From Pontibacter lucknowensis (GTDB lineage: Bacteria > Bacteroidota > Bacteroidia > Cytophagales > Hymenobacteraceae), in contig NZ_FTNM01000001.1 of NCBI RefSeq assembly GCF_900156415.1, positions 372,001 through 436,000 of the forward strand: a stretch of 64,000 nt of DNA, given 5' to 3'. Positions within the stretch are counted from its first letter, which is position 1. Every line of letters begins with the position of its first letter. The notes beneath the pieces are model-generated. The model had not been told where the DNA came from, searched no databases, and saw only the letters and a program-made list of their open reading frames with translations. Below are positions 1 to 64,000 of this stretch, piece by piece. Made by a program: the position numbers and the translations under genes.

Positions 1-1241
1 TCGCCCAGTACGGCTTCAACCGCTCTCACTCCGCCGCTTACTCCGTAGTGGCTTACCAGACCGGCTACCTTAAGGCCCACTACCCTGCCGAGTACATGGC
101 GGCGGTGCTCACCAACAACATGAACGACATCAAAAAGGTGACGTTCTTTATTGAGGAGGCCCGCAAACAAGGGGTGGCCGTGTTGGGTCCGGACGTGAAC
201 GAGTCCTTGCTCAAGTTCAACGTGAACGAACAGGGGCAGATCCGTTTCGGTCTGGCCGCTATCAAAGGCACCGGCGAAGCCGCCGTAGACGCTATCATCT
301 CGGAAAGAGAGAAGAACGGTCCTTATCAGGACATCTTCGACTTCGCGAAGCGCGTGAACCTGCGTGCCGTGAACAAGAAGACCTTTGAAAGTATGGCCCT
401 GGCTGGTGCATTCGACTCGTGGGGGCTCTACCACCGTGCGCAGCTGATGGAAGTACCGGAAGGTGAGAACATCAGCTTGCTGGAGAAGGCGGTGAGGTAT
501 GGTAACAATTACCAGGCAGAGCAACAGGCGGCGCAACAGTCGCTGTTCGGGGGAAGCGCCGCTGTGGCCTCTCCACTACCGAAGATCCCAGAGGTACAGG
601 TATGGACACAGGCCGAAATGCTGCGTCGCGAGAAGGAGGTAGTGGGTTTCTACATTTCGGGCCATCCGCTCGACCAGTTCAAAATGGAGATCGACTCCTA
701 TTGCACTTCCGCTTTGGCCGACATCGCCAACCACAAAAATAAGGATATCAATGTAGCGGGTATGGTATCTGAAGTGGTAATCAGGACGGCGAAGAACGGT
801 AATCCCTTTGCGCTGTTCTCCATCGAAGACTACGACACTACGCTGCAAATGGCACTGTTCGGAGAAGACTACGTGAAGTTCTCTCCATACCTGAAGACGG
901 GGCTGTACCTGTTCATCCGGGGCAAGGTGCAGCTGCGTTACCGCACCGAGGACCAGTGGGAGCTTAAGCCAACCAACATCCAGCTTCTGGGCGACGTGAT
1001 GGACAAGATGGCGCAAGGTGTGCAGTTGAACGTGAATCTGCAGCTCCTTACGCCGAACATAGCCGAAGCCCTGGAAGAAGCCATCGCGACCAGTCCGGGC
1101 CAGAAGCGACTGGAAATCACGCTACACGTGCCGGACGAAAAACTGGTGCTGCCGACTTACTCGCGCAAGTACCGCATTGACCCGAAGGTATTCCTAGGTC
1201 AGGTAAAGGACTTGGGACTGGGGGAGTGTAAACTGCTGTAA
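1..1241 (+). CDS. dnaE: DNA polymerase III subunit alpha, C-terminal part
   Basis: Catalytic subunit of the replicative DNA polymerase; only the last ~413 residues are in the window and the reading frame is open from the left edge (codons start at base 3). The visible part begins with the conserved stretch YGFNRSHSAAYSVVAYQTGY of the finger domain, followed by the helix-hairpin-helix region (around VNKKTFESMALAGAFD). An OB-fold of the tRNA_anti type (starting near INVAGMVSEVV) and a short C-terminal domain complete it. These are the standard C-terminal modules of bacterial DnaE. It ends in TAA with a hairpin just downstream. Base composition is host-like. Identification is secure; the start lies outside the window. 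Confidence 0.96.
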   Translation, partial: AQYGFNRSHSAAYSVVAYQTGYLKAHYPAEYMAAVLTNNMNDIKKVTFFIEEARKQGVAVLGPDVNESLLKFNVNEQGQIRFGLAAIKGTGEAAVDAIISEREKNGPYQDIFDFAKRVNLRAVNKKTFESMALAGAFDSWGLYHRAQLMEVPEGENISLLEKAVRYGNNYQAEQQAAQQSLFGGSAAVASPLPKIPEVQVWTQAEMLRREKEVVGFYISGHPLDQFKMEIDSYCTSALADIANHKNKDINVAGMVSEVVIRTAKNGNPFALFSIEDYDTTLQMALFGEDYVKFSPYLKTGLYLFIRGKVQLRYRTEDQWELKPTNIQLLGDVMDKMAQGVQLNVNLQLLTPNIAEALEEAIATSPGQKRLEITLHVPDEKLVLPTYSRKYRIDPKVFLGQVKDLGLGECKLL

Positions 1242-1303
1242 TGGATTTGAGAACTTGGAGACAAGGGAGATTCAGAGTTAAGTAGACCTGTGTCTTCAGG
1301 TAT

Positions 1304-1337
1304 AGAAAGGTATGCTGCGCAAGTGGCATACCTTTCT
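1304..1337. terminator. Hairpin between convergent genes
   Basis: An inverted repeat (AGAAAGGTATG and its complement CATACCTTTCT around a short loop) lies between the end of dnaE and the end of the convergent minus-strand gene. The T-tract is short, so it is a plausible but weak bidirectional terminator. It contains the AGGTATA motif that is very frequent in this chromosome. Confidence 0.45.
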
Positions 1338-1340
1338 GCT

Positions 1341-1955
1341 TTAAAAGGCATAGCCGAGCGACATACCCAACCGAAGGTCATAAGGTGAGGGTTTGTGGTA
1401 CTCTATCTCTTCCTTCGTATAATTTGATTTGCTGATCAGCTTTTGGTGAAAATGACAACCTATTCCCCAGAACAGATCAATAGTAAAACCTTTAGGCTTC
1501 ACTTGCTGGTATCCCATTATTGCTCCAGCGCCATACCCTGCCCATTGCTCGTACTCCCGGTCGGGTTCGCTGAAAAGCCAAAAACCATTTCCTCCTTCTC
1601 TTTCATTGTGTATGCGCAAGCGGTACTTCAGGTATGGCCCTGCATAAAACCCATTGAGAGATTTGCCCTTCGAATAGAATTTAAAATCGGATGTGATCGC
1701 ATACGTCGAAGAAAAATCGTCTTTCATCAAAGTGAGTCGCCTCGGATAAGCGGTAGCTGTTAATGCCCCTGCAAAATGTGGGGTGATATGCCGCTCATAA
1801 GACACATTGAATGACCCAATAAACAGAGGTATTATATTAAGCTTAAATGCATTGGGCCTTTGTAGTTTACTATCTTCTCCCTCGATATCTTGCGCGCAGA
1901 CTCCCCGGGTTATAAGTAGGAACAGAAACAAAGCTAAAGTGCACCTAGTCTTCAT
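1341..1955 (-). CDS. Secreted beta-barrel protein, DUF3575-like
   Basis: 204 residues. A clear signal peptide (MKTRCTLALFLFLLITRGVCAQ) precedes a mature part built of alternating aromatic/polar strands, with repeated GFYAGPYLKYR and GYGAGAIMGYQQ-like segments and a C-terminal ...LGYAF ending in Phe, as in outer-membrane beta-barrels. This pattern resembles the DUF3575 family of small Bacteroidota outer-membrane proteins. The function is unknown; it is convergent with dnaE and monocistronic. The family assignment is by eye and could be another porin-like family. Confidence 0.65.
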   Translation of the reverse strand: MKTRCTLALFLFLLITRGVCAQDIEGEDSKLQRPNAFKLNIIPLFIGSFNVSYERHITPHFAGALTATAYPRRLTLMKDDFSSTYAITSDFKFYSKGKSLNGFYAGPYLKYRLRIHNEREGGNGFWLFSEPDREYEQWAGYGAGAIMGYQQVKPKGFTIDLFWGIGCHFHQKLISKSNYTKEEIEYHKPSPYDLRLGMSLGYAF

Positions 1956-2236
1956 CGAGTCATCGGGTTGTAAGCTTTATAAAATCAAAATACCTATAAT
2001 TCAATAATTGTCATTATAACTTATATTAACTAAAGATAATATATTGAGTTGTTGCAAAGTCCTTTTTATGCTTCATTTTTCTCGCTGTCTTGCGCATGCA
2101 ACTTTTATCAGCAACATTTGTTTATACAAATAAATATACCCTCGCCTTGCAAATCCGTATGTATAAATTCTAAATTTGCAGGGGGAATAACCCGATAACA
2201 GGACAGCTTGTCAGACAAACACAGTTTGGGCTCAAA

Positions 2237-2267
2237 TTTGAGAAGCTAGTAAATGTTACTATATTTA
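2237..2267 (+). promoter_or_regulatory. Bacteroidota-type promoter of trxA
   Basis: TTTG (2237-2240) and TATATTTA (2260-2267) are separated by exactly 19 bases, matching the Bacteroidota housekeeping sigma consensus TTTG-N19-TAnnTTTG except for the last base. It lies 35 bases upstream of the thioredoxin start codon. Confidence 0.55.
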
Positions 2268-2301
2268 AAACACAGAATTTAACCAACAAAACGTTAAAGT
2301 T

Positions 2302-2628
2302 ATGGCTAACAAAGCATTAGAAATCACTGACGCTAATTTTGATGAGATCATCAATTCAGATAAACCAGTATTGGTAGACTTTTGGGCAGAGTGGTGCGGT
2401 CCGTGCCGCATGGTAGGCCCGATCGTAGAAGAGCTGGCTGGCGAGTACGAAGGCAAAGCCGTGATCGGTAAGGTAGACGTAGACGCCAACCCACAGACAT
2501 CTGCCAAGTTTGGCATCCGCAGCATCCCGACACTGCTCGTTTTCAAGAACGGACAAGTGGTGGACAAGCAGGTGGGCGCTGTGCCAAAGAACGTTCTGGC
2601 TCAGAAGCTAGACGCTCAGATGGCCTAA
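2302..2628 (+). CDS. trxA: Thioredoxin
   Basis: Small cytoplasmic dithiol-disulfide oxidoreductase that reduces protein disulfides and is recharged by thioredoxin reductase. At 108 residues it is the normal length for TrxA. The active site WCGPC is at residues 31-35, preceded by the typical VDFWAE; the cis-Pro loop (RSIPTLLVF) and the C-terminal helix are present. It has its own promoter-like sequence and a strong terminator downstream, so it is probably transcribed alone. Identification is secure. Confidence 0.97.
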
Positions 2629-2644
2629 TCATCCATCTAATTAT

Positions 2645-2691
2645 AAAAAGGCAGAAGCCTCTTCCATTCAGGAGAGGCTTCTGCCTTTTTT
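2645..2691 (+). terminator. Rho-independent terminator after trxA
   Basis: A long near-perfect hairpin (AAAAAGGCAGAAGCCTCT paired with AGAGGCTTCTGCCTTTTT) ends in a T-run 17 bases after the trxA stop. It is symmetrical enough to serve the convergent DUF421 gene as well. Confidence 0.9.
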
Positions 2692-2707
2692 ATGCTGCGT
2701 ATATGCT

Positions 2708-3205
2708 TCAGGAATCTTTCTTGATAATAGTAATGTCACCACTGCGTTCCAGGCAGGCGTATTCAATTTCGTCTCTGCTTGTCACTCCCCCCTGTCGCAT
2801 GGCCTCCTCCAGATCATTTTCCGTCAGGTTATTTTCTTTCAGTTTATCTCCCAGCACCTCCCCATGCTTAACGAGCATTACAGGCCGGCCTTTGATGAAG
2901 TTACCTAAAGGCCCGGAAGTACTAAAGGCGAGAAAAGCCAGAAACCGGTGTAGCAGCACTAAAACCAGTGCCGCACAAAGTGTGGGAAAGAATGGTGAAT
3001 TACCTGTGATGGCACGGCTCAGAACAGAGCCATAGATGATGCCCAACACGATGTCAAAGGCTGTATGCTTACCAAAGATACGTTTGCTGCCAATCCGCAT
3101 GATGACCAGAGCGGCAATGAAAACGACCACCGCCCGTATGGACATTTGCCACCAGGTTAGTCTGTCTTCTCCTGTTCCGAGAATAATTTCGAAAAAATTC
3201 TCCAT
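2708..3205 (-). CDS. DUF421 (YetF-like) membrane protein
   Basis: 165 residues. Hydrophobic segments near residues 24-42 and 55-95 are followed by a soluble C-terminal domain with the family hallmark GPLGNFIKGRPVMLVKHGEVL, typical of DUF421/YetF proteins of the inner membrane. The C-terminal SRDEIEYACLERSGDITII is also characteristic. The biochemical role of the family is poorly defined. It stands alone between two terminators/intergenic spaces and has host-like composition. Confidence 0.85.
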   Translation of the reverse strand: MENFFEIILGTGEDRLTWWQMSIRAVVVFIAALVIMRIGSKRIFGKHTAFDIVLGIIYGSVLSRAITGNSPFFPTLCAALVLVLLHRFLAFLAFSTSGPLGNFIKGRPVMLVKHGEVLGDKLKENNLTENDLEEAMRQGGVTSRDEIEYACLERSGDITIIKKDS

Positions 3206-3246
3206 ACTCTCCCAACGGCAGAAGCAGCGGGATTGTTATTAGCCGC

Positions 3247-5175
3247 CTATTGGCACTCACAGAGCTTTTTGTCGAGCTGGCAGAGCATGGCATAATGCTG
3301 CTCCACCTCCTTCATCAGGTTCGTCAGTTGCTTGTTGTAGGCTTGCACCTGCTGCAGACGTGGGTTCTCGGGTTCGTTCTTGGCAAGGGTCTCCAGTTCT
3401 TTGATAGTAGCTGCAAAGGCACTGCTTTTCTCACCCAACTTGGTATAGTACTGGTCCATGCCATTGTCGGAACTGGCCACCGCCACTGCCTGCAGGTTAT
3501 TGTCGAAGCACAGCTGCCAGCGCAGGTGGCGCAGGACCTGCTGTTCGGCCGCACTCTGTAGCTTGCCCATCTCTTTGGTTTCCTCTTTCAACCTGAAGCT
3601 TTCGTAGCGTTTGTTGTAGTCGCTCACCGCATCACGCACCTTTTCACGGCAGCTCAGACAGTTGCTCGTATTGGCCTTGTCTTGCAGGGCATTGCGTATC
3701 GACAGGGTCTCGTCAGAGGCTTGGGCATCGGCCAGTTTCTTCACCTCTTTCTCAAACACTTCACGGTACTGCATGTCCTCCAGCCTCTTGGTCAGGCGCA
3801 CGATGGCCTCCCCCTCAACTGAAGCCGATAGGTAATCGGCACGCGGCAACTCCACCGAAGACAGCCTGGCCAGCGCAGCTTCCCGTTTGGCCGGTGTATC
3901 CCAAGCCTTTGGATTGTTCTCCAGCTCCTGAAGTGTATTCACCAGCAGCTTCGCGTTCTTTAAGTTATGATCAGCATCCAGGTATAGATCCGCATTGGCC
4001 ATTATAGACTCATACTCCGAGCGGAAGATGTTCTTATATGTACTGTTCTTGTCAAATTCCTTCTCACGCGCCTCAAATGCAGTCTTCATGCGCTTGTACT
4101 CCTGCATAATACCAAACAGGTTCTTGGCATTGATTTCCGGAGAGTTATTACGGTAGTTGAGGCGGTAGGCGTTCAGGTTCTGCTTCATCTCGGCAAAGAT
4201 GCGCAGGTACTCTACATACAGTTTCTCCTGACGGTACGTTTCATCGTTCATCAGCTTGGTGTCGTAGGCCGTCTGGATCTTCTGCTTGCGCTTCTCGATC
4301 AGGTCCATGGTCACTTCATCTCCTGTCAGTACATCCACTTTGTAGAGCGACTTGTAATTGGCGACAACGATGTACGGATATTCCTTATAGCCAATAGCAT
4401 CCTCTAACTGCTTCCGATCCAACTTGTTAGAATTTTTACTCAGATAGTCGGCGAGCTTGGCAGGCTTTAGCGTTACAGTCTTCACACTGCCCGGTACCAG
4501 CACGTATACCTTCACGGAATGAAGTCGTGTGTCGAAATCCTGCCCTTCATATAGGCGGATAGTAGAGCTGAACTTGTACTCCTTCTTTTTGGCACGGGAA
4601 CCCAGCAGGTTACCAAATTCGCCCACCAGCGACATAACCGCTACTGACGGGTTGGTCAGATTAGACAAGCTCACCAGCTGACTGGCCACCAGATTAAATA
4701 CCTGGTCTCCATCCTGATTGGTAACCGCTTTGGCATTAATGGCTGCGTCGATACTGTTCTGGGCAGAGGTGAGCGGCATCTTGTCGATGATGCGCACCAC
4801 TTCCAAATGATCGCTCACTTGCGTATGGTAGTCGTTTTTATCTGTATTGATATGAAAGTTGAAGAGCGGATACACGATCTGGTCGTTACCGAAGAGCTTC
4901 AGGTTCTTGAGCTGTGCCGTAATGAAGAGATACTCCAGTTCGTAGGCATAGTTTTTCTTGCTTTTTTTCTTCACCCCCGACTCTAACTCATTGAGCACAC
5001 GGTTGAATTGCCCACCATTATAGAGGTAAATGTCAGTAGAGAGGTACTGCCACTCGTCCGAAAATTCAAATTTATCGTTGTAACTATAACCCAGTCTGGT
5101 TTCGATGTTCTGCTGGGCGAAGGCCTGGTGGCTAAGTACCAGCGCCATCACAAAGAGTGAGAAAATTTTCTTCAT
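3247..5175 (-). CDS. Exported hypothetical protein, 642 aa
   Basis: A signal peptide (MKKIFSLFVMALVLSHQAFAQQ) is followed by a mature part rich in charged helices. The centre (about residues 290-480) is strongly helical and probably coiled-coil. Two cysteine clusters are visible: NCLSCREKV near residue 505 and the C-terminal LCQLDKKLCECQ, suggesting disulfides or metal binding in the periplasm. I do not recognise the family. The gene starts divergently from the small exported protein at 5322 and ends 41 bases before the DUF421 gene. No function is proposed. Confidence 0.75.
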   Translation of the reverse strand: MKKIFSLFVMALVLSHQAFAQQNIETRLGYSYNDKFEFSDEWQYLSTDIYLYNGGQFNRVLNELESGVKKKSKKNYAYELEYLFITAQLKNLKLFGNDQIVYPLFNFHINTDKNDYHTQVSDHLEVVRIIDKMPLTSAQNSIDAAINAKAVTNQDGDQVFNLVASQLVSLSNLTNPSVAVMSLVGEFGNLLGSRAKKKEYKFSSTIRLYEGQDFDTRLHSVKVYVLVPGSVKTVTLKPAKLADYLSKNSNKLDRKQLEDAIGYKEYPYIVVANYKSLYKVDVLTGDEVTMDLIEKRKQKIQTAYDTKLMNDETYRQEKLYVEYLRIFAEMKQNLNAYRLNYRNNSPEINAKNLFGIMQEYKRMKTAFEAREKEFDKNSTYKNIFRSEYESIMANADLYLDADHNLKNAKLLVNTLQELENNPKAWDTPAKREAALARLSSVELPRADYLSASVEGEAIVRLTKRLEDMQYREVFEKEVKKLADAQASDETLSIRNALQDKANTSNCLSCREKVRDAVSDYNKRYESFRLKEETKEMGKLQSAAEQQVLRHLRWQLCFDNNLQAVAVASSDNGMDQYYTKLGEKSSAFAATIKELETLAKNEPENPRLQQVQAYNKQLTNLMKEVEQHYAMLCQLDKKLCECQ

Positions 5176-5321
5176 AAAATACGTAAAGCCGTTACAGGGG
5201 CGAATTCAGGTATAGCTTTTGCTTCTGAACCTAACGTTAAGACTTGAGATTAAGTGCCTTATCGGATTGCAAAAATACATATCCGGTCAGTTTTTTTTTA
5301 AAATAAAGGAGTACAAAAACC

Positions 5322-5714
5322 ATGCTCAGAATACTATTAATGGCAGTTGCCATCACCTTATCCCAAAGTGCACTGCAGCCGGCTGCTGCGCAAGATGCTT
5401 ATGAACGCAATGGGACTTACGAAACCATGTCAGAGGATCAAAAAGTGCAGAAGCTGCTTGCGTATATCCGCAACCTCGAAGGTGCCACTTTTATACGCGA
5501 CAACAGTGAATTTTCACCTGAAAAGGCTGCCGGGCATTTGTCTTCAAAATGGAAGAAGCATGCTTCAAGAGTAAAAACAGCTGAGGGATTCGTCACGGAA
5601 CTGGCCTCACAATCTTCTTCAGGTACGCCTTACAGCATACGGTTCGCTGACGGCAGCACCAGTACAACCCGCGACGTACTGCTTCGTCAACTGCGCGACC
5701 TGCGTGTTGAGTAA
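5322..5714 (+). CDS. Exported DUF5329-like protein
   Basis: 130 residues with a signal peptide ending near AAAQ. The mature part has the pattern KVQKLLAYIRNLEGATFIRD, then SPEKAAGHLSSKWKKHASRVKTAEGFV and TPYSIRFADG. This matches what I know of DUF5329, a small periplasmic family of unknown function. The ATG at 5322 starts a proper signal peptide. It is followed 82 bases later by the SpoIIAA-like gene in the same direction, so the two may be cotranscribed. Confidence 0.75.
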   Translation: MLRILLMAVAITLSQSALQPAAAQDAYERNGTYETMSEDQKVQKLLAYIRNLEGATFIRDNSEFSPEKAAGHLSSKWKKHASRVKTAEGFVTELASQSSSGTPYSIRFADGSTSTTRDVLLRQLRDLRVE

Positions 5715-5796
5715 GACCAGAACTGTACAAAAACAGGTATAAGTATAGTAAAAGCATAATACTATACTGGAACGCAGTCATCGCCGTTACGTATTT

Positions 5797-6186
5797 ATGA
5801 CGACAAACCTGATCCCAATGCTACAGTTACTTGAAGAGTCGCGAGACGAGTTGGTTGCTTTTCGTCTGGCAGGAAGTATAGACCGCCATGACTATGATGT
5901 GATGCTTCCGATACTGGAGGAAAAAATCAAGCAGTATGGTAAGATACGGGTATATGCTGAATTGCAGGATGCCGAGGAAATTTCCCTTCAGGCACTTTGG
6001 GAGGACCTGAAGTTTGATTTCCGCCACGCTGCTGATTTTAAGAAAGTCGCGCTGGTGGGCAACCGCAAGTGGCTGGACTGGCTCACCGTCATGGCAAGCC
6101 CTTTTACTACGGCAAAGGTAAAGCACTTTGAAGTACCCGACCGCGACAAGGCATTGGAGTGGGTGAAGGCGGACGAAGCGCAATAA
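5797..6186 (+). CDS. SpoIIAA-like STAS-domain protein
   Basis: 129-residue soluble protein. The layout is DELVAFRLAGSIDRHDYDVMLPILEEKIKQYGKIRVYAEL, then FDFRHAADFKKVALVGNRKWLDWL and a C-terminal KHFEVPDRDKALEWV. These are the landmarks of the SpoIIAA-like (STAS-fold) family found singly in many bacteria. The family is thought to be regulatory or lipid-binding; no partner kinase or sigma gene is adjacent. A strong terminator follows. Confidence 0.85.
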   Translation: MTTNLIPMLQLLEESRDELVAFRLAGSIDRHDYDVMLPILEEKIKQYGKIRVYAELQDAEEISLQALWEDLKFDFRHAADFKKVALVGNRKWLDWLTVMASPFTTAKVKHFEVPDRDKALEWVKADEAQ

Positions 6187-6198
6187 GCAAAATTAAAT

Positions 6199-6240
6199 AA
6201 AAAGAGAGGCAGCCAGAACGCTGGCTGCCTCTCTTTTTAT
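6199..6240 (+). terminator. Rho-independent terminator
   Basis: The hairpin AAAGAGAGGCAGCCAG / CTGGCTGCCTCTCTTT with a short ACG-type loop and T-tail lies 12 bases after the stop of the SpoIIAA-like gene. TATACCT overlaps its end. Confidence 0.9.
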
Positions 6241-6515
6241 ACCTGTCCCTGCCTTGTGCTGAGGCTCATATCTTGTCCTATTCTGTATCCAAAGCCCTTC
6301 ATCACTCTCTTCTGCGCACAAAAACCTCCCCGAAAAAATATTTATGAGCAAGCTGCTCAGAATATATAGATTTAGCACAATATTTGCTTTTAAACTGAAG
6401 CTGTCGAAGGGGGAAATTTAAGATCAGCTATACTTTAGAAGCGGCATTTTTCGTTTTGTCCCATAGTTGCCAGTAAAAATCAATTACAAACAACACAAAC
6501 AACAATCAAACACAC

Positions 6516-7232
6516 ATGAAATCTAATTTCACAAAAGCATCTCTATCACTGCTACTATGCGGCGCCCTGATGTCTTCCTGCGTTTCCTCCAAAAAGTACG
6601 ACGAGCTGAAAGCCAGCAAAGAGGCTTTGGAGCGCGAGCAGGCAGCCAGCCGTGACAAGGAAAAAGAACTGAGCAGCACGCTGCGAGAGCGTGAGCAGAA
6701 ACTGGCCGAATTAGAGCGTGCCATGAATGACCAGAAAAAAGTGCTGGACAACCTGCGCAATGAAGTGAACGGTGCGCTTTCTGGTTTCAACCAGGGTGAC
6801 CTGAGCGTGAACATCAAAGATGGCAAGGTATACGTTTCGATGTCTGACAAACTGCTTTTTGCTACAGGCAGCACCAAAGTGAACAACACCGGCAAACAGG
6901 CCCTGGATCAGCTGGTAGACGTGCTGAAGAAAAATCAGAGCGTAGGCGTGATGGTAGAAGGCCACACCGATGACGTGGAGGTAAGACCGGGCACAAAGGA
7001 CATCGCCGACAACTGGGACCTGAGCGTACTGCGTGCCACAGAGATCACCCGCCTGATGGCGCAGCGTGGCCTGTCACCTGACCGCATCACGCCAGCCGGC
7101 CGTGCTTATTTCCAGCCGGTTGACACAGGCCGTTCCGCTACTGCAAAAGCCAAGAACCGCCGTACAGAGATCATCCTGACACCTGACTTTACTGAGATTT
7201 ACAAGATACTGGGCATCCAGTCGATGAAGTAA
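6516..7232 (+). CDS. OmpA-family lipoprotein
   Basis: 238 residues. A lipoprotein signal with lipobox LMSSC near residue 22 is followed by a heptad-rich, highly charged coiled coil (about 28-85). An OmpA C-terminal peptidoglycan-binding domain (about 100-230) completes it. Hallmarks are VEGHTDDVEV, NWDLSVLRATEI and KNRRTEIILTP; the Asp and Arg residues that bind diaminopimelate are present. It probably tethers the outer membrane to peptidoglycan. Transcribed alone, with a terminator downstream. Confidence 0.93.
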   Translation: MKSNFTKASLSLLLCGALMSSCVSSKKYDELKASKEALEREQAASRDKEKELSSTLREREQKLAELERAMNDQKKVLDNLRNEVNGALSGFNQGDLSVNIKDGKVYVSMSDKLLFATGSTKVNNTGKQALDQLVDVLKKNQSVGVMVEGHTDDVEVRPGTKDIADNWDLSVLRATEITRLMAQRGLSPDRITPAGRAYFQPVDTGRSATAKAKNRRTEIILTPDFTEIYKILGIQSMK

Positions 7233-7251
7233 TCCCTATACCTTATAATCA

Positions 7252-7289
7252 GAAAAGGCCGCTACTCAATTTGATTATCGGCCTTTTTT
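7252..7289. terminator. Bidirectional terminator
   Basis: AAAAGGCCG and CGGCCTTTT pair around an 18-base loop, followed by a T-run, between the convergent OmpA-lipoprotein and DUF6141-like genes. Confidence 0.75.
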
Positions 7290-7303
7290 ATACCTCTACT
7301 TAT

Positions 7304-7828
7304 CTACCCGGCTATACCTTTGCCTGAGGCCTTGCCCTGCTCTATGGCCTGGAATAGCTCCTTTGACCGCTGAGAGCCGATCAGGAGCGGCTGTGTATTG
7401 TAAAAGCGTAACAATATCCCTTCCCTGCCCGACGTGCTGTAGGCCTTACCCTTTGCTCCCCATCGGATTCCCCAGCCGCCGTATTCCCCAATCGGGTTAT
7501 AGGTTACTCTCTCAAAGTCGCGCACGGTGTGCAAAGGTATACGGACAGGCTTCAGATGAAAAGGGCGGAAACGCACTTGTAGCATACCTGGCAACACTTC
7601 TGTCGTCAGGGTCATGTAATAGAAAAAGAAAGGGAGCCCGAAGCTGATCAGCGCCAGCATCAGACTCAGCTGTATATCCGTGACAGGCCTGTTGCCGAAG
7701 GCGCCACCCAGCACTACCTGGTAAACAAAGCCTGCCCAAAAGACAGCTGCTATACCTAGTATAAGTGCCCACAGCCAGAACTGCTTAAAACGCTGTTTTT
7801 CCCGGAACAAGATGCGTTGCTCTTCCAT
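7304..7828 (-). CDS. Two-TM membrane protein, DUF6141-like
   Basis: 174 residues with two hydrophobic segments (about 17-38 and 53-72). A soluble C-terminal domain contains RYNPIGEYGGWGIRWG-like and SGREGILLRFYNTQPLLIGSQRS segments. The GGWGIR...ILL....L.IGSQ pattern is typical of PH-like domains in DUF6141-type proteins. The function is unknown. It ends 15 bases from a shared terminator and starts about 70 bases downstream of the cystathionine gamma-synthase gene on the same strand, so read-through is possible. Confidence 0.75.
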   Translation of the reverse strand: MEEQRILFREKQRFKQFWLWALILGIAAVFWAGFVYQVVLGGAFGNRPVTDIQLSLMLALISFGLPFFFYYMTLTTEVLPGMLQVRFRPFHLKPVRIPLHTVRDFERVTYNPIGEYGGWGIRWGAKGKAYSTSGREGILLRFYNTQPLLIGSQRSKELFQAIEQGKASGKGIAG

Positions 7829-7898
7829 CTATACCTGATGCAAATAGCCGCCCCACGGGTGAGCGGAACGGCTATACCTGTCTGTTTCTGAATACTAA

Positions 7899-9038
7899 TT
7901 AACCAATGGCCTGCTCCAGATCCGCCAGCAGATCTTCAATGTCCTCTATACCTACGCTCAGGCGAATCAGCGAGTCACTCAGGCCCGCTTTCAGCCGCTC
8001 AGCACTGGGTATGCTGGCATGGGTCATAGAGGCCGGGTGGCCACAGAGCGACTCCACGCCGCCCAGAGACTCTGCCAGCGAGAAGTACCTGAAGCGCTCC
8101 AGTGTAGCGATTGCATCTTCCATCCTGTCACCCTTCAGCGCAAACGAAACCATACCGCCATAGGATCGCATCTGCTCTTTGGCTATCTGGTGGCTCGGAT
8201 GATCCGGCAAGCCAGGCCACAGCACTTTCTCCACCTTCGGGTGATTTATGAGATACTGCGCTACAGCACGGCCATTTTCGCAGTGGCGCTCCATGCGGAT
8301 GTGCAGCGTCTTGATGCCGCGCAGTACCAGAAAGCAGTCCTGAGGGCCAGGCGTGCCGCCGCAGGCATTCTGGATGAAGGCCAGCTTCTCGTGCAGCTCG
8401 TCGTCCTTCACGATCACGGCACCCATCACTACGTCGGAGTGGCCCGCCATGTACTTGGTTAGCGAGTGCATCACAATGTCAGCCCCCAGGTCGAGTGGGT
8501 TCTGCAGGTATGGAGTCGCGAAGGTGTTGTCGGCCACCAGCAGCAGGTTGTGCTTTTTGGAGATGGCAGCGCAGCCTTTGATATCGATGATGTTGAGCAG
8601 CGGGTTGGTGGGCGTCTCTACCCAGATCATGCGGGTATTCTCGTTCACCAGCGCCTCTACCTTGCTCAGGTCGCTCATGTCAGTGAAGTGGAATTTGATG
8701 CCGTAGTTCTGAAATATTTTTGTGAAGATGCGGTAGCTGCCGCCATACAGGTCGTTGGTGGAGATCACCTCGTCACCCGGCTTCAGCATTTTGATAATGG
8801 CATCGATGGCAGCCATACCTGAAGCGAAGCAAAGGCCATGCTTGCCGTTCTCGAGCTCAGCCAGGGCATTTTGCAGAGCCGTCCGTGTCGGGTTGTGGGT
8901 GCGGGAGTACTCGTAGCCTTTATGGTCACCCGGCGACTTCTGCACGTAGGTAGAGGTCTGGTAAATGGGTGTCATGATAGCGCCCGTGCTTGGGTCCGGC
9001 TCCACACCGGCATGTATAGCTTTTGTTCCAAATTTCAT
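7899..9038 (-). CDS. metB: Cystathionine gamma-synthase / gamma-lyase type PLP enzyme
   Basis: 379 residues, the normal length for the Cys/Met-metabolism PLP family. Visible motifs are YSRTHNPTRTALQNALAELE, the glycine-rich FASGMAAI, VETPTNPLL and the PLP-lysine site HSLTKYMAGHSD. GVESLCGHPASMTHA near the C-terminus completes the set. Enzymes of this kind make cystathionine from activated homoserine and cysteine or cleave it; sequence alone does not separate synthase from lyase, so metB is a best guess. No other methionine gene is adjacent. Confidence 0.88.
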   Translation of the reverse strand: MKFGTKAIHAGVEPDPSTGAIMTPIYQTSTYVQKSPGDHKGYEYSRTHNPTRTALQNALAELENGKHGLCFASGMAAIDAIIKMLKPGDEVISTNDLYGGSYRIFTKIFQNYGIKFHFTDMSDLSKVEALVNENTRMIWVETPTNPLLNIIDIKGCAAISKKHNLLLVADNTFATPYLQNPLDLGADIVMHSLTKYMAGHSDVVMGAVIVKDDELHEKLAFIQNACGGTPGPQDCFLVLRGIKTLHIRMERHCENGRAVAQYLINHPKVEKVLWPGLPDHPSHQIAKEQMRSYGGMVSFALKGDRMEDAIATLERFRYFSLAESLGGVESLCGHPASMTHASIPSAERLKAGLSDSLIRLSVGIEDIEDLLADLEQAIG

Positions 9039-9204
9039 AGGTTTATTTTTTGATAATGGCTTGTTGCAAGTTAGTAATTTTACCTTTCGGGAGTTGGATG
9101 GCGCCAGGAAGCTTCACGCTGCCTGGCACATATCTTTAAATTTTGTTGCCCGTACCGCTATCTACGTATACCTTCAGCAAATCCTTGCCTGAAAGGCTTT
9201 ATCT
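9039..9204 (-). promoter_or_regulatory. Leader of the metB-like gene with a small hairpin
   Basis: The 166-base region between the divergent metB-like and TVP38 genes contains, on the minus strand, a GCCAGG...CCTGGC hairpin and an AT-rich stretch close to the start codon. I looked for SAM-riboswitch signatures and do not see them. It probably carries both divergent promoters. Confidence 0.3.
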
Positions 9205-9222
9205 TTGACCAAAACACCTGTT

Positions 9223-9942
9223 ATGCCTAAACTGTCCATGCTGCGGACTTTTATACGGGAAAACGCGCCTTCGTTTATTTCCATGCTGTTGCTGGTCGTA
9301 GTTCCGCTAGTGGTGAGTTCATCAGCTGCCGTATACCTGTACCAGAATGAAACCCTGCTACAAGACCTGAGCTGGCCGCAGATGCTCCTCTACTTTGTCG
9401 TGATCTCCATTACCATGTCGCTCGCCCTGACCCCGACTACTTTTGTAGCACTGGTGAGCGGCTTCTACCTCGGTTGGCCTGGCTTTGCAGGTGTGGTGGT
9501 TTCGTATGGCATTGCTTCACTCATCGGCTATACCCTGGCCCGGCTCATCGACCACGGCAAAATGATGTCTTTTCTAAATCGATTTGAGAAAACGATGTAC
9601 CTGATGCAGGAATTGCGCGACCAGAGTTGGAGCCTGATCTTTCTGACCCGTATATCGCCCGTGCTACCCTTTGCGCTTATGAATTTCGTACTCTCGCTGT
9701 TGCAGGTGGACAAGGTGAAATTTTTCCTGGCCAGTATGGTTGGCATGCTCCCGCGTACGCTTTTCTTCTTTTGGGTGGGCACACAGGCCAGCGACGTCAT
9801 AAAATTATTGCAGGATCCTGGCAGCAACAAAGGCAGCCAGTTGCTTATGATATCCCTGATTATCATTTCGATAGGCGGGCTGTACTTCATTTTTGACCAT
9901 GCCCTGAAGCGGGCGCTGCGGAAAGCGACGGCAAAAAATTGA
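9223..9942 (+). CDS. TVP38/TMEM64-family membrane protein
   Basis: 239 residues from the ATG at 9223; an in-frame TTG at 9205 would add six residues. The protein has hydrophobic helices near residues 15-40, 48-75, 82-105 and 195-225. The family signature (SNARE-associated/DedA-like) appears as FVALVSGFYLGWPGFAGVVVSYGIASLIGY and FLTRISPVLPFALMNFVLSLL. Members are inner-membrane proteins, some linked to lipid scrambling in eukaryotes; the bacterial role is unclear. It is the last host protein gene before the tRNA target. Confidence 0.88.
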   Translation: MPKLSMLRTFIRENAPSFISMLLLVVVPLVVSSSAAVYLYQNETLLQDLSWPQMLLYFVVISITMSLALTPTTFVALVSGFYLGWPGFAGVVVSYGIASLIGYTLARLIDHGKMMSFLNRFEKTMYLMQELRDQSWSLIFLTRISPVLPFALMNFVLSLLQVDKVKFFLASMVGMLPRTLFFFWVGTQASDVIKLLQDPGSNKGSQLLMISLIIISIGGLYFIFDHALKRALRKATAKN

Positions 9943-9961
9943 GAAAAATTCGCTTTGGGGC

Positions 9962-9992
9962 TTGCATTGCAAGAAAAAAGGCCTTTACTTTG
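9962..9992 (+). promoter_or_regulatory. Promoter of tRNA-Arg
   Basis: TTGC (9962-9965) and TTACTTTG (9985-9992) are 19 bases apart, one mismatch each from the Bacteroidota consensus TTTG-N19-TAnnTTTG, and lie 17 bases before the mature tRNA 5' end. Confidence 0.5.
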
Positions 9993-10009
9993 CATCACAA
10001 TAACGGAAT

Positions 10010-10083
10010 GGTCACGTAGCTCAACTGGATAGAGCATCTGACTACGAATCAGAAGGTTAGGGGTTCGACTCCCTTCGCGACCA
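10010..10083 (+). tRNA. tRNA-Arg (anticodon ACG)
   Basis: A complete cloverleaf can be drawn: 7-bp acceptor stem (GGTCACG with CGCGACC), D-arm GCTC...GAGC, anticodon stem TCTGA/TCAGA with loop CTACGAA (anticodon ACG), five-base variable loop, T-arm AGGGG-TTCGACT-CCCTT and discriminator A. CCA is not encoded. The acceptor stem has one A-C mismatch at its fifth pair. The 3' half, from the anticodon stem onward, is part of the 44-bp att repeat, so it now derives from the integrated element. Confidence 0.95.
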
Positions 10084-10084
10084 C
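10041..10084 (+). repeat. Left attachment site (attL), 44-bp direct repeat
   Basis: Identical over 44 bases to 59558-59601; identity starts at the anticodon stem-loop and ends one base after the discriminator A. The flanking bases differ on both sides. Confidence 0.95.
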
Positions 10085-10093
10085 TTGAAAATC

Positions 10094-10130
10094 AGCCACT
10101 TACAGGTAAAACTGCTAAGTGGCTTTTTTT
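10094..10130 (+). terminator. Element-borne terminator behind tRNA-Arg
   Basis: AGCCACTTA...TAAGTGGC followed by eight T replaces the original tRNA terminator, which now lies behind the right att copy at 59604-59643. The element thus restores termination of the tRNA it interrupts. Confidence 0.85.
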
Positions 10131-10135
10131 ATTTG

Positions 10136-10155
10136 CATACAATTTGCATACATTT
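10136..10155 (+). repeat. Putative integrase arm-site, left copy
   Basis: A 20-base sequence starting CATACAATTTG is repeated identically at 59427-59446 in the same orientation. Within it GCATAC recurs with an 11-base period (about one helical turn), as expected for arm-type binding sites of a tyrosine recombinase. Confidence 0.55.
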
Positions 10156-10169
10156 TGCCTCTCTAGCTT

Positions 10170-10931
10170 TCAAACCTTCGTTAGCTCGAATTTCATCTCA
10201 TACTCGTAAAGATCGACATTAGGAGCCATTGTGACTGCGTACTTGATCTTATCATCCATCTTGTGCGCCACGATTACCCCTTTCACCTCCTTACCATACG
10301 CAAGGTTAGCCTTCACCCACCCCATGTAACGAAGCAGTTGACCTAAGGCTCTGTCCACCCCTCTTGAAAGCTTTAGCTCAAACACCACGAAGTTACCCCT
10401 ACTGTCAACGGTAAGTATATCAATTGGCCCTACAGCGGTTGGGTACTCCCTGCCGTCCCTGCCATTGTCATCTACATACAAGTCGAGCTTGTGCTGTTTA
10501 ACGGTGTGTAGGTTCTTGATCAGGAAATCGCGAAGGTTGGCCTCAAGTGGGAAAAGGAAAGTGTCTGAAGTATCCTCACTTGTGTCATCCGTTTCTTCAG
10601 CTATAACCTGCCTTATAGCAAGGCCTCCGAATTCATTCTCATAAATCTCCCACAGGCCATGCTCCTCTGGATCATACTTCACTACTTGCCCTCTACCTGT
10701 AGAGTAAAGGACATCGTAGTTACTATCAGAGAGCCTTGGCTTCTTATTTTCTGGGTAGTGTATGCGTGAGGGCTGATTAACTGCTAACACGATCATTTGG
10801 GCATTGATCGTGTTGTCATTCACGTTGTCCCACTTGTTATGAATGTAACTCTTGATTTCTGCGTAGGTAGCCTTGCCACTCAAAGCATCAATCGCTTCGG
10901 CCACCATTTGCCATACTGTAGGTCTGTCCAT
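10170..10931 (-). CDS. NucS/DUF91-like endonuclease with N-terminal winged helix
   Basis: 253 residues in two parts. The N-terminal ~75 residues (TVWQMVAEAIDALSGKATYAE, then the IKSYI helix) resemble a small winged-helix domain. The C-terminal ~125 residues carry a PD-(D/E)XK nuclease core, GPIDILTVDSRGNFVVFELKLSRG, followed by QLLRYMGWVK, as in NucS/DUF91 endonucleases. A catalytic Asp and an E-x-K pair are visible. It sits at the extreme left of the element with no methylase partner, facing the tRNA. A role in DNA surveillance or anti-phage restriction is inferred from family and position. Confidence 0.75.
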   Translation of the reverse strand: MDRPTVWQMVAEAIDALSGKATYAEIKSYIHNKWDNVNDNTINAQMIVLAVNQPSRIHYPENKKPRLSDSNYDVLYSTGRGQVVKYDPEEHGLWEIYENEFGGLAIRQVIAEETDDTSEDTSDTFLFPLEANLRDFLIKNLHTVKQHKLDLYVDDNGRDGREYPTAVGPIDILTVDSRGNFVVFELKLSRGVDRALGQLLRYMGWVKANLAYGKEVKGVIVAHKMDDKIKYAVTMAPNVDLYEYEMKFELTKV

Positions 10932-11137
10932 CCTAAAGCTTGTTTTCTTCCATTCCCTATTATCAAGATAAGTAATATTTAAGGAAAGAATAGAAAAAAC
11001 AAATTTATTAAAGTCTAGGTATATAGTAAGCTAATTATGTTTGATTGATTAACAGCAATATCGCATCACTTTACATTGTCTATTCCCAAACTTAGTTCAT
11101 GACTAAGGCAAGCAATTCTAATAATTAGAAAGCAGCA

Positions 11138-11977
11138 ATGGAAGCAATGAAAGATAGAATTAGTTTAAGAGATTTCTTAACGTTAGTAGAGGTAGGACTG
11201 CTTGATAGATTGGAAATTCTCGATTACATTGAAGAAGTCACTAACAACCATCAGCCCCATAGGCTTCAAATACTACTGGATGAGATAGATATTCACATCT
11301 CTATCCGCAGGGATGAGCTAGAGTGCGAATATCATGATAGAATCATTGCAGCGTTAGACCAATGCAGCCTGCAGGGTAAGGTACCTCCGCACAAGATAAT
11401 TACCCTTCCCGGTGATGAACCGAAGAAGGTACTCGATAAGGACAAGCTTTTAAATGGAGCTATTTCAATAGCTCTCTACCCTTTGTATCAGCTCAAACGA
11501 GAAATCGAGTCTATTCGGTTTAAACACACGATCAATACAATAATGAGGCTAATCAAGCAGCATAATGCTCCTCAACAAGAGCAAACCCCACAGGCTGCCG
11601 CACTTCAACAGACATCTGCATTACAAGGGTTAGCTCCCTCCTCAATCGCAGAGTTTGATTTCTATTACCATCTAACAGAGGAAGGCAAACAGATATACCC
11701 CATTATAAAAGAGCTTTACTCGAAGGTAAGATTCAAAAAGGAGTATGCTATCATGCTTGTTGTGTTGAAGGAGCTAGGGTATTTAATGAACAAGCATTTT
11801 ACCAATAAGGAGCAGCTAACTAGTGCCCTAAAGACTACCTTTGGAAATATCGGTAGCAGGCAAAACTTATTTAATTATATAGGGATATATGGCGAAGCTC
11901 CCGGACCGGATGAACGTGAAGAACTTAAACGCCACAAACAAAGACTACTCGATGCTATAAATAAGACGTCTCCATAA
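11138..11977 (+). CDS. Hypothetical protein, RteC-like region uncertain
   Basis: 279 residues, mostly helical, with no transmembrane segment. A Gln/Ala-rich linker (about residues 145-170) separates an N-terminal helical half from a C-terminal half with EFDFYYHLTEEGKQIYPIIKEL and FTNKEQLTSALKTTFGNIGSRQNLFNYI. The C-terminal half has the feel of regulatory proteins of Bacteroidota mobile elements, but I cannot name the family. It lies just upstream of the excisionase-like gene, separated by about 86 bases, so a role in element regulation is possible. Confidence 0.6.
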   Translation: MEAMKDRISLRDFLTLVEVGLLDRLEILDYIEEVTNNHQPHRLQILLDEIDIHISIRRDELECEYHDRIIAALDQCSLQGKVPPHKIITLPGDEPKKVLDKDKLLNGAISIALYPLYQLKREIESIRFKHTINTIMRLIKQHNAPQQEQTPQAAALQQTSALQGLAPSSIAEFDFYYHLTEEGKQIYPIIKELYSKVRFKKEYAIMLVVLKELGYLMNKHFTNKEQLTSALKTTFGNIGSRQNLFNYIGIYGEAPGPDEREELKRHKQRLLDAINKTSP

Positions 11978-12063
11978 TCATCTGCAAATAATACGCAAGT
12001 AAATCGCAAATACTACGGAGAAGCTCCTTTATACATTTGCACTGGAACAAATGATAGAGGCGT

Positions 12064-12405
12064 ATGATGGAGAACCCTTTTGCTATTATTGAGAAGCGCA
12101 TAGACCGCATCGAGTCAATCCTGCTCAACATTCAGGAACGACTGGACAAAACCGATAGTACTCAGTCAACTGGAGATTTCTTAACAGTAGATGAGGCTGC
12201 CGCATACCTCAACATATCAAAGTCAGCCATCTATGAAAAAACCAGCTCCAGATCAATACCTCACCTTAAAAAAGGCAAGCGGCTATACTTTGTCAAACAG
12301 GAACTGGCGGATTGGGTCAAAACTTCACGCCAGAGGACCATTGCTGAAATAGAGGCTGAACCAGCATCCATTATGGTTGTCAGCAAAAGCAGAAGGGCAT
12401 CATGA
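12064..12405 (+). CDS. Excisionase-family helix-turn-helix protein
   Basis: 113 residues. An N-terminal short coiled coil (FAIIEKRIDRIESILLNIQE) is followed by an HTH_17/excisionase domain at about 38-95. Its hallmarks are FLTVDEAAAYLNISKSAIYE, RSIPHLKKGKRLYF and ELADWV. Proteins of this layout accompany tyrosine-recombinase elements in Bacteroidota and bend att DNA for excision or act as regulators. Position near attL supports that role. Confidence 0.85.
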   Translation: MMENPFAIIEKRIDRIESILLNIQERLDKTDSTQSTGDFLTVDEAAAYLNISKSAIYEKTSSRSIPHLKKGKRLYFVKQELADWVKTSRQRTIAEIEAEPASIMVVSKSRRAS

Positions 12406-12673
12406 GTTTAGCGGGTCAAGTACAGCTGAGTATTCCACCGAGAGGCCGTACTTAACCCATCCCTCAACCAGTACAAATTAACTCTGGCAGTCGAACGACA
12501 CAAAACGATCATCCTGCACATTATAACAACTTCAATTAGGATTGATTAATAGAACAAATTTGAGAGGCGGAGGGAATTTGACTAACCCAGATAAGGTTTC
12601 ATTAACCCTAATGGACTACAACTCTTCGCACGCTTCTCAACTAACTATTTGAATTTAAGAAAAGGAGGTTAGA

Positions 12674-13390
12674 ATGAAGAAGTCTAAAATTTTTCAGTAC
12701 GGTAGCAGTTCCATCACCTTTAGGCTAGATGGTGAGTTGATGGTGAATGCCACAGAAATGGCAAAGCCATTCCCCAAGAAAAGAGTGCATGACTTCATTA
12801 GGAGCAAACAAACTGCTGCCTACATAAATGAGCTTCAAAGCGAAACGGGAATTCCCGTTTTGGTTGTAAACCGCGGCGGCTCCAATTCTGGCACCTGGAT
12901 GCATAAATTGCTAGCACTTAAATTTGCCGCTTGGTTATCGCCCAAATTCGAAGTTTGGGTTTATAAAAGGATAGAGGAAATTATTATAGATAATTCTCAC
13001 TCGACTAGCTGGGACCTATCCAACTTATCTCCTGCCCTTACAAAGAAGGGGCCAATTTATAACGTGACTACGATTGGCAAAATGCTTTTTCCTAGCCTAA
13101 GCGGAGAGAAGCTAAATCAGTTCCTAAAAGAACAAGGAATCCAATATAGAACCGATCAGGGTGTTTGGCAGCTGACGGAGAAATTTCAAAACATGGGATT
13201 TGCTGAACTGGCCCCAGTAATTAGACCTGATAGGGATGGAGAAGAAAGAATTGTCAACTTCCACCTTAAATGGACAGAGAAAGGATGTAGGTTCATTATG
13301 GGCTTATACACTAAAGCAAACTCCGAGGCCACGCTCAGGAGCCTATCTACTCCTGAGCAAGAGGCTGGAGAATATACTATGGTGGCATAG
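12674..13390 (+). CDS. KilA-N domain protein
   Basis: 238 residues. The KilA-N DNA-binding domain (about 5-105) shows VNATEMAKPFPKKRVHDFIR and TWMHKLLALKFAAWLSPKFE. The C-terminal part (YNVTTIGKMLFPSLSGEKLN, then a KGCRFIMGL segment) resembles the antirepressor C-terminal domain of phage proteins. An AAGGAGG sequence 7 bases before the ATG is an unusually strong Shine-Dalgarno for this phylum. Such genes are phage-derived regulators; target unknown. A terminator-like hairpin follows at 13419-13450. Confidence 0.85.
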   Translation: MKKSKIFQYGSSSITFRLDGELMVNATEMAKPFPKKRVHDFIRSKQTAAYINELQSETGIPVLVVNRGGSNSGTWMHKLLALKFAAWLSPKFEVWVYKRIEEIIIDNSHSTSWDLSNLSPALTKKGPIYNVTTIGKMLFPSLSGEKLNQFLKEQGIQYRTDQGVWQLTEKFQNMGFAELAPVIRPDRDGEERIVNFHLKWTEKGCRFIMGLYTKANSEATLRSLSTPEQEAGEYTMVA

Positions 13391-13418
13391 TAACTTTCTT
13401 AAAGGTTAGGTCCTATGA

Positions 13419-13452
13419 GGCTTTCTGTATAAAAGCAGAAAGCCTTTTCTTT
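13419..13452. terminator. Terminator after the KilA-N gene
   Basis: GGCTTTCTG...CAGAAAGCC with an 11-base loop and a TTTTCTTT tail, placed between the KilA-N gene and the convergent broken XRE gene. Confidence 0.75.
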
Positions 13453-13545
13453 AAACGATAACCACATTAAATTGGCTCTTGAAAATGATAGGGAATCTAA
13501 CAGAGAAAACTTCAGTCTAGGAATATATAATTTTGAACTGCCCAA

Positions 13546-13842
13546 TCAAGACGATTTAAGTAAAATTTGTAACTTACACCCTAATCCTTTCTCAACTATC
13601 TCAAGCAAGGCTCCTAAAGTTAGCCGACCTCCGTCTCGCTCAGCCTTAGAGATGTACTCCCTACTCTTACCTATGGCTTCGCCGAGCTGCTACTGTGTGA
13701 GCTTACGAGCTTTACAAACAGCTCTGATTGCTGGCCCAACCTCTGATGCCTTGCCTACTTTATAAATCTCCTCCGTTTTACTAGCTAAACTTCCCTCATA
13801 TGTGCCAGATAAGGAAATAAGTCCCTTCTTCTTTTTCTTCAT
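13546..13842 (-). pseudogene. XRE-family regulator broken by an amber codon
   Basis: On the minus strand, 99 codons from ATG (13842) to TGA (13546) are open except for one TAG at codon 51 (13690-13692). The product on both sides is a classical XRE helix-turn-helix: AIRAVCKARKLTQ, then the stop, then QLGEAIGKSREYISKAERDGG. The family usually has Glu where TAG stands, so one base change (GAG to TAG) explains it. No downstream toxin gene is left. It could be a relic of a HipB-like or stand-alone regulator. Confidence 0.75.
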
Positions 13843-14220
13843 GCTTAATAGTTATGGCGATACTTCTTAAAGCTTGATTAGCGACTAGGTAGAACCAGCT
13901 ACTCTTGCCTAGATTAAACAAAATACCTTTTTCTCAGTTAAGCAGTCATCTGCGAATATAAATGGTAAATTATGAATGCAAAAGGCTAAAACACACATAA
14001 AACACTAACTCACAAATACATAAGAAACCAAACCATATTCTTGTGCTGTCAAAATTATGCTTCAGCAGTGGTACCAAGCTAGATCAAAGATGATGCGTGT
14101 TGAAGCTAAGCTGATGAAACTAATACATCGGAGTCGCACCACAAAACCAATCTATGGGAAGACACTTAGCTAAAGCTACCAAGACATCTAACTATTACCT
14201 AAAAGGCTTAACCTTGACAC
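13843..14220. other. No gene recognised
   Basis: About 380 bases with stops in all frames and no convincing RNA structure; moderately AT-rich. Probably decayed sequence between two pseudogenes. Confidence 0.4.
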
Positions 14221-14746
14221 TTAACTCCTGCCTAGTTTCTCTAGAAAACCCTGCAGTATCAGCTGGCGAATCTTCTCGGCATCATGCCTAGTGATAAAGT
14301 TCAGCTGCTGGTCCATCGCCCTAGGTATCAGGCACTCAACCATCATGGAAGACTCTAACCTAGTAGTAGTGTGGCAGACAACAGCGTAATCCTCCCAGTT
14401 AAGCCGCTCAACTTACTCAAATATGGTGGGGAAGACTGTCACAAGGCACAGGATCAAGTGCTAATTGCTACCGCTCAGGTTGCTCTTGAGAGTCTTGTTG
14501 AGAGACCAAAGCATTACTTGCTCCATCAGTTCCTCGGTTCCCCTTACTTTTCCTCCAGCTCAGCGATCTCTCTGCCTCCTCTGTTTCATGAGCTCGGATA
14601 GGCAGAGGCGTATAGGCGTTCACACTATTCGCTATGACGTTAAAACCCTTAAGTTCCTTATCCATTGCAACCGTACCCTGATTGCCAACTATGTTTTGGG
14701 TACCATCTTCGACATCAATTACAAATCGAACTAACTTCCTATCCAA
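14221..14746 (-). pseudogene. Possible decayed coding sequence
   Basis: On the minus strand a 92-codon open frame starting at 14746 (MDRKLVRFVIDVEDGTQNIV at its N-terminus) ends at 14468. A second frame, open to TAA at 14221, encodes a natural-looking helical C-terminus including NWEDYAVVCHTTTRLESSMM and EKIRQLILQGFLEKL. The two would join through at least one frameshift. Codon composition looks protein-like in both parts. I do not recognise the family, and this may be chance. Confidence 0.35.
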
Positions 14747-15008
14747 CTAGCACTATTTGGGCAAAAAGGGTCAGCACGAGAATTCGTTCAGATCACTTAC
14801 CAAAATGGTTTATACCTGAGCAAACATTTTAGCCGGAAGGATAGGACGCATTTTGAAGTGGCTTAAGTATGGTGTGACTCTTCATAGAGCTCATCGCTTT
14901 TATTCAATTATCATGATTATCTTTAATTTTATTTCTAGTATATTACCAACATAATATATTGATACATATTTTACTTAACCAGCGCCATCGATTTTTCCTT
15001 CTATACAA

Positions 15009-15461
15009 ATGAGCCAAAATAACCAATTACCTATTAGCCTCTTAGCAGCTTATATGCAAACAGACTATAGCTTCACCAACGATTCCCAAGCAATCACCAT
15101 CCGCTTAGATCAGAACAACCCAGACCTACTAGCTTATCTGCAGCAAGAGAGCATCACTTCATGGGCCTATATAACTGCCTGGAATCCTCTGTCCTTTCCT
15201 CAAACCGAAGAGTATAACCATTCACAACAGCAAATTTTGCGGGAGCAATTGAAGGACTATAAAGTATTCGAAGGGGAAGGCAAAGGCAGGGATGGAAAGT
15301 GGCCAGCAGAAGCAAGTTACTTTATAGCTGGAATCAGCAGAGACAAAGCTTGCGAAATTGGGCTGGATTTTGGTCAAACTGCTATATTAGTTAGTAGCGA
15401 AAGCTTAGAGCCGGAGTTGGTTATTCTTCATCCCCCTAGCGTTGAGAACAACAATTTCTGA
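15009..15461 (+). CDS. DUF3293 protein
   Basis: 150 residues. The pattern YLQQESITSWAYITAWNP, then EYNHSQQQILREQLKDYKVFEG, WPAEASYFIAGISRDKA and a final FGQTAILVSS is that of DUF3293. This is a small family of unknown function often found in accessory regions. A perfect 21-bp inverted repeat lies 58 bases downstream. Its neighbour at 15602 is in the same direction. Confidence 0.82.
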   Translation: MSQNNQLPISLLAAYMQTDYSFTNDSQAITIRLDQNNPDLLAYLQQESITSWAYITAWNPLSFPQTEEYNHSQQQILREQLKDYKVFEGEGKGRDGKWPAEASYFIAGISRDKACEIGLDFGQTAILVSSESLEPELVILHPPSVENNNF

Positions 15462-15518
15462 ACACCACAACATAAAATCAAAGCATGTTCGACATGTAAA
15501 ATAACCCCCTTACTCTAA

Positions 15519-15564
15519 GGAGTATCTGGATGACTTTGTTAGCACAAAGTCATCCAGATACTCC
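15519..15564 (+). repeat. Perfect 21-bp inverted repeat, 4-base loop
   Basis: 15519-15539 and 15544-15564 are exact reverse complements around the loop TAGC. The RNA would form a 21-bp perfect hairpin without a T-tail, so it is not an ordinary terminator. It lies between the DUF3293 gene and the small gene whose best start is at 15602. Confidence 0.9.
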
Positions 15565-15601
15565 AGATCATTGTTCAACTATATCATTATCCAATAATGC
15601 T

Positions 15602-15850
15602 ATGGCAAAATACAATAAACAACATGAGGTCTCCATAGGTGATCCAGGAGATTGGCAATTATGTTTTCAATGGGGAACCTATATATATGATGATAACACT
15701 ACACAAACTGGTTATCGATTTATCTGGCGGCGGCCGGATGGAAAGCTACAAGCTGCTAGAGGTCAGGCCAGAATTCCTGCAGCTGAGGACTTATTCCAAC
15801 TCATAAAGTTGGCAACAACAGAGGGATGGTTTATAACAGCGGAAAAATAA
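15602..15850 (+). CDS. Small hypothetical protein, 82 aa
   Basis: The ATG at 15602 is preferred over an in-frame ATG at 15530 because the latter lies inside the long perfect hairpin and the extra residues look non-protein-like. The product contains DWQLCFQWGTYIYDDNTTQTGYRFIWRRPDGKL, then QARIPAAEDLFQLIKLATTEGWF. It looks like a compact soluble alpha/beta protein. I recognise a resemblance to short conserved Bacteroidota hypotheticals but no function. Confidence 0.6.
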   Translation: MAKYNKQHEVSIGDPGDWQLCFQWGTYIYDDNTTQTGYRFIWRRPDGKLQAARGQARIPAAEDLFQLIKLATTEGWFITAEK

Positions 15851-15988
15851 AACAATTTATCTTTTACAAGAACGATGTAGTGCAAAAAGTATCCCAAGAG
15901 GCCTTAACTAAAATTGTAACGGTTACACTTCATATGTATTGGTAGATATAAATGCTACACTGGCTTAAAAACTCCATAAAACACACCT

Positions 15989-18900
15989 ATGAATATTAAG
16001 AATATACGCCAATTCCGAAGCTTTTTGAAAACAGACATTAGGGAGCTTACACTTGATAATCGAGATGAGCATTTTGCAGGAGTTAGAACTGAAGTGGATG
16101 GGAGAAGCCAGTACGGTTTCTTTGACTTTTACCATGGCTATAAAGAGGGTGCCAACGGTAAAGGTATTAGAGGCTTTTTGGAGGGCTTTTTGGATATGGC
16201 AAAAGACGGTCAAGCTGTTTATGAGTTCATGCAGAACGCCGTAGATGCAGGCAGCTCCAAGTTCAGTCTTTTTTGGGGAAAAGATGAGGTAGATGGCCAG
16301 GACTATCTACTTGTTGCTAATAATGGAGAAGCTTTTACGATGGAAGCTGTGCTTTCAATTCTTAATGTAGGAGTTTCTACTAAATCTGAAGACAACTACA
16401 CTATAGGCAAGTTTGGTATAGGCTTTAAACTGGCCCACCGATTAGTAGGGAAAGAAAATGGGCTTGATGAGTTAATTGACCACAATTATGGACCTATTCT
16501 ATTTAGTTGGAAAAACGGAGAGGTCATGTCCCTACCCAGCTTGGCGGTGACTCCCGAAATCACCCCTGTAACGCAAGCATACAAAATATACTCTGAGAAT
16601 GGGAACAAAAAGGCCGTTGTTGAAACAGATGAACCTTGGCTATTTAAAATATTAGTGACCAACTTCCCTTGCCAGCCCGAAAATGCTGTGCAGCCGGAGA
16701 TCATCAGAGACACCAAATACATCGAACACCAGAACGTATTCAGTAAATCCGAGCTACAAACTATGGGACGATGGGTTGAAAAATACAAAGCATTCCTACA
16801 GGATGATTTTCAGGAAGGTTCCTTGTTCTTCATCCGACTAGGGAAAGGCAAACAGTCCTCTTTGGAGGAGGAAAACCTTGAGGAGGGTGTTCGCTTTTCC
16901 CTCGCGATATTGAACCGAATTGCGCAGCTGTCGTTAGGTCACCCAGGCCTAGAAGAGGTGAATCTGAACACCAGCCCCATCAAACCTGTGGACCTCCAGT
17001 TTGAATCCTTTGTACTGGAGAAGGGCTCGGAAGATTTCCGTAAAGTCCGGTTTGGTAAAACTCACGATCTTACTGAGAGTGAAGTAGACAAGGAAAATGC
17101 CGACAGTAATATTGAGATACTATTCGGCTATACCGACCACACCCTCTCCAGGAGGGTCTTCACAAATGCCCCAAATCTGTACCTCTTCTTTCCCCTTAGC
17201 GAGGAGAAACACCGCCTACGGTTTATCCTGCACTCAAATGCCTTTTATAAGTCCAGCTCTAGAACCTATTTGCAGAAAGGCAACTTAGGAGAGGAAGGCA
17301 TAAACGAAAGGCTATTCCAAGTCTTTGCCAAGTGCCTCAAAGAAAAGATGCTCGAGTGGGCATCCGCCAAGGATATAGAGTCTAACAGCAAATTCTTAGA
17401 GGTATATGCTAATTTGCTGCTATCCAATGAGAGTGATAACCCAGAGAGAGTTTGGATTAACAAGCCACTGTGGGAGCCAATCTTAGCTTTCCTTCAAGGA
17501 CACATACCTCTAAAATCAACATGGGGCAATGGTGTACGGCTCAGCCACATGGCTCAGTCCGTAAAAATCAAAGCGACAGCACTTTCTATTGAGCAAGAGG
17601 ATTGGCTCATACAGACTATTGACTGGTTCCACTGGGATAGGAAGGGGAACGATGAGTTGAAGACTGAAGCGATTCTAAAGTTAGGGATTGAGGAGTACAC
17701 CATCATTGATCTGCTTCATGTTCCAGGGATTTATGAGCGAATAAACCGCTGGCTCGATGGAAACGCCGCAAATTGTGAACTTCTCCTGCAAGAGGTAGAA
17801 ACATGCCTGCTCTTGAACCCACAGACGGATGATACTTTTCTAGAGAACTTCAGCGCCTTACAGGTGTGGCAGTTTGAAGATGGCTACTTCACCATTAACC
17901 AATTAGCTGAAAGCGGAGTCTACAGGGAGCGAATTTTCCTTTCCGATAAAACGGATGCCCTAAAGCCTTTCCTTGAGAAAGCAGGATTTAAGTTGCCTAC
18001 TAAATCCTTGTCACACTACAAGTTGATGTTTAACTTCATTCAGCTAAAACTACAGGCAAAAATCAAGTACATTCGCAACTATGCTATCCTGGTTGAGGTT
18101 TTAAGCGCACGTTTTGTCCACAGTACCTTTACTCCTGCCGAGAAACACGAAATCCTCAAATTACTAGCTAGCAATTTACGAGACAGTAAAGAAGATAGAA
18201 TTGAAAAGCTGCGGGAATTAAAGCTCTACGCCAACCGCCTCGGAGAGGTGGTTGCCCTGAAAAACCTTTTAAAGGAAGCGGGATGGGAATGGTTAAGCGG
18301 ATGGTGTGTACGCGAAGAGGAGTATGCCTCTGAGTTAGATGAGTACATCACTGTCTCCCGCGATAAGTTGTACGAGGATATTATCCTCTGCCACTGGGAA
18401 GCAATTATGACCCAAGCAGTAGCTGCTAAAGGTAACTACACTATCATATTTAGTGACGTCAAGGATTTATTCCAAGACACGCCAAAGGCTGCGACATTAA
18501 GTAGCAGAAGCATCCTGCGCCTCGGGCACCAGTTTTTGAAGGCTGAGGAGACAACCTTTTACTACAGCAAGACGCTACTTAGCTTTCTGGAAGGAGAATA
18601 CAAGTCGTTAGAAACAGTGGCTGATAAACTAGGCTTTGGGCCTATTCCATCCTTTGAGCTACTCCCCTATTACCAAGAGAGTCCCTTTAAACTAGAGGAA
18701 AAGAACTTGGATGTCACAACGCCAGCGGAAGGTGTTTTCGTCACTGCAGATGAAGCTAAGGCCCTGATAAAACTTTGTGCGGCAGAAGATATCCTTCTTT
18801 TAAATAAAAACCTGCTAACGACAGTACCAACAGGTCAAGAACTTCTTTTAAGAGATAGACCAGAATCCTGCTTTCAAATCGCTACGCATGATGGGTCCCT

Positions 18901-21900
18901 AGTTTCCTATGTGCAAGAATACCATAAAGAGAACCTATTTCCTTTACCTGTTCAGTTGCTTTCAGTAGCAACGCCCATCACGCACGTTAAGGAAGACCAC
19001 CTGATGCGAAAACTCGTTGACCTGTGTGACTATGAGGACACAGTTCAGCTGGCTGCTTTGCTTAACCTCTGTATTAACGGCAATAGTGATATTAAGACAT
19101 ACCTGCTTCAACATCTCCCCAAACTGTCTATTTCCCTAGATAAAAGGATTGATGTTACTTCCGCAGCGTTTCTGCTTGTAAAGCTTGTCCTTACATTAAC
19201 AGAGGAGGAGCAGAAAAAAGAATGGTTGAAGAAGATCCTTGTGGTAGAACATGAAGGACAGGCCTATGACTTAGCTTCCCTCCACTTGACAGGAAATGAC
19301 GAGGTGCTCTTCGAGCTGGAGAGCAAAGCGTTCAAGCTATCCCTTTCTTCTATTTTAATCAACGAAGACGCCAAATCTACACGCGCCATTAGCTTGCTTT
19401 CGGAAGAGTTGGCTGCTTTGGAGGTGGCTGAGAAGACTGCCTTGGATCGCTACTTCGGTTTAATGGGGCCAGTTGATAAAGATTATATTTTCACTACCCT
19501 GCACGTCTCCCTTGAAAACGGCCTCCTAAAAAATGCCTCACAACTAAGCTTCCTGCTGCTATACGCCAAGTGCTATCCAGCAAAACTAGCGTTGAGCTTC
19601 TACAAGGTGGAGACAAAGGCGGGGATAGTTTCCTTGGACAACATTGCATTATACGCTCCCGACAAGCCTCTCCCCTTCCTACCTAGTTCGGTAGCTTTAC
19701 TGGATGCGTATGCTGGGGTGAGTTCTCTGTTAAAGCTGGAGGTGGACAAGCCTTTCCGCCTCGGCAGCGTACAAGTATTGGCTTCACCCTACCTGTCTGG
19801 TTCTGATTTTCATATCACTGGCATTGCCACTCTTGATTCGCTGCATGCGCAAGAACAGCTCTTCTTGTACCTGTATAAGCTCTGGAGACAACAAGACGAG
19901 TCCGCACATAACATCTACCTAACACAAAACAAGGTATGGGAAGAATTGATAGGCTTCAACCCTCTTCTTTCTGTTTTCGCCAAAGCTCATGTGCACCCTT
20001 CTGAAACCTTGCCTGCTCATGTACTTGCTTGGTTAGAAGTACAGGAGACCTCTGGAGGAAGAGACTTCTTGAAGGCCTTAGGCGTGTCTTTTGCGGGTGC
20101 TGACATTTTCAAAATACGTAAGTACCTAACAGGGGATACACCTGAGGAGCCAGCTAACCCTCATATCTCCCACGGCCAACTTATTCTTAATTCGCTTCAG
20201 CTCCTAGAGAGCAGTGGGACTGAATTAGCCTTTGGCGATCGAAGAGCTACCTTTCTAAAAAGCTTGTTTGGGAAACTACAAACCATTGACATGGCGCAAC
20301 CTCTTCCGCTACCGGTTATTTCACCCCAAACAGCCAACACTTTTTCTATCAAAACGGTGAATAGTGCGTTTGCTTTAGAGGAAGCAAAGCTTCATAAGAT
20401 AAGCGACATTCAATATCCATTACAGCAGTTGCCTATTGTCGCTGATGCTCCCATAGTGCCTCTTACCTTACTAGATGCTTCTTTTGCACTAAAGGTTGCT
20501 CAAAAGCACCATGCATTAGCTATCGATTTCGATAAAATTGATGAACAGACTGTGGCAGCGAGTACTGCTGAGTGGGAAAGAACTTTCTATACGCAGTGGA
20601 AAGAAAATTACCCTGGTCACGAAATTAGGGTATGTATAGGCGGTATTCCGAGGATCATGCAAGTAAATGGGCGAACCTGTCATCATTATGTGTCTGGTGA
20701 TGTGGCGACCATCGTTGATAGCGGCATTATTTTAATTAATAGCGAATTGAATGACAAAGCTGTTATTAGGCTGATCGAACAACAACAGTATTTTGCACCC
20801 GATGCTCTCACAGCTTTGAAGCTGCTTTTTGAGCAATATGAGCATAATATACACAGCTACATCACGCAAATTCAATCAGATCCTAATCTTAAGGAAGAAT
20901 GGAAAAAACTGCAGGAGAAAGCCAAAGAGGAAGCGAAAAAGAAACAGCTTGCTGAGGAGTTTGGCAAAGCTGAAAAGTACTCCATGGCCTGGTTTATGAA
21001 CCTGCTTGACTTAATGGTTATGGCAGGGGGATCAGGAAACTCAAATGATCATGAAGGTAGAATTGTATTCAGTAAACTGGAGCCGACTTCTGCTGGGTTG
21101 AAAGTAATAAGCCTAAAAAGTCCATCAACAGCTATATCTCCTAATATTGAACTCTTTACGGACTTCAAAGCAACAATTACCTACCTAGATGAATCCCATA
21201 TCCAGAGAAGTAAAAAAATTTCTATCAAGGGTGTTAGTCGCAAGGGTCAAAGTGTGTTGGCTTTACCTACTAGCGAACATGAGCTTGATGGTATTCAGCC
21301 AGCAAAGGTAATCAAGGTAGAAATGTCCTTTCAGAAGGTCATCGATTTACTGAACAGACTTACAAGAGCATTTAGAGAATTAGGATTTGAGAATAACTAC
21401 AGCCTAAAGAAGGAGTTATCAGAAAATATCAATTTCATTTTTGGCCCTCCTGGAACGGGTAAAACCACAACTATTTCAAATCTTATACTTAATAAAATTC
21501 GGGGTGATGAGCCAAAACGAATTCTTGTTTTAACACCTACCAATAAGGCTGCAGACGTTATTGTAAACCGCTTAAGAGAACAATCTGCTGAGGATGATTA
21601 TGTTTATAGTTGGCTAGCCCGATTTGGATTTACCACAAATACTGAATTGCTCGAAAGCGGCTTCGTATACGATGGCAACACATTCAACTATGGCTCATTT
21701 ACTCGATGTGTAGTAGTTACCACCATTCAGAGATTCCCCTACGAGAAAGTAATCACAGGTACTAATGAGTTGGGAGATGAATGGACAAAATTGAGCGATC
21801 TTCCGTGGGACACCATAATTTTCGATGAAGCATCTATGATCATGCTTCCTGCTATTGTCTATCCTATGTTTAAACGGAAGTATAAGTATGATAATCAAGA

Positions 21901-22930
21901 AGCCCTGACTGAGTTTATAGTAGGTGGTGACCCTCTTCAGCTTCCTCCAATTTTTGATATTGCAGATGAGGAACTACCGGAAGAGCAGAAAGATGTCAAA
22001 GAAGAGAACATCTATACCATGGTTGGCTTAAAATCTTTCTCTGAAGATGATCAGAAGTTGATTCCTTTATATGGAGAGAACAATCAGATAAAGAACTTGT
22101 CTACACAATACAGAAGTATTGAGCCTATCGGTACACTCTTCAGCAAATTCAAGTACGGAGGTCTACTATCCCATGGCCGAGCCGAAGGGTTGGGAGGCAG
22201 CCCAATTCCGAGACCACTTCCTAAATACTTTCAGGACCTTGGTTTTAAACCTATAACAATTATTAGGTATCCTGTTAATACCTTCGATTCGCTTTATAAC
22301 CCGCAAAAGCTTAACAATAGTCCGCTACAGCTATATTCTGCCTTCCTTGTTAACGAACTAATTAAGAGATTTAAGGCGGAAGCTAGGGATTCGGAACAGT
22401 GGGACCTTGGGGTTATCTGTCCTTACAGATCACAAGCTTCTCTTATTAATAAGATGGTAGAAAACCATACAGTACCTAATAACAACGTTTCTATCATAAC
22501 TGATACAGTACATGGTTTCCAAGGCGATCAGAGTGATTTAGTGTTTGCTGTATTCAATCCAAGCTCTTCGAGAAGCCAGTATAGCTATTTCCTAAAGAAA
22601 GACTATATCTTGAATGTGGCTGTGAGCCGTGCAAAAGACTACTTAATATTATTACTACCTGATGAAAAAACGGAAGGAATTGAGCGTTTAAGCCTTATTC
22701 ACCAAAACTATTCTGGCAGTATTCTGAACATTATCAAGTCTCTGCCAAGTGAAAGCATTGCAACCCTAAATGCTGGTGATTTAGAAGCAAAACTGATGAA
22801 CGAGCAAGATTACTTCATTAAGAACAGCTTTACCAATGTACACGAATCTGTTAATATCTATGGGAGCCCTGTAATGGACTACATGGTGAGGCTAAGCGGC
22901 AACGCGATTGATGTTCATTATAAGAACTAA
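15989..22930 (+). CDS. Giant GHKL-ATPase / SF1 helicase fusion, 2313 aa
   Basis: Three regions are visible. Residues about 50-250 hold a GHKL (Hsp90/sacsin-type) ATPase: N-box EFMQNAVDAGSS (~78-90), NNGEAF (~110) and GKFGIGFK (~140). A central ~1500 residues has no motif I know. Residues about 1800-2260 form a UPF1/Dna2-like superfamily 1 helicase. Its motifs are GPPGTGKTTT (~1816), FDEASMI (~1944), GGDPLQLPP (~1978), TQYRSIEPIG, HGFQGDQSDLVF (~2177) and NVAVSRAKD (~2208). A lysine/glutamate-rich coiled coil lies near 1640-1665. Both ATPases look intact. It converges on the BREX operon with a shared terminator. It probably belongs to a nucleic-acid-directed defence function, which is inference from architecture and context. 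Confidence 0.85.
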   Translation: MNIKNIRQFRSFLKTDIRELTLDNRDEHFAGVRTEVDGRSQYGFFDFYHGYKEGANGKGIRGFLEGFLDMAKDGQAVYEFMQNAVDAGSSKFSLFWGKDEVDGQDYLLVANNGEAFTMEAVLSILNVGVSTKSEDNYTIGKFGIGFKLAHRLVGKENGLDELIDHNYGPILFSWKNGEVMSLPSLAVTPEITPVTQAYKIYSENGNKKAVVETDEPWLFKILVTNFPCQPENAVQPEIIRDTKYIEHQNVFSKSELQTMGRWVEKYKAFLQDDFQEGSLFFIRLGKGKQSSLEEENLEEGVRFSLAILNRIAQLSLGHPGLEEVNLNTSPIKPVDLQFESFVLEKGSEDFRKVRFGKTHDLTESEVDKENADSNIEILFGYTDHTLSRRVFTNAPNLYLFFPLSEEKHRLRFILHSNAFYKSSSRTYLQKGNLGEEGINERLFQVFAKCLKEKMLEWASAKDIESNSKFLEVYANLLLSNESDNPERVWINKPLWEPILAFLQGHIPLKSTWGNGVRLSHMAQSVKIKATALSIEQEDWLIQTIDWFHWDRKGNDELKTEAILKLGIEEYTIIDLLHVPGIYERINRWLDGNAANCELLLQEVETCLLLNPQTDDTFLENFSALQVWQFEDGYFTINQLAESGVYRERIFLSDKTDALKPFLEKAGFKLPTKSLSHYKLMFNFIQLKLQAKIKYIRNYAILVEVLSARFVHSTFTPAEKHEILKLLASNLRDSKEDRIEKLRELKLYANRLGEVVALKNLLKEAGWEWLSGWCVREEEYASELDEYITVSRDKLYEDIILCHWEAIMTQAVAAKGNYTIIFSDVKDLFQDTPKAATLSSRSILRLGHQFLKAEETTFYYSKTLLSFLEGEYKSLETVADKLGFGPIPSFELLPYYQESPFKLEEKNLDVTTPAEGVFVTADEAKALIKLCAAEDILLLNKNLLTTVPTGQELLLRDRPESCFQIATHDGSLVSYVQEYHKENLFPLPVQLLSVATPITHVKEDHLMRKLVDLCDYEDTVQLAALLNLCINGNSDIKTYLLQHLPKLSISLDKRIDVTSAAFLLVKLVLTLTEEEQKKEWLKKILVVEHEGQAYDLASLHLTGNDEVLFELESKAFKLSLSSILINEDAKSTRAISLLSEELAALEVAEKTALDRYFGLMGPVDKDYIFTTLHVSLENGLLKNASQLSFLLLYAKCYPAKLALSFYKVETKAGIVSLDNIALYAPDKPLPFLPSSVALLDAYAGVSSLLKLEVDKPFRLGSVQVLASPYLSGSDFHITGIATLDSLHAQEQLFLYLYKLWRQQDESAHNIYLTQNKVWEELIGFNPLLSVFAKAHVHPSETLPAHVLAWLEVQETSGGRDFLKALGVSFAGADIFKIRKYLTGDTPEEPANPHISHGQLILNSLQLLESSGTELAFGDRRATFLKSLFGKLQTIDMAQPLPLPVISPQTANTFSIKTVNSAFALEEAKLHKISDIQYPLQQLPIVADAPIVPLTLLDASFALKVAQKHHALAIDFDKIDEQTVAASTAEWERTFYTQWKENYPGHEIRVCIGGIPRIMQVNGRTCHHYVSGDVATIVDSGIILINSELNDKAVIRLIEQQQYFAPDALTALKLLFEQYEHNIHSYITQIQSDPNLKEEWKKLQEKAKEEAKKKQLAEEFGKAEKYSMAWFMNLLDLMVMAGGSGNSNDHEGRIVFSKLEPTSAGLKVISLKSPSTAISPNIELFTDFKATITYLDESHIQRSKKISIKGVSRKGQSVLALPTSEHELDGIQPAKVIKVEMSFQKVIDLLNRLTRAFRELGFENNYSLKKELSENINFIFGPPGTGKTTTISNLILNKIRGDEPKRILVLTPTNKAADVIVNRLREQSAEDDYVYSWLARFGFTTNTELLESGFVYDGNTFNYGSFTRCVVVTTIQRFPYEKVITGTNELGDEWTKLSDLPWDTIIFDEASMIMLPAIVYPMFKRKYKYDNQEALTEFIVGGDPLQLPPIFDIADEELPEEQKDVKEENIYTMVGLKSFSEDDQKLIPLYGENNQIKNLSTQYRSIEPIGTLFSKFKYGGLLSHGRAEGLGGSPIPRPLPKYFQDLGFKPITIIRYPVNTFDSLYNPQKLNNSPLQLYSAFLVNELIKRFKAEARDSEQWDLGVICPYRSQASLINKMVENHTVPNNNVSIITDTVHGFQGDQSDLVFAVFNPSSSRSQYSYFLKKDYILNVAVSRAKDYLILLLPDEKTEGIERLSLIHQNYSGSILNIIKSLPSESIATLNAGDLEAKLMNEQDYFIKNSFTNVHESVNIYGSPVMDYMVRLSGNAIDVHYKN

Positions 22931-22956
22931 AGCACCTATTACCGCTTAAATAGGAA

Positions 22957-22991
22957 AACGCCTTTAGCTATATGTTAAAGGCGTTTTTTTT
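22957..22991. terminator. Bidirectional terminator between the giant gene and brxA
   Basis: AACGCCTTTA and TAAAGGCGTT pair around a 9-base loop, followed by a run of T; flanked by A on the other side, so it works for both convergent units. Confidence 0.88.
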
Positions 22992-23008
22992 ATTGTTCAT
23001 AGGAAGGC

Positions 23009-23629
23009 TTATACCTCAACAAACCTAAAATAAGGATCCATCAACTGATAATCTTGAAGTTCATCTATTGATAAACTCTCTTTAAAAGACTCAATGTATA
23101 GCTGCTTGGATACTGGGAAAGTATAAGGCACGGGATCTAAGAACTCATATACCCCTAACTTTTTACGCTTGAAAAGACCTGCATCTAGGTACATAGGCAC
23201 TATACTGTATATAGCGTTATCGGTAGCTCTGTTACTGCCGTAGATACTCGCTATACTTTTCCTGATGGACTCCGTGCTTATGACGTCTTGCGCCAGGAAG
23301 TATTTCCCAAAAGTGCGCAGCACATCATATGAGAAAGGGAAAGCAGTATTGAGAAGTGCAATTATAATAAGATTCCGGTCGCTCTTCTTACTCAGAGCAA
23401 CCTGCAGTTCATCCCGGTTAGCAAGCAACCAATTGTTTAATGGATTACGCGTTATAATTTTATCTACAATTCTGGCAGCCTTCCTAAGCCTGTTCTCACC
23501 AGTGAACTCTAATCTTAGTTGCTCAATGATATAGTTACTTGTGTAGTTGCCGCTTAAATAAGTTTTTAAGGCAACTTCAAGTATGTGTAAAGGAATCCGT
23601 TGGTTTATATCTATCGTCTTCTTATCCAT
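23009..23629 (-). CDS. brxA: BrxA-like BREX protein
   Basis: 206 residues, last gene of the operon; it overlaps pglZ by 8 bases. The layout ILEVALKTYLSGNYTSNYI, RLRKAARIVDKIITRNPL and VLRTFGKYFLAQDVISTESI resembles BrxA/DUF1819 proteins, which are small helical DNA-binding proteins of BREX types 1 and 3. In type 3 systems brxA follows pglZ, exactly as here. Identification rests on position and general similarity, so the symbol is moderately certain. Unrelated to the bacilliredoxin gene at 60328, which shares the name BrxA. Confidence 0.7.
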   Translation of the reverse strand: MDKKTIDINQRIPLHILEVALKTYLSGNYTSNYIIEQLRLEFTGENRLRKAARIVDKIITRNPLNNWLLANRDELQVALSKKSDRNLIIIALLNTAFPFSYDVLRTFGKYFLAQDVISTESIRKSIASIYGSNRATDNAIYSIVPMYLDAGLFKRKKLGVYEFLDPVPYTFPVSKQLYIESFKESLSIDELQDYQLMDPYFRFVEV

Positions 23630-25085
23630 GGGTAATCTTTACGAAGGGGATCAGCACTTCCAGGATATGGCTGCCCCCGTGCGTAACAAGGCTTTCTTCG
23701 TTCGAAAAGCTTAATGTGTCTTTAAAATAAATGCCCTTACCATCGTAGGCAACGGAAGGTGCAATATCGGCATTTAGTTTAATAAAATCTTCTGCCAGCC
23801 ATTGGTCAGAGTACCCTAAATGACGGGCGCTGCGGCTACCGGTTTTAGTAGTGCCTAATTTTTCTCTGTCTTTTAGAGAGCGCCAGCCTTGTGCCTGTAT
23901 GTTGCCGTGGTCAGTGGTCAGGAAGAGGATGAACCCAAGCTCTAGCAACGTATTGATAGCATTACTGATTTTCTCTTTTGCAAGCCAGTTCTCTGTCAGG
24001 CTTTTCAGATCAACATAGTCGGAAGAGCTGTGCATTTTGTCATCCAGCTCCTTAAACACAAGTGCATACTTTGTTACCTTATCCAAGTCAATTGGCTCTA
24101 CTGTATCATGACTATACCTGATAGAAGTCGGGCTAATTCCTTTTCTCTTCCAGAAGCTATGCCACAGATTTTCTTCATTCTTTGGTTTCTGCTCGTAGCT
24201 AGAAGTTGGAGCATCGCCTCGAAAGATAGCTTGTCTTGACAATTGGGTTATGGAGGGTATCCAGGAGTAAGTAACTCCCTCCTCCAACTTCAGACCATCT
24301 TCAAGGCTGTCGCGTAGCAACTGGTATTGCCAATAGGCCATACCATCGACCACAATGAGCGCAATTTTGTCTTTAGTGTGTTTGAATGATAAGTGCGGCA
24401 GGATTCTGGAAACTACCTGGGGCCGTTTAATTGGGCTGGAATTGAGCGATGACTTAAAAGAAACTGAAAGCTCTTCCTGAAATGATGTGTTTGCTTGGTT
24501 CACAACTAGCCATACTTGCTCAGCTTGGGCTGTACCTACTGTCTGTACTAGCGCATCAGACAACAGCTCAATTACCTGATACCAATCTATAGGTATAGTG
24601 CCCAGCAAAACTTCGGCTTTTTGCTTAAAAGCACCTAGGTCAAATGAATTAGCCGTAGCCCTAAGGGTAGCCAAATGGTTTTCTGTTTCCTGCTTGCTTA
24701 AGTTTGTTAATGGCTTGTTAGCAAAGAGTAGATTCAGGTCTGAAAGGCTACAACCAGAAATGAAGTTAAAGTTATATTCCGGGAAATAATCTGCTAAATG
24801 AAACACCCTGTACTCGCCTTCAGAAGCAATGTCTTCAAGTATGGCTTCCAGGCTGCTGATAAGGTATACAGTCTTATCTGCTTGCTGGTCTGTAGCTTTG
24901 TAGCGTAGTTCGAAATCTATGCGCAGGTCAATCCCTTGCTTATCACACAGCCTAATGCTATAGGCTTTCAGCGCCTTTTGTACTTCAGGCATTCGTAGAA
25001 AGCCATCAGGGTTACGAACTAATATTAGTCGCTTAGGTGAGGCGAGAAACTCTTCCGCAATATGGTTTACAAAAGCATTAGCCAT
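23622..25085 (-). CDS. pglZ: PglZ, alkaline-phosphatase-fold BREX protein
   Basis: 487 residues. PglZ is the one component common to all BREX types. The metal-binding alkaline-phosphatase-superfamily signatures are visible: IALIVVDGMAYWQYQLL (~243) and ILFLTTDHGN (~390), with HSFWKRKGISPTSIRYSHDT between. N-terminally, RNPDGFLRMPEVQKAL and LRIDFELRYK match the PglZ N-domain. It overlaps brxHII by 8 bases upstream and brxA by 8 downstream, so translation is likely coupled. Somewhat short for a PglZ but with no sign of truncation. Confidence 0.9.
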   Translation of the reverse strand: MANAFVNHIAEEFLASPKRLILVRNPDGFLRMPEVQKALKAYSIRLCDKQGIDLRIDFELRYKATDQQADKTVYLISSLEAILEDIASEGEYRVFHLADYFPEYNFNFISGCSLSDLNLLFANKPLTNLSKQETENHLATLRATANSFDLGAFKQKAEVLLGTIPIDWYQVIELLSDALVQTVGTAQAEQVWLVVNQANTSFQEELSVSFKSSLNSSPIKRPQVVSRILPHLSFKHTKDKIALIVVDGMAYWQYQLLRDSLEDGLKLEEGVTYSWIPSITQLSRQAIFRGDAPTSSYEQKPKNEENLWHSFWKRKGISPTSIRYSHDTVEPIDLDKVTKYALVFKELDDKMHSSSDYVDLKSLTENWLAKEKISNAINTLLELGFILFLTTDHGNIQAQGWRSLKDREKLGTTKTGSRSARHLGYSDQWLAEDFIKLNADIAPSVAYDGKGIYFKDTLSFSNEESLVTHGGSHILEVLIPFVKITHG

Positions 25086-27858
25086 CTATCCGGACACTTA
25101 AAAGGTGCTTCACGCCAGGTATAACCTTCTTGCTCGCTTTAAATTCTGCAAGCCACTTATCGTGCTCAGCCTGCAATCTTTTCAGCTTAGAGAAACGGAT
25201 GTTCTCTATACCTATTTTGTTGATCCGGGAGGCCTGAAATTCGAAAGACTTTACACGTTTGGTTCTACGGGCTTCCATCATGGCACTCATGTCAGCTTCC
25301 AGGTTTTGGAAGGCATTGAAATGGTAGCTCCTCAGAACCTCTTTTTCCTGGGTTATCAGCGATTCTATACCTTCAGCGCTGCAAACATCGACCAGATCCA
25401 GCTGATGGTTTCCAGAAAGTATTCTATTCCAAATGTCGTTGGCGTATGCAGCATACATCTTGCCATTATCGGCTACAAAATAGCTATGATAAATCACTTT
25501 ACGTTCGGCACTATTTTGAGCAGAAATCTGCCATATACTCCAGATACCAGGTGTTTCATCGTTATTGCGCGACCTCAGCACAGGTATACCATGGGTATAG
25601 TTATACTCATTTATGTCGCTGAGAATACGTCTGATGGTATCGTGCTGTAAGGTAAGGTGCTCTACGCCTGGTTCGCTCAGGGCTAGTTCCTGCTCAAAAG
25701 TCACACGCTGCTTAAGCCCATTAAGCTGTATATCATAGATACCTGCCAGGTTTCGCTCGACTTTACCGTTGTGGATGGCGCAATACTGTACCAACAAGTC
25801 TTCCAGCCAAACAGGTAGTGGGCTGTGCTTTACATCTGCGGCTTTCTTATACTCTATTTCGCTTTCCTGTACTTTGGGCAGTATACCTTCTGTGCTTTGG
25901 TAGTCTCTTAGCTTGCCCTTAATTTCATTAAGCCACTTATCACCAGCAAACTCAAACTTGGTTGGGTCAAGCAGGCTTTGTAAATATAGCTTGTTTACCT
26001 TTTTCAGGTCTATGGCAGAATCCAGCACGTCGGATGTTTTGTCTATACCTAACTGCTCTATGATGTTAGTAAGCTTCTCCTCTATGACTTCGTACACCCG
26101 CTGGTCTACGCTATTATCGGTGAGCATATTGTAGGCTTTCACCTTATGCTTTTGTCCGATACGGTCTACCCTGCCTATTCGCTGCTCTATCATCATAGGG
26201 TTCCAGGGCAGGTCGTAGTTGAAGATGATGTGGCAGAACTGCATATTGAGTGATTCGCCGGCAGCATCAGTGGCAATCAGTATCTGGGCCTGGTTGCGGA
26301 ACTTGCCTAAAGCTGCTTTTCGCTCATCCAGCTCCTGACTACCATTAATGATAGCACACCTATACCCTCTTTCCTCCAGCAACTCTTTTAGCATCTTTTG
26401 GGTGGTGCGGAATTCAGTAAAGATGATTGTCTTCAGATCAGGATTGCTATACTCTTGCTGGAGCACTTTATACTTGCTGATGAAGGCTTCCGCTTTAGCA
26501 TCTGTTTCCACCCTCAGGCACTCTTGCGCTTGCGCTATCAGTTGCTGTAATAAACTATCCTCATCTACTAATGCCCCAGCGCTGTTCGCATACACTCCTT
26601 CCAGATCAAAGGTATCTAACGGCTCATCAGCTGTTGCATCTGATTCGGATTGGTAATCTTCCAGCTCATCGTCTTCAGCATTTCGCAGCCTTTCCAGCCT
26701 TCCTTGCATAGCCGATAAAATGGCTGCCGTAGAGCTACTAACCAGCCGCTGAAACAGGATCATGATAAGACCTGTTGCCTGGTTATTGGTGCGTCTGGCT
26801 GTGTTAAAGCCTTTGATCACATAATCGGTAACGGCATTGTAAAGAGCTTTCTGCCTTCTGTGCCGTTCATCGTCCAGGTATACATCAAAGCGTTCGGTTT
26901 CCCTTTCGTTAAAGAGCTTGTTGCCTTCGTAGTCTACTGCCAACCTCTTCTCTGTTCTAATCACGTATGGCTCCAGTTCTGCTATTTCAGGCAGCTCTTC
27001 GCTTGCAAAAGCATCTGAGTCGAGCAGCTGTAGTATTCGTCTGAAGTGGTCTGACTTGCCCCGGTGTGGTGTTGCGGAAAGTAGAAGCGCATTAGGTACG
27101 GTATTGCAAAGCGCCTGGGCCAGCAAATAGCGGGAAACAAGCTGATTGGCTCCTCCCATCTTGTGTACCTCGTCTATTACCACCAGGTCGAAATTAGCAT
27201 TCAGCACCGCTTCCATGCGGTACTTATTGTACTCGTCTATCCGCTCTTGTGGCCAGCCTTGTCTTCGTTCAAGCGGCTTTAGGGCATCGGTAGACACGAT
27301 GATCTGGTTGTGTTGCTCCCAGAAGTTAAATTCCTGATCGGCGTTGATGTTGGAAAAGGTGCGGGCAAGGGATGTAATCAGCTCCGAATCGTAGATGTGG
27401 AACACTTCATTGAAGTGCTCTTTTAGCTCACTTTGCCACTGCAGCATGGCCGACTTAGGCACGATGACCAGAATGCGCTTAATATCGCCTCGCAGCTTAA
27501 GCTCTTTTAGGATAAGACCTGCCTCAATGGTCTTGCCCATACCTACCTCATCGGCTAACAAAAAGCGGTTTTGGGTAGACTGCATTACCTTCTCCAGCAC
27601 CAGTATCTGGTGTGGCAATGGGATAAGACTGCTTTCGTAGGGGGCCAGTATGTTCTTCTTGGCTACCTCGTCTTTTATCTTAGCTGCAATGGCTATGAAA
27701 CGAAGGTGTGCTAAAGAAAAATTGGAAGAGCTGTGTTCCAGCTCTTCCAATGCTACTTGTTTAAAATCGTTATTTTCCAGTATTCGTATCCAGGCAACCT
27801 GTTCGCCAAAAACCTCTTTGGTGCCGAGTACTTCAACAGCTTTTCCTTTATAAAGCAT
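25078..27858 (-). CDS. brxHII: BrxHII-type SNF2 helicase
   Basis: 926 residues, SF2/SNF2 (RapA-like) DNA translocase. The DEXQc lobe shows LPHQILVLEKV, LADEVGMGKTIEAGLIL (~100), VVIDEVHKMG (~227) and LLLSATPHRGKSDHF. The helicase C lobe shows TIIFTEFRTTQKML, IATDAAGESLN and EQRIGRVDRIGQ (~559). This helicase type follows the methylase and precedes pglZ in BREX type 3 and is related to DISARM DrmD. The gap to pglXI is 2 bases and it overlaps pglZ by 8. All helicase motifs look intact. Confidence 0.88.
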   Translation of the reverse strand: MLYKGKAVEVLGTKEVFGEQVAWIRILENNDFKQVALEELEHSSSNFSLAHLRFIAIAAKIKDEVAKKNILAPYESSLIPLPHQILVLEKVMQSTQNRFLLADEVGMGKTIEAGLILKELKLRGDIKRILVIVPKSAMLQWQSELKEHFNEVFHIYDSELITSLARTFSNINADQEFNFWEQHNQIIVSTDALKPLERRQGWPQERIDEYNKYRMEAVLNANFDLVVIDEVHKMGGANQLVSRYLLAQALCNTVPNALLLSATPHRGKSDHFRRILQLLDSDAFASEELPEIAELEPYVIRTEKRLAVDYEGNKLFNERETERFDVYLDDERHRRQKALYNAVTDYVIKGFNTARRTNNQATGLIMILFQRLVSSSTAAILSAMQGRLERLRNAEDDELEDYQSESDATADEPLDTFDLEGVYANSAGALVDEDSLLQQLIAQAQECLRVETDAKAEAFISKYKVLQQEYSNPDLKTIIFTEFRTTQKMLKELLEERGYRCAIINGSQELDERKAALGKFRNQAQILIATDAAGESLNMQFCHIIFNYDLPWNPMMIEQRIGRVDRIGQKHKVKAYNMLTDNSVDQRVYEVIEEKLTNIIEQLGIDKTSDVLDSAIDLKKVNKLYLQSLLDPTKFEFAGDKWLNEIKGKLRDYQSTEGILPKVQESEIEYKKAADVKHSPLPVWLEDLLVQYCAIHNGKVERNLAGIYDIQLNGLKQRVTFEQELALSEPGVEHLTLQHDTIRRILSDINEYNYTHGIPVLRSRNNDETPGIWSIWQISAQNSAERKVIYHSYFVADNGKMYAAYANDIWNRILSGNHQLDLVDVCSAEGIESLITQEKEVLRSYHFNAFQNLEADMSAMMEARRTKRVKSFEFQASRINKIGIENIRFSKLKRLQAEHDKWLAEFKASKKVIPGVKHLLSVRIDG

Positions 27859-27860
27859 AT

Positions 27861-30506
27861 CTATACACGGGAACTAGCAATGTCGTAGAACTGCAACAGC
27901 ACTTCGTCTTCCATCAGCAGGTTGCTAGGAATACTATCCCCTACTTTCACAATGGTTTGGAAGTCTTTATTTTGGTAACATTGTTTGAAACCGGCACGCA
28001 AGGCTTCTACTCTGGATTCTTTGATCTTTCCTTTTGGTTTATATGCTTGCTCTTTATAGGCTTCGAACTGCTTGAGCAAACGCTTAGTGCGTAGTTTTTC
28101 CAAGTCTACTTCGTTTTCTGGGTCAGCTACGTACCAGTTGCCAGCATCGTCTATTAGAAAATTTTCTTGGAGTATAGCTAACAACTCAGGTATAATATCG
28201 CCTTTGCGTACACCGGCCAGAGCTTGCATCCATTTAGGTTGAATTTCTTGGTAAGTTTGCGGTCTTTCCTGTAATTGATTCTTTAACCAAAATACACCAT
28301 CCTGCTCCGACGACACCAAGATAGAAAGCTGCACGAAGTTTGGAACTTCAGCTTTCTTTCGATCGTACTCTTGCACTTGCTCATTTGTGAAGAACATACC
28401 ATCCCGCTCAATAAAACGATCTTTCAACGCTTTCTGAAAAGCACCTGCATCAATAGGCACAGGTAAACCTCTCTGGACATAAAATGCAATTAATCTATCA
28501 AAGAGTATTTTAGGATTTCGTTCAATTATAACAGAAGTTGAATTTTCTTTTACCAAGTGCACTGGCAAATGAAGTAAATGCTCTTCTACAAAATCCCATA
28601 CACCTACATCAGAATATTGATGTTTCTGAAAGCTTTCGTTAAATTCTAATGATGGTTTATAGCAAGAAATTATAAGGTCTTGTCTCACCCCTGTGAGAGA
28701 GGAAATCGAACGCATACCTCCTTGTTTTTTGTCTAGTGCAGTAACACTTGCAATTACAAACCCAGACTGCATCAAAGCATTCTGAATCGTATTCCAAACA
28801 GCAGCACTCGTATTCGAGAATTCAACAGTCATCCATTTATCGTGTTTTAAAATCCTATAAAACTCACGAAATGAGGATAACATTAAATTGCCATAATCTA
28901 TTAGAGTTTTCTTCTGAGATCTATTCTCAATTGCTTCTTTCTCATTGTTTGTGTGAACCTTGAGCCATGATTCCCAAATGAAATTTAACTCAGAGTACAT
29001 AATGTTCGCACCAAAAGGGGGATCTGTGAATATGTAATCCACAGAGTTGTCTTTCAAGCCTATATTCGTAGATGAACAAACTTGTATAGCACCATTGGCT
29101 TCATTTATTTCTTTCTTTGCATTTATTAAGCTCTTTACTCTACTTTTGAACTGCTCTAGAATCGAGGTTTCAATGGGTATGGAAGGTATATGAATTGTAC
29201 CCTTCATTATCCCAGCATTCCAGCCACCGCCACCATAAAAAAAGTTTTTAATGTGAATACGATTCATGAGAGATGATCGCTGAATCATACCTGTTAATAA
29301 AAATTTTAGATGAAGCGGATATTTTGACTTTTCAATCAATCCATTCAGGATTGATAAGGCTCTCAAGTTTCTTGACGTAAAATACTGATGTACGTATTCA
29401 ATTCCTGCTCTTTTAGGTTCAGAAGTCTTATCGCCAGGCAGGATTTTGTTTGTTGGTATCCACTCAGTAAATGGCTTATTACTTATTTCTTCCAATAAAT
29501 CTAAATCATCCTGTGCTACCCTTTTTAGAATTGTTTTTCCTTGCTTAGTTTTAATCAGTACAGGATATGATTCTCGCTTTGTAACAGGGTGCTTAACATC
29601 ATTGTCAAATGTTGTAATTAGTTTGTAATTGAGATCCTTTTTAGGACTTTCATTACTACAAGACGGACATTCAAGTATATCTTTAAGAACTTTATTATCA
29701 TAATCTATTGCAACATCCCAGTAATTCATTTCTGCACTACAGTTATTACAAATTAGAATATCACTCCATATTGCGTAGTCAAATTGTATCTTCTTACCCT
29801 CAAAAATAGTGTGGTACATCCATCCTATCTTTTCTTCTAACTCTTTTTCAACAATTTGGCATTCATTATATAATTCAACTAAATCAACTTTAGAGTTATA
29901 GCAATAATTAATGAATGTAGCAATAGGTGAAAGATCATTACTAATGAACCTACGTTTGCCCCAAATAATATCTCTTTCAGCTACTTTTGCGAGTCTAGTT
30001 CTTATTGTTTGTCCTTTAGTCCCACAAAGAGTAGATGCAATTCCGGTCATTCCAGTTCCCGCAAATCCATCGAACACTATATCCCCAGGTTGAGTATAGT
30101 GCAAAATAAATTTCATTATAGCAGGGTGCGGTACTTTTGTGTGATAGCTATGCGCATCATATATAGGGTTCTTTTTACTTTCACTTACATCTTTAGCGTA
30201 AGGCACATCAACTTCAAATTCGACACTTCGCTTGCCTTGTATTTCCAAGTCCTTCTTCTCCTCTTCCCATACTGCAATGAAGTCATTTAGCCAAGGGTTT
30301 GGACAGGCAGTATAATATGGTGGATCAGAAAGGTTAATAATATCTTCATCCTCCCCAATAGGAAAACCTTCTAGCTGCTTCAAATCGGGCAGTTTCTTCC
30401 GCAGCTCATTACGGAAATACTCCCTACGCTCTCCTTCAGAGTTGAAGGTTTTACCAAGAACTGTTACTGTTTTGTTTGTTTCTATTTCTATACCTAATTG
30501 ATCCAT
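27861..30506 (-). CDS. pglXI: PglXI-type DNA adenine methyltransferase
   Basis: 881 residues, the modification component of BREX type 3. A DPPYYTACPNPW motif (~60) precedes the SAM-binding FDGFAGTGMTG (~143), and a second catalytic-like TDPPFGANIMY lies near 492. A zinc-ribbon with two CxxC pairs (ICNNC ~252, ECPSC ~282) is inserted between them. The C-terminal third has no motif I recognise and may read the target sequence. It presumably marks host DNA by N6-adenine methylation. It starts 8 bases after the RecD-like gene and ends 2 bases before brxHII. The stretch at 28.5-30.3 kb is visibly more AT-rich than the flanking genes. Confidence 0.88.
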   Translation of the reverse strand: MDQLGIEIETNKTVTVLGKTFNSEGERREYFRNELRKKLPDLKQLEGFPIGEDEDIINLSDPPYYTACPNPWLNDFIAVWEEEKKDLEIQGKRSVEFEVDVPYAKDVSESKKNPIYDAHSYHTKVPHPAIMKFILHYTQPGDIVFDGFAGTGMTGIASTLCGTKGQTIRTRLAKVAERDIIWGKRRFISNDLSPIATFINYCYNSKVDLVELYNECQIVEKELEEKIGWMYHTIFEGKKIQFDYAIWSDILICNNCSAEMNYWDVAIDYDNKVLKDILECPSCSNESPKKDLNYKLITTFDNDVKHPVTKRESYPVLIKTKQGKTILKRVAQDDLDLLEEISNKPFTEWIPTNKILPGDKTSEPKRAGIEYVHQYFTSRNLRALSILNGLIEKSKYPLHLKFLLTGMIQRSSLMNRIHIKNFFYGGGGWNAGIMKGTIHIPSIPIETSILEQFKSRVKSLINAKKEINEANGAIQVCSSTNIGLKDNSVDYIFTDPPFGANIMYSELNFIWESWLKVHTNNEKEAIENRSQKKTLIDYGNLMLSSFREFYRILKHDKWMTVEFSNTSAAVWNTIQNALMQSGFVIASVTALDKKQGGMRSISSLTGVRQDLIISCYKPSLEFNESFQKHQYSDVGVWDFVEEHLLHLPVHLVKENSTSVIIERNPKILFDRLIAFYVQRGLPVPIDAGAFQKALKDRFIERDGMFFTNEQVQEYDRKKAEVPNFVQLSILVSSEQDGVFWLKNQLQERPQTYQEIQPKWMQALAGVRKGDIIPELLAILQENFLIDDAGNWYVADPENEVDLEKLRTKRLLKQFEAYKEQAYKPKGKIKESRVEALRAGFKQCYQNKDFQTIVKVGDSIPSNLLMEDEVLLQFYDIASSRV

Positions 30507-30514
30507 TGTGCTAC

Positions 30515-33500
30515 TTAGCTAAGTGCTTTGATAATTTTGTTAATATCGTTGCTGAGAGTGCCTCCTTCGTAGGTGGTCAGCAACTTGCCCGGGAAGTGTT
30601 TGTTGTACCATCGCTCTTTTTCTTCCCAATGCGCTTTGTATTTCGGCAGGTCAAGCCGTCCCACATGCTCCAGGTAATACTCTTCTCCTCTTACCATCAC
30701 AGTAAAGTCAGGCAAGTAGAAAGAGCCATCTGGCGCAAACAGTGGTTTCTCATACCTAAATGGGATATTCCTCTCTGTCAGCATATTCGCAATGATCACC
30801 TCAGATTTAGACCGTACCATGTACTGAGAGAGCGTGGCATGAATCTTACCTTCTTCATACCAATCGTTCATCACCAGCCACTCTTTTGGAAGCGGCTTAA
30901 ACTCAAATAAAGAAGAGTTAATTCTCGAAAGACTGTTGGCTTCTGGCCGTGTCAGCTGCAAAAAGGCCCCTATATCCTGCTCTGCAAAAATAGTAAGCTT
31001 TGTCTTTGCCCGGGTAATGGCGGTATAAATTAGCTCCTTTGAAAGCAGTGCTTTCTTGTTCTTCGGCAAAACCAGGTATACCCAGTTAAATTCACTACCC
31101 TGTGACTTGTGTACCGAGATAGCATAAGCCAGCTCTAGGTTATTCACTGGTTTTTCTTCCGGTAGATTCCGCTTATATCCTTTCTCAGTAACATAATTAC
31201 CAATTTCTTTGCCCATTGGTATGTGGGCGTCTCTGCTTTCTAGGTTAACCACAAAGCGCTGCACCCTAAAATTTGACCAGCCTGTTTTACCCTTATCAAA
31301 TCCATGGGGTCTGGTAAAACCTAATTCTCCATTAAATATTTGGATCTTCTCGGTTGTTTTGGTCTTAGGTAAGTAGGCGAAAATCGGATCTGATTTGGTT
31401 CTGTTACGGTATTGAATTACCTTATCGAAAAGGCTTATACCATCCAGAAACTGACGATTCTCTACTTTAATTTTATTGAACTTGCTTTGCAGAAAAACAT
31501 TTAGCGATTCTGTGCCAAACACCTCAGACCGATAGGGCGAAATCACCTGGAACTTGTCAGCTTTTCTATCATCTGCATTATCAGGATGTTCAAAAGCTTT
31601 GTTCAGTAACTCCCAGTAATGTACTTCGTCGTAGGTCAAGTCATACTCTGCTTCCAAGTCTTCCACCAATGTTTGGAACATGATGTTTTTCAGCTCCTTT
31701 TCATTTTCCCAGAACTTAACATTCAAGTCTTTCAAGTCACCGGTGAAGTCTAGTTCCTGTATGTGCTTTAATAGATCAACAGTTACTGCCTTTTGCTCAG
31801 CCAAATCGCTTAGCTCATTTTCATCAACCTCCCCATCAACAGCGGATATTTGTTGCGATTGAATGAAAGATGAAGCCAGATCCAGTATACCTGTTCCTCT
31901 TCCTAGCAACTTGTTTTCCATCTGGCGCAAGTTCACTTTCAATTCACCTTTATTCGCATCATCCAGCCAATTAAGCACATCAGAAAAAACTTTTCCTATA
32001 CCTATTGGCGGAAGCTGGTTCGGGTCACCAACCAAGATAATGCGCTGCACGGTGTTCCAGTTAATGGCTCTGAACAATGTAGCCATAAGCGTCTGATCTA
32101 TCATAGAGCACTCGTCTATGATAAATATGCGCGTATTCTCTTCCTGCCTACCTCCTTCTGGTTTCAGGGTAAAGTTGTTATTCAGCCAATTCAACCCAGA
32201 CAAGAAGGAGTGAATGGTTTTCGCAGGCTTTTGCGTTCGCTCACGCAATCGATCCGCCGCTTTACCCGTAGGAGCAAGCAATAGGAATGATGTTCCCTGT
32301 CCATGGGCCTTCTCTATACCTTTGATAATGGATTTAATGATGGTTGTCTTACCAGTACCAGCGCCACCGGATATGATACTTAGCCCCTTGTTAAAGATTT
32401 TTTCACACACCTCAGCCTGGCCTTTCACGGCCTCCTGGTAAACTGCAGGGTTCTGTTTGGCAAGCTCCGACTTCGCATCATATAAATAGTCGAACCAGTT
32501 TTTTTCAGTAACCGGGCTCTTAATGTTACCAATTTCCTGCTGCGCCATTTCCCGTATTCTGGCTTCTATGAACCGTTCATCTGCAAATACCTGGTTCAGA
32601 TATAGGTATAGATTTCCGTTAGCATCCTCTCTCCTATAAATAGCCTGATCAAGCTCAGCCGCATATGATTTAAAGTTTCTGAGCGTGAATTCAAACTTTC
32701 GCCAGTCACTCAGGAAAGTAACGTGCTTGTTAACCTTGTCCAGAATAATCTCGGCTGCTGAAAAAGTGTGTGAACCAATCCCTTTCAACTGATTGACACA
32801 AAGTGCTCGGAAGCGAATTGGGCTACCCGCTGTAGTAAGCTGCTTTAATCCCATGTCGGGTGGTGGCAGCATACCATGGTCAATTTTTGAGAAAGAGATT
32901 TTATCATCCGGATCATCGCCCACGTAACTCTCACTCAACAGGTATGGATTTTTAACAAGCTCCTCTAAAGAGCAATAAAGTCCATTCTGCGCTCTGTTCT
33001 CAGATAAAATCTTTCCTATCTGATCTTCTGTTAATTCGAAACGAGGAAGAATATCGAATAGTAATTCTATCTCAGCTTCTTCTTTGCTAGCCAGTAAGTC
33101 AGAAGCATTGCCCAGCTGGATCTGATCTAGCGTTACCCCCTCAATATCCTCATAATCCAGAAGCAAAGATTTTATTTGCTGGTAAGCTTCTTCTTCTTTG
33201 TCTATGGCTGTCTGCTCCTTAAAGTATTTGATTAGTTCAGGGAGCTTTAGATAGTTGAGCACATGGGGTAATCCAGGATAGCGGCCTCTGTTATGCCAAA
33301 GCTCTGCCAGTAAGCTTTGCAACCAGATACGTCTCAAAGACCAATCTTCGGAGTCATCTTTCAGCTCATTCTCCAGTACATCAACAATCTCAAGCGCACG
33401 CTCTACAATCTCTAAGGCATCGTCATCGGTTATATGACGCATGGCATACTTGAAGTTCCGATCATTCTCTGGAAAGAAAGCAATTTTCCGAAGGGCTTCC

Positions 33501-34186
33501 TCATTATCCTTATACCTGTGGTATGGTATCCGGAATCCTTCTTCGGGGTAGTTAGAAGTAATGGGAATTTGCCACACGAAAGCTCCTGCATATCTTTTAC
33601 GCTCTTCAGCAGTAGCTTTCTCGTACTCCATAAACTCACCGACCTTCTTAACCCGGCTAAGGCCAACAATTACGTAGTTCTTCGCATCATCCTGGCTAAG
33701 AGGATTGCTATAGTTACTATAGTAGAAAATAAGCGATGACTCTTCCTTTACCTGATTGATAAAGGCCTTTACATTGCTTATTCTTTTATCGTAGTTAAAA
33801 GTGCCGTCATCATTCTTGTCACCTTCATTGTACATCTCCTCATAAGGCCAAATACTGATGGTAGAAGGAGGCATATCCCACTGCCTTACTTCAGCATTTT
33901 TATACCATTCTGGTGAGGTAGTTTCTGCTTTGATCGTCTCCTTACCAAAAGCATTTATACTGAAAGAACATGGGGGTATATAATTGTTATGAATAGAGCT
34001 GCACCCTCCTCCGGCATACTTCACGCATTGGGTAGCTTGTAAGTGCTTCTTTTCGTACATCCCACCCGGGTACGAAAACTGCCCTGTACAATGAACGTTG
34101 GCCTCCGGGTCTTGACAAACCTTCCCGTTCCAACCATCGTTGTGCCACGTCAAACGGGCTGAAATATGCTTTCGGTTATTTCTCAT
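30515..34186 (-). CDS. RecD-like helicase with N-terminal Cys-rich domain and C-terminal nuclease
   Basis: 1223 residues from the ATG at 34186, which overlaps the brxC stop as ATGA; a start at 34213 is possible but would overlap brxC by 31 bases. Three parts are visible. The first is an unusual N-terminal Cys/His-rich domain (RLTWHNDGWNGKVCQDP, then CxxG and Cys-Gly motifs). The second is a RecD/SF1B helicase with GGAGTGKTTI (~607), FIIDECSMI (~690), GDPNQLPPIG (~719) and ISVHKSQGSEF (~1025). The third is a C-terminal PD-(D/E)XK-like nuclease: RSKSEVIIANML (~1124), FYLPDFTV (~1158), YYLEHVGRLD (~1170). This gene is not part of the canonical six-gene BREX type 3 set. Its tight coupling says it works with it. 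Confidence 0.85.
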   Translation of the reverse strand: MRNNRKHISARLTWHNDGWNGKVCQDPEANVHCTGQFSYPGGMYEKKHLQATQCVKYAGGGCSSIHNNYIPPCSFSINAFGKETIKAETTSPEWYKNAEVRQWDMPPSTISIWPYEEMYNEGDKNDDGTFNYDKRISNVKAFINQVKEESSLIFYYSNYSNPLSQDDAKNYVIVGLSRVKKVGEFMEYEKATAEERKRYAGAFVWQIPITSNYPEEGFRIPYHRYKDNEEALRKIAFFPENDRNFKYAMRHITDDDALEIVERALEIVDVLENELKDDSEDWSLRRIWLQSLLAELWHNRGRYPGLPHVLNYLKLPELIKYFKEQTAIDKEEEAYQQIKSLLLDYEDIEGVTLDQIQLGNASDLLASKEEAEIELLFDILPRFELTEDQIGKILSENRAQNGLYCSLEELVKNPYLLSESYVGDDPDDKISFSKIDHGMLPPPDMGLKQLTTAGSPIRFRALCVNQLKGIGSHTFSAAEIILDKVNKHVTFLSDWRKFEFTLRNFKSYAAELDQAIYRREDANGNLYLYLNQVFADERFIEARIREMAQQEIGNIKSPVTEKNWFDYLYDAKSELAKQNPAVYQEAVKGQAEVCEKIFNKGLSIISGGAGTGKTTIIKSIIKGIEKAHGQGTSFLLLAPTGKAADRLRERTQKPAKTIHSFLSGLNWLNNNFTLKPEGGRQEENTRIFIIDECSMIDQTLMATLFRAINWNTVQRIILVGDPNQLPPIGIGKVFSDVLNWLDDANKGELKVNLRQMENKLLGRGTGILDLASSFIQSQQISAVDGEVDENELSDLAEQKAVTVDLLKHIQELDFTGDLKDLNVKFWENEKELKNIMFQTLVEDLEAEYDLTYDEVHYWELLNKAFEHPDNADDRKADKFQVISPYRSEVFGTESLNVFLQSKFNKIKVENRQFLDGISLFDKVIQYRNRTKSDPIFAYLPKTKTTEKIQIFNGELGFTRPHGFDKGKTGWSNFRVQRFVVNLESRDAHIPMGKEIGNYVTEKGYKRNLPEEKPVNNLELAYAISVHKSQGSEFNWVYLVLPKNKKALLSKELIYTAITRAKTKLTIFAEQDIGAFLQLTRPEANSLSRINSSLFEFKPLPKEWLVMNDWYEEGKIHATLSQYMVRSKSEVIIANMLTERNIPFRYEKPLFAPDGSFYLPDFTVMVRGEEYYLEHVGRLDLPKYKAHWEEKERWYNKHFPGKLLTTYEGGTLSNDINKIIKALS

Positions 34187-37100
34187 TTCAGTACGATTCT
34201 GATTTTTTCCCACTCTTTACCCTTGCTTACCTCATCAATGTAGGCTTTAAATGCCGCAATAGCTTCATCAGGAGTTAAAGGCTTGTTGAAAGTATTTTTC
34301 AAGGACTCGGTACTTAGCTCTACTTTCTGAAGGCCTTTCTGCAAGCTGCTGATCGTGTTCCTGATCTTTAGTGCATTCTGCTTGTCTATCTTGAGGTTAC
34401 CAGTTTTAAAGTCATTGAGCATCTTAGCAGTAGGCGCATCCAGCAAATCGTGCTGCTTCTTTACAATCGGATCCTCCAGAATATCTTTTAAATTGGTTTC
34501 CCACTCTTCGAGCAACAATTCTAATTCTGCGCGTAGCTCTTTTACTGTAGCTACTGGCTGCCCTACATACTCATGTGGGTTAAAATCATGGAAAGGCACT
34601 TCGAGAATAGTTGCTTTGTTTACTGTCGGGTCAGCAACTTTTAACTTGCTTATGCGCTGGATCAGGCCCTGGTATTGTGCTGTAGACAAAAAGTCCGCCT
34701 CCTGCAATATGTCACAGATCGCTTTTTCATCAGAATCAAACAGAGCCTGCTTCTTTGTATGCTCCGCATCACTGATTCTGTATTTCAGATACAGCTTTAG
34801 ATACTCTTCCGCATATTGTGTTTTCAGTTGCTCTAGCTCATTCTTATAAGCAGCTATAGTAGCCGGATTACCGCTTGCCAGTTTTTCGCCAAGCGCAGCA
34901 ATAGCAGTTGATATTTGAGATTTTAAGGCATCATCCACAACGTACTGCTTGCATTGCTGCAAATAGTGTATGTCAGTTTCAAACTGCTTTAACTCTTCCA
35001 GCTGCTTTTCTACTTTTTCAATTAGCGGCTTTGCTTCCAGTATTCTTTTGATGTCATCAACAGAGAACTGGAAGTTCTTCATTTTAGCCTCTGTAGAGTA
35101 GTTGGCTACCTTGTCGCAGAAACCAGAGAAGGCTTTAAAATCTCTACTCATCTTAGCCGCCTCGTCGTCAGAGATGATTTCCACTCCTTTCAGGTGCAGC
35201 CCTCCTTTGATCTTATTCTCGGCTTTTACGGCCCGCTCCGCCCATTCCTTGGCGGCATGTACCAGCTGCACATAGGTATTAGGGTCTTTCAGCTGCTTGC
35301 TTAGGTCTTTACCCAACAGCCCAACAAACATTTCCTTAAGTGCGGCTTCATTCAGTCCCTTAGGCTCCTTAATATGAGTAAAGGCAAAGAAATCCTCTTG
35401 AACCAGGTTCTTAAGTTCGTGCAGGTTACCTGAATTAATGGTTTTGCTTGATGAGATATTGATCTCTATCTCACCTAAGGCAGCTAGTGTAGCCAGCACC
35501 AGGAATTCTAGTTCTGCTTCTACTCGGAAGTCGCGGGACACCCAAAGGTTAGTTTCTAACCAAATACATTCCAGTATTTCGTCGCGGTTTAGCACCTTGC
35601 CTTCCCCTTTGTCTTTCAACATTTTCAACACGCTCTTGGCGTAAGGGGAATGGCTGTAATCTAGTCCACCCGGCACATATAGCCCTAGACCGTTCAAAAT
35701 TCCCTCTCCGTCTCGGTTTGCTTGCTCCGGATTGCTAATTTTAAACAGCGCCTGCTTTATTAGGCGTAGATAATTCTCTTTTGCTACTGGGCTGATCAGT
35801 TGACTAAACTTTGGATAATATGGGCTTTCTTCAGAAAACCATTGCTCTAGCACAACAGAAGCTACTTCCGAGAAAATACGTTCTTTCGTTGCACCGGCAC
35901 CTGGTAGCGTATACCCATTAAGGGGTAGTTCTTTGCCTCGGTAATCTACCTTGGTAACCTGCAGGTATTCCTGCTCAAAAAGATCACGGGCTTTTTTATT
36001 AAGCTCCTGTATCTTTTGCTTATAAATAGGCTTTTGTGAAGTATCTGCTCTTACTTCGAGTGCAAGTGCAGCGCCGTACTGTGTTACTGCTTCCCTAAAC
36101 TCGCTGGACAAGCCGTCCATGACAAAGTAAACTTCATCCTGCTCATGGTTGCGCTGCTTTTTCGTATCATCGAAAATAGGCATGAAGTACATATAGAAGT
36201 GCTGCCTCGGTTGGGTAGTAGACTTCTCGTTTGGATTGCCAAAGAAGATATAGCCTTCTCTGAAAGTTTTGTGCGATTTCCAGTCCAGTGAGTGCTCCCA
36301 TATTTTGAACCCATTGCGGTATGTATCGTGGTGCAGCGGTAGGTTTACTTCCAGGAACTTAAAGAAATATTCGTCTTTCTGAGCATCAGACATCGTGGCA
36401 GCATAGTCCCGGATCTTTTGATCAAAGTTTACACCGCCTTCAATTCTTAGATGGTACTCACCATTTTCTGGGTTTTTGTCAAAGTATTGCCCGGAAGTTG
36501 CAGTGATTAGCTGCTGTGCTGCAGCCCCCATTATATCCATTAGGAAATCACGGTCATCAGCTAATTTATCTGTCAAACACAGATCATCAACTAAATGCTC
36601 AGGGGTTGTGCCATTCTGCTTATTCAGATCGTGCTGCAGTATTTTTATAGCACATGCATTTGCAATGCGGGAAGCGATACCTTTCTTACTTGCTCTTACT
36701 CCAGTAAAGTGCGTTTCAATTTTATCATGAACAGTATCAGTTACTTCCTTCACTTTCCGCACATCTGGAATTGCCATCAAGTCCTGACTCGAGTTTAAGT
36801 CTTTCCAGTAGTGGTCATAAGTCAATAGTCCGGGGTTATCCTTTGGCACATCTTGCTCCAACAACTCTGAAAATTGATTCGAAAGGGTTTTCAGAATTTC
36901 TCGTTGGCTCTTACCGATTCGGATCCTCTCGAAGTTCTCGAAGTAGGTTGGATGAACGGGGAACAGTTCGATATAGTCTTGTGTGCGCCCATGCATATCG
37001 CTGAAAAACTTCAGGAAAGGGTCTAGGTGATCTTTGATCTGCTGCTTCTGGTGTTCCGTTTTTTGCAGCAGCCTATTTTTCACCACATACGACACATCAT

Positions 37101-37842
37101 CCTTTGTTATGGTAATGTCTTTATAGCGGTCCTTTACCCTCGACAGCATATCGGCAGCAAACTGAAACTCTGGCGAATGGTAGATCATTTCCTGTACACC
37201 GAACATAATCTTGAATTTAGACTTGTCCGCTGCTTGCCCCAGTGCCTGCAAAACCTGCAGGTCGCTGTTAAGTTTTGCAGGTTCACTTCTTCCCTTCAGG
37301 TAAGACAGCATCTCATCAATTACGATAAGCAGTCCCTTGTCTGGGTACTTCTCTTCAAACTCAGCCATCATCAGCTGAATTTTCTCAAAGTACGATTTAG
37401 GACCGTGACCGTCGAAGCTAAAGACCACACCCAGTTCTTCCAAGAAGGTCTCTAATTTGTAGGTAACAACATCCCAAAGGCTTTCTTGGTGGCCTAGTTC
37501 AAAACGCAGCACCTTATACTTGCCTGCGATGGCTTTTAAATTTTGTCGGGACTTTTCTTCATTTACAAGATCCAGCAGCTGCTCATTCTCAGCAATTAAA
37601 GACACCAGTGACATCAAGTGCGATTTACCGGTACCATAGTTTCCTACTACCTGAATGCCAAACGACTCACCTTCACGATTATAGTCTAGGTTTTTGACAA
37701 TTAGCGGCAGCAAAGCATCTCTCAGCGCCTTCGAGAAAACATAAGACCTGATGAGTGACTGTTGGTAAGCGGCTTCAGTAGTTCTGCTAAATTTAACTAC
37801 TTCATTTATAGGCTCGAACTGTATTAAATCTTTATACTTCAT
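34183..37842 (-). CDS. brxC: BrxC-type large P-loop ATPase
   Basis: 1219 residues from the ATG at 37842 (MKYKDLIQFEPINEVVKFS); an upstream TTG at 37860 is less likely. The Walker A GNYGTGKSHLMSLVSL (~66-80) and a Walker-B-like LLIVIDEMLSYLKGRSEP place it in the BrxC/PglY (DUF6079) ATPase family, a core BREX component. The C-terminal third is strongly helical (LEELKQFETDIHYLQQ, AAYKNELEQLKTQYAEEYL), probably coiled coil. It overlaps brxF by 11 bases and the next gene by 4. It probably assembles with PglX and PglZ on DNA. Confidence 0.9.
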   Translation of the reverse strand: MKYKDLIQFEPINEVVKFSRTTEAAYQQSLIRSYVFSKALRDALLPLIVKNLDYNREGESFGIQVVGNYGTGKSHLMSLVSLIAENEQLLDLVNEEKSRQNLKAIAGKYKVLRFELGHQESLWDVVTYKLETFLEELGVVFSFDGHGPKSYFEKIQLMMAEFEEKYPDKGLLIVIDEMLSYLKGRSEPAKLNSDLQVLQALGQAADKSKFKIMFGVQEMIYHSPEFQFAADMLSRVKDRYKDITITKDDVSYVVKNRLLQKTEHQKQQIKDHLDPFLKFFSDMHGRTQDYIELFPVHPTYFENFERIRIGKSQREILKTLSNQFSELLEQDVPKDNPGLLTYDHYWKDLNSSQDLMAIPDVRKVKEVTDTVHDKIETHFTGVRASKKGIASRIANACAIKILQHDLNKQNGTTPEHLVDDLCLTDKLADDRDFLMDIMGAAAQQLITATSGQYFDKNPENGEYHLRIEGGVNFDQKIRDYAATMSDAQKDEYFFKFLEVNLPLHHDTYRNGFKIWEHSLDWKSHKTFREGYIFFGNPNEKSTTQPRQHFYMYFMPIFDDTKKQRNHEQDEVYFVMDGLSSEFREAVTQYGAALALEVRADTSQKPIYKQKIQELNKKARDLFEQEYLQVTKVDYRGKELPLNGYTLPGAGATKERIFSEVASVVLEQWFSEESPYYPKFSQLISPVAKENYLRLIKQALFKISNPEQANRDGEGILNGLGLYVPGGLDYSHSPYAKSVLKMLKDKGEGKVLNRDEILECIWLETNLWVSRDFRVEAELEFLVLATLAALGEIEINISSSKTINSGNLHELKNLVQEDFFAFTHIKEPKGLNEAALKEMFVGLLGKDLSKQLKDPNTYVQLVHAAKEWAERAVKAENKIKGGLHLKGVEIISDDEAAKMSRDFKAFSGFCDKVANYSTEAKMKNFQFSVDDIKRILEAKPLIEKVEKQLEELKQFETDIHYLQQCKQYVVDDALKSQISTAIAALGEKLASGNPATIAAYKNELEQLKTQYAEEYLKLYLKYRISDAEHTKKQALFDSDEKAICDILQEADFLSTAQYQGLIQRISKLKVADPTVNKATILEVPFHDFNPHEYVGQPVATVKELRAELELLLEEWETNLKDILEDPIVKKQHDLLDAPTAKMLNDFKTGNLKIDKQNALKIRNTISSLQKGLQKVELSTESLKNTFNKPLTPDEAIAAFKAYIDEVSKGKEWEKIRIVLK

Positions 37843-38221
37843 AAGTCTGTTTGTATTCAAAACCTATCGCAGACAGGTCTATCTTCTTTCCGTGATGATG
37901 TGTAAGAAAGTAAAGGGTATTATTATCTATGTATCCTTTCCATTCCAAAATTAATGTGTTGTTTCTGGCATGATCTGTCAATAGGCGAGCAACATCAAGC
38001 TTTAGCTCTTCTTCAAGCAGAACACCGGGGTTACGGAGGACAATGAGGTGGCCAGCACTTTGTAGTAGTTTATCCACAAAGTCCTTCACTTTTAAGGCCA
38101 GTCTGGAACGACTGGGAAGTCCTTCAATATAGGCAGCTATTGTTTTTCCCAAATCAATAGCACAGCCTTGATTATCAATAAGGTTACCTGTAACAATCGG
38201 CTTATATATAGCTTTTTCCAA
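37832..38221 (-). CDS. brxF: BrxF-like protein lacking a Walker A motif
   Basis: 129 residues, first gene of the BREX operon, where type 3 systems carry brxF. BrxF is normally a ~150-residue P-loop protein. Here the C-terminal half (HLIVLRNPGVLLEEELKLDV, RLLTDHARNNTLILEWKGYI, DNNTLYFLTHHHGKKIDL) matches the expected Walker-B and C-terminal region. No GxxGxGKT can be found in the N-terminal half. It either is a diverged, non-nucleotide-binding BrxF or an unrelated protein in the same slot. Position is the strongest evidence. Confidence 0.6.
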   Translation of the reverse strand: MEKAIYKPIVTGNLIDNQGCAIDLGKTIAAYIEGLPSRSRLALKVKDFVDKLLQSAGHLIVLRNPGVLLEEELKLDVARLLTDHARNNTLILEWKGYIDNNTLYFLTHHHGKKIDLSAIGFEYKQTYEV

Positions 38222-38437
38222 TACTCTTATGCTCTCTTTTCCTAGTTAAACAGCCTCTGGTGCATTATAAATAGCACACTTGCATCTTCCCCAGCATATG
38301 CGGCCTAAATGCAGGAATCGCTGTTTAACCTTTAAAGATACCCTAATATATATATTAATTTGCTAATCTGATACAGTAATTTTAAGGAATAACCGAGGTG
38401 CGGGGTATAGGCTCAGCTACAGGTGGCAAAAGGTCGC
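38222..38437 (-). promoter_or_regulatory. Leader region of the BREX operon
   Basis: The 216 bases between the CHAT gene stop and brxF must hold the BREX promoter. A 9-bp inverted repeat TTAAACAGC (38246-38254) / GCTGTTTAA (38320-38328) and an AT-rich run of TATATATA near 38347-38356 are visible. I see no clean consensus promoter. Confidence 0.4.
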
Positions 38438-41400
38438 TTATGCCTCAATCAGGATAAAGCCCGCCCAGTAAAAAGGAAGGTCATATTGGCTCTTAATTTG
38501 GATTTGTGCCTTCCGTAGCGCCTCAGATTTGGAGATACCAGCTTCCAGATATTGGTAAAAGTATGTCATCAGTTCGGAAGTCTGCAGGTCTGGCACTTTC
38601 CACAAACTTACCAATGTACTCTTTGCTCCGGCTAGTTTAAATGCTCTTTGCAAACCATAAACACCTTCACTTCCCTTAATATCTCCTAAACCTGTTTCAC
38701 AAGCCGATAGTACAACCAAATCAATATTCGAGAGGTCAAGTTGGGATATTTCCTGTGCAGTAATAATACCGTCATTTTCAGGTTTTTGAGTAGATCTGAG
38801 ATTGGCTCCTGCCAGCACTATTCCACTTCGCTTCAATGGATTGCCTTCATATTGTGTAATTACATCAGTTGGCAGTATTAGATTGCTGACAGCCATAGAT
38901 GTAGTGTTATGAAAGTAAAACCCATGCGACGCTATATGCAGTAGATTTACATTGCTGTTACTCAACTTCCGAAGTGCTTCTTCAGAGGCTCCGTCCTTAT
39001 TATATAAATCGACTCTATTACTAGTGTTTTGCTTTAGTATACTCCCAATTGATTTGATTTCATCTGCAGTATAGGCCAATGTGGCAAAATTACTCCCATC
39101 CCTACCCTGAGCTACCGCATTCGAAACCAAGCTTTTAGAGGATGCATCCACTGGATCAAATGAATGGTCATAGTCTACATCTCCAAATAAAGCAGCTACC
39201 CGCTTATCAAGTTTAGCCTCCCCAATAGTTGCAATTTGTCTCGTACTGCTTAGATAGACTATTTCGGCAGGATAATCTAGCAAGATTGACGGAAGAGAAA
39301 CTTTATGCAAAGCTCCACTTACAGACACATATACTTTGGAAGAGCCTTTAAGGTATTGGTCAAGCGGACTCCAGATTTTATTATAGAGGTTTTCCCTATG
39401 CTTTTGGTAGATACTATTTATTCTTGTCTGGGTATTTCCAGGCTGGTTTAAGAGCTGCAGTAAATCGCTTTCCATAAAAAGCGGCACTAGTTTTGGCTGA
39501 GTGTAGGTGTTTTTTGTAATCAGGGCAAAGTATTCGATTGAATCTTTTGAGTAAGGTTTTGAAGGAACGTTAATAATTTCAATTGAGGTTTCACTGTCCT
39601 TTAGAGCTGCACGTATATCAGTCCACTTTATCTCCCTTGGATTAAATGATACAAAGGATGGGTTTGTTGAAATCTGCTTTAGTATATCTTTCTCTTCTAG
39701 CTTCAGTTTGGTTTCTCTTTCAGCGAATAAATCGGGATTTATACTTTGTCTCGAAGTATCTAAAATTTCTTTTTCTTTAATCAACTCATGATAGGCGTTG
39801 TATAGCTTTTGATTTTGGCTATTTGATACAAAGCCTCTTATGTTCTGATTCGAAAACAAAGCTATATTCTTGGTAGCTAGAATATTATCATATAATCGTT
39901 GAATAAAGTCCTCGTGCCTAACATTTATATATATTGAATTGATCATATTAATACCAGACTCAGCATTTGCTATGTAATACTCTTTTTCTTCTTCAGTTAA
40001 GAACAGGTAGTTGATACTCAATTTCCTAAAATAGTGTTCTTCTACTTCGCGTATAGGTTTATCTAAGTGCTTTCTATTATTACTATAAAAGTCACTGGTC
40101 AAGGAGTAAAGTAAAGCTGTATAATATCGTTCCTGATCAACTGCTTTTGTCTTGTGTAGAAGATTAAGAGCTGTGTTATAGACTTGTCCAGCTTTTTCGA
40201 ACTTGCTATGCTGTGTATAGGCAGTCCCTAACCAAGTTAAACTTTTTGCATAAGCCGGAGATTCTTTGCCAAACCTACTTTCTGTTTCTTCTACTACCTT
40301 GATGAAACAACTTTCTGACTCTTCAGCGAACTTATCTCGAAGGCTTCTTTTGTCAGGCGAGAACCAACTAACAATCTTATAAAACAAACTGTAGTCAATC
40401 ACCTCCTCAACTCCCTCTTCTTGATTCGCTGCAATAAGACAATAAACACCCTTTGCTGTAAGAAAATCAAGATAAATTGCTTTGTTCTTCCTGTCATCTG
40501 CCAAGTCATTTGCTTTCAGAATAAGCTCTCCAGCTCTATCCATATGGCCTAACTCTATTTCACTAGAGATGGCATTAACTAAGAGGAGCAAATAAGCTGT
40601 CGATTTTAAGCTCATTTCGTTATTCTCCCACAGTTCCAACGCACTTATTTTAAGTTGAGCTGCCTTTTGTGAATTTCCAATTTTATGATTGTAGATAGCA
40701 AATTGCATATAGGCTGAGATAGTGGACATCACATCACCAGCAGACTGGTTACTTATAGATAGCAATGAGTTAAAGTATTCTTCAGCCTCTGCATACTGGC
40801 CTCTGGCTAAATAAATTTGGGCCAAGGAAAGAGTAGGCGGTATCTTATTGCTCACGTCATTTTTTAATGCCCCTAAATCAGAAAGTTTCAATGCTTGGTT
40901 GTTTAAACTCTCCGCTAATTCTAGGGATTGCAAACTTTTTTGCAAACAGTATGCATAATTGATTGTAGCAGCAAATTCTGCTGACAACGCCTGTTCTTTT
41001 GCCCATTCAGAATCAAGGTATAGATTGGTTAAGACAAAGATTCTGCTCCTCTTTATTTTATTCGCTTGGGCTTTTTGATAGGCATTCTTAGCATAATCAG
41101 TAGCTTCGGCAAACTTCCCTTCATCAATAAGCTTATCAGACTGTTGAATATAGCTGTATTTGTCCGCCATATTCTTGTTCAAGTCCAAGGAAAAGCCCAT
41201 TACCCATATCCAATTGACTATCATGATCAATAGATAGCCTACCCCAAATCCTACAATCGAAAGAATATTTGGCCTTTCTATCCCTTCTTTAAAAAGGGAA
41301 AGAACAGTTATATATATACTATGAGCCAGGATATATAGGAACCCTAGTGTAACCAGGGTTAAGATGATTAAAAATAATGCAGTCCTAAAGAGATCTACAA

Positions 41401-41527
41401 AGTATTGGAAGCTCCAAAAACCTTCTGGGTTTACATAAGTCCAAACTAAGTGGATGACACTAACTAATAGATAAACTGCTAGCAGTATAGCAGATACAAC
41501 ACCAACACTAATGAGACGCCCTACCAT
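38438..41527 (-). CDS. Membrane-anchored TPR-CHAT protease
   Basis: 1029 residues. Three or four hydrophobic helices occupy the first ~120 residues (for example ISVGVVSAILLAVYLLVSVI). Tetratricopeptide-like helical repeats follow at ~125-500 (ADYAKNAYQKAQANKIK, LARGQYAEAEEYFNSLL, SKFEKAGQVYNTALNLL). A C-terminal CHAT caspase-like domain (~700-1029) has the catalytic dyad His868 (LLHIASHGF) and Cys943 (LSACETG). It is therefore a predicted cysteine protease facing the cytoplasm, activated through its TPR sensor. It is encoded 54 bases downstream of an anti-sigma-like gene, which is its obvious candidate substrate; that link is inference. Confidence 0.9.
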   Translation of the reverse strand: MVGRLISVGVVSAILLAVYLLVSVIHLVWTYVNPEGFWSFQYFVDLFRTALFLIILTLVTLGFLYILAHSIYITVLSLFKEGIERPNILSIVGFGVGYLLIMIVNWIWVMGFSLDLNKNMADKYSYIQQSDKLIDEGKFAEATDYAKNAYQKAQANKIKRSRIFVLTNLYLDSEWAKEQALSAEFAATINYAYCLQKSLQSLELAESLNNQALKLSDLGALKNDVSNKIPPTLSLAQIYLARGQYAEAEEYFNSLLSISNQSAGDVMSTISAYMQFAIYNHKIGNSQKAAQLKISALELWENNEMSLKSTAYLLLLVNAISSEIELGHMDRAGELILKANDLADDRKNKAIYLDFLTAKGVYCLIAANQEEGVEEVIDYSLFYKIVSWFSPDKRSLRDKFAEESESCFIKVVEETESRFGKESPAYAKSLTWLGTAYTQHSKFEKAGQVYNTALNLLHKTKAVDQERYYTALLYSLTSDFYSNNRKHLDKPIREVEEHYFRKLSINYLFLTEEEKEYYIANAESGINMINSIYINVRHEDFIQRLYDNILATKNIALFSNQNIRGFVSNSQNQKLYNAYHELIKEKEILDTSRQSINPDLFAERETKLKLEEKDILKQISTNPSFVSFNPREIKWTDIRAALKDSETSIEIINVPSKPYSKDSIEYFALITKNTYTQPKLVPLFMESDLLQLLNQPGNTQTRINSIYQKHRENLYNKIWSPLDQYLKGSSKVYVSVSGALHKVSLPSILLDYPAEIVYLSSTRQIATIGEAKLDKRVAALFGDVDYDHSFDPVDASSKSLVSNAVAQGRDGSNFATLAYTADEIKSIGSILKQNTSNRVDLYNKDGASEEALRKLSNSNVNLLHIASHGFYFHNTTSMAVSNLILPTDVITQYEGNPLKRSGIVLAGANLRSTQKPENDGIITAQEISQLDLSNIDLVVLSACETGLGDIKGSEGVYGLQRAFKLAGAKSTLVSLWKVPDLQTSELMTYFYQYLEAGISKSEALRKAQIQIKSQYDLPFYWAGFILIEA

Positions 41528-41581
41528 TTTATGGTACTATTTTTATTATTTGTAATTTAGATTACCAATTTATGATAGATG

Positions 41582-42514
41582 CTAAAACCATCTCATGCTT
41601 TTGAGGATAGTGGAGGCTTCTTCCGAAAGTTCGCCTTCATTATCTCGTACTTTCTTCAATAGTGCTCTGGCATCTCTAACTCTGCCTATTTTAATATAGC
41701 CCATGGCTAAATGGAAGTCTATAGACTCCGAGGAAGAGCCAGTGCCACCCTTCAAATGCTCAAGAGTCAAAACTGCCTTCTCCACTTCATTGGTGTGTAA
41801 CCGTGCTATGGCGTAATAGAGGAGTAATTGTGTATTGCTCTCATTCGGCTTTAGGATTGAACTGAATATCTTTTTCGCCTTACTATACTCATGCGTGTGT
41901 ATCATTTCAATGGCTCTCATTACTTCTTGCCATTCATCATGAGTATAGTCTTCAGGCTTGGATTCACCTCCTCTTAAATTATCTTTAATGGGGTTTAATC
42001 CATCGTAGTCATTTTCTCTGTAACTATAATCTTTAGAATAGTTAACAGATTCACGCATAGCCAATTTGTGTCCACCCAAATCACCGGAAGTGTAACTAGC
42101 GAAAATCTCTTCATTGGTACTGCGTGTAGGCTGCCAGATAAATAAGATTACTGCAATAGTAGCCGCTATACTTGCATACTTTACATATGGCCAGAGACTG
42201 AATGATTTAGTCTTTTCTATACTTTCCCTGTACTCTAATGTAGCTTTTTCACTTTCGTTCGCTATGCTAATGGTTTTACCTTCGGATGTGGTATTGGCAT
42301 TAAATTCACCTAAGGGCTCCGCCCTGAGCATGTCTTTGATCCTTCGGACTTCATCAGCGATCTTGCTTGCTTCTCTGACAGACAAAATGAACTCATAGGT
42401 TTCATTGAACTCTGTGTCTTCACTTATCCTCGCTTCAAACGCGGCCCGCTGCTCCTCACTAAGAGTACCTTCTAGGTAACCATCTATAAAATCTAAGTCT
42501 TTATCGGTATGCAT
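41582..42514 (-). CDS. Membrane anti-sigma-like protein with C-terminal TPR
   Basis: 310 residues. The N-terminal ~75 residues (LDFIDGYLEGTLSEEQRAAF, then FNETYEFILSVREASK) look like the cytoplasmic domain of Bacteroidota anti-sigma factors, though no zinc-binding HxxxCxxC is present. One transmembrane helix lies near 107-126 (YVKYASIAATIAVILFIW). A C-terminal TPR-like part (EMIHTHEYSKAKKIFSSIL, AVLTLEHLKGG) would be outside the cytoplasm. Its ATG overlaps the sigma-factor stop (TAATG), so the two are translationally coupled. Anti-sigma function is inferred from fold and position. Confidence 0.75.
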   Translation of the reverse strand: MHTDKDLDFIDGYLEGTLSEEQRAAFEARISEDTEFNETYEFILSVREASKIADEVRRIKDMLRAEPLGEFNANTTSEGKTISIANESEKATLEYRESIEKTKSFSLWPYVKYASIAATIAVILFIWQPTRSTNEEIFASYTSGDLGGHKLAMRESVNYSKDYSYRENDYDGLNPIKDNLRGGESKPEDYTHDEWQEVMRAIEMIHTHEYSKAKKIFSSILKPNESNTQLLLYYAIARLHTNEVEKAVLTLEHLKGGTGSSSESIDFHLAMGYIKIGRVRDARALLKKVRDNEGELSEEASTILKSMRWF

Positions 42515-43068
42515 TAGTGTGGGGTATTTTCAAATTTTTTGCGTAGCTGCTTTAGACACTTATGTTTTTGTGCAGTTGCCGATTCTGGGTTACTGTAGTC
42601 ATATTTGGTAGCAAGTACTTTCATACTTGTTCCAGCATAATAATCCTTTATGAGATTTCTACAGCGCTCGCCCAGTTCGTTAAGAAAAATTGCCAGCTTG
42701 ACAGAGTTCGATGTGTAAGATTCTTCACTATTAGTTGAGTCCTCCCCGAATGTGTCTTCTATTGAATTAATATCAATCAAGACAGCCTTCTTTCCGTCTC
42801 TGTTTTTAGAATTGAATTTGTTTTGGCAAATCTGGTATATGTAGGTTGAGATTTTAGCCGTCAGTACGAACTCAGTGCTTATCACCTTTTGCCAGAAGGT
42901 TATAATTGCTTCCTGCAATACATCCATACAATCCTCCATTGAAAGGCTGTAATTCCAACCAAGTTGCCTTACCATTGGGGTACACTCATGGTATACCCAT
43001 TTCAATGCACTATCCTTTTGACACCCTAGTCTGATAGCTTCGATTACTTCTTGATCCGATGTGTACAC
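42514..43068 (-). CDS. ECF-type sigma-70 family sigma factor
   Basis: 184 residues. Region 2 is recognisable at about 25-100 (LGWNYSLSMEDCMDVLQEAI, ISTYIYQICQNKFNSKNR). Region 4 lies at about 130-180 (LIKDYYAGTSMKVLATKYDYSNPESATAQKHKCLKQL), with its helix-turn-helix. It heads a three-gene operon with an anti-sigma-like membrane protein and a TPR-CHAT protease, and it probably redirects RNA polymerase to a small set of target promoters when released. Target promoters are not identified; the non-coding gap before 43210 is a candidate for autoregulation. Confidence 0.85.
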   Translation of the reverse strand: MYTSDQEVIEAIRLGCQKDSALKWVYHECTPMVRQLGWNYSLSMEDCMDVLQEAIITFWQKVISTEFVLTAKISTYIYQICQNKFNSKNRDGKKAVLIDINSIEDTFGEDSTNSEESYTSNSVKLAIFLNELGERCRNLIKDYYAGTSMKVLATKYDYSNPESATAQKHKCLKQLRKKFENTPH

Positions 43069-43507
43069 TTAAAGGCTTGATTGACAATTAAGATTAAGAC
43101 TCTTCCTAGGCTAAATACAACTTATGTTATAAGACTAACAGAGACTAATTTAGAGCAACTTAGTTATAATACATATAAGTATCAACATAACATATCTAAT
43201 TAAATAAAAATGCTAGTAGCCAGCATTCACCGATACCCTCTGCAGCGATTTGATGGATACCAATTTCTAAAACCTTTAAATGAGTATGATTGCCCTATAG
43301 ATCAACTAATAGATAATTATCTTTTAGCCTTAGCCTCATATAAAGCAAATTTACAGGCGAAAGCTTACCTACAGTAAATTAATACTCATTGGAAATCAAC
43401 TACTTATAAATAACATAAAAAATTATTTAAAAAAATTAGATTTAAGGGGTTTAGGTTTTTCTGACTTGGATATCAATAGATGTAACAGATAACAAGAAAG
43501 AAGAACC
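43069..43507. other. AT-rich divergent control region
   Basis: About 440 bases between the sigma operon (minus) and the DUF4258/HNH genes (plus). Apart from the small frame at 43210 I see no gene. It must hold two divergent promoters and would be the first place to look for the sequence recognised by the ECF sigma factor. Confidence 0.4.
43210..43377 (+). CDS. Small hypothetical protein, 55 aa
   Basis: An open frame from ATG at 43210 to TAA at 43377. The sequence (MLVASIHRYPLQRFDGYQFL, then NYLLALASYKANLQAKAYL) looks protein-like and its composition differs from the surrounding AT-rich non-coding DNA. No family is recognised and there is no strong ribosome-binding site, so it remains uncertain. 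Confidence 0.35.
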   Translation: MLVASIHRYPLQRFDGYQFLKPLNEYDCPIDQLIDNYLLALASYKANLQAKAYLQ

Positions 43508-43903
43508 ATGACAACAACAACCAACATTCACCCTGAAGTAAATTGCCTACTGGATTTTCAATTTGTGGTAGAGGACCCGCAAACACGTCAAAAAGAAGTA
43601 CTAGAGTTTAGGCATACCAAACACTCTTCCAAGAGAGCCGCACAAAGAGGCATCAATCTAAAGAAAGTTTCTCATGCCTTAGAATATGGCGAAAGCTTCT
43701 TCAAACAAGGTTTGATTTATTACATCCTCGGAGAGAAGAATCTTCCAGATCACCTAACTAAAGACAAGAAGGAATTACAAAACCTAGTTGTGATCGTGGC
43801 AGGGGACTCCAATCAGGTAATAACCTGCTACCGTTCAAAAAAGCCCTTCAAGCATGTGAAGCTCAAGTCTAAACGTCTAGGTGTAGGCTACGCTGAGGCA
43901 TAA
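43508..43903 (+). CDS. DUF4258 protein
   Basis: 131 residues. The core FRHTKHSSKRAAQRGINLKK, ALEYGESFFKQGLIYYI, then LQNLVVIVAGDSNQVITCYR is the DUF4258 pattern (H...R..QRGI...I..AL..G...VVV....VITvY). This family is distantly related to BrnT/RelE-type RNase toxins. A toxin role is possible but there is no obvious antitoxin next to it. The following HNH gene starts 6 bases after its stop, so they form an operon. Confidence 0.75.
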   Translation: MTTTTNIHPEVNCLLDFQFVVEDPQTRQKEVLEFRHTKHSSKRAAQRGINLKKVSHALEYGESFFKQGLIYYILGEKNLPDHLTKDKKELQNLVVIVAGDSNQVITCYRSKKPFKHVKLKSKRLGVGYAEA

Positions 43904-43909
43904 GATGCT

Positions 43910-44173
43910 ATGAATACGACATACGCTGAGTTACTCGAAACACCGCAATGGCACCAAAAACGAAGGCAAGTACTGGAAAGAGATAGGCACAGATGCAAAA
44001 ATTGTGGAGCGGCCAATTCCTTACAGGTGCATCACAGGCAATACCACAAAGTGGGATACACTGGAGAGTTTGTTTTCCCCTGGCAGTACCAGAACCATTT
44101 ATTGGTAACCCTCTGCAATACCTGTCATGAGAAAGGCCACTCGGTTTACAAAGTACCTGTTTTCATAATCTAA
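43910..44173 (+). CDS. HNH endonuclease
   Basis: 87 residues. The fold is nearly all HNH domain: WHQKRRQVLERDRHRCKNCG (first CxxC), LQVHHRQYHKVGY (catalytic His pair), then NHLLVTLCNTCHEKGH (second CxxC and His). Small solitary HNH nucleases of this length are common in phages and islands. It is coupled to the DUF4258 gene. Target unknown. Confidence 0.87.
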   Translation: MNTTYAELLETPQWHQKRRQVLERDRHRCKNCGAANSLQVHHRQYHKVGYTGEFVFPWQYQNHLLVTLCNTCHEKGHSVYKVPVFII

Positions 44174-44198
44174 ACATCAAAAAAACATAACAACTAAC

Positions 44199-44768
44199 AT
44201 GTTCAAATTAAACATCTTCAGCAAAAGGTCATCGGGCAAAAACGCAGCAGAACCTATAAATAATTATGCTAATGAGGACACCAATACACCTCCAGTCGAT
44301 TTGTTTGTAGATCCCACACCCCCTAAGCCAGAATCGGATAAATTTCAAACAGCCACCAGTCCTACCAAGCTCTCTGTTTTTTTGGGGAGAGACTTTCATA
44401 ATATGGGAAAGCGCGATGGCTATCTCTACCATTCTAAAGAGACGCTAGAAAACTGGAAGAGAAAAACTCGTGCTGAATTTCACATCATCATGGATCAAAT
44501 GATTCAAGAGAAAAAAGAACAACGCCTAACCTATTTAAATCACCTTGCAAGCGTTGGGGCGATGCATGAAACTACCTCCATACAGCTGAGCAATATGATG
44601 GAGGAGCTGAATACCTCAATAGCTCAGCTTGATAAGCAAAAGGAATTAGCCGTCGAAGATGAGGGGTGGATTATGGGCGCTATCCATGATTATTATCATG
44701 GTTACGCCCAGGGTCTTAACGACTATCTGGAAGGAGAAATCTTAATCACATCCATCAGAAATATATAA
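44199..44768 (+). CDS. Hypothetical protein with coiled coil, 189 aa
   Basis: The first ~75 residues are polar and proline-rich (disordered). A central helical part follows (LENWKRKTRAEFHIIMDQMI, LSNMMEELNTSIAQLDKQKE), strongly predicted as coiled coil from its heptad pattern. A C-terminal HDYYHGYAQGLNDYLEGE closes it. The family is not recognised. It precedes the DUF4407 gene by 11 bases, so the two probably act together at the membrane. Confidence 0.65.
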   Translation: MFKLNIFSKRSSGKNAAEPINNYANEDTNTPPVDLFVDPTPPKPESDKFQTATSPTKLSVFLGRDFHNMGKRDGYLYHSKETLENWKRKTRAEFHIIMDQMIQEKKEQRLTYLNHLASVGAMHETTSIQLSNMMEELNTSIAQLDKQKELAVEDEGWIMGAIHDYYHGYAQGLNDYLEGEILITSIRNI

Positions 44769-44779
44769 TAAACATATAC

Positions 44780-45766
44780 ATGCTAAAGTTCTATAGTCTA
44801 TTAATTGGGGAGGATCCAAAATACACAGCCTCATTCCACCCATCTAGCAAAAGAAAAGTTGTCTTGTTGGGATCATGCATGCTACTGCCAATTATACTTT
44901 GGTTTATCAACGGCTACCTGCTTGTCAGTCATGTGTTAAGCGGAGGAACAGTCTCCGCACTATTAACGGCAACTCTAGCCGCTTTGATCATTTTTTTGAT
45001 CGAGAGATCAGTGATCATGTCAAAAGGGAACAATTCTATAGCCGCATTCAGAGTCTCTCTTGGCTTTGTGATAGCTCTATTAGGATCAATCAGTATGGAT
45101 GAGGTAGTATTCAAAAATGACATAGATAATAAGGTGTCAGAATACAAGCAGGAGCATATCGCCAAAGCAGTAGCTCAGATAGATTCCAGTTATAAGACTT
45201 TGAAAGATGAGCAACAATCTAAAGTTAGGCTGAAGAATGATGAGTGGCAGAAAGCCTTGAAAGAAGCAACTGGAGAAGCAGACGGCACTTCGGGAAGCGG
45301 GGCAGCGAAAGTTGGTCAAATTACCAAGTTGAAGCTTAGTGTGGCCAGCAGGCATGAGAAAGATTATCTAGTTGAGAGTACTAAGCTTGACACCCTACAA
45401 GCTACTATTGCATTAAAGAAGCAGGAAGCTGACATAAAAGCTAATGCTAGCTTTAAAAGTGATGCATTACTTTTGAGAATCAAAGCGATGTTCGAGTTAA
45501 TTGGAGAAGACATCTATATGATGCTTATCTATATTCTCTTCACTTCTTTCTTATTCCTGATTGAATTTCTTGTTGTGATTATCAAGCTATGCAGCAGCAA
45601 ATCCATAGATGAAGAACTGGAGGACGCTAGAATTAGCCTACTAAAATCGAAGACACAGAAGACTTTACAAAATGCTATTCAGTATTTTGAGCCTCAGGCA
45701 GCCGATTATAGGGTTCAGAATGCTCGTCTTGCTTTGTCAAGTAGTAAAACTAATATTTTCAATTAA
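44780..45766 (+). CDS. DUF4407 membrane protein
   Basis: 328 residues. Three hydrophobic helices in the first ~105 residues (CMLLPIILWFINGYLLVSHV, LLTATLAALIIFLIERSVIM, FRVSLGFVIALLGSIS) are followed by a long charged coiled coil (~125-235). A fourth transmembrane helix lies near 248-272 (YMMLIYILFTSFLFLIEFLV). This is the DUF4407 layout: short N-terminal TM pairs, extracytoplasmic or cytoplasmic coiled coil, C-terminal TM. Function unknown; it forms an operon with the coiled-coil protein before it. Confidence 0.82.
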   Translation: MLKFYSLLIGEDPKYTASFHPSSKRKVVLLGSCMLLPIILWFINGYLLVSHVLSGGTVSALLTATLAALIIFLIERSVIMSKGNNSIAAFRVSLGFVIALLGSISMDEVVFKNDIDNKVSEYKQEHIAKAVAQIDSSYKTLKDEQQSKVRLKNDEWQKALKEATGEADGTSGSGAAKVGQITKLKLSVASRHEKDYLVESTKLDTLQATIALKKQEADIKANASFKSDALLLRIKAMFELIGEDIYMMLIYILFTSFLFLIEFLVVIIKLCSSKSIDEELEDARISLLKSKTQKTLQNAIQYFEPQAADYRVQNARLALSSSKTNIFN

Positions 45767-45858
45767 TTTAGTAATTACAAATAGCCAAAAGATAGCCTCT
45801 AGTAGATAGCAAAGCACTATCAAGGATTTATTTAATTTTGAAATAACAGGTATTAAAG

Positions 45859-46749
45859 ATGACATGGATTGAACCAGCTATTGAGGATATAGCTACATCA
45901 GGTATAATCTACTACTCAGAAAAGTATAATGATACTTGCTCAAGAATATGCGAAGTATTACAGATTGACCTTTTCCCTAGCACAAATCATAGTACATATT
46001 GGCAGACAGATTATCATGAGTGGGAGGAAAAAGTTGTTGCTGAAAACCAAAAAATCGAAATCACGACCAAGGCTTTTAGCGAAGAAATCATTACGAAAAT
46101 CGCAGCCACTCCAAGCAACATCCTATTTGCATATTTAGCTAATCACTTAGCGGGCATATTACATTTCACTAACTACGCTAATCAACTCATTTATCAGTCT
46201 CTGTATCAAAATTTCTATGAATTCGAGACTAACCTAAGAGAGTATTTGACATTATTGGGATTTACTTATAATGATATTGAGCTATATTATGAATATAGCT
46301 TTGCTAAAAGTCCAAAGGCTTTTTATAAATCTAGGCTAGAACAGTTAAGAAGCGAAAAATTTAAAGTCGAAGCTAAGGAGTTAAGCAATTTTCAGAAGTT
46401 AGACTTGAAAGAGGCCCTTATATTTTCTAAATCTTCTTACCATTCAAAAGAAATCAGACAAAAGATTGGTCTTTTTAAAATTAATGAAGTGCAGGTCTCT
46501 AATTTAAGAAATACAGTAATGCATGCCAAAGGCATTACAGGAAGTAACTCTGAGATAGATCACAACTTTAGCAGCTTCGAAAAAATTTTCCTACAGGTTC
46601 TTTCTTTCAAAGAAGCATTTTATACCCTAAAAAAGCTTAGGACTGACCAAATCAACAATTTTAATTCCAAAATGAATGATTATACACTAGCTCTTTTTGA
46701 TAAACTATCAGATGAAGAACTAAAAACATTCTTTTACACACGCAATTGA
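45859..46749 (+). CDS. HEPN-like hypothetical protein
   Basis: 296 residues, all helical and very rich in Phe/Tyr/Asn/Lys. Near residue 217 it carries RNTVMHAKG, an R-x4-H arrangement like the catalytic motif of HEPN RNases, within a helical context (KIGLFKINEVQVSNLRNTVM). HEPN proteins in defence islands are often toxic RNases. No MNT nucleotidyltransferase partner is adjacent. Without structure prediction the HEPN assignment is tentative; the gene itself is convincing. Confidence 0.55.
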   Translation: MTWIEPAIEDIATSGIIYYSEKYNDTCSRICEVLQIDLFPSTNHSTYWQTDYHEWEEKVVAENQKIEITTKAFSEEIITKIAATPSNILFAYLANHLAGILHFTNYANQLIYQSLYQNFYEFETNLREYLTLLGFTYNDIELYYEYSFAKSPKAFYKSRLEQLRSEKFKVEAKELSNFQKLDLKEALIFSKSSYHSKEIRQKIGLFKINEVQVSNLRNTVMHAKGITGSNSEIDHNFSSFEKIFLQVLSFKEAFYTLKKLRTDQINNFNSKMNDYTLALFDKLSDEELKTFFYTRN

Positions 46750-47400
46750 CACAGAGGGTAAACCTAAAAGTAGCAACCCCACTGCTCTCACCAATCATTG
46801 AAGAATAATCTTCTTCAAAATGAAAGAGGCCATAATAGGATCATTCTCGACAGTCCTGCCAACCATCCTAGTAGCACCAATGATTTCTCTGCTACCATTT
46901 TTAACTGAAATATAGCCTAAGGACGATCAATTTGCCTATTGATTTTTTAAATCTAGAAAATGTCACTTAGCGATTTTGGCCGTAAGCAACTGATTTACAA
47001 AAGACATCTACAATCACCGCAAAAAAGTTAACTCCCTGCACTAACCTCCCGCACCCTTTTTTCCTATACTGTACCGAAAGACAAGAGGAGTTTGGCTGGA
47101 TTCGCTCAGCTTTAGGCTAAACATCCAGCATGTTCATGTGTATCTGTCCGTAGTCTCTGTTCCGCATGAACATTACCCGTGGCTAGAAGCGCTCAGAGCC
47201 ACAGCCGAGAACAAAGCGAAAGCGGCGAGCAAGGTGCGCAACAACCGATGGACGGCGCAACGATTCGCAAGCCCTGGGATTTTTGGTTGTTTGTCCCTGG
47301 GTGCGTGTGGAAACCTCAGAAATGTTTCCCTTAGCAGTTCCCCCACCACTAAGGGAGAACTGTGTGTGTATTCCTAGAAATGTCCCCCTGTTATAGGAAC
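46750..47400. other. Non-coding tract, left part
   Basis: No gene of normal size is seen. It contains a 31-codon hydrophobic frame (46820-46915) and a GC-richer block (47150-47300). A short hairpin TCCCTTA...TAAGGGA lies near 47327-47356. Open frames here look unlike protein. Confidence 0.4.
46820..46915 (+). CDS. Possible short hydrophobic peptide, 31 aa
   Basis: ATG at 46820 to TAG at 46913-46915. After MKEAIIGSF the peptide is a single hydrophobic segment (TVLPTILVAPMISLLPFL) with a short polar end, the size and shape of type I toxins or small membrane peptides. No antisense RNA or other support is seen; may be chance. Confidence 0.25.
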   Translation: MKEAIIGSFSTVLPTILVAPMISLLPFLTEI

Positions 47401-47720
47401 GAAAGGTACGCTGAAGGACGAAGAAGGACGTGATGTGATTGTAGTGGTGAGTTATTATGTGATTGTGCGAAAGTGACTTGTATAAGGTATAGCTGTGAGT
47501 GTATAGAGGTTGCTTGATGGTGTGGAGCTGAGCGTGGATGTAGTTGTTGTGGTTGATTAGAGGGACTTGTACGATAAAGAAATAGAGTGCGAGAATAAGT
47601 AACGCGAGATGGCGTGATCAGGAATGTGATGTGAAGTTGTGGGTAGATGTGGTGCAGTATGTAGGCTTATGACTTGAGAAGGAAGAAGCGAGAGCGTGTA
47701 ACGAAAGAACAGTAAAACTT
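47401..47720 (+). other. G-rich, C-depleted non-coding block
   Basis: By hand count, 47401-47700 contains about 111 G but only about 22 C on the plus strand (GC skew about 0.67). There are stops in all plus frames. The tract is unlike any neighbouring sequence and ends just before the small HTH gene at 47738. It does not look like coding DNA or a simple repeat. Confidence 0.8.
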
Positions 47721-47737
47721 TGTTATAACCTTAGGTA

Positions 47738-47944
47738 TTGATGGAAATGAGAGCGTTTTATTCGGTAAGAGAGTTTAGATCAGAGCTAAAGAGCAGAGGA
47801 GTAAACGTGACGGAGAAAGCGATCCGCCACTACATCGAAAGGGGTACGTTGAAGGCGCAGAAGGACGTGCTCCGACCGAGCCGCTGGCTCATCCCCTCGT
47901 CTGAGTTGAACAGGGTGGCCCCTTCGGCACAGCAGGCTGCGTGA
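47738..47944 (+). CDS. Small helix-turn-helix protein
   Basis: 68 residues from ATG at 47738 (an internal ATG at 47744 is also possible). The sequence FYSVREFRSELKSRGVNVTE, KAIRHYIERGTL, then DVLRPSRWLIPSSEL reads as an excisionase/MerR-like winged helix with the AIRHYIERG recognition helix. It is probably a recombination directionality factor or a small regulator. It is flanked by non-coding DNA on both sides. Confidence 0.7.
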   Translation: MMEMRAFYSVREFRSELKSRGVNVTEKAIRHYIERGTLKAQKDVLRPSRWLIPSSELNRVAPSAQQAA

Positions 47945-47961
47945 GATGGCCCTAAAACCTT

Positions 47962-48040
47962 AAAAATGGGTCGGTATTATAAATGCCCTCACGGCCCCAA
48001 GAGGGCACCCCGGGCATTATTTCCTCAAGGGAGGGGCAGT
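47962..48040 (+). repeat. Imperfect ~75-bp repeat, copy 1
   Basis: Aligns with 51299-51376 over about 75 bases with conserved blocks GTATTxTAxATGCCCT, ACGGC, ACCCCGG and TTTCAAG. It lies downstream of the small HTH gene. Confidence 0.6.
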
Positions 48041-48115
48041 TGCTGAATGCTGAAGGGTGTACTCTCCTACCAGAGAGAAACAAGGACCCATTACAGCACG
48101 AGGGGCAGCAGCTCC

Positions 48116-48374
48116 ATGAATATCTCCACCGTTAGCATGGTCGTTAAAGGCATCACAGAGGGGGCTAAAAGGCTGCTTGAAAATTGCAACTACCGTCGTG
48201 GGAGTTTATTGGCGTACTATCACTTGGCTATTAGCTCTCTTAAACACCTTTTTGGCCTTCCCTATTTGTCAGGTAGCAGTCGATTATCTCGGTTCCGAAG
48301 TAGGCAAGTCCGGTCTTAAGATAGTGATAAAGACTGGGTTTATATATCTACTCACAGCCATCAGAAATGATTAG
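48116..48374 (+). pseudogene. Frameshifted small membrane protein
   Basis: From ATG 48116 the frame encodes MNISTVSMVVKGITEGAKRLL. At about 48176-48180 (CTTGAAAATT) a shift of +1 leads into a frame encoding IATTVVGVYWRTITWLLALL, NTFLAFPICQVAVDYLGS and KSGLKIVIKTGFIYLLTAIR to TAG at 48374. The joined product would be an ~86-residue protein with one or two membrane helices. Each half alone looks incomplete. A sequencing error or programmed shift cannot be excluded. Confidence 0.45.
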
Positions 48375-48626
48375 AGGTACATTCAAAGCCTGCTCGGCAC
48401 CGATCCTGTAGGCCGACCTAGACCTACACCCATGTGACGAGAAATACGCTGGTTAGTCTGCAGAATAATCGTACATTAGCCAATGTTAATATAAAGGATA
48501 AGGACAGAAGAGTATGGTCAAAATGCACTTTGAGGAAGGAAGAAATTAAGCTTCGAACCTTCACACATAGTGCCAACAACCGTATGTTCATGCCTTCGAG
48601 ACAGTTAGCAGTAAAATAAATTAATA
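48375..48626. other. No gene recognised
   Basis: About 250 bases; the open frames here do not look like protein and no RNA structure stands out. Confidence 0.35.
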
Positions 48627-48893
48627 ATGGAAAATTATATAGAAAACAAAGACTATGAATTCCTAACTCTTAATGAGTTTGAACAAATCCAAGAGGGAGA
48701 TGAATTTGATTGCCTTTTAAAATTGAAAATCTTTGAGGATAAAGCTCAAAGTAAACTTGACAGAACAGTATACTTCAAGGTAAATCATAAAGACAAAAAG
48801 AAAATAGACGAATGTACAACTTGGATTCGGAGTTTTCACTTTTCGTTTGGCAAGTCATTCTTATATGATTACATCGTAAAACAATCACAATAA
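48627..48893 (+). CDS. Hypothetical protein, 88 aa
   Basis: Highly charged soluble protein (YEFLTLNEFEQIQEGDEFDC, then VYFKVNHKDKKKIDECTTWI and SFHFSFGKSFLYDYI). AT-rich, unlike the flanking mobile sequences. Family not recognised; it precedes the small membrane protein gene at 49008. Confidence 0.6.
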   Translation: MENYIENKDYEFLTLNEFEQIQEGDEFDCLLKLKIFEDKAQSKLDRTVYFKVNHKDKKKIDECTTWIRSFHFSFGKSFLYDYIVKQSQ

Positions 48894-49007
48894 AATAGAT
48901 GAATACTAAATTATAAACTACTCTTTGATATGTATTTTAGTTAGTTTAGTGAGAACCATAGCTAATAAATTGACTCAATAAAAATTCCAAATAACATATT
49001 TTAATAC

Positions 49008-49271
49008 ATGAAAATTTTCTTCTACTCACTTTTGATTTTATTGGTCTATATAATTGCATATTTTATATGGCAAATAATAGGTGGTATTTTACAGACTATA
49101 TTTCTTGGAGGGGGAGCTTGGGTCACATTTAGTTTACTATTCTTTTTGATACACCTAGCTTTTACAATATACTCATATAAAAGAGGTATAATAAAAAGTA
49201 TTTACGTTTTAGGTAGTGTTATTTTGACTTCTATCTTCTTACAAATGTTTGTTCTTAAAGACGTGTTTTGA
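49008..49271 (+). CDS. Small membrane protein, 87 aa
   Basis: Three hydrophobic segments fill almost the whole length (YSLLILLVYIIAYFIWQIIG, WVTFSLLFFLIHLAFTIY and SIYVLGSVILTSIFLQMFVL). Very AT-rich. No family recognised. With the preceding 88-aa gene it could be a toxin/immunity-type pair, but nothing shows this directly. Confidence 0.6.
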   Translation: MKIFFYSLLILLVYIIAYFIWQIIGGILQTIFLGGGAWVTFSLLFFLIHLAFTIYSYKRGIIKSIYVLGSVILTSIFLQMFVLKDVF

Positions 49272-49453
49272 TTCAATACTATGGTTTTAGCAATCAAAAC
49301 TATTTTATTCTGGCATATTAGCTTTTATAATTCCACCAAGATTAAATAAAGAACTCTAACTGCTAATTAAGTAGACGGCCCCACCAGTGTTAGCTGACGG
49401 TGCGCGCCTCTCCGTCGAGTAGCGCGAGGGAACCTCCCCCTCACGCCCTCACA

Positions 49454-49487
49454 GAACCGTGCGTAAGGCTCTCGCCTTACACGGCTC
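49454..49487 (-). ncRNA. Group II intron domain V
   Basis: The 34-base hairpin GAGCCGTGTAAGGCGAGAGC... with its complement ending GCACGGTTC is the catalytic domain V, recognisable by the AGC...GTGT / ACGCACGGTTC strands and GAGA loop. It lies just after the RT stop codon, as usual. Confidence 0.9.
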
Positions 49488-49501
49488 CTATTATCCAACC
49501 T

Positions 49502-50581
49502 TTACGGCCTTACTCCCAGCTGCCAGTGCGCAAACAGGTTCGGAACGGCTTTAGCCACCCTCCCTAGCCAGTTGCTTGCCCTGACTTTACGGCCCCGTAG
49601 TTTCTTGAATTTCTGACGGGCCCAACGCTTGAGAACAAGATTCAAATATCCCAATACCTCCTGCAGTTCTGATTTGTAGAAGTGTCCGTAGTAGTTTATC
49701 CACCCTTTTATGACTGGGTTTATTTCCTCGGCCAGCCTTGTCAGGCTGCTGCCACTTCTACTTGTCAGCTTCCACCCCCTTATCTTCTGCCGGATGGCCT
49801 TCTTGGCCTTGTCGCCCACTGCCGGTAAGAAACCGGTAAAGAACTTACCCTTCCTGTTCCTTGACTTCCTGCTTCTGAATGTGTAGCCAAGAAAGTCGAA
49901 GGCCATTGCCGGGTAGCCCCTCTTCCGATCTTCGTCCCTGCAGTAAACAATCTTTGTTTTCGCCGGATGCATTTCCAGTCCGCACGCCTTTAACCTTTTC
50001 GCCAACGCTTCTTTTAGCCCTGTCGCTTGCTGCTCGGTGCTGCAGTGTATCACACAGTCGTCTGCGTAACGCTCGAACGGGCAGCCGGGGTAATGCATCC
50101 GCAGCCACTCGTCCATGCAGTAATGCAGAAACAGGTTGGCCAGCAGCGGAGAAATGACTGCTCCCTGCGGAGTGCCCTTTGTCTTGGCTGTGGTTATTCC
50201 GTTTCTTTGCTGCACAGGTGTTTTGAGCCACCGCTCGATGTAGAGCAGTACCCATTTGCAGTCTGTGTGTTTGCGCACTGCCTTCATGAGCAGTTCGTGC
50301 GGAATGCTGTCGAAGAAGCCTTTGATGTCCAGGTCCAGCACCCAGTCCTGCCGCCAGCACCGCTGCCTGGCTTTGCCCACCGCATCCAGTGCGCTTTTCC
50401 CCGGCCTGTACCCATAGGAATCATCATGGAATACCGGTTCCAGCATGGGTGCCAGTGTCATGGTGGCGACCATCTGGGCGATGCGGTCTGTGACAGTTGG
50501 GATACCCAAAGGGCGTGTGCCTCCTCCGCTCTTTGGTATTTCTACCAACAGCACGGGAGAGGGCATGTAGCTACCCGAACT
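49502..50581 (-). pseudogene. Group II intron reverse transcriptase/maturase, N-terminus deleted
   Basis: About 359 residues from MSSGSYMPSPVLLVEIPKSG. RT motifs are present: RPLGIPTVTDRIAQMV, WVLDLDIKGFFDSIPHELL, TPQGAVISPLLANLFLHY, the catalytic FERYADDCVIHC, and FDFLGYTFRSR. A maturase-like C-terminal domain (INPVIKGWINYYGHFY) follows. The family normally has ~70-80 residues before LWDRMSSGSY. Here the upstream codons (back to a GTG at 50659) are intron RNA sequence read in frame, showing that the N-terminus and part of the ribozyme were lost in one deletion. RT chemistry residues are intact, but the intron is unlikely to move alone. Confidence 0.85.
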
Positions 50582-50975
50582 CATCCGGTCTTGAGCTTCT
50601 CCCTTGTCATCAGGGCGACACGTTCTCACGTTCCGTGCAAACGCCTGTGTTAAGGTCACGCTGCCTTAATGCCGGATGCCGCATGAGCAGTAGCCAGGTT
50701 GCCTTCATGCTTGTCCCGGGACAGTGGTGACTCCCGGTTTTGACATCTCCTATTCGGTAACGACACTTCCTCAGCAGTTCACTTGCGTTCGTCTCCTTAA
50801 CACCTACCTGCTACCTTTCCGGTAACTTTTCCTTGTCGCTCACGACCATGCCTTTTAAGCACAGCCGCACAAGGCGGTTTGGAGCCTGCACCTGAATACC
50901 GGCTCCGAGGGGCCTGCCCTCATCATTTGCACAGCACCGAATTTCGCCAAGGCGTCCTTCGTTCGTGACACACCA

Positions 50976-51006
50976 CCACCGTATGTACGGGTCGCGTATA
51001 CGGCGG
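50976..51006 (-). ncRNA. Relic domain-V-like hairpin of a second group II intron
   Basis: On the minus strand, CCGCCGTATACGCG...CGTACATACGGTGG forms the long hairpin typical of domain V in another group II intron class (context GAACCGCCGTA...TACGGTGGTG). No matching RT gene remains. The intact 5' end of the other intron begins about 105 bases further on. Confidence 0.5.
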
Positions 51007-51298
51007 TTCGTCAAGGATAGCACAGCCGCTCTCTACACCAGCCCTGCCCTCGCCCTAGTTTGGGATAAGGCTAGCAAACTCTCGCGTTTGAACCTCTTTA
51101 TCGGATTTGGGCAACTCAGGCGTTTGGTCCTTCATCGACCTGTGAGACCTTGGTAGACCAACTTACCGATAAGGGATTTGCACCCTCTGGGTAATCTGAG
51201 TATATTCCTTTCGCCATGCTGGTCACACACAAGGCATAAAAGCCATACTGTGGCTACGCCGCGTTCGCTTTTTATACAACATGTTAGGCTCAAAAAGC
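51007..51298. other. Decayed mobile sequence, no gene
   Basis: About 290 bases on the 5' side of the second intron relic. GC-rich like the intron and without convincing reading frames; may be the rest of the older intron. Confidence 0.4.
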
Positions 51299-51376
51299 TT
51301 AAAAAGGGCCAGTATTGTACATGCCCTTACGGCTTTAAACGGGTACCCCGGTCGCTTTTTTCAAGAGAAGGGGGCC
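51299..51376 (+). repeat. Imperfect ~75-bp repeat, copy 2
   Basis: Counterpart of 47962-48040: GTATTGTACATGCCCTTACG, then ACCCCGG and TTTTTTCAAG blocks in the same order and spacing. It lies about 140 bases upstream of the hybrid antitoxin gene. Confidence 0.6.
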
Positions 51377-51518
51377 TTAATGGGTTATTACTCGTCTAGG
51401 TCCGCCTACAGTTGATTGGAACGCGTGAATGCTTCCTGCGGCTAACTTGTTTTGGATACTTTGATATAAAGAACCTTTGATGATTTGTCGTATAACAGGT
51501 GATTTAGGATATTTAGCT

Positions 51519-52103
51519 ATGGAAATAAAACTGATCCGCAACAAAGACGATTATCAAATTGCACTTAGGCAGATAAAGGCGCTGTGGAACGCTGCGCCTG
51601 GCACTCCTGACGGAGACAGGCTGGAGATCCTTTCCATGCTGGTCAGCAGGTACGAGGAGGAGCATTACCCCATCAATGAACCTGACCCGATTGAGTACAT
51701 GAAGATCCGCATGGAGGAGCTGGGGCTCCGGCACGAGGACCTGGTGCCCTATATAGGCAGCAAGGAAAGCGTCACGGAGGTGCTTGATGGTAAACGCTCA
51801 CTCTCTCTGGAGATGATCCGCAACCTGCACCGCGGGCTGGGCTTTTCCCTGGAGGCGCTCATTGCAGAGCCTTCGGGACCTGGCTTTAAGACTGAATCAC
51901 AGCCCCAACCTCTAAAGCTGGATGACCCTATAGCAATAAAAGGAATCGAGGTATTCGAGGATGAGGATGATTTTCAGAGGTGGCTCAACACCAGGAACAC
52001 GGCCTTAGGGAATGTGAAACCTGTTGACTGGCTAGACACCCCGGAAAGAAGAAAGCAGGTGTTAAACGTGCTGGTGTGCCTGGAGCACGGGATGTACTCC
52101 TGA
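51519..52103 (+). CDS. Hybrid antitoxin: HigA-type HTH fused to Xre/MbcA/ParS domain
   Basis: 194 residues from ATG at 51519 (MEIKLIRNKDDYQIALRQIK, the usual HigA N-terminus). The HigA/XRE part runs to ~115: IEYMKIRMEELGLRHEDLVP, SKESVTEVLDGKRSLSLEMI, LGFSLEALI. The C-terminal ~50 residues are the toxin-binding domain of the Xre/MbcA/ParS family (DUF2384): GIEVFEDEDDFQRWLNTRN, ALG, DWLDTPE, VLNVLVCLEHGMYS. Neither a HigB nor a RES toxin gene lies beside it, so it is an orphan and an unusual fusion. It may act as an anti-toxin or anti-addiction decoy, or simply be a relic. Confidence 0.82.
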   Translation: MEIKLIRNKDDYQIALRQIKALWNAAPGTPDGDRLEILSMLVSRYEEEHYPINEPDPIEYMKIRMEELGLRHEDLVPYIGSKESVTEVLDGKRSLSLEMIRNLHRGLGFSLEALIAEPSGPGFKTESQPQPLKLDDPIAIKGIEVFEDEDDFQRWLNTRNTALGNVKPVDWLDTPERRKQVLNVLVCLEHGMYS

Positions 52104-52156
52104 CAGCCTCTACCTTCCAGTACTAATGTTGCCTTAACTGAAAAGGAAGAGTTCCT

Positions 52157-52774
52157 TTAGCATGCCAGCGCCTTCTTTACCCGCTGCACGGTGCTTATCC
52201 CCACCCCGCAGAGTTTGGCCGTCTCCCGGATGGACTGCCCCGCCCGGAGGTAGCGGACTACCTTCGGGTGCGACCTGACAAGATCTTTGGTGCTTCCCTG
52301 CGGCCTGCCCAACACCTTTCCCTTGCGCCTGGCCTCCTCTAGCCCCGACTTCACCCGCTCGATTAGGGTAATGCGCTCCATGCGTCCGATGTCGGCCAGG
52401 ATGGTGAGCAGGAACTGGGCCATGGCGTTCACCGTGCCGTCAGGGTTGAGCGTCTCAATATTGTAGTTCTTCACCACCACGCTCACCTGGAGCGCGTGCA
52501 GGGCTTCCAGCGTGGCCAGCACCTGCGCCGTGTCCCGACCCAGCCTGGTCACCTCGTGCACCAGCACCTTGTTGATCTTCCTGCCCTGCGCCAGCCTGAG
52601 CAGGCGCTGTATGCCCTTGCGCTCTGAATTCTTTTTAGCCCCTGAGACGGTTTCGGTGATCAGCTCTATGACTTTGTAGCCCTGTGAGGCGGCATACTCT
52701 GTAAGCTCTGTCACTTGTCTGTCGTAGCTCTGGTCTGACTTGGACACCCTGACCAGTATAGCAACTTTGTTCAT
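52157..52774 (-). CDS. Serine recombinase (resolvase/invertase family)
   Basis: 205 residues from ATG at 52774 (MNKVAILVRVSKSDQSYDRQ). An ATG at 52783 would add three residues; longer starts read into AT-rich leader. The catalytic serine is in VRVSKSDQ (residue ~11). The arginine region VHEVTRLGRDTAQVLATLEAL, the QFLLTILADIGRMERITLIERVKSGLE helix and a C-terminal helix-turn-helix (SIRETAKLCGVGISTVQRVK) are all present. Length and order are those of small resolvases/invertases. A 12-bp inverted repeat 57 bases upstream is a candidate recombination site. Confidence 0.9.
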   Translation of the reverse strand: MNKVAILVRVSKSDQSYDRQVTELTEYAASQGYKVIELITETVSGAKKNSERKGIQRLLRLAQGRKINKVLVHEVTRLGRDTAQVLATLEALHALQVSVVVKNYNIETLNPDGTVNAMAQFLLTILADIGRMERITLIERVKSGLEEARRKGKVLGRPQGSTKDLVRSHPKVVRYLRAGQSIRETAKLCGVGISTVQRVKKALAC

Positions 52775-52830
52775 AGTTGTCATCTTGGTATTGACGTGAG
52801 AAGTTCCGAAGATGGGACTAATATAGTAAA

Positions 52831-52862
52831 AGTATTCAAATAAACTAGTGGTTATTTGAATA
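52831..52862. promoter_or_regulatory. Candidate crossover site of the serine recombinase
   Basis: GTATTCAAATAA (52831-52842) and its exact complement TTATTTGAATAC (52851-52862) are separated by 8 bases. Further GTATTC-type half sites occur at about 52917-52936. A dyad of this size directly upstream of the gene resembles resolvase/invertase binding sites. Confidence 0.5.
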
Positions 52863-53684
52863 CATTTTTCCTGGTACCAAGAGCGGCCGCAGGAGTACGT
52901 AATTAAGGTATAACTTAGAATACCTTTTTTTGAATACACCTGTGCCGCCTGTACAATAAGTTGAGGGCTGCTAAAGGGCTTTCCTATAATAATATTTATG
53001 TAGCTATTAGCCCCTCACAAGAGTCTTATTAAAGCGGGGATTAGAGGCTCATTAATCTTCTCAGGAAATAATTCTTTTGTTCACTCGGAAAGTCGAATGT
53101 ATCGTTATGCTATCCCGTTCGGGAATGCTCTGCAAGTGCACTGATCACAGCTTCTTTCTAGCGCCTCTAGAGGCGCTTGTTGCCTTCAATCCCGCTTTCC
53201 CTTCCTGTCGCTTTTGGTGGACGCACGCCTCTACTTCCCACCCTAGTTTAGTTGCATTACTATCAGAAAACTATTTTTAGACATTTGTTCACATGTGGTA
53301 TCAATGATACCTCGAATATTAAGTTTAATTAAATATTGTTAATCTGTAATATTCGATAGAAGGTAGAAGGTTGCACAGGAACGAGCAACCAGTTGACGTG
53401 GTAAACCCGACTGGAAAGAATATATGTGTAGTAGTTTTTATAATATGGTAACCCTCACTTTATAAAGGATCCCTTACAGTTGAACAAACGTACATTCCCG
53501 CTCCTTAGCGCCTGAAATACCTTTCTCAACATCTATAGCATCTAAAAATATCTATACACCTAACTAAACATTTTACAGTTTTCTGTATCTTGAACTCTGT
53601 TTAATATACGATTACATGACCAAGGAATTCCCCCCCTGCCGCTTACACAAAAGTGGTTATCGATTTTGAAAACGAACTCTGTAG
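52863..53684. other. Non-coding AT-rich stretch
   Basis: No gene seen. It holds a small perfect palindrome (GGTATCA-A-TGATACC, 53297-53311) followed by a 9-bp inverted repeat TCGAATATT (53312-53320) / AATATTCGA (53348-53356). The rest looks like decayed sequence upstream of an hsdM relic. Confidence 0.45.
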
Positions 53685-53687
53685 CAC

Positions 53688-53912
53688 CGCAACGAACTGC
53701 GTGGCGCTATTGCAGAGAATCAGCACAAAGACTATGTGCTCTCGCCTGACCGCTATTTAGGCTCCGAAGCCGAATAAGATTACGGCTTTTCCTTATATAA
53801 GAAAATGAAACTGCTGACCACTGAACTGGCCGCTCAGTTTGAGGAAAGTGCCCTTCTGGAGAAGCGGATTCGGGAGAATCTGGAAGGGATCGGGTTTGAG
53901 ATTAAAAATTAA
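53688..53912 (+). pseudogene. C-terminal relic of a type I methylase (hsdM)
   Basis: One frame from about 53688 to TAA at 53910-53912 reads IAENQHKDYVLSPDRYLGSE, AE, then a TAA (53775-53777), DYGFSLYKKMKLLTTELAAQ and FEESALLEKRIRENLEGIGF. The YVLSPDRYLG(S/A)E motif and the FEE...LE..IR.NL.G.GFE ending are the C-terminus of type I restriction methylases. The upstream part is gone and one stop interrupts it. It marks a lost restriction system. Confidence 0.75.
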
Positions 53913-53926
53913 TAATATTATAAAAT

Positions 53927-54919
53927 ATGACAAACCAATTTACACAAGAGAGTCACCCTGGTAATTTCCCAACTAGGGTTTTAAGATATAATATAACAGA
54001 TCACTTTGCTAATGTTAGAGATACTACTTATGAATATGTTTTAGAAGGTGTTAGCTCAGGTAAAGTTAATGCTGGGATTGAAGTTGATATTGATAGAGCC
54101 CCTATTAGGACTCCATTTGCCGATTGTGAAACAAAGATTATCCACCTTCAAGAAAGTTTCATTGGCTTTATGTGGGCTTTAAGTTATTCTATGTTTGTCA
54201 TACATGAGGAAGGGGTCCAAAAGAAATTATTAGCCAATCAATTTAGAGGTCAAATAAACTTTGATTCTGATTTATTAAAAAGAGCAAAGGCTCTCTTTGA
54301 TTGGGCAATTACTTTAAAAGACGAATTTTCAGATTGGGATCCCAAATTACCAAATCCAGAGTCCTTTTTAAACGATACTGAAAAGTGGTATGCAGAGAAA
54401 GTTAATGGCATTTTTTCAGATGCTATAACCTATGATCTTTTCCATGAATTCAGTCATTTGGTAAATAATCATTGTGAAGGGTTAGGAAATCTTTTAAAAA
54501 AAGAAGCAAAAAAATTAACTGTAGAAGAAAGAGCTCTATACAAACAAATTGAAACAGAAGCAGATAACAACGCTTTTGATAGTATCATTCAAGAATTCGA
54601 CAGTGAAAAATATAAACTACATAAGGGACTAGCTATTATAATTGCTCACGTTGCGAGTTTATTTATTATTAAAAACCCTAGATCTGTAAAGCAAATAGTA
54701 CATCCAGATATTGATAACCGAATTTTAAATTCAATTGAAAGATTAAATTTAAATGAAGATGCTGATTCAGATTATGTATGGAGCTTCGGAGCGCTAGCGT
54801 GTAAATTCTTTTTTGATAATCATGGTATTCCTACAGATTTATCTGACTCAGCTACTACAAAGGAGCTATTTTTTAGATACTTGAATAAATTTGATGAATT
54901 AAAGTCAGAACAATTTTAA
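53927..54919 (+). CDS. Lit-like zinc metalloprotease (peptidase U49-like)
   Basis: 330 residues, very AT-rich. A zinc-metalloprotease HExxH motif is at residues 173-177 (AITYDLFHEFSHLVNNH), followed by TEADNNAFDSII, which could supply the third ligand. The layout is reminiscent of peptidase U49, the phage-exclusion protease Lit that cleaves EF-Tu. The start at 53927 is 14 bases after the hsdM relic. With the next two genes it forms a compositionally distinct cluster; the anti-phage role is inference. Confidence 0.65.
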   Translation: MTNQFTQESHPGNFPTRVLRYNITDHFANVRDTTYEYVLEGVSSGKVNAGIEVDIDRAPIRTPFADCETKIIHLQESFIGFMWALSYSMFVIHEEGVQKKLLANQFRGQINFDSDLLKRAKALFDWAITLKDEFSDWDPKLPNPESFLNDTEKWYAEKVNGIFSDAITYDLFHEFSHLVNNHCEGLGNLLKKEAKKLTVEERALYKQIETEADNNAFDSIIQEFDSEKYKLHKGLAIIIAHVASLFIIKNPRSVKQIVHPDIDNRILNSIERLNLNEDADSDYVWSFGALACKFFFDNHGIPTDLSDSATTKELFFRYLNKFDELKSEQF

Positions 54920-55035
54920 CCTACAATGATCCGCCACTGTTGAAGATATAGCCTATAGTGGCTCGAAAATGATACTGCCGCTACTAGTCGGACTCAAAAA
55001 AAGGAATTCCCAGCTGATATAACTATGTTTTCATT

Positions 55036-56925
55036 ATGTCTAACTTCATTGAACAATTAAATGCTGATGTAGAAGAACTAAGGGCTTTGCTTGCTCAATG
55101 TTCTACTGAAACCGTAGCTGGATCTGTGGGTTCTCAATTGATGCGAGACATAAATGAATCTGATAAAGATAAAGAAGGAGAAAAACTATTATCCGCTGCA
55201 AAGCAGTATTCTTTCTTGCTAAGTTTGTTGTTATCAACCCCAGAAAAAACAGATGGCAAAGAATTCGGAAAAGATGAGTGGTTAAAATCCAATGCGTTAC
55301 TTAACAGAATCTTTAGCTGTTATGCTAATTTATTTTGGCCTAGTAATGAAGGCATTGAACAAGTAGATGAAGAATGGCTGCGAGTACGAAGTGTTGCAAT
55401 GCCCACATTTCTACATTATTTCAATACTGCACTTCTAGCAAGTATTGAGCAGATTTCAGATCGTATTGAAAAGTATTGCACAGCATTTGACGAGGAGTTG
55501 GAGAAGGAGTTAGGCATATCAGCAACTCGTGCATTAGAAATATCACGATATATTCAATCTCACCTTCAACAGCATATAAACACGTCGTCCACTCTAGCTA
55601 TACAGGAACAAAAAGAGAGGTTTAAAATTCTTGAAGAAGCTAGAAAAGAATCAAAGGGTGCTTCGAATTTTGAAGAGATCCTCCAAAACAAAATAAAGTC
55701 CCCAAGCTATTTTGAGAAATGGTTTGCCTACTTTGAAGCTATAAAAAAAATTGGTTTAGTCGAGTATGCAACGATTAAAGAAAAGTTTCCTAATGATGCT
55801 GATGCATATTGGAATATTTTCACCATCAAAAGAGGAGATGCACCATTACTAAAGTATCCAACTGAAAATTTCATTTTCGAATCAAAGCCTTTGATACTGA
55901 TTAAGCCTGAAGTTGCCTTTTGCGCTTACCCTAATAAACTTTTTGAAGCTATTCTCATTAATTGTGAGAATACACTAAAAGCCGAGCAGTATAAGAGTGC
56001 ATTCTTACTTCATAGAGACAAGACTTTAGAAAACGAAGCCCTATTATTATTTAGAAAAATATTAGGTGAGGATACACAAATTTATACTTCAGCTTTTGAG
56101 ACTGCTAATTCTCACTATGAGCATGACATTGTAATAGTCTACAATGATAAATTACTTATAGTAGAAGTCAAAGCTAGTCCTCCAGTCGAGCCCTTTAGAG
56201 ATCCTGATAAAGCTTTTACTCGAATTAAGAGAGCATTCAAAAGTGACTCTGGTATACAAAGTGCATTTGATCAGGGAGTAAAAATTATAAGAAGGCTCGA
56301 AAATGGTGAAACAGTTCAATTGTATGATCGCAAAGGAAATTTACTGACTACACTTGAGCCTAATAAGTTGACAACTAGACATTGTGCATGTGTAACAAGA
56401 GATGATTTTGGCTACTTAGCGACTAATTTAAGTTTGTTGCTAGAGAAGAAAGAGTCGGATTCTTACCCTTGGGTTGTAAGCATACTTGAACTTGGTTTTA
56501 TTGTTGACGCTTGGCAATATTGCAACCTAAATGCTAATGATTTCTTTGCTTATTTATCTGAAAGAGTAAGGTGTCATGGCAAAGTGTATGGAAGCGATGA
56601 GCTAGAATTTTTAGGTGCACGTTTACATCACGGGAGTCTCAATGAATTTTTAATATCTGCTCAAGATGTAGTTTTTCTAGATCCTAGTTACTCAAAATTT
56701 TTTGATGATTTATACTACCATCTGCACCATAAAGCATCAGCTCCAAAAATCAATATTGTCAAGCCAGTTATGATGGACCTGAGGAAATCATTAGAAAATA
56801 ACGATCCTACATTCGTACAAAGAAATGAGGCGGGAAAACCTGTAGGTGATAAAGCTAAAACTGGTCGCAATGCTCCTTGTTTCTGCGGGTCAGGTAGAAA
56901 ATTCAAAAAGTGCCATGGCTTTTAA
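55036..56925 (+). CDS. SEC-C protein with PD-(D/E)XK-like nuclease core
   Basis: 629 residues. The first ~330 residues are helical with a coiled-coil feel and no recognised motif. A restriction-nuclease-like core lies near 355-385: ANSHYEHDIVIVYNDKLLIV followed by EVKAS, giving D364 and E377-x-K379. At the C-terminus GRNAPCFCGSGRKFKKCHGF is a textbook SEC-C zinc motif (about 609-629). Proteins of this layout are found in defence islands. It follows the Lit-like gene by about 115 bases in the same AT-rich block. Confidence 0.8.
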   Translation: MSNFIEQLNADVEELRALLAQCSTETVAGSVGSQLMRDINESDKDKEGEKLLSAAKQYSFLLSLLLSTPEKTDGKEFGKDEWLKSNALLNRIFSCYANLFWPSNEGIEQVDEEWLRVRSVAMPTFLHYFNTALLASIEQISDRIEKYCTAFDEELEKELGISATRALEISRYIQSHLQQHINTSSTLAIQEQKERFKILEEARKESKGASNFEEILQNKIKSPSYFEKWFAYFEAIKKIGLVEYATIKEKFPNDADAYWNIFTIKRGDAPLLKYPTENFIFESKPLILIKPEVAFCAYPNKLFEAILINCENTLKAEQYKSAFLLHRDKTLENEALLLFRKILGEDTQIYTSAFETANSHYEHDIVIVYNDKLLIVEVKASPPVEPFRDPDKAFTRIKRAFKSDSGIQSAFDQGVKIIRRLENGETVQLYDRKGNLLTTLEPNKLTTRHCACVTRDDFGYLATNLSLLLEKKESDSYPWVVSILELGFIVDAWQYCNLNANDFFAYLSERVRCHGKVYGSDELEFLGARLHHGSLNEFLISAQDVVFLDPSYSKFFDDLYYHLHHKASAPKINIVKPVMMDLRKSLENNDPTFVQRNEAGKPVGDKAKTGRNAPCFCGSGRKFKKCHGF

Positions 56926-56988
56926 CTGAACACTTTATTTTCACCAGCTTAAATGTATCTATATACCCAGTCTAGCATAACACATTGA

Positions 56989-57807
56989 ATGAAATTAGAA
57001 AACAAAAAAATAGTTACAAAAGAAGAAACTCCATACCCAAATACGCTTTACAAATACAGAGAATGGGACAATCCTTACCACCAAACTCTTATTACAAAGA
57101 GGGAGGTGTTTTTTCCTCCACCAAGTGGTTTTGAAGATCCCTATGACTGTAAAATTCCAATCAGGTATGATCTTTTAACATATAATGAAAGAATCGAATT
57201 TGGAGTTAGGGTATTAAAAGCAAAAGAACCAGGGAAACCACATCATTATTATCGACAAAAGGCAATACAGCAATACCCTAATTCTGCGTTCGCAAGCCCC
57301 AAACGAATTGAAGAAATTCAAAAGATAGAGGCTGAAGACTTTGATAAACGGATAGGCATTCTGTGTTTAACTGAACATCCAGATAGTTCTGAGATGTGGA
57401 ATTATTACAGTAAAAACCATACAGGCTTTTGTGTAGGATTTGACCCTAAAATATTATTCGATTACTTAGGAGGTGGAGGCGCTGTTCTTTACCATGATGA
57501 AATACCAATTATATACCCTACACCTAAGCATTCTTATGACGAACAATTAGCATTTCAAATTTTTAGTAAGCATAAAAAGTGGGCATTTGAGGATGAATAT
57601 AGAACGTTTTTATCAAAAATGGCACAACCTCTATCTACAGAGGATAGAATCGTTATAGTACCACCAGAAGCCTATACCGAGATTATACTAGGCGCTTATA
57701 TGCCTGAAGAATGGAAGGAGCAAATAACTAAGGCTCTTCCACCTGAATTAATAAATATTAAAACTAGACAATCCACAATTAATGAAGGTGAGATTGTTTT
57801 AGTATAG
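56989..57807 (+). CDS. DUF2971 protein
   Basis: 272 residues. Hallmarks are NTLYKYREWDNPYHQTLITK, VFFPPPSGFEDPYDC, RIGILCLTEHPDSSEMWNYY and HTGFCVGFDPKI, then HKKWAFEDEYRTFL. This is the DUF2971 family, common in prophages and defence islands; activity unknown. It completes a three-gene AT-rich cluster with the Lit-like protease and the SEC-C protein (63 bases upstream). Confidence 0.88.
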   Translation: MKLENKKIVTKEETPYPNTLYKYREWDNPYHQTLITKREVFFPPPSGFEDPYDCKIPIRYDLLTYNERIEFGVRVLKAKEPGKPHHYYRQKAIQQYPNSAFASPKRIEEIQKIEAEDFDKRIGILCLTEHPDSSEMWNYYSKNHTGFCVGFDPKILFDYLGGGGAVLYHDEIPIIYPTPKHSYDEQLAFQIFSKHKKWAFEDEYRTFLSKMAQPLSTEDRIVIVPPEAYTEIILGAYMPEEWKEQITKALPPELINIKTRQSTINEGEIVLV

Positions 57808-58126
57808 TCTTGCAAAAGATGTTAAATGCGGATTTGGAAAATATCTAAGTTCTCAGACTTTGTAGAAGGTTAGCTCCGAATATAATACACTAATGGTTTA
57901 CAGTTTTAAGCAGATACTCCCCGGTTGAAAAGTTTAATCCTCAGAATGACTTGATATACTACACCGGAGAATACTTCTGCATGAGAGGTTCTGATTGTTA
58001 AAAGATTAGGGCGAACTCGTCCCCTTTGTAGGATTATTCGCCCTGAATTCTTAAGTATTCAAAAAAACACGTTGCTTTTTTGCTCTTTAGTAGTATCCAG
58101 GCTCATGACAGGTAAAATATTCCTAC
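57808..58126. other. Intergenic region before the integrase gene
   Basis: About 320 bases between convergent DUF2971 and integrase genes. An imperfect inverted repeat (57911-57925 with 57963-57979, core ACTCCCCGGT / ACCGGAGAAT) and an 8-bp one (AGGGCGAA 58008-58015 / TTCGCCCT 58037-58044) are visible. The second may be a weak terminator. No gene. Confidence 0.4.
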
Positions 58127-59395
58127 CTATTCTACCTCAGCCTCTTCCCTGTCCTTTCTAAAAGCTGTTAGCTGGGCGGCAAAATGCTTCTTAAGGTCGC
58201 TTTCAAAGCTGTCCAGATAGTTCTCGGTTGTTTTCATATCGCTGTGCCCGAGAGACTCTGATATAAGCTCCATTGAGGCGCCAGAGCGTTTGAGAACAGT
58301 TGAGAAGGAATGGCGCGCGGTATAGGTAGACACGTTCTTTTCTATACCTACTTCTGCAGCTATCCTTTTAATGTACTTGTTTATGGCCTTCGTTGCGTAT
58401 CGCACCTGAGCCAGCTCTTCCTCCGGGGAAAGTCCTTTCTTTAGAATCGGGAAAATGTAACTATCGCTCTTAGCCGGTTTATTGCCCCAACGCTTAATGA
58501 TTTGCTTCATCTCAGGGGTAAGGACAGCAACGATAGGTTTTATATTCTGCCTGTTCGTTCGTTCTGTCTTTGCTCTAACAAAGGTAATCTCGTCGCCTGT
58601 AATATTCTCATACTTTAAGCGAGCCATGTCCTTCACATTGATACCGTTGCACAGGTAGGAGAAAAACCACAAGTCCCTTGCTTTGGCCTCTCCATCATGC
58701 TTGGGCTCATAGGTAACGATCTTCTCAATGTCGCTTATGGTAAGCGCCTTTTTAACATTGCGGCTAGCCGGGATAGTGTACTTTCTTTTGCCAAAAGGAT
58801 ACATTTCAGGATTAACCTCTCCAGATGCTATGGAATCATTGAAAACGGCACGCAAGGGGCGTAGATATATGCCGACGGTAGTCAAAGATTTACCAGATCC
58901 TACCATCCATTTCTCGTATGCCTGCAGGAAGGTTTTTGTAACTGAAGTGAACGGCAGGGGTTTATTTTTACAAAAATCGAGCAGAGATTTGTAGGAGCAT
59001 TCGTAATTACTTGCAGTTCCAGCCCGCCCCTCTTTTTTGATTTCCGCAATCTTGTATCGGTATGCGGCAAATACATCTCCCTTCTTATAATCGGTTACGT
59101 ACCTGCTCTCGAAAGCCTCGAAGCTGAAGACCGGCAGCTTCTCGATCACCTCTAGTGCTGAGTGTTCTGCTTTGTCCAGGTTAAGGCTAACTTCTTTGTA
59201 GCCGCCGCGAGCCTTTGGGTTTCGTATTTTCTCGAACTCAGCTAAGGTGTATCGATAAGGCTCTCCCCTCTCGTTGATAACCGGGTAGTACTTTTGTTTA
59301 CGCTGGTAGGTGATCCTTAGCTTTACGGGATAGAGGCCATCACTATGCGATCTGCGTGTGTCAAGAATGATGGCAGTAGAGACTTTTTGCTTCAT
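58127..59395 (-). CDS. Tyrosine-family site-specific integrase
   Basis: 422 residues from ATG at 59395 (MKQKVSTAIILDTRRSHSDG). The N-terminal arm-binding domain (LYPVKLRITYQRKQKYYPV) is followed by a SAM-like core-binding domain (TSVTKTFLQAYEKWMVGSG) and the catalytic domain. Box II shows TYTARHSFSTVLKRSG (Arg ~361), then SLGHSDMKTTENYLDSF with the nucleophile Tyr ~391. The first catalytic Arg is not seen in the usual place (CNGINVKDMARL, ~250). It lies 160 bases from attR, so it is the element's own integrase. Confidence 0.93.
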   Translation of the reverse strand: MKQKVSTAIILDTRRSHSDGLYPVKLRITYQRKQKYYPVINERGEPYRYTLAEFEKIRNPKARGGYKEVSLNLDKAEHSALEVIEKLPVFSFEAFESRYVTDYKKGDVFAAYRYKIAEIKKEGRAGTASNYECSYKSLLDFCKNKPLPFTSVTKTFLQAYEKWMVGSGKSLTTVGIYLRPLRAVFNDSIASGEVNPEMYPFGKRKYTIPASRNVKKALTISDIEKIVTYEPKHDGEAKARDLWFFSYLCNGINVKDMARLKYENITGDEITFVRAKTERTNRQNIKPIVAVLTPEMKQIIKRWGNKPAKSDSYIFPILKKGLSPEEELAQVRYATKAINKYIKRIAAEVGIEKNVSTYTARHSFSTVLKRSGASMELISESLGHSDMKTTENYLDSFESDLKKHFAAQLTAFRKDREEAEVE

Positions 59396-59426
59396 ACTTT
59401 TCACTAGTTGTTGTACATACGATGTA

Positions 59427-59446
59427 CATACAATTTGCATACATTT
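59427..59446 (+). repeat. Putative integrase arm-site, right copy
   Basis: Identical 20 bases to 10136-10155. Here three CATAC units occur with 11-base spacing (59416-59442), just upstream of the integrase start, so binding could also regulate the integrase gene. Confidence 0.55.
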
Positions 59447-59557
59447 CGCTAGAATGTCAAGAAACGACAGCTACTAACAAGAGCAAAAAAACGCTTCTAC
59501 AGCTCAGAATCGAACATTAATAAATATCTAGAAATACCAATATAGCACTTAGATAAA

Positions 59558-59601
59558 ACTACGAATCAGAAGGTTAGGGGTTCGACTCCCTTCGCGACCA
59601 C
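59558..59601 (+). repeat. Right attachment site (attR), 44-bp direct repeat
   Basis: Exact copy of 10041-10084 (3' part of tRNA-Arg). It is followed directly by what must be the original tRNA terminator. It is not a functional tRNA by itself because the 5' half is missing. Confidence 0.95.
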
Positions 59602-59603
59602 CG

Positions 59604-59643
59604 AAAAGGCCTCTCAGAGAAATCTGAGAGGCCTTTTTCTTTT
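59604..59643 (+). terminator. Original tRNA-Arg terminator
   Basis: AAAAGGCCTCTCAG and CTGAGAGGCCTTTT pair around a 6-base loop with a T-rich tail, two bases after attR. In an unoccupied chromosome it would follow the tRNA directly. Confidence 0.9.
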
Positions 59644-59709
59644 ATGCTGTACCGTAGCAGATACAGGTTGATTCTTTTCTGTTTGCAAGTCTTTCTGCCA
59701 GCAAATTTT

Positions 59710-60066
59710 CTAAGCAGCCATACCCTCAGGCAACGGAAACTTCTGCTTTAACTGCTCTAGCTCGCTCATGACTTTTCCGCTTACTTTAAAACGTACATGG
59801 TCTTCATAGAGCTCATCCCAATGCACGAATATCTGCCAGGTCTGACTACCGCTAAAATTCTGAATCTCAGCCTCCGTCATATCACGCACAAAAAATGCAT
59901 CCAGCGTAACGTCCTCTTCACGCATGGGCACGTGAATATAGGTGCGATCACAGTTCAGAATTTGGATGAGTTCGGCAGGTCGCTCATCGCTGGCAGGCAT
60001 GTAAAAGTAGGCTACCTGATGGAGCTTTTTAAAGCCGGAGGGATGTGGGTAAGGGTGTGGATACAT
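59710..60066 (-). CDS. Hypothetical protein, 118 aa
   Basis: Soluble protein with an N-terminal MYPHPYPHPSGFKKLHQVAY, then RPAELIQILNCDRTYIHVPM and MTEAEIQNFSGSQTWQIFVH. Host-like composition. It looks like a complete small alpha/beta protein, but I do not recognise the family. First host gene after the element. Confidence 0.65.
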   Translation of the reverse strand: MYPHPYPHPSGFKKLHQVAYFYMPASDERPAELIQILNCDRTYIHVPMREEDVTLDAFFVRDMTEAEIQNFSGSQTWQIFVHWDELYEDHVRFKVSGKVMSELEQLKQKFPLPEGMAA

Positions 60067-60282
60067 ATTCTGGTCTTAAGCCAATGATCTCGCAATATCC
60101 CGGACAGCCATGCACGACGAATATAACTTTACACAAAGCACACCGGAATATCAGTGTATACACTACTTCTTTACCTTCTGTTTAGCTAAAACGCATATTC
60201 TCAAAACTATACAATAAGATATATTTTAAGTTCCCTATTCAGGCTATACTTCTGATCTGTAGCCTTTCTGCAGAATTATGAT

Positions 60283-60290
60283 TAATTTTG
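60283..60290 (+). promoter_or_regulatory. -7 box of the bacilliredoxin gene
   Basis: TAATTTTG matches the Bacteroidota TAnnTTTG -7 consensus and lies 37 bases before the start codon; no clear TTTG is seen at the -33 position. Confidence 0.35.
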
Positions 60291-60327
60291 CAGTATCAAT
60301 TATCTTTTAATTTTAAAGCCGATAATC

Positions 60328-60750
60328 ATGGGAATGTATCCTGAATATATGGTCGCCCCGATCCGCGAAGACCTGACCTCTGCAGGCTTCGAACAGCTGA
60401 TGACCGCAGAAGAAGTAGAGCAGGTGCTTTCGTCAAAAGAAGGTACTGTGCTGGTTGCTGTGAACTCAGTGTGTGGCTGTGCCGCTTCTAAAGCGCGCCC
60501 TGCCCTTAAAATGGCTGTTGCCTCCTCTGAGAAGCGCCCAACTAAAATGATCACTGTATTTGCAGGTATGGAGCAGGACGCTGTGGCCAAAGCACGTGAG
60601 TTTATGCTGCCGTACCCACCCTCTTCTCCTTCTATCGCCCTGTTCAAAGACGGCGAACTGGTGCACATGATCGAGCGCTACCACATTGAAGGTAACGAGC
60701 TTAACCGCATTGTAGACAACCTGCAGGGCGCTTTCGAGGCTTACTGCTAA
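60328..60750 (+). CDS. Bacilliredoxin (YphP/YqiW family)
   Basis: 140 residues. The active-site CGC motif is at Cys49-Gly-Cys51 (LVAVNSVCGCAASKARPAL). The N-terminal MYPEYMVAPIREDLTSAGFE and C-terminal SIALFKDGELVHMIERYHIE are typical. These thiol-disulfide proteins remove bacillithiol from oxidised proteins in Firmicutes and are widespread in Bacteroidota. The family is also called BrxA/BrxB, but it has nothing to do with the BREX brxA in this window. Confidence 0.93.
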   Translation: MGMYPEYMVAPIREDLTSAGFEQLMTAEEVEQVLSSKEGTVLVAVNSVCGCAASKARPALKMAVASSEKRPTKMITVFAGMEQDAVAKAREFMLPYPPSSPSIALFKDGELVHMIERYHIEGNELNRIVDNLQGAFEAYC

Positions 60751-60771
60751 GCTCTCCAAGATTACCTCAAC

Positions 60772-60812
60772 AAAAAGGCCGGTGTTTATCGAAACACCGG
60801 CCTTTGTTTTTA
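60772..60812. terminator. Bidirectional terminator between bacilliredoxin and purD
   Basis: A perfect hairpin AAAGGCCGGTGTTT-ATCG-AAACACCGGCCTTT with A/T-rich flanks on both sides, between convergent genes. Confidence 0.92.
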
Positions 60813-60827
60813 TCAGGTATAGCCAGC

Positions 60828-62120
60828 CTAGTGCATAGGCTGCTTTGCTAAATCAAATCCTATATCACGGCGATAATAGCGGTCAGTCCAGTTAATCGCT
60901 TCAGCTGCCTTGTTGGCTTTTGCGAGCGCTTCTTCCATGGTGTTGCCCAGGCCAGTTACCGCAATCACACGGCCGCCGTTGTTCACGATCTTATCATCTA
61001 CACGCTTCGTGCCGGCGTGGAACACCAAAGTGTCGGAATCTACCTGCCCCAAGCCTGAGATCTCCTTGCCTTTGTCAAAGCCTTCCGGATAACCACCCGA
61101 TACCAGGAATACAGTAGCGGCAGTACGCGGATCTATTTCCAGTTTAAAATTACCTAGTTTGTGATCGTGCAAAGCCAGGAACAGCTCAAAGAGATCTGAC
61201 TTGATGCGCGGCAGAATAGCCTCTGTTTCCGGGTCGCCCAGTCGCACGTTGTACTCGATCACGTAAGGGTCGCCGTTCACGTTCATCAGGCCGATGAACA
61301 GGAAGCCGGTATAATCCAGGTTATCGGCTTGCATACCGCGGATAGTTGGTTCGATCACACGGTCGCGTACTTTCTGCATGAAAGTTTCATCGGCAAACGG
61401 TACAGGTGAAATTGCGCCCATACCTCCTGTATTCAGCCCGGCATCGCCTTCGCCTATGCGCTTGTAGTCTTTTGCCTCCGGAAGTAGCACATACTCCTTG
61501 CCGTCCGTCAAAATAAACACCGACACCTCTATACCTTGTAGGTACTCCTCGATCACCACTTTACTGCCTGCCTTGCCGAACTTATGGTTACGCAGCATAG
61601 CTTCCAGGCTGTCAATCGCTTCTTCAAAGGTTTGTGCGATAATCACACCTTTTCCAGCCGCCAGACCGTCGGCTTTAAGCACCACAGGATAGCTGTGCGT
61701 ACGCAGGTACTCCACGGCATCGCGGTAATTTGCCTCTGTAAAGGTCTCGTAGCGTGCTGTCGGGATATTGTTCTTCTGCAGAAAGGCCTTGCAGAAATCT
61801 TTGCTGCCCTCCAGCATGGCACCCAGTTTCTTAGGGCCCACCACCAGCACATCGCGCAGGAAATCCTTCTCCTGAAAGTAGTCATGTATGCCTTCTACCA
61901 GGGTATTTTCCGGTCCAACTACTACCATCATGATGTTGAAGTCCGTCACAAACTTGGCCACTTCATCGAAGTTGTGAATATCGATAGCGCAGCTGGTGTG
62001 AAACTCGTCCGTGCCCGCGTTTCCGGGTGCAACAAATATCTGCTCGGCGTATGGGCTCTGGCTCAGTTTCCAGGCAAGTGCATGTTCTCTTGCGCCAGAT
62101 CCTATAATCAATACGTTCAT
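60828..62120 (-). CDS. purD: Phosphoribosylamine-glycine ligase
   Basis: 430 residues, full length for PurD (GAR synthetase), which joins glycine to phosphoribosylamine using ATP in purine synthesis. The N-terminus MNVLIIGSGAREHALAWKLS is the family start. The ATP-grasp core is visible in YPVVLKADGLAAGKGV, VVIEEYLQGIEVSVF and YVIEYNVRLGDPETEAILPR. LNTGGMGAISP is another signature. Host-like composition, monocistronic. Confidence 0.97.
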   Translation of the reverse strand: MNVLIIGSGAREHALAWKLSQSPYAEQIFVAPGNAGTDEFHTSCAIDIHNFDEVAKFVTDFNIMMVVVGPENTLVEGIHDYFQEKDFLRDVLVVGPKKLGAMLEGSKDFCKAFLQKNNIPTARYETFTEANYRDAVEYLRTHSYPVVLKADGLAAGKGVIIAQTFEEAIDSLEAMLRNHKFGKAGSKVVIEEYLQGIEVSVFILTDGKEYVLLPEAKDYKRIGEGDAGLNTGGMGAISPVPFADETFMQKVRDRVIEPTIRGMQADNLDYTGFLFIGLMNVNGDPYVIEYNVRLGDPETEAILPRIKSDLFELFLALHDHKLGNFKLEIDPRTAATVFLVSGGYPEGFDKGKEISGLGQVDSDTLVFHAGTKRVDDKIVNNGGRVIAVTGLGNTMEEALAKANKAAEAINWTDRYYRRDIGFDLAKQPMH

Positions 62121-62254
62121 AGTCTAATTGCTAGTTGCTGGTTATTAATTGCTGCTCTCAGCATTACCAAAAGCATTGTTGCGAAGTTATAAATTTATAA
62201 TGCGCAGTGCAGCACAATTCAACGTTTTTACTTTTACCGACTGTGCGTATACCT

Positions 62255-62296
62255 TTCTAAAAACGAAAAGACCGCTGTAAAATACAACGGTCTCTC
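62255..62296 (-). terminator. Terminator after recQ
   Basis: On the minus strand AGACCGTTGT...ACAGCGGTCT forms a hairpin (one mismatch) followed by TTTTCGTTTTT, about 60 bases after the recQ stop. Confidence 0.65.
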
Positions 62297-62355
62297 CACA
62301 TTAATATTCTTATTGCTAATCCGGATCAAACAATCAGCAAGTAACAATCAACAAT

Positions 62356-64000
62356 TTAGTTAGCATATTCCGACAGGAACTTGATGCGCATCAGGCGTAC
62401 ATCCTCTTCGCTGTAATCGTCTGTGCCAAGCTCCTTGAGCGCCACCGCAATATTATCGGTGCTGGCGTTCATAAAGTAGTCATAGATCTCGTCCTGGCGC
62501 TCATCATCCAGAATATTGTCGATGTAGTAGTTCAGGTTCAGCTTTGTGCCTGAATAGCAAATGTGCTCTATCTCCTCGATTAGCTCCTGCATGGTCAGGT
62601 CTTTGGAAGAGGCGATCTCCTCCAGATCCACTTTCTTGTCTATCTGCTGGATGATATAGATCTTGATCTTCGACTTGTTCACGGTGGTCTTCACTACTAC
62701 GTCAGCAGCCGTCACAATATCGTTATCCTCTACATACTTGGTGATCATGTCCAGGAACGGCTTACCGAACTTCTGTACCTTGCCCATACCTACGCCCGCA
62801 ATGTGCGCCAGGTCCTCTTTGGTGGTTGGGTACACGGTTGCCATCTCTTTAATGGATGGGTCCTGGAACAGCACGTACGGCGGCAGACCTTTCTCTTTTG
62901 CCAGCTTCTTGCGCAGGTTCTTCAGCATGTCGAACAGCACTTCGTCGTGCCCGGCTGAGGCTTGTGTCTCCTCTTTCTCTTCGTCGGCCTTTACCTCCTG
63001 CTCATAATCATGATCTTTGGTCAGCTGGATCGGGTGCGGATTTGAGATAAAGTTCAGGCCCTTTTGCGTGAGCTTTACAATACCAAACTGCTCGATGTCC
63101 TTCTCCAGGTACTCTGACAGCAACACCTGGCGCAGCACAGAGCTCCAGAATTGTGCGTCGTGCTCTTTGCCCGCGCCAAACACTTCCAGTTGATCGTGCT
63201 CGTAGCTCGTCACGTGCTGGTTGCGCAGGCCTGTGAGCACTGCTGTGTTATGATCGATGCTAAAGCGCTCTCCCGTCTGCTGTATCGTCTTCAGGGCCAG
63301 AAGCACTTCATTCTGTGCCTCAAAGCGTTCCTTCGGATGCAGACAGTTGTCGCAGAAGCCACAGTCTTTTTCGTAAGCCTCTCCAAAGTAATGCAGCAAT
63401 TGCTTACGGCGGCACACGGCTGAATCGGCGTAAGCGGCCATCTCCTGAAGTAAAAGCTTGGAGTTGTCGCGCTCCGTTACCGGCTTGTCTTTGTTGAATT
63501 TCTCCAGCTTGATGATGTCATCGTAGCTATAGAACATGATGCAGTTACCTTCCAGACCGTCACGACCCGCACGGCCTGTCTCCTGGTAGTAGCCTTCAAT
63601 GGATTTCGGCGTGTCGTAGTGGATCACAAAACGCACATCCGGTTTGTCGATGCCCATACCAAAGGCGATGGTCGCCACGATCACGTCGGCCTCCTCGTTC
63701 AGGAAAGCATCCTGGTTGGCCATGCGTATGTTGGAGTCCAGACCGGCGTGATAAGGCAGTGCTTTGATATCGTTCACGCGGAGCAGTTCCGCGATCTCTT
63801 CTACTTTCTTGCGGCTCAGGCAGTAAATTACACCGCTTTTGCCTTTGTGCTTCTTTACATACTGGATTACCTGCTTCTTAGTGTTGTGCTTCGGGCGCAC
63901 CTCGTAGTACAGGTTTGTACGGTTAAATGACGATTTGAACACCGAGGCCTCGTCCATCTGCAGGTTGCGCTGGATATCGAGCTGTACCTTAGGCGTAGCC
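62356..64000 (-). CDS. recQ: ATP-dependent DNA helicase RecQ, C-terminal part
   Basis: About 547 residues are visible; the frame is open at the right edge, so the N-terminal helicase lobe is outside. In order: helicase C lobe (SGVIYCLSRKKVEEIAELLR, VATIAFGMGIDKPDVRFV, YYQETGRAGRDG), zinc-binding cysteines (CRRKQLL, CGFCDNC), the RQC winged helix, an HRDC domain (LFDMLKNLRKKLAKEKGLPP, IAGVGMGKVQKFG) and an acidic C-terminal extension. The set is typical RecQ, acting in recombination repair. Identification is secure. Confidence 0.95.
   Translation of the reverse strand, partial: ATPKVQLDIQRNLQMDEASVFKSSFNRTNLYYEVRPKHNTKKQVIQYVKKHKGKSGVIYCLSRKKVEEIAELLRVNDIKALPYHAGLDSNIRMANQDAFLNEEADVIVATIAFGMGIDKPDVRFVIHYDTPKSIEGYYQETGRAGRDGLEGNCIMFYSYDDIIKLEKFNKDKPVTERDNSKLLLQEMAAYADSAVCRRKQLLHYFGEAYEKDCGFCDNCLHPKERFEAQNEVLLALKTIQQTGERFSIDHNTAVLTGLRNQHVTSYEHDQLEVFGAGKEHDAQFWSSVLRQVLLSEYLEKDIEQFGIVKLTQKGLNFISNPHPIQLTKDHDYEQEVKADEEKEETQASAGHDEVLFDMLKNLRKKLAKEKGLPPYVLFQDPSIKEMATVYPTTKEDLAHIAGVGMGKVQKFGKPFLDMITKYVEDNDIVTAADVVVKTTVNKSKIKIYIIQQIDKKVDLEEIASSKDLTMQELIEEIEHICYSGTKLNLNYYIDNILDDERQDEIYDYFMNASTDNIAVALKELGTDDYSEEDVRLMRIKFLSEYAN

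Follow-up and report, generated by a model that had tools for sequence, protein, structure and literature searches.

The window analysed here, the whole stretch of 64 kb from Pontibacter lucknowensis, contains seven genes that follow one another on the minus strand from position 38221 to position 23009 in the order brxF, brxC, a gene for a RecD-like protein, pglXI, brxHII, pglZ and brxA (Table 1). The genes are closely coupled. An overlap of 11 bases joins brxF to brxC, one of 4 bases (ATGA) joins brxC to the RecD-like gene, and overlaps of 8 bases each join brxHII to pglZ and pglZ to brxA; the RecD-like gene is separated from pglXI by 8 bases and pglXI from brxHII by 2. The start and stop positions bear out the reading frames, order, strand and coupling given in an initial annotation of this DNA. 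The brxF frame has an in-frame stop a short way upstream, and the brxC translation contains the Walker A sequence GNYGTGKS.

Table 1. Positions of the genes, protein domains and neighbouring features in the window.
Feature	Position	Strand	Details
Gene of 2313 aa facing the brxA end of the operon	15989..22930	+	PADLOC TmtA 672 bits
brxA	23009..23629	-	206 aa; PADLOC BrxA 29.5 bits (weak)
pglZ	23622..25085	-	487 aa; PADLOC PglZ 165 bits; PF08665 54 bits (cut-off 25)
brxHII, Swi2/Snf2-type helicase	25078..27858	-	926 aa; PADLOC BrxHI/BrxHII 864 bits
pglXI, adenine methyltransferase	27861..30506	-	881 aa; PADLOC PglXI 1029 bits; Pfam PF01555
RecD-like cargo gene	30515..34186	-	1223 aa from ATG at 34186; PADLOC PDC-S68 (PDLC05066) 1726 bits
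C-terminal PD-(D/E)XK-like domain, approximately residues 1124-1223	30518..30817	-	E1129, D1160, E1173-H1174-x-G1176
SF1B helicase core, residues 590-1081	30944..32419	-	K613, D691, E692, R754 and R1059 invariant
RecD2-type N-terminal region, residues 368-553	32528..33085	-	includes a winged-helix-like part, 449-535
N-terminal domain, residues 1-275	33362..34186	-	predicted EVE/YTH-like (PUA superfamily) modified-base reader, with an inserted segment
Insertion early in the reader-like domain, residues 13-84	33935..34150	-	cysteine-bearing
brxC (DUF6079 ATPase)	34183..37842	-	1219 aa from ATG; PADLOC BrxC 923.6 bits; PF19557 880 bits
brxF	37832..38221	-	129 aa, TTG start; PADLOC BrxF 40.8 bits; NCBIfam BREX_3_BrxF 49.4 bits (cut-off 50)
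CHAT-protease/TPR gene, TPR gene and ECF-type sigma factor	38438..43068	-	immediately upstream of the operon
Two group II intron matches on either side of a 385-aa ORF	49414..50921	-	

The type 3 BREX core genes brxC (DUF6079), pglXI and that for a brxHII-type helicase are all present by their PADLOC and Pfam profiles, and brxF, pglZ and brxA complete the operon in the canonical order. BrxF and PglZ fall under the NCBIfam cut-offs, by little for BrxF and for PglZ with 187 bits against the curated 250 of the BREX-3 family, and they are therefore taken to be diverged members. The P. lucknowensis PglZ is short, with a short N-terminal part, and has the same length as that annotated in E. faecium, whereas the proteins in genomes G236 and G447 have 613 aa. 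With the P. lucknowensis BrxA as the query, the operons of G236 and G447 each gave a match at the corresponding end (72 and 82 bits). As judged from these profile matches, the operon is a type 3 BREX system with diverged BrxF, PglZ and BrxA; the initial annotation had made the same call, which is upheld by the matches of both the methylase and PglZ to BREX profiles. Plasmid loci built on the same plan carry genes annotated 'BREX-3', and the likeness to type 3 BREX extends to six core genes in the same order. P. lucknowensis differs by one added gene, in the brxC-pglXI interval.

Other features of the window lie around the operon. The gene facing its brxA end matches TmtA, and the BREX locus therefore adjoins another candidate defence gene. 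The group of genes upstream of brxF is a possible further conflict module, and PADLOC gave no match for it.

Domain architecture of the RecD-like protein

The RecD-like protein matches the profile of PDC-S68, a phage defence candidate family in PADLOC, over nearly its full length (residues 6-1221 of 1223 on profile positions 3-1199 of 1202). This match and the kept motifs rule out a chance reading frame or a decayed copy, and the gene is intact. Its GC content of 43.1%, against 43.5% for the 64-kb window, gives no signal of foreign composition.

The motifs and the fold of an SF1B RecD-type helicase are present, in support of the RecD-like helicase of the initial annotation, and the nearest solved folds are RecD2 and the RecD subunit of RecBCD. 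The match to the RecD2 family TIGR01448 reaches 276 bits, below the cut-off of 500 bits. At the other end of the protein, the C-terminal domain is predicted to run in the order helix, three strands, helix, strand, helix, and all of its residues named in Table 1 are kept in 132 of 132 sequences. The lysine usual two residues past E1173 is replaced by a hydrophobic residue, and K1190 is present in 131 of 132. Given the predicted fold and the invariant residues, the protein likely has a C-terminal nuclease domain, of the PD-(D/E)XK-like kind that the initial annotation had proposed; it was not detected by Pfam.

The N-terminal 275 residues are conserved and were modelled with confidence. Comparison with EVE/YTH domains by hhalign gave values of 58-69%, with decoys far lower, 34% and 23-27% under other settings, and less than 1% in global mode. 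No EVE/YTH match is among the Pfam matches listed, and Foldseek with the N-terminal model returned no match at E <= 0.001. In the VIA-align comparison, residues 276-367 and the C-terminal domain are barely covered by the aligned rows. The insertion early in the reader-like domain has Cys24, Cys33 and Cys73 in 132 of 132 sequences and Cys62 in 107 of 132, and it is perhaps a metal site.

An architecture of this kind could belong to a general DNA-end helicase-nuclease, a RecBCD- or AddAB-like backup that would degrade phage DNA stalled or broken by BREX and would not recognise modified bases, its N-terminal domain binding only DNA or the BREX complex. The nearest solved folds and the invariance of the motor and nuclease-type residues are consistent with such an enzyme, and the pairing of PDC-S68 with several unrelated restriction-modification (R-M) systems, described below, is as expected for it. 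However, an end-processor has no need of a conserved, confidently modelled N-terminal domain with an EVE/YTH-like signal, and we consider this explanation rather unlikely.

Distribution of the RecD-like gene among BREX-3 loci

BREX-3 loci were drawn from plasmids, from a class sample (395 genomes) and from a phylum sample (395 genomes), and their gene order was read. BrxC was found in 4 of the 395 class-sample genomes and 18 of the 395 phylum-sample genomes, with P. lucknowensis included in both. In 22 of these loci a pglXI can be seen after brxC, or after its end, on the same strand; they are not independent, since genus g248 contributes nine of them and L144 is nearly identical to L149. Left out of the count were L132 (reversed order), L147 (pglXI not annotated), L224 and L233 (contigs that stop short of pglXI) and seven fragmentary BrxC places in the phylum sample. 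L224 carries an OLD-type HEC-01A ATPase gene and a DUF4276 gene, as found by scanning, and L233 carries genes of equal lengths.

The brxC-pglXI interval is empty in six of the 22 loci (L131, L144, L145, L149, L227 and L228) and filled in 16, P. lucknowensis included. The RecD-like gene occupies it in P. lucknowensis only, the other 21 loci having other genes (15) or none (6). Schlafen AlbA_2 genes or pieces lie in ten loci, assigned by Pfam in L130, L143 and L146 and by similarity in L220, L225, L226, L230, L231, L232 and L234. A 381-aa gene is found in L221-L223, with a YhcG/PDC-S02 match in L221, the one that was scanned; the L221 interval also holds short pieces of pglXI and of Schlafen-like genes. 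L229 has a three-gene PDC-M64 set, and L148 a transposase, with pglXI there in pieces. Several of these cargo genes likewise touch or overlap their neighbours, and coupling alone is therefore no mark of fixation. The view of the RecD-like gene as a fixed component, to which its coupling had given rise in the initial annotation, is contradicted by an interval that is empty or otherwise filled in 21 of the 22 loci.

The interval between pglXI and brxHII is filled in some BREX-3 loci as well, by an AriA-like ATPase gene in L227 (8305-10158), by an AbiU/AIPR gene and an AAA_21 ATPase gene in L228 (8329-11425), and also in L230, L231 and L234. In L130 (6162-11898; genome G236) two tandem pglXI genes lie in one BREX-3 operon, adjoining a gene for a 23S rRNA intervening-sequence protein. 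Genus g248 (family f103) is unusually rich in type 3-like BrxC, with 14 of the 18 matching genomes (395 searched) belonging to it.

The close relatives of the RecD-like protein were collected by a protein search (best 120 of 3075), in which 39 clusters, P0008-P0046, have at least 62% identity to it. After P0046 the full-length clusters are at 53% or less, and the partial P0060 is at 63%; P0060 is likely a member of the group and was counted with the rest, its contig of 5.3 kb being under the cut-off so that the counts are unchanged. Of the 39 clusters, 37 were long enough for a tree (132 sequences in all), in which they make up a single clade (support 1.0). Linkage of this clade with BREX-3 was judged from equal lengths of the clusters' longest contigs, the gene order having been seen in P. 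lucknowensis alone among clade members, and 31 clade clusters with contigs of at least 7.4 kb were used.

Five of the 31 have a longest-contig size equal to one of 119 sizes for close BrxC proteins (best 120 of 2261) and four to one in the PglXI list (best 120 of 7997), against 0.08 and 0.09 expected when the sizes are shifted at random. Among the matches listed, eight distinct clusters are linked, the P. lucknowensis cluster being one, which leaves seven of the 30 others. BrxC and PglXI, both core genes, have 18 sizes in common for 99 BrxC rows among the matches listed, and the clade rates are therefore of similar size. By comparison, PDC-S68 clusters outside the clade were linked in 0 of 49 cases with BrxC and 1 of 52 with PglXI among the matches listed; an equal size of 5255 (P0084/P0192) was left out as chance, being too short for both genes. 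All eight linked tips belong to a single branch of 27. No link is seen for P0034 or for the nine tips of the other branch, a pattern that may stem from the shortness of the lists or from a true difference. The neighbourhood search proposed in the initial annotation has a divided outcome: the gene itself lies in the interval in 1 of 22 loci, but its clade recurs with BREX-3, as indicated by the contigs of equal length.

The reverse dependence is not seen. Among the matches listed, the P. lucknowensis size is the single one of the 18 common to BrxC and PglXI that matches a clade member, and the gene is thus far from present in nearly all members of the BREX lineage. On the BrxC tree the five linked tips need four changes, and on the PglXI tree the four linked tips need four. 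Moreover, BrxC P0146 differs by 0.037 from the linked P0184, and shares a size with PglXI P0346 and with no clade member. The clade seems to depend on BREX-3, but BREX-3 does not seem to depend on the clade. The initial annotation had read the gene as an obligatory component of a distinct BREX subtype. The coupling of the genes and the recurring linkage of the clade are in keeping with this, but 17 of the 18 common sizes match no clade member among the matches listed, closely related BrxC proteins differ in linkage and the contents of the interval are interchangeable. A new subtype with this gene as a fixed part is accordingly rejected on distribution, and we regard it as highly improbable.

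Searches of 99 related genomes and of the class and phylum samples (395 genomes each) gave no further clade member at the cut-offs used. A scan of genome contigs (best 80 of 588 relatives) returned mostly helicase-core matches and about a dozen near-full-length ones at 46% identity or less, none of them of the clade. The best identity among plasmids was 45%, and viral contigs gave four partial helicase matches and no BrxC match.

The PDC-S68 family and a proposed role for the gene

Long relatives of the RecD-like gene were found in 29 loci, none from the BREX-3-linked clade. As few R-M queries were used, the counts of R-M neighbours that follow are lower bounds. In eight of the 29, the next gene, within 100 bases and on the same strand, matches an R-M query, type I-like in L037, L127, L129, L134, L135, L152 and L156 and type ISP in L112. 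Eight more (L034, L035, L038, L067, L111, L113, L133 and L151) have an R-M match within about 7.5 kb, a weak match in L033 being left uncounted, and 13 have none within that distance with these few queries. Several relatives lie inside type I restriction operons (L037, L127, L129, L134, L135 and L152), directly before hsdR in L127, L129, L134, L135 and L152 and directly after hsdS in L037 and L134. The order is hsdM, hsdS, an FRG gene, PDC-S68 and hsdR in L127 (Pfam), and hsdM, hsdS, PDC-S68 and hsdR in L134 (PADLOC and similarity).

The methyltransferases near PDC-S68 are PglXI, HsdM in the type I loci and, on plasmids, enzymes of types ISP and III, all of which we take to be of adenine-methylating kinds. 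The RecD-like protein could then be a partner of the host methylation mark, its EVE/YTH-like domain reading N6-methyladenine laid down by PglXI or HsdM so that methylated self DNA would restrain or license the nuclease. The tie of its clade to BREX-3 fits such a role. YTH domains bind N6-methyladenine, including N6-methyladenine DNA in an archaeal McrB fusion, according to PMC7641849. On the other side, R-M systems commonly host any embedded gene, and 13 of the 29 loci lack a nearby R-M match by the few queries used. A reader of the host mark therefore appears improbable.

It is also conceivable that the gene is a self-contained defence gene that shares only the transcription of the operon and has no functional link to BREX, an idea that overlaps with the other mechanisms and is not exclusive of them. 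The interval houses unrelated defence genes, PDC-S68 members are also found beside other systems or away from any R-M match, and PDC genes were discovered by embedding, being traced in PMC12988326 to the preprint by Payne et al. 2024 on 'guilt-by-embedding', cited there. Against this, the nearest relatives form one clade that repeatedly meets BREX-3 genes, and the gene overlaps brxC, although both would also fit shared expression alone. We hold a mere passenger to be somewhat unlikely.

The best-supported mechanism is that of a backup DNA-destroying effector beside BREX, as is reported for BrxU in type 1 BREX, probably with a modification-sensing part. In full, the RecD-like gene would be a PDC-S68 accessory in the brxC-pglXI interval of a complete type 3 BREX operon and likely a second DNA-destroying effector, with a predicted EVE/YTH-like domain recognising modified phage bases; we judge the chances of this reading to be about even. 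BREX, through PglXI, PglZ, BrxC and BrxHII, would methylate the host DNA and block unmodified phage DNA. Phage DNA escaping by means of modified bases, or stalled or broken, could be bound by the predicted reader domain, after which the RecD2-type motor would translocate and the C-terminal domain would cut the DNA.

A wider proposal is offered tentatively. PDC-S68 might be a new class of modification-dependent restriction enzyme, combining an EVE/YTH reader, a RecD2-type translocating helicase and a PD-(D/E)XK nuclease. One of its clades would then have entered type 3 BREX by way of a dedicated brxC-pglX port, at which BREX of types 1 and 3 would both accept interchangeable backup nucleases against BREX-dodging phages. 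If this holds, second-line effectors can be exchanged in type 3 BREX at a port lying between the genes for its ATPase and its methyltransferase, the same interval that houses a type IV enzyme in one type 1 BREX. PDC-S68 would gain a concrete biochemical prediction, modified-base reading with helicase-driven cutting, and the backing up of BREX against DNA-modifying phages would become a question open to direct experiment.

Comparison with known systems

The locus belongs to a known BREX type and carries an interchangeable cargo gene, the family of which is already catalogued, yet uncharacterised. The P. lucknowensis protein resembles other PDC-S68 members in its near-full-profile match and in being embedded inside another defence operon. 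Its clade is the one with BREX-3 links, whereas relatives outside it lie within or close to systems of type I, ISP or III, or have no R-M match nearby. The name 'PDC-S68' occurs in no paper found by the literature search, and 'S68' is absent from the main text of PMC12988326. No text tying PDC-S68 or RecD to type 3 BREX was found by a search reaching few subscription papers or supplements.

Nucleases are known in BREX operons. The main text of Rakesh and Krishnan 2026 (PMC12839542) describes Schlafen-type, OLD-linked and helicase-fused PD-(D/E)XK nucleases, reads them as auxiliary or backup effectors and proposes fused endoDNases as auxiliary restriction factors; that main text, supplements apart, has no 'RecD', and 'SF1' once, in a reference title. 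BrxU, a type IV enzyme of the GmrSD family, lies between brxC and pglX in the type 1 BREX of pEFER, and the two are reported as giving complementary protection (PMC8565348). The RecD-like gene occupies the same interval; however, BrxU is an unrelated protein (DUF262/DUF1524) from another BREX type, and recognition of modified DNA is only predicted for the RecD-like protein.

Relative to RecD2 and the RecD subunit of RecBCD, the P. lucknowensis protein adds a 275-residue N-terminal domain and a C-terminal nuclease-like domain, and it scores below the RecD2 cut-off. With EVE-HNH and McrB-YTH, as described in PMC7641849 (where 'RecD' is absent from the main text) and PMC7897488, it would have in common a predicted PUA-type reader joined to a nuclease, and it differs from these EVE/YTH enzymes by its SF1B RecD2-type helicase motor.
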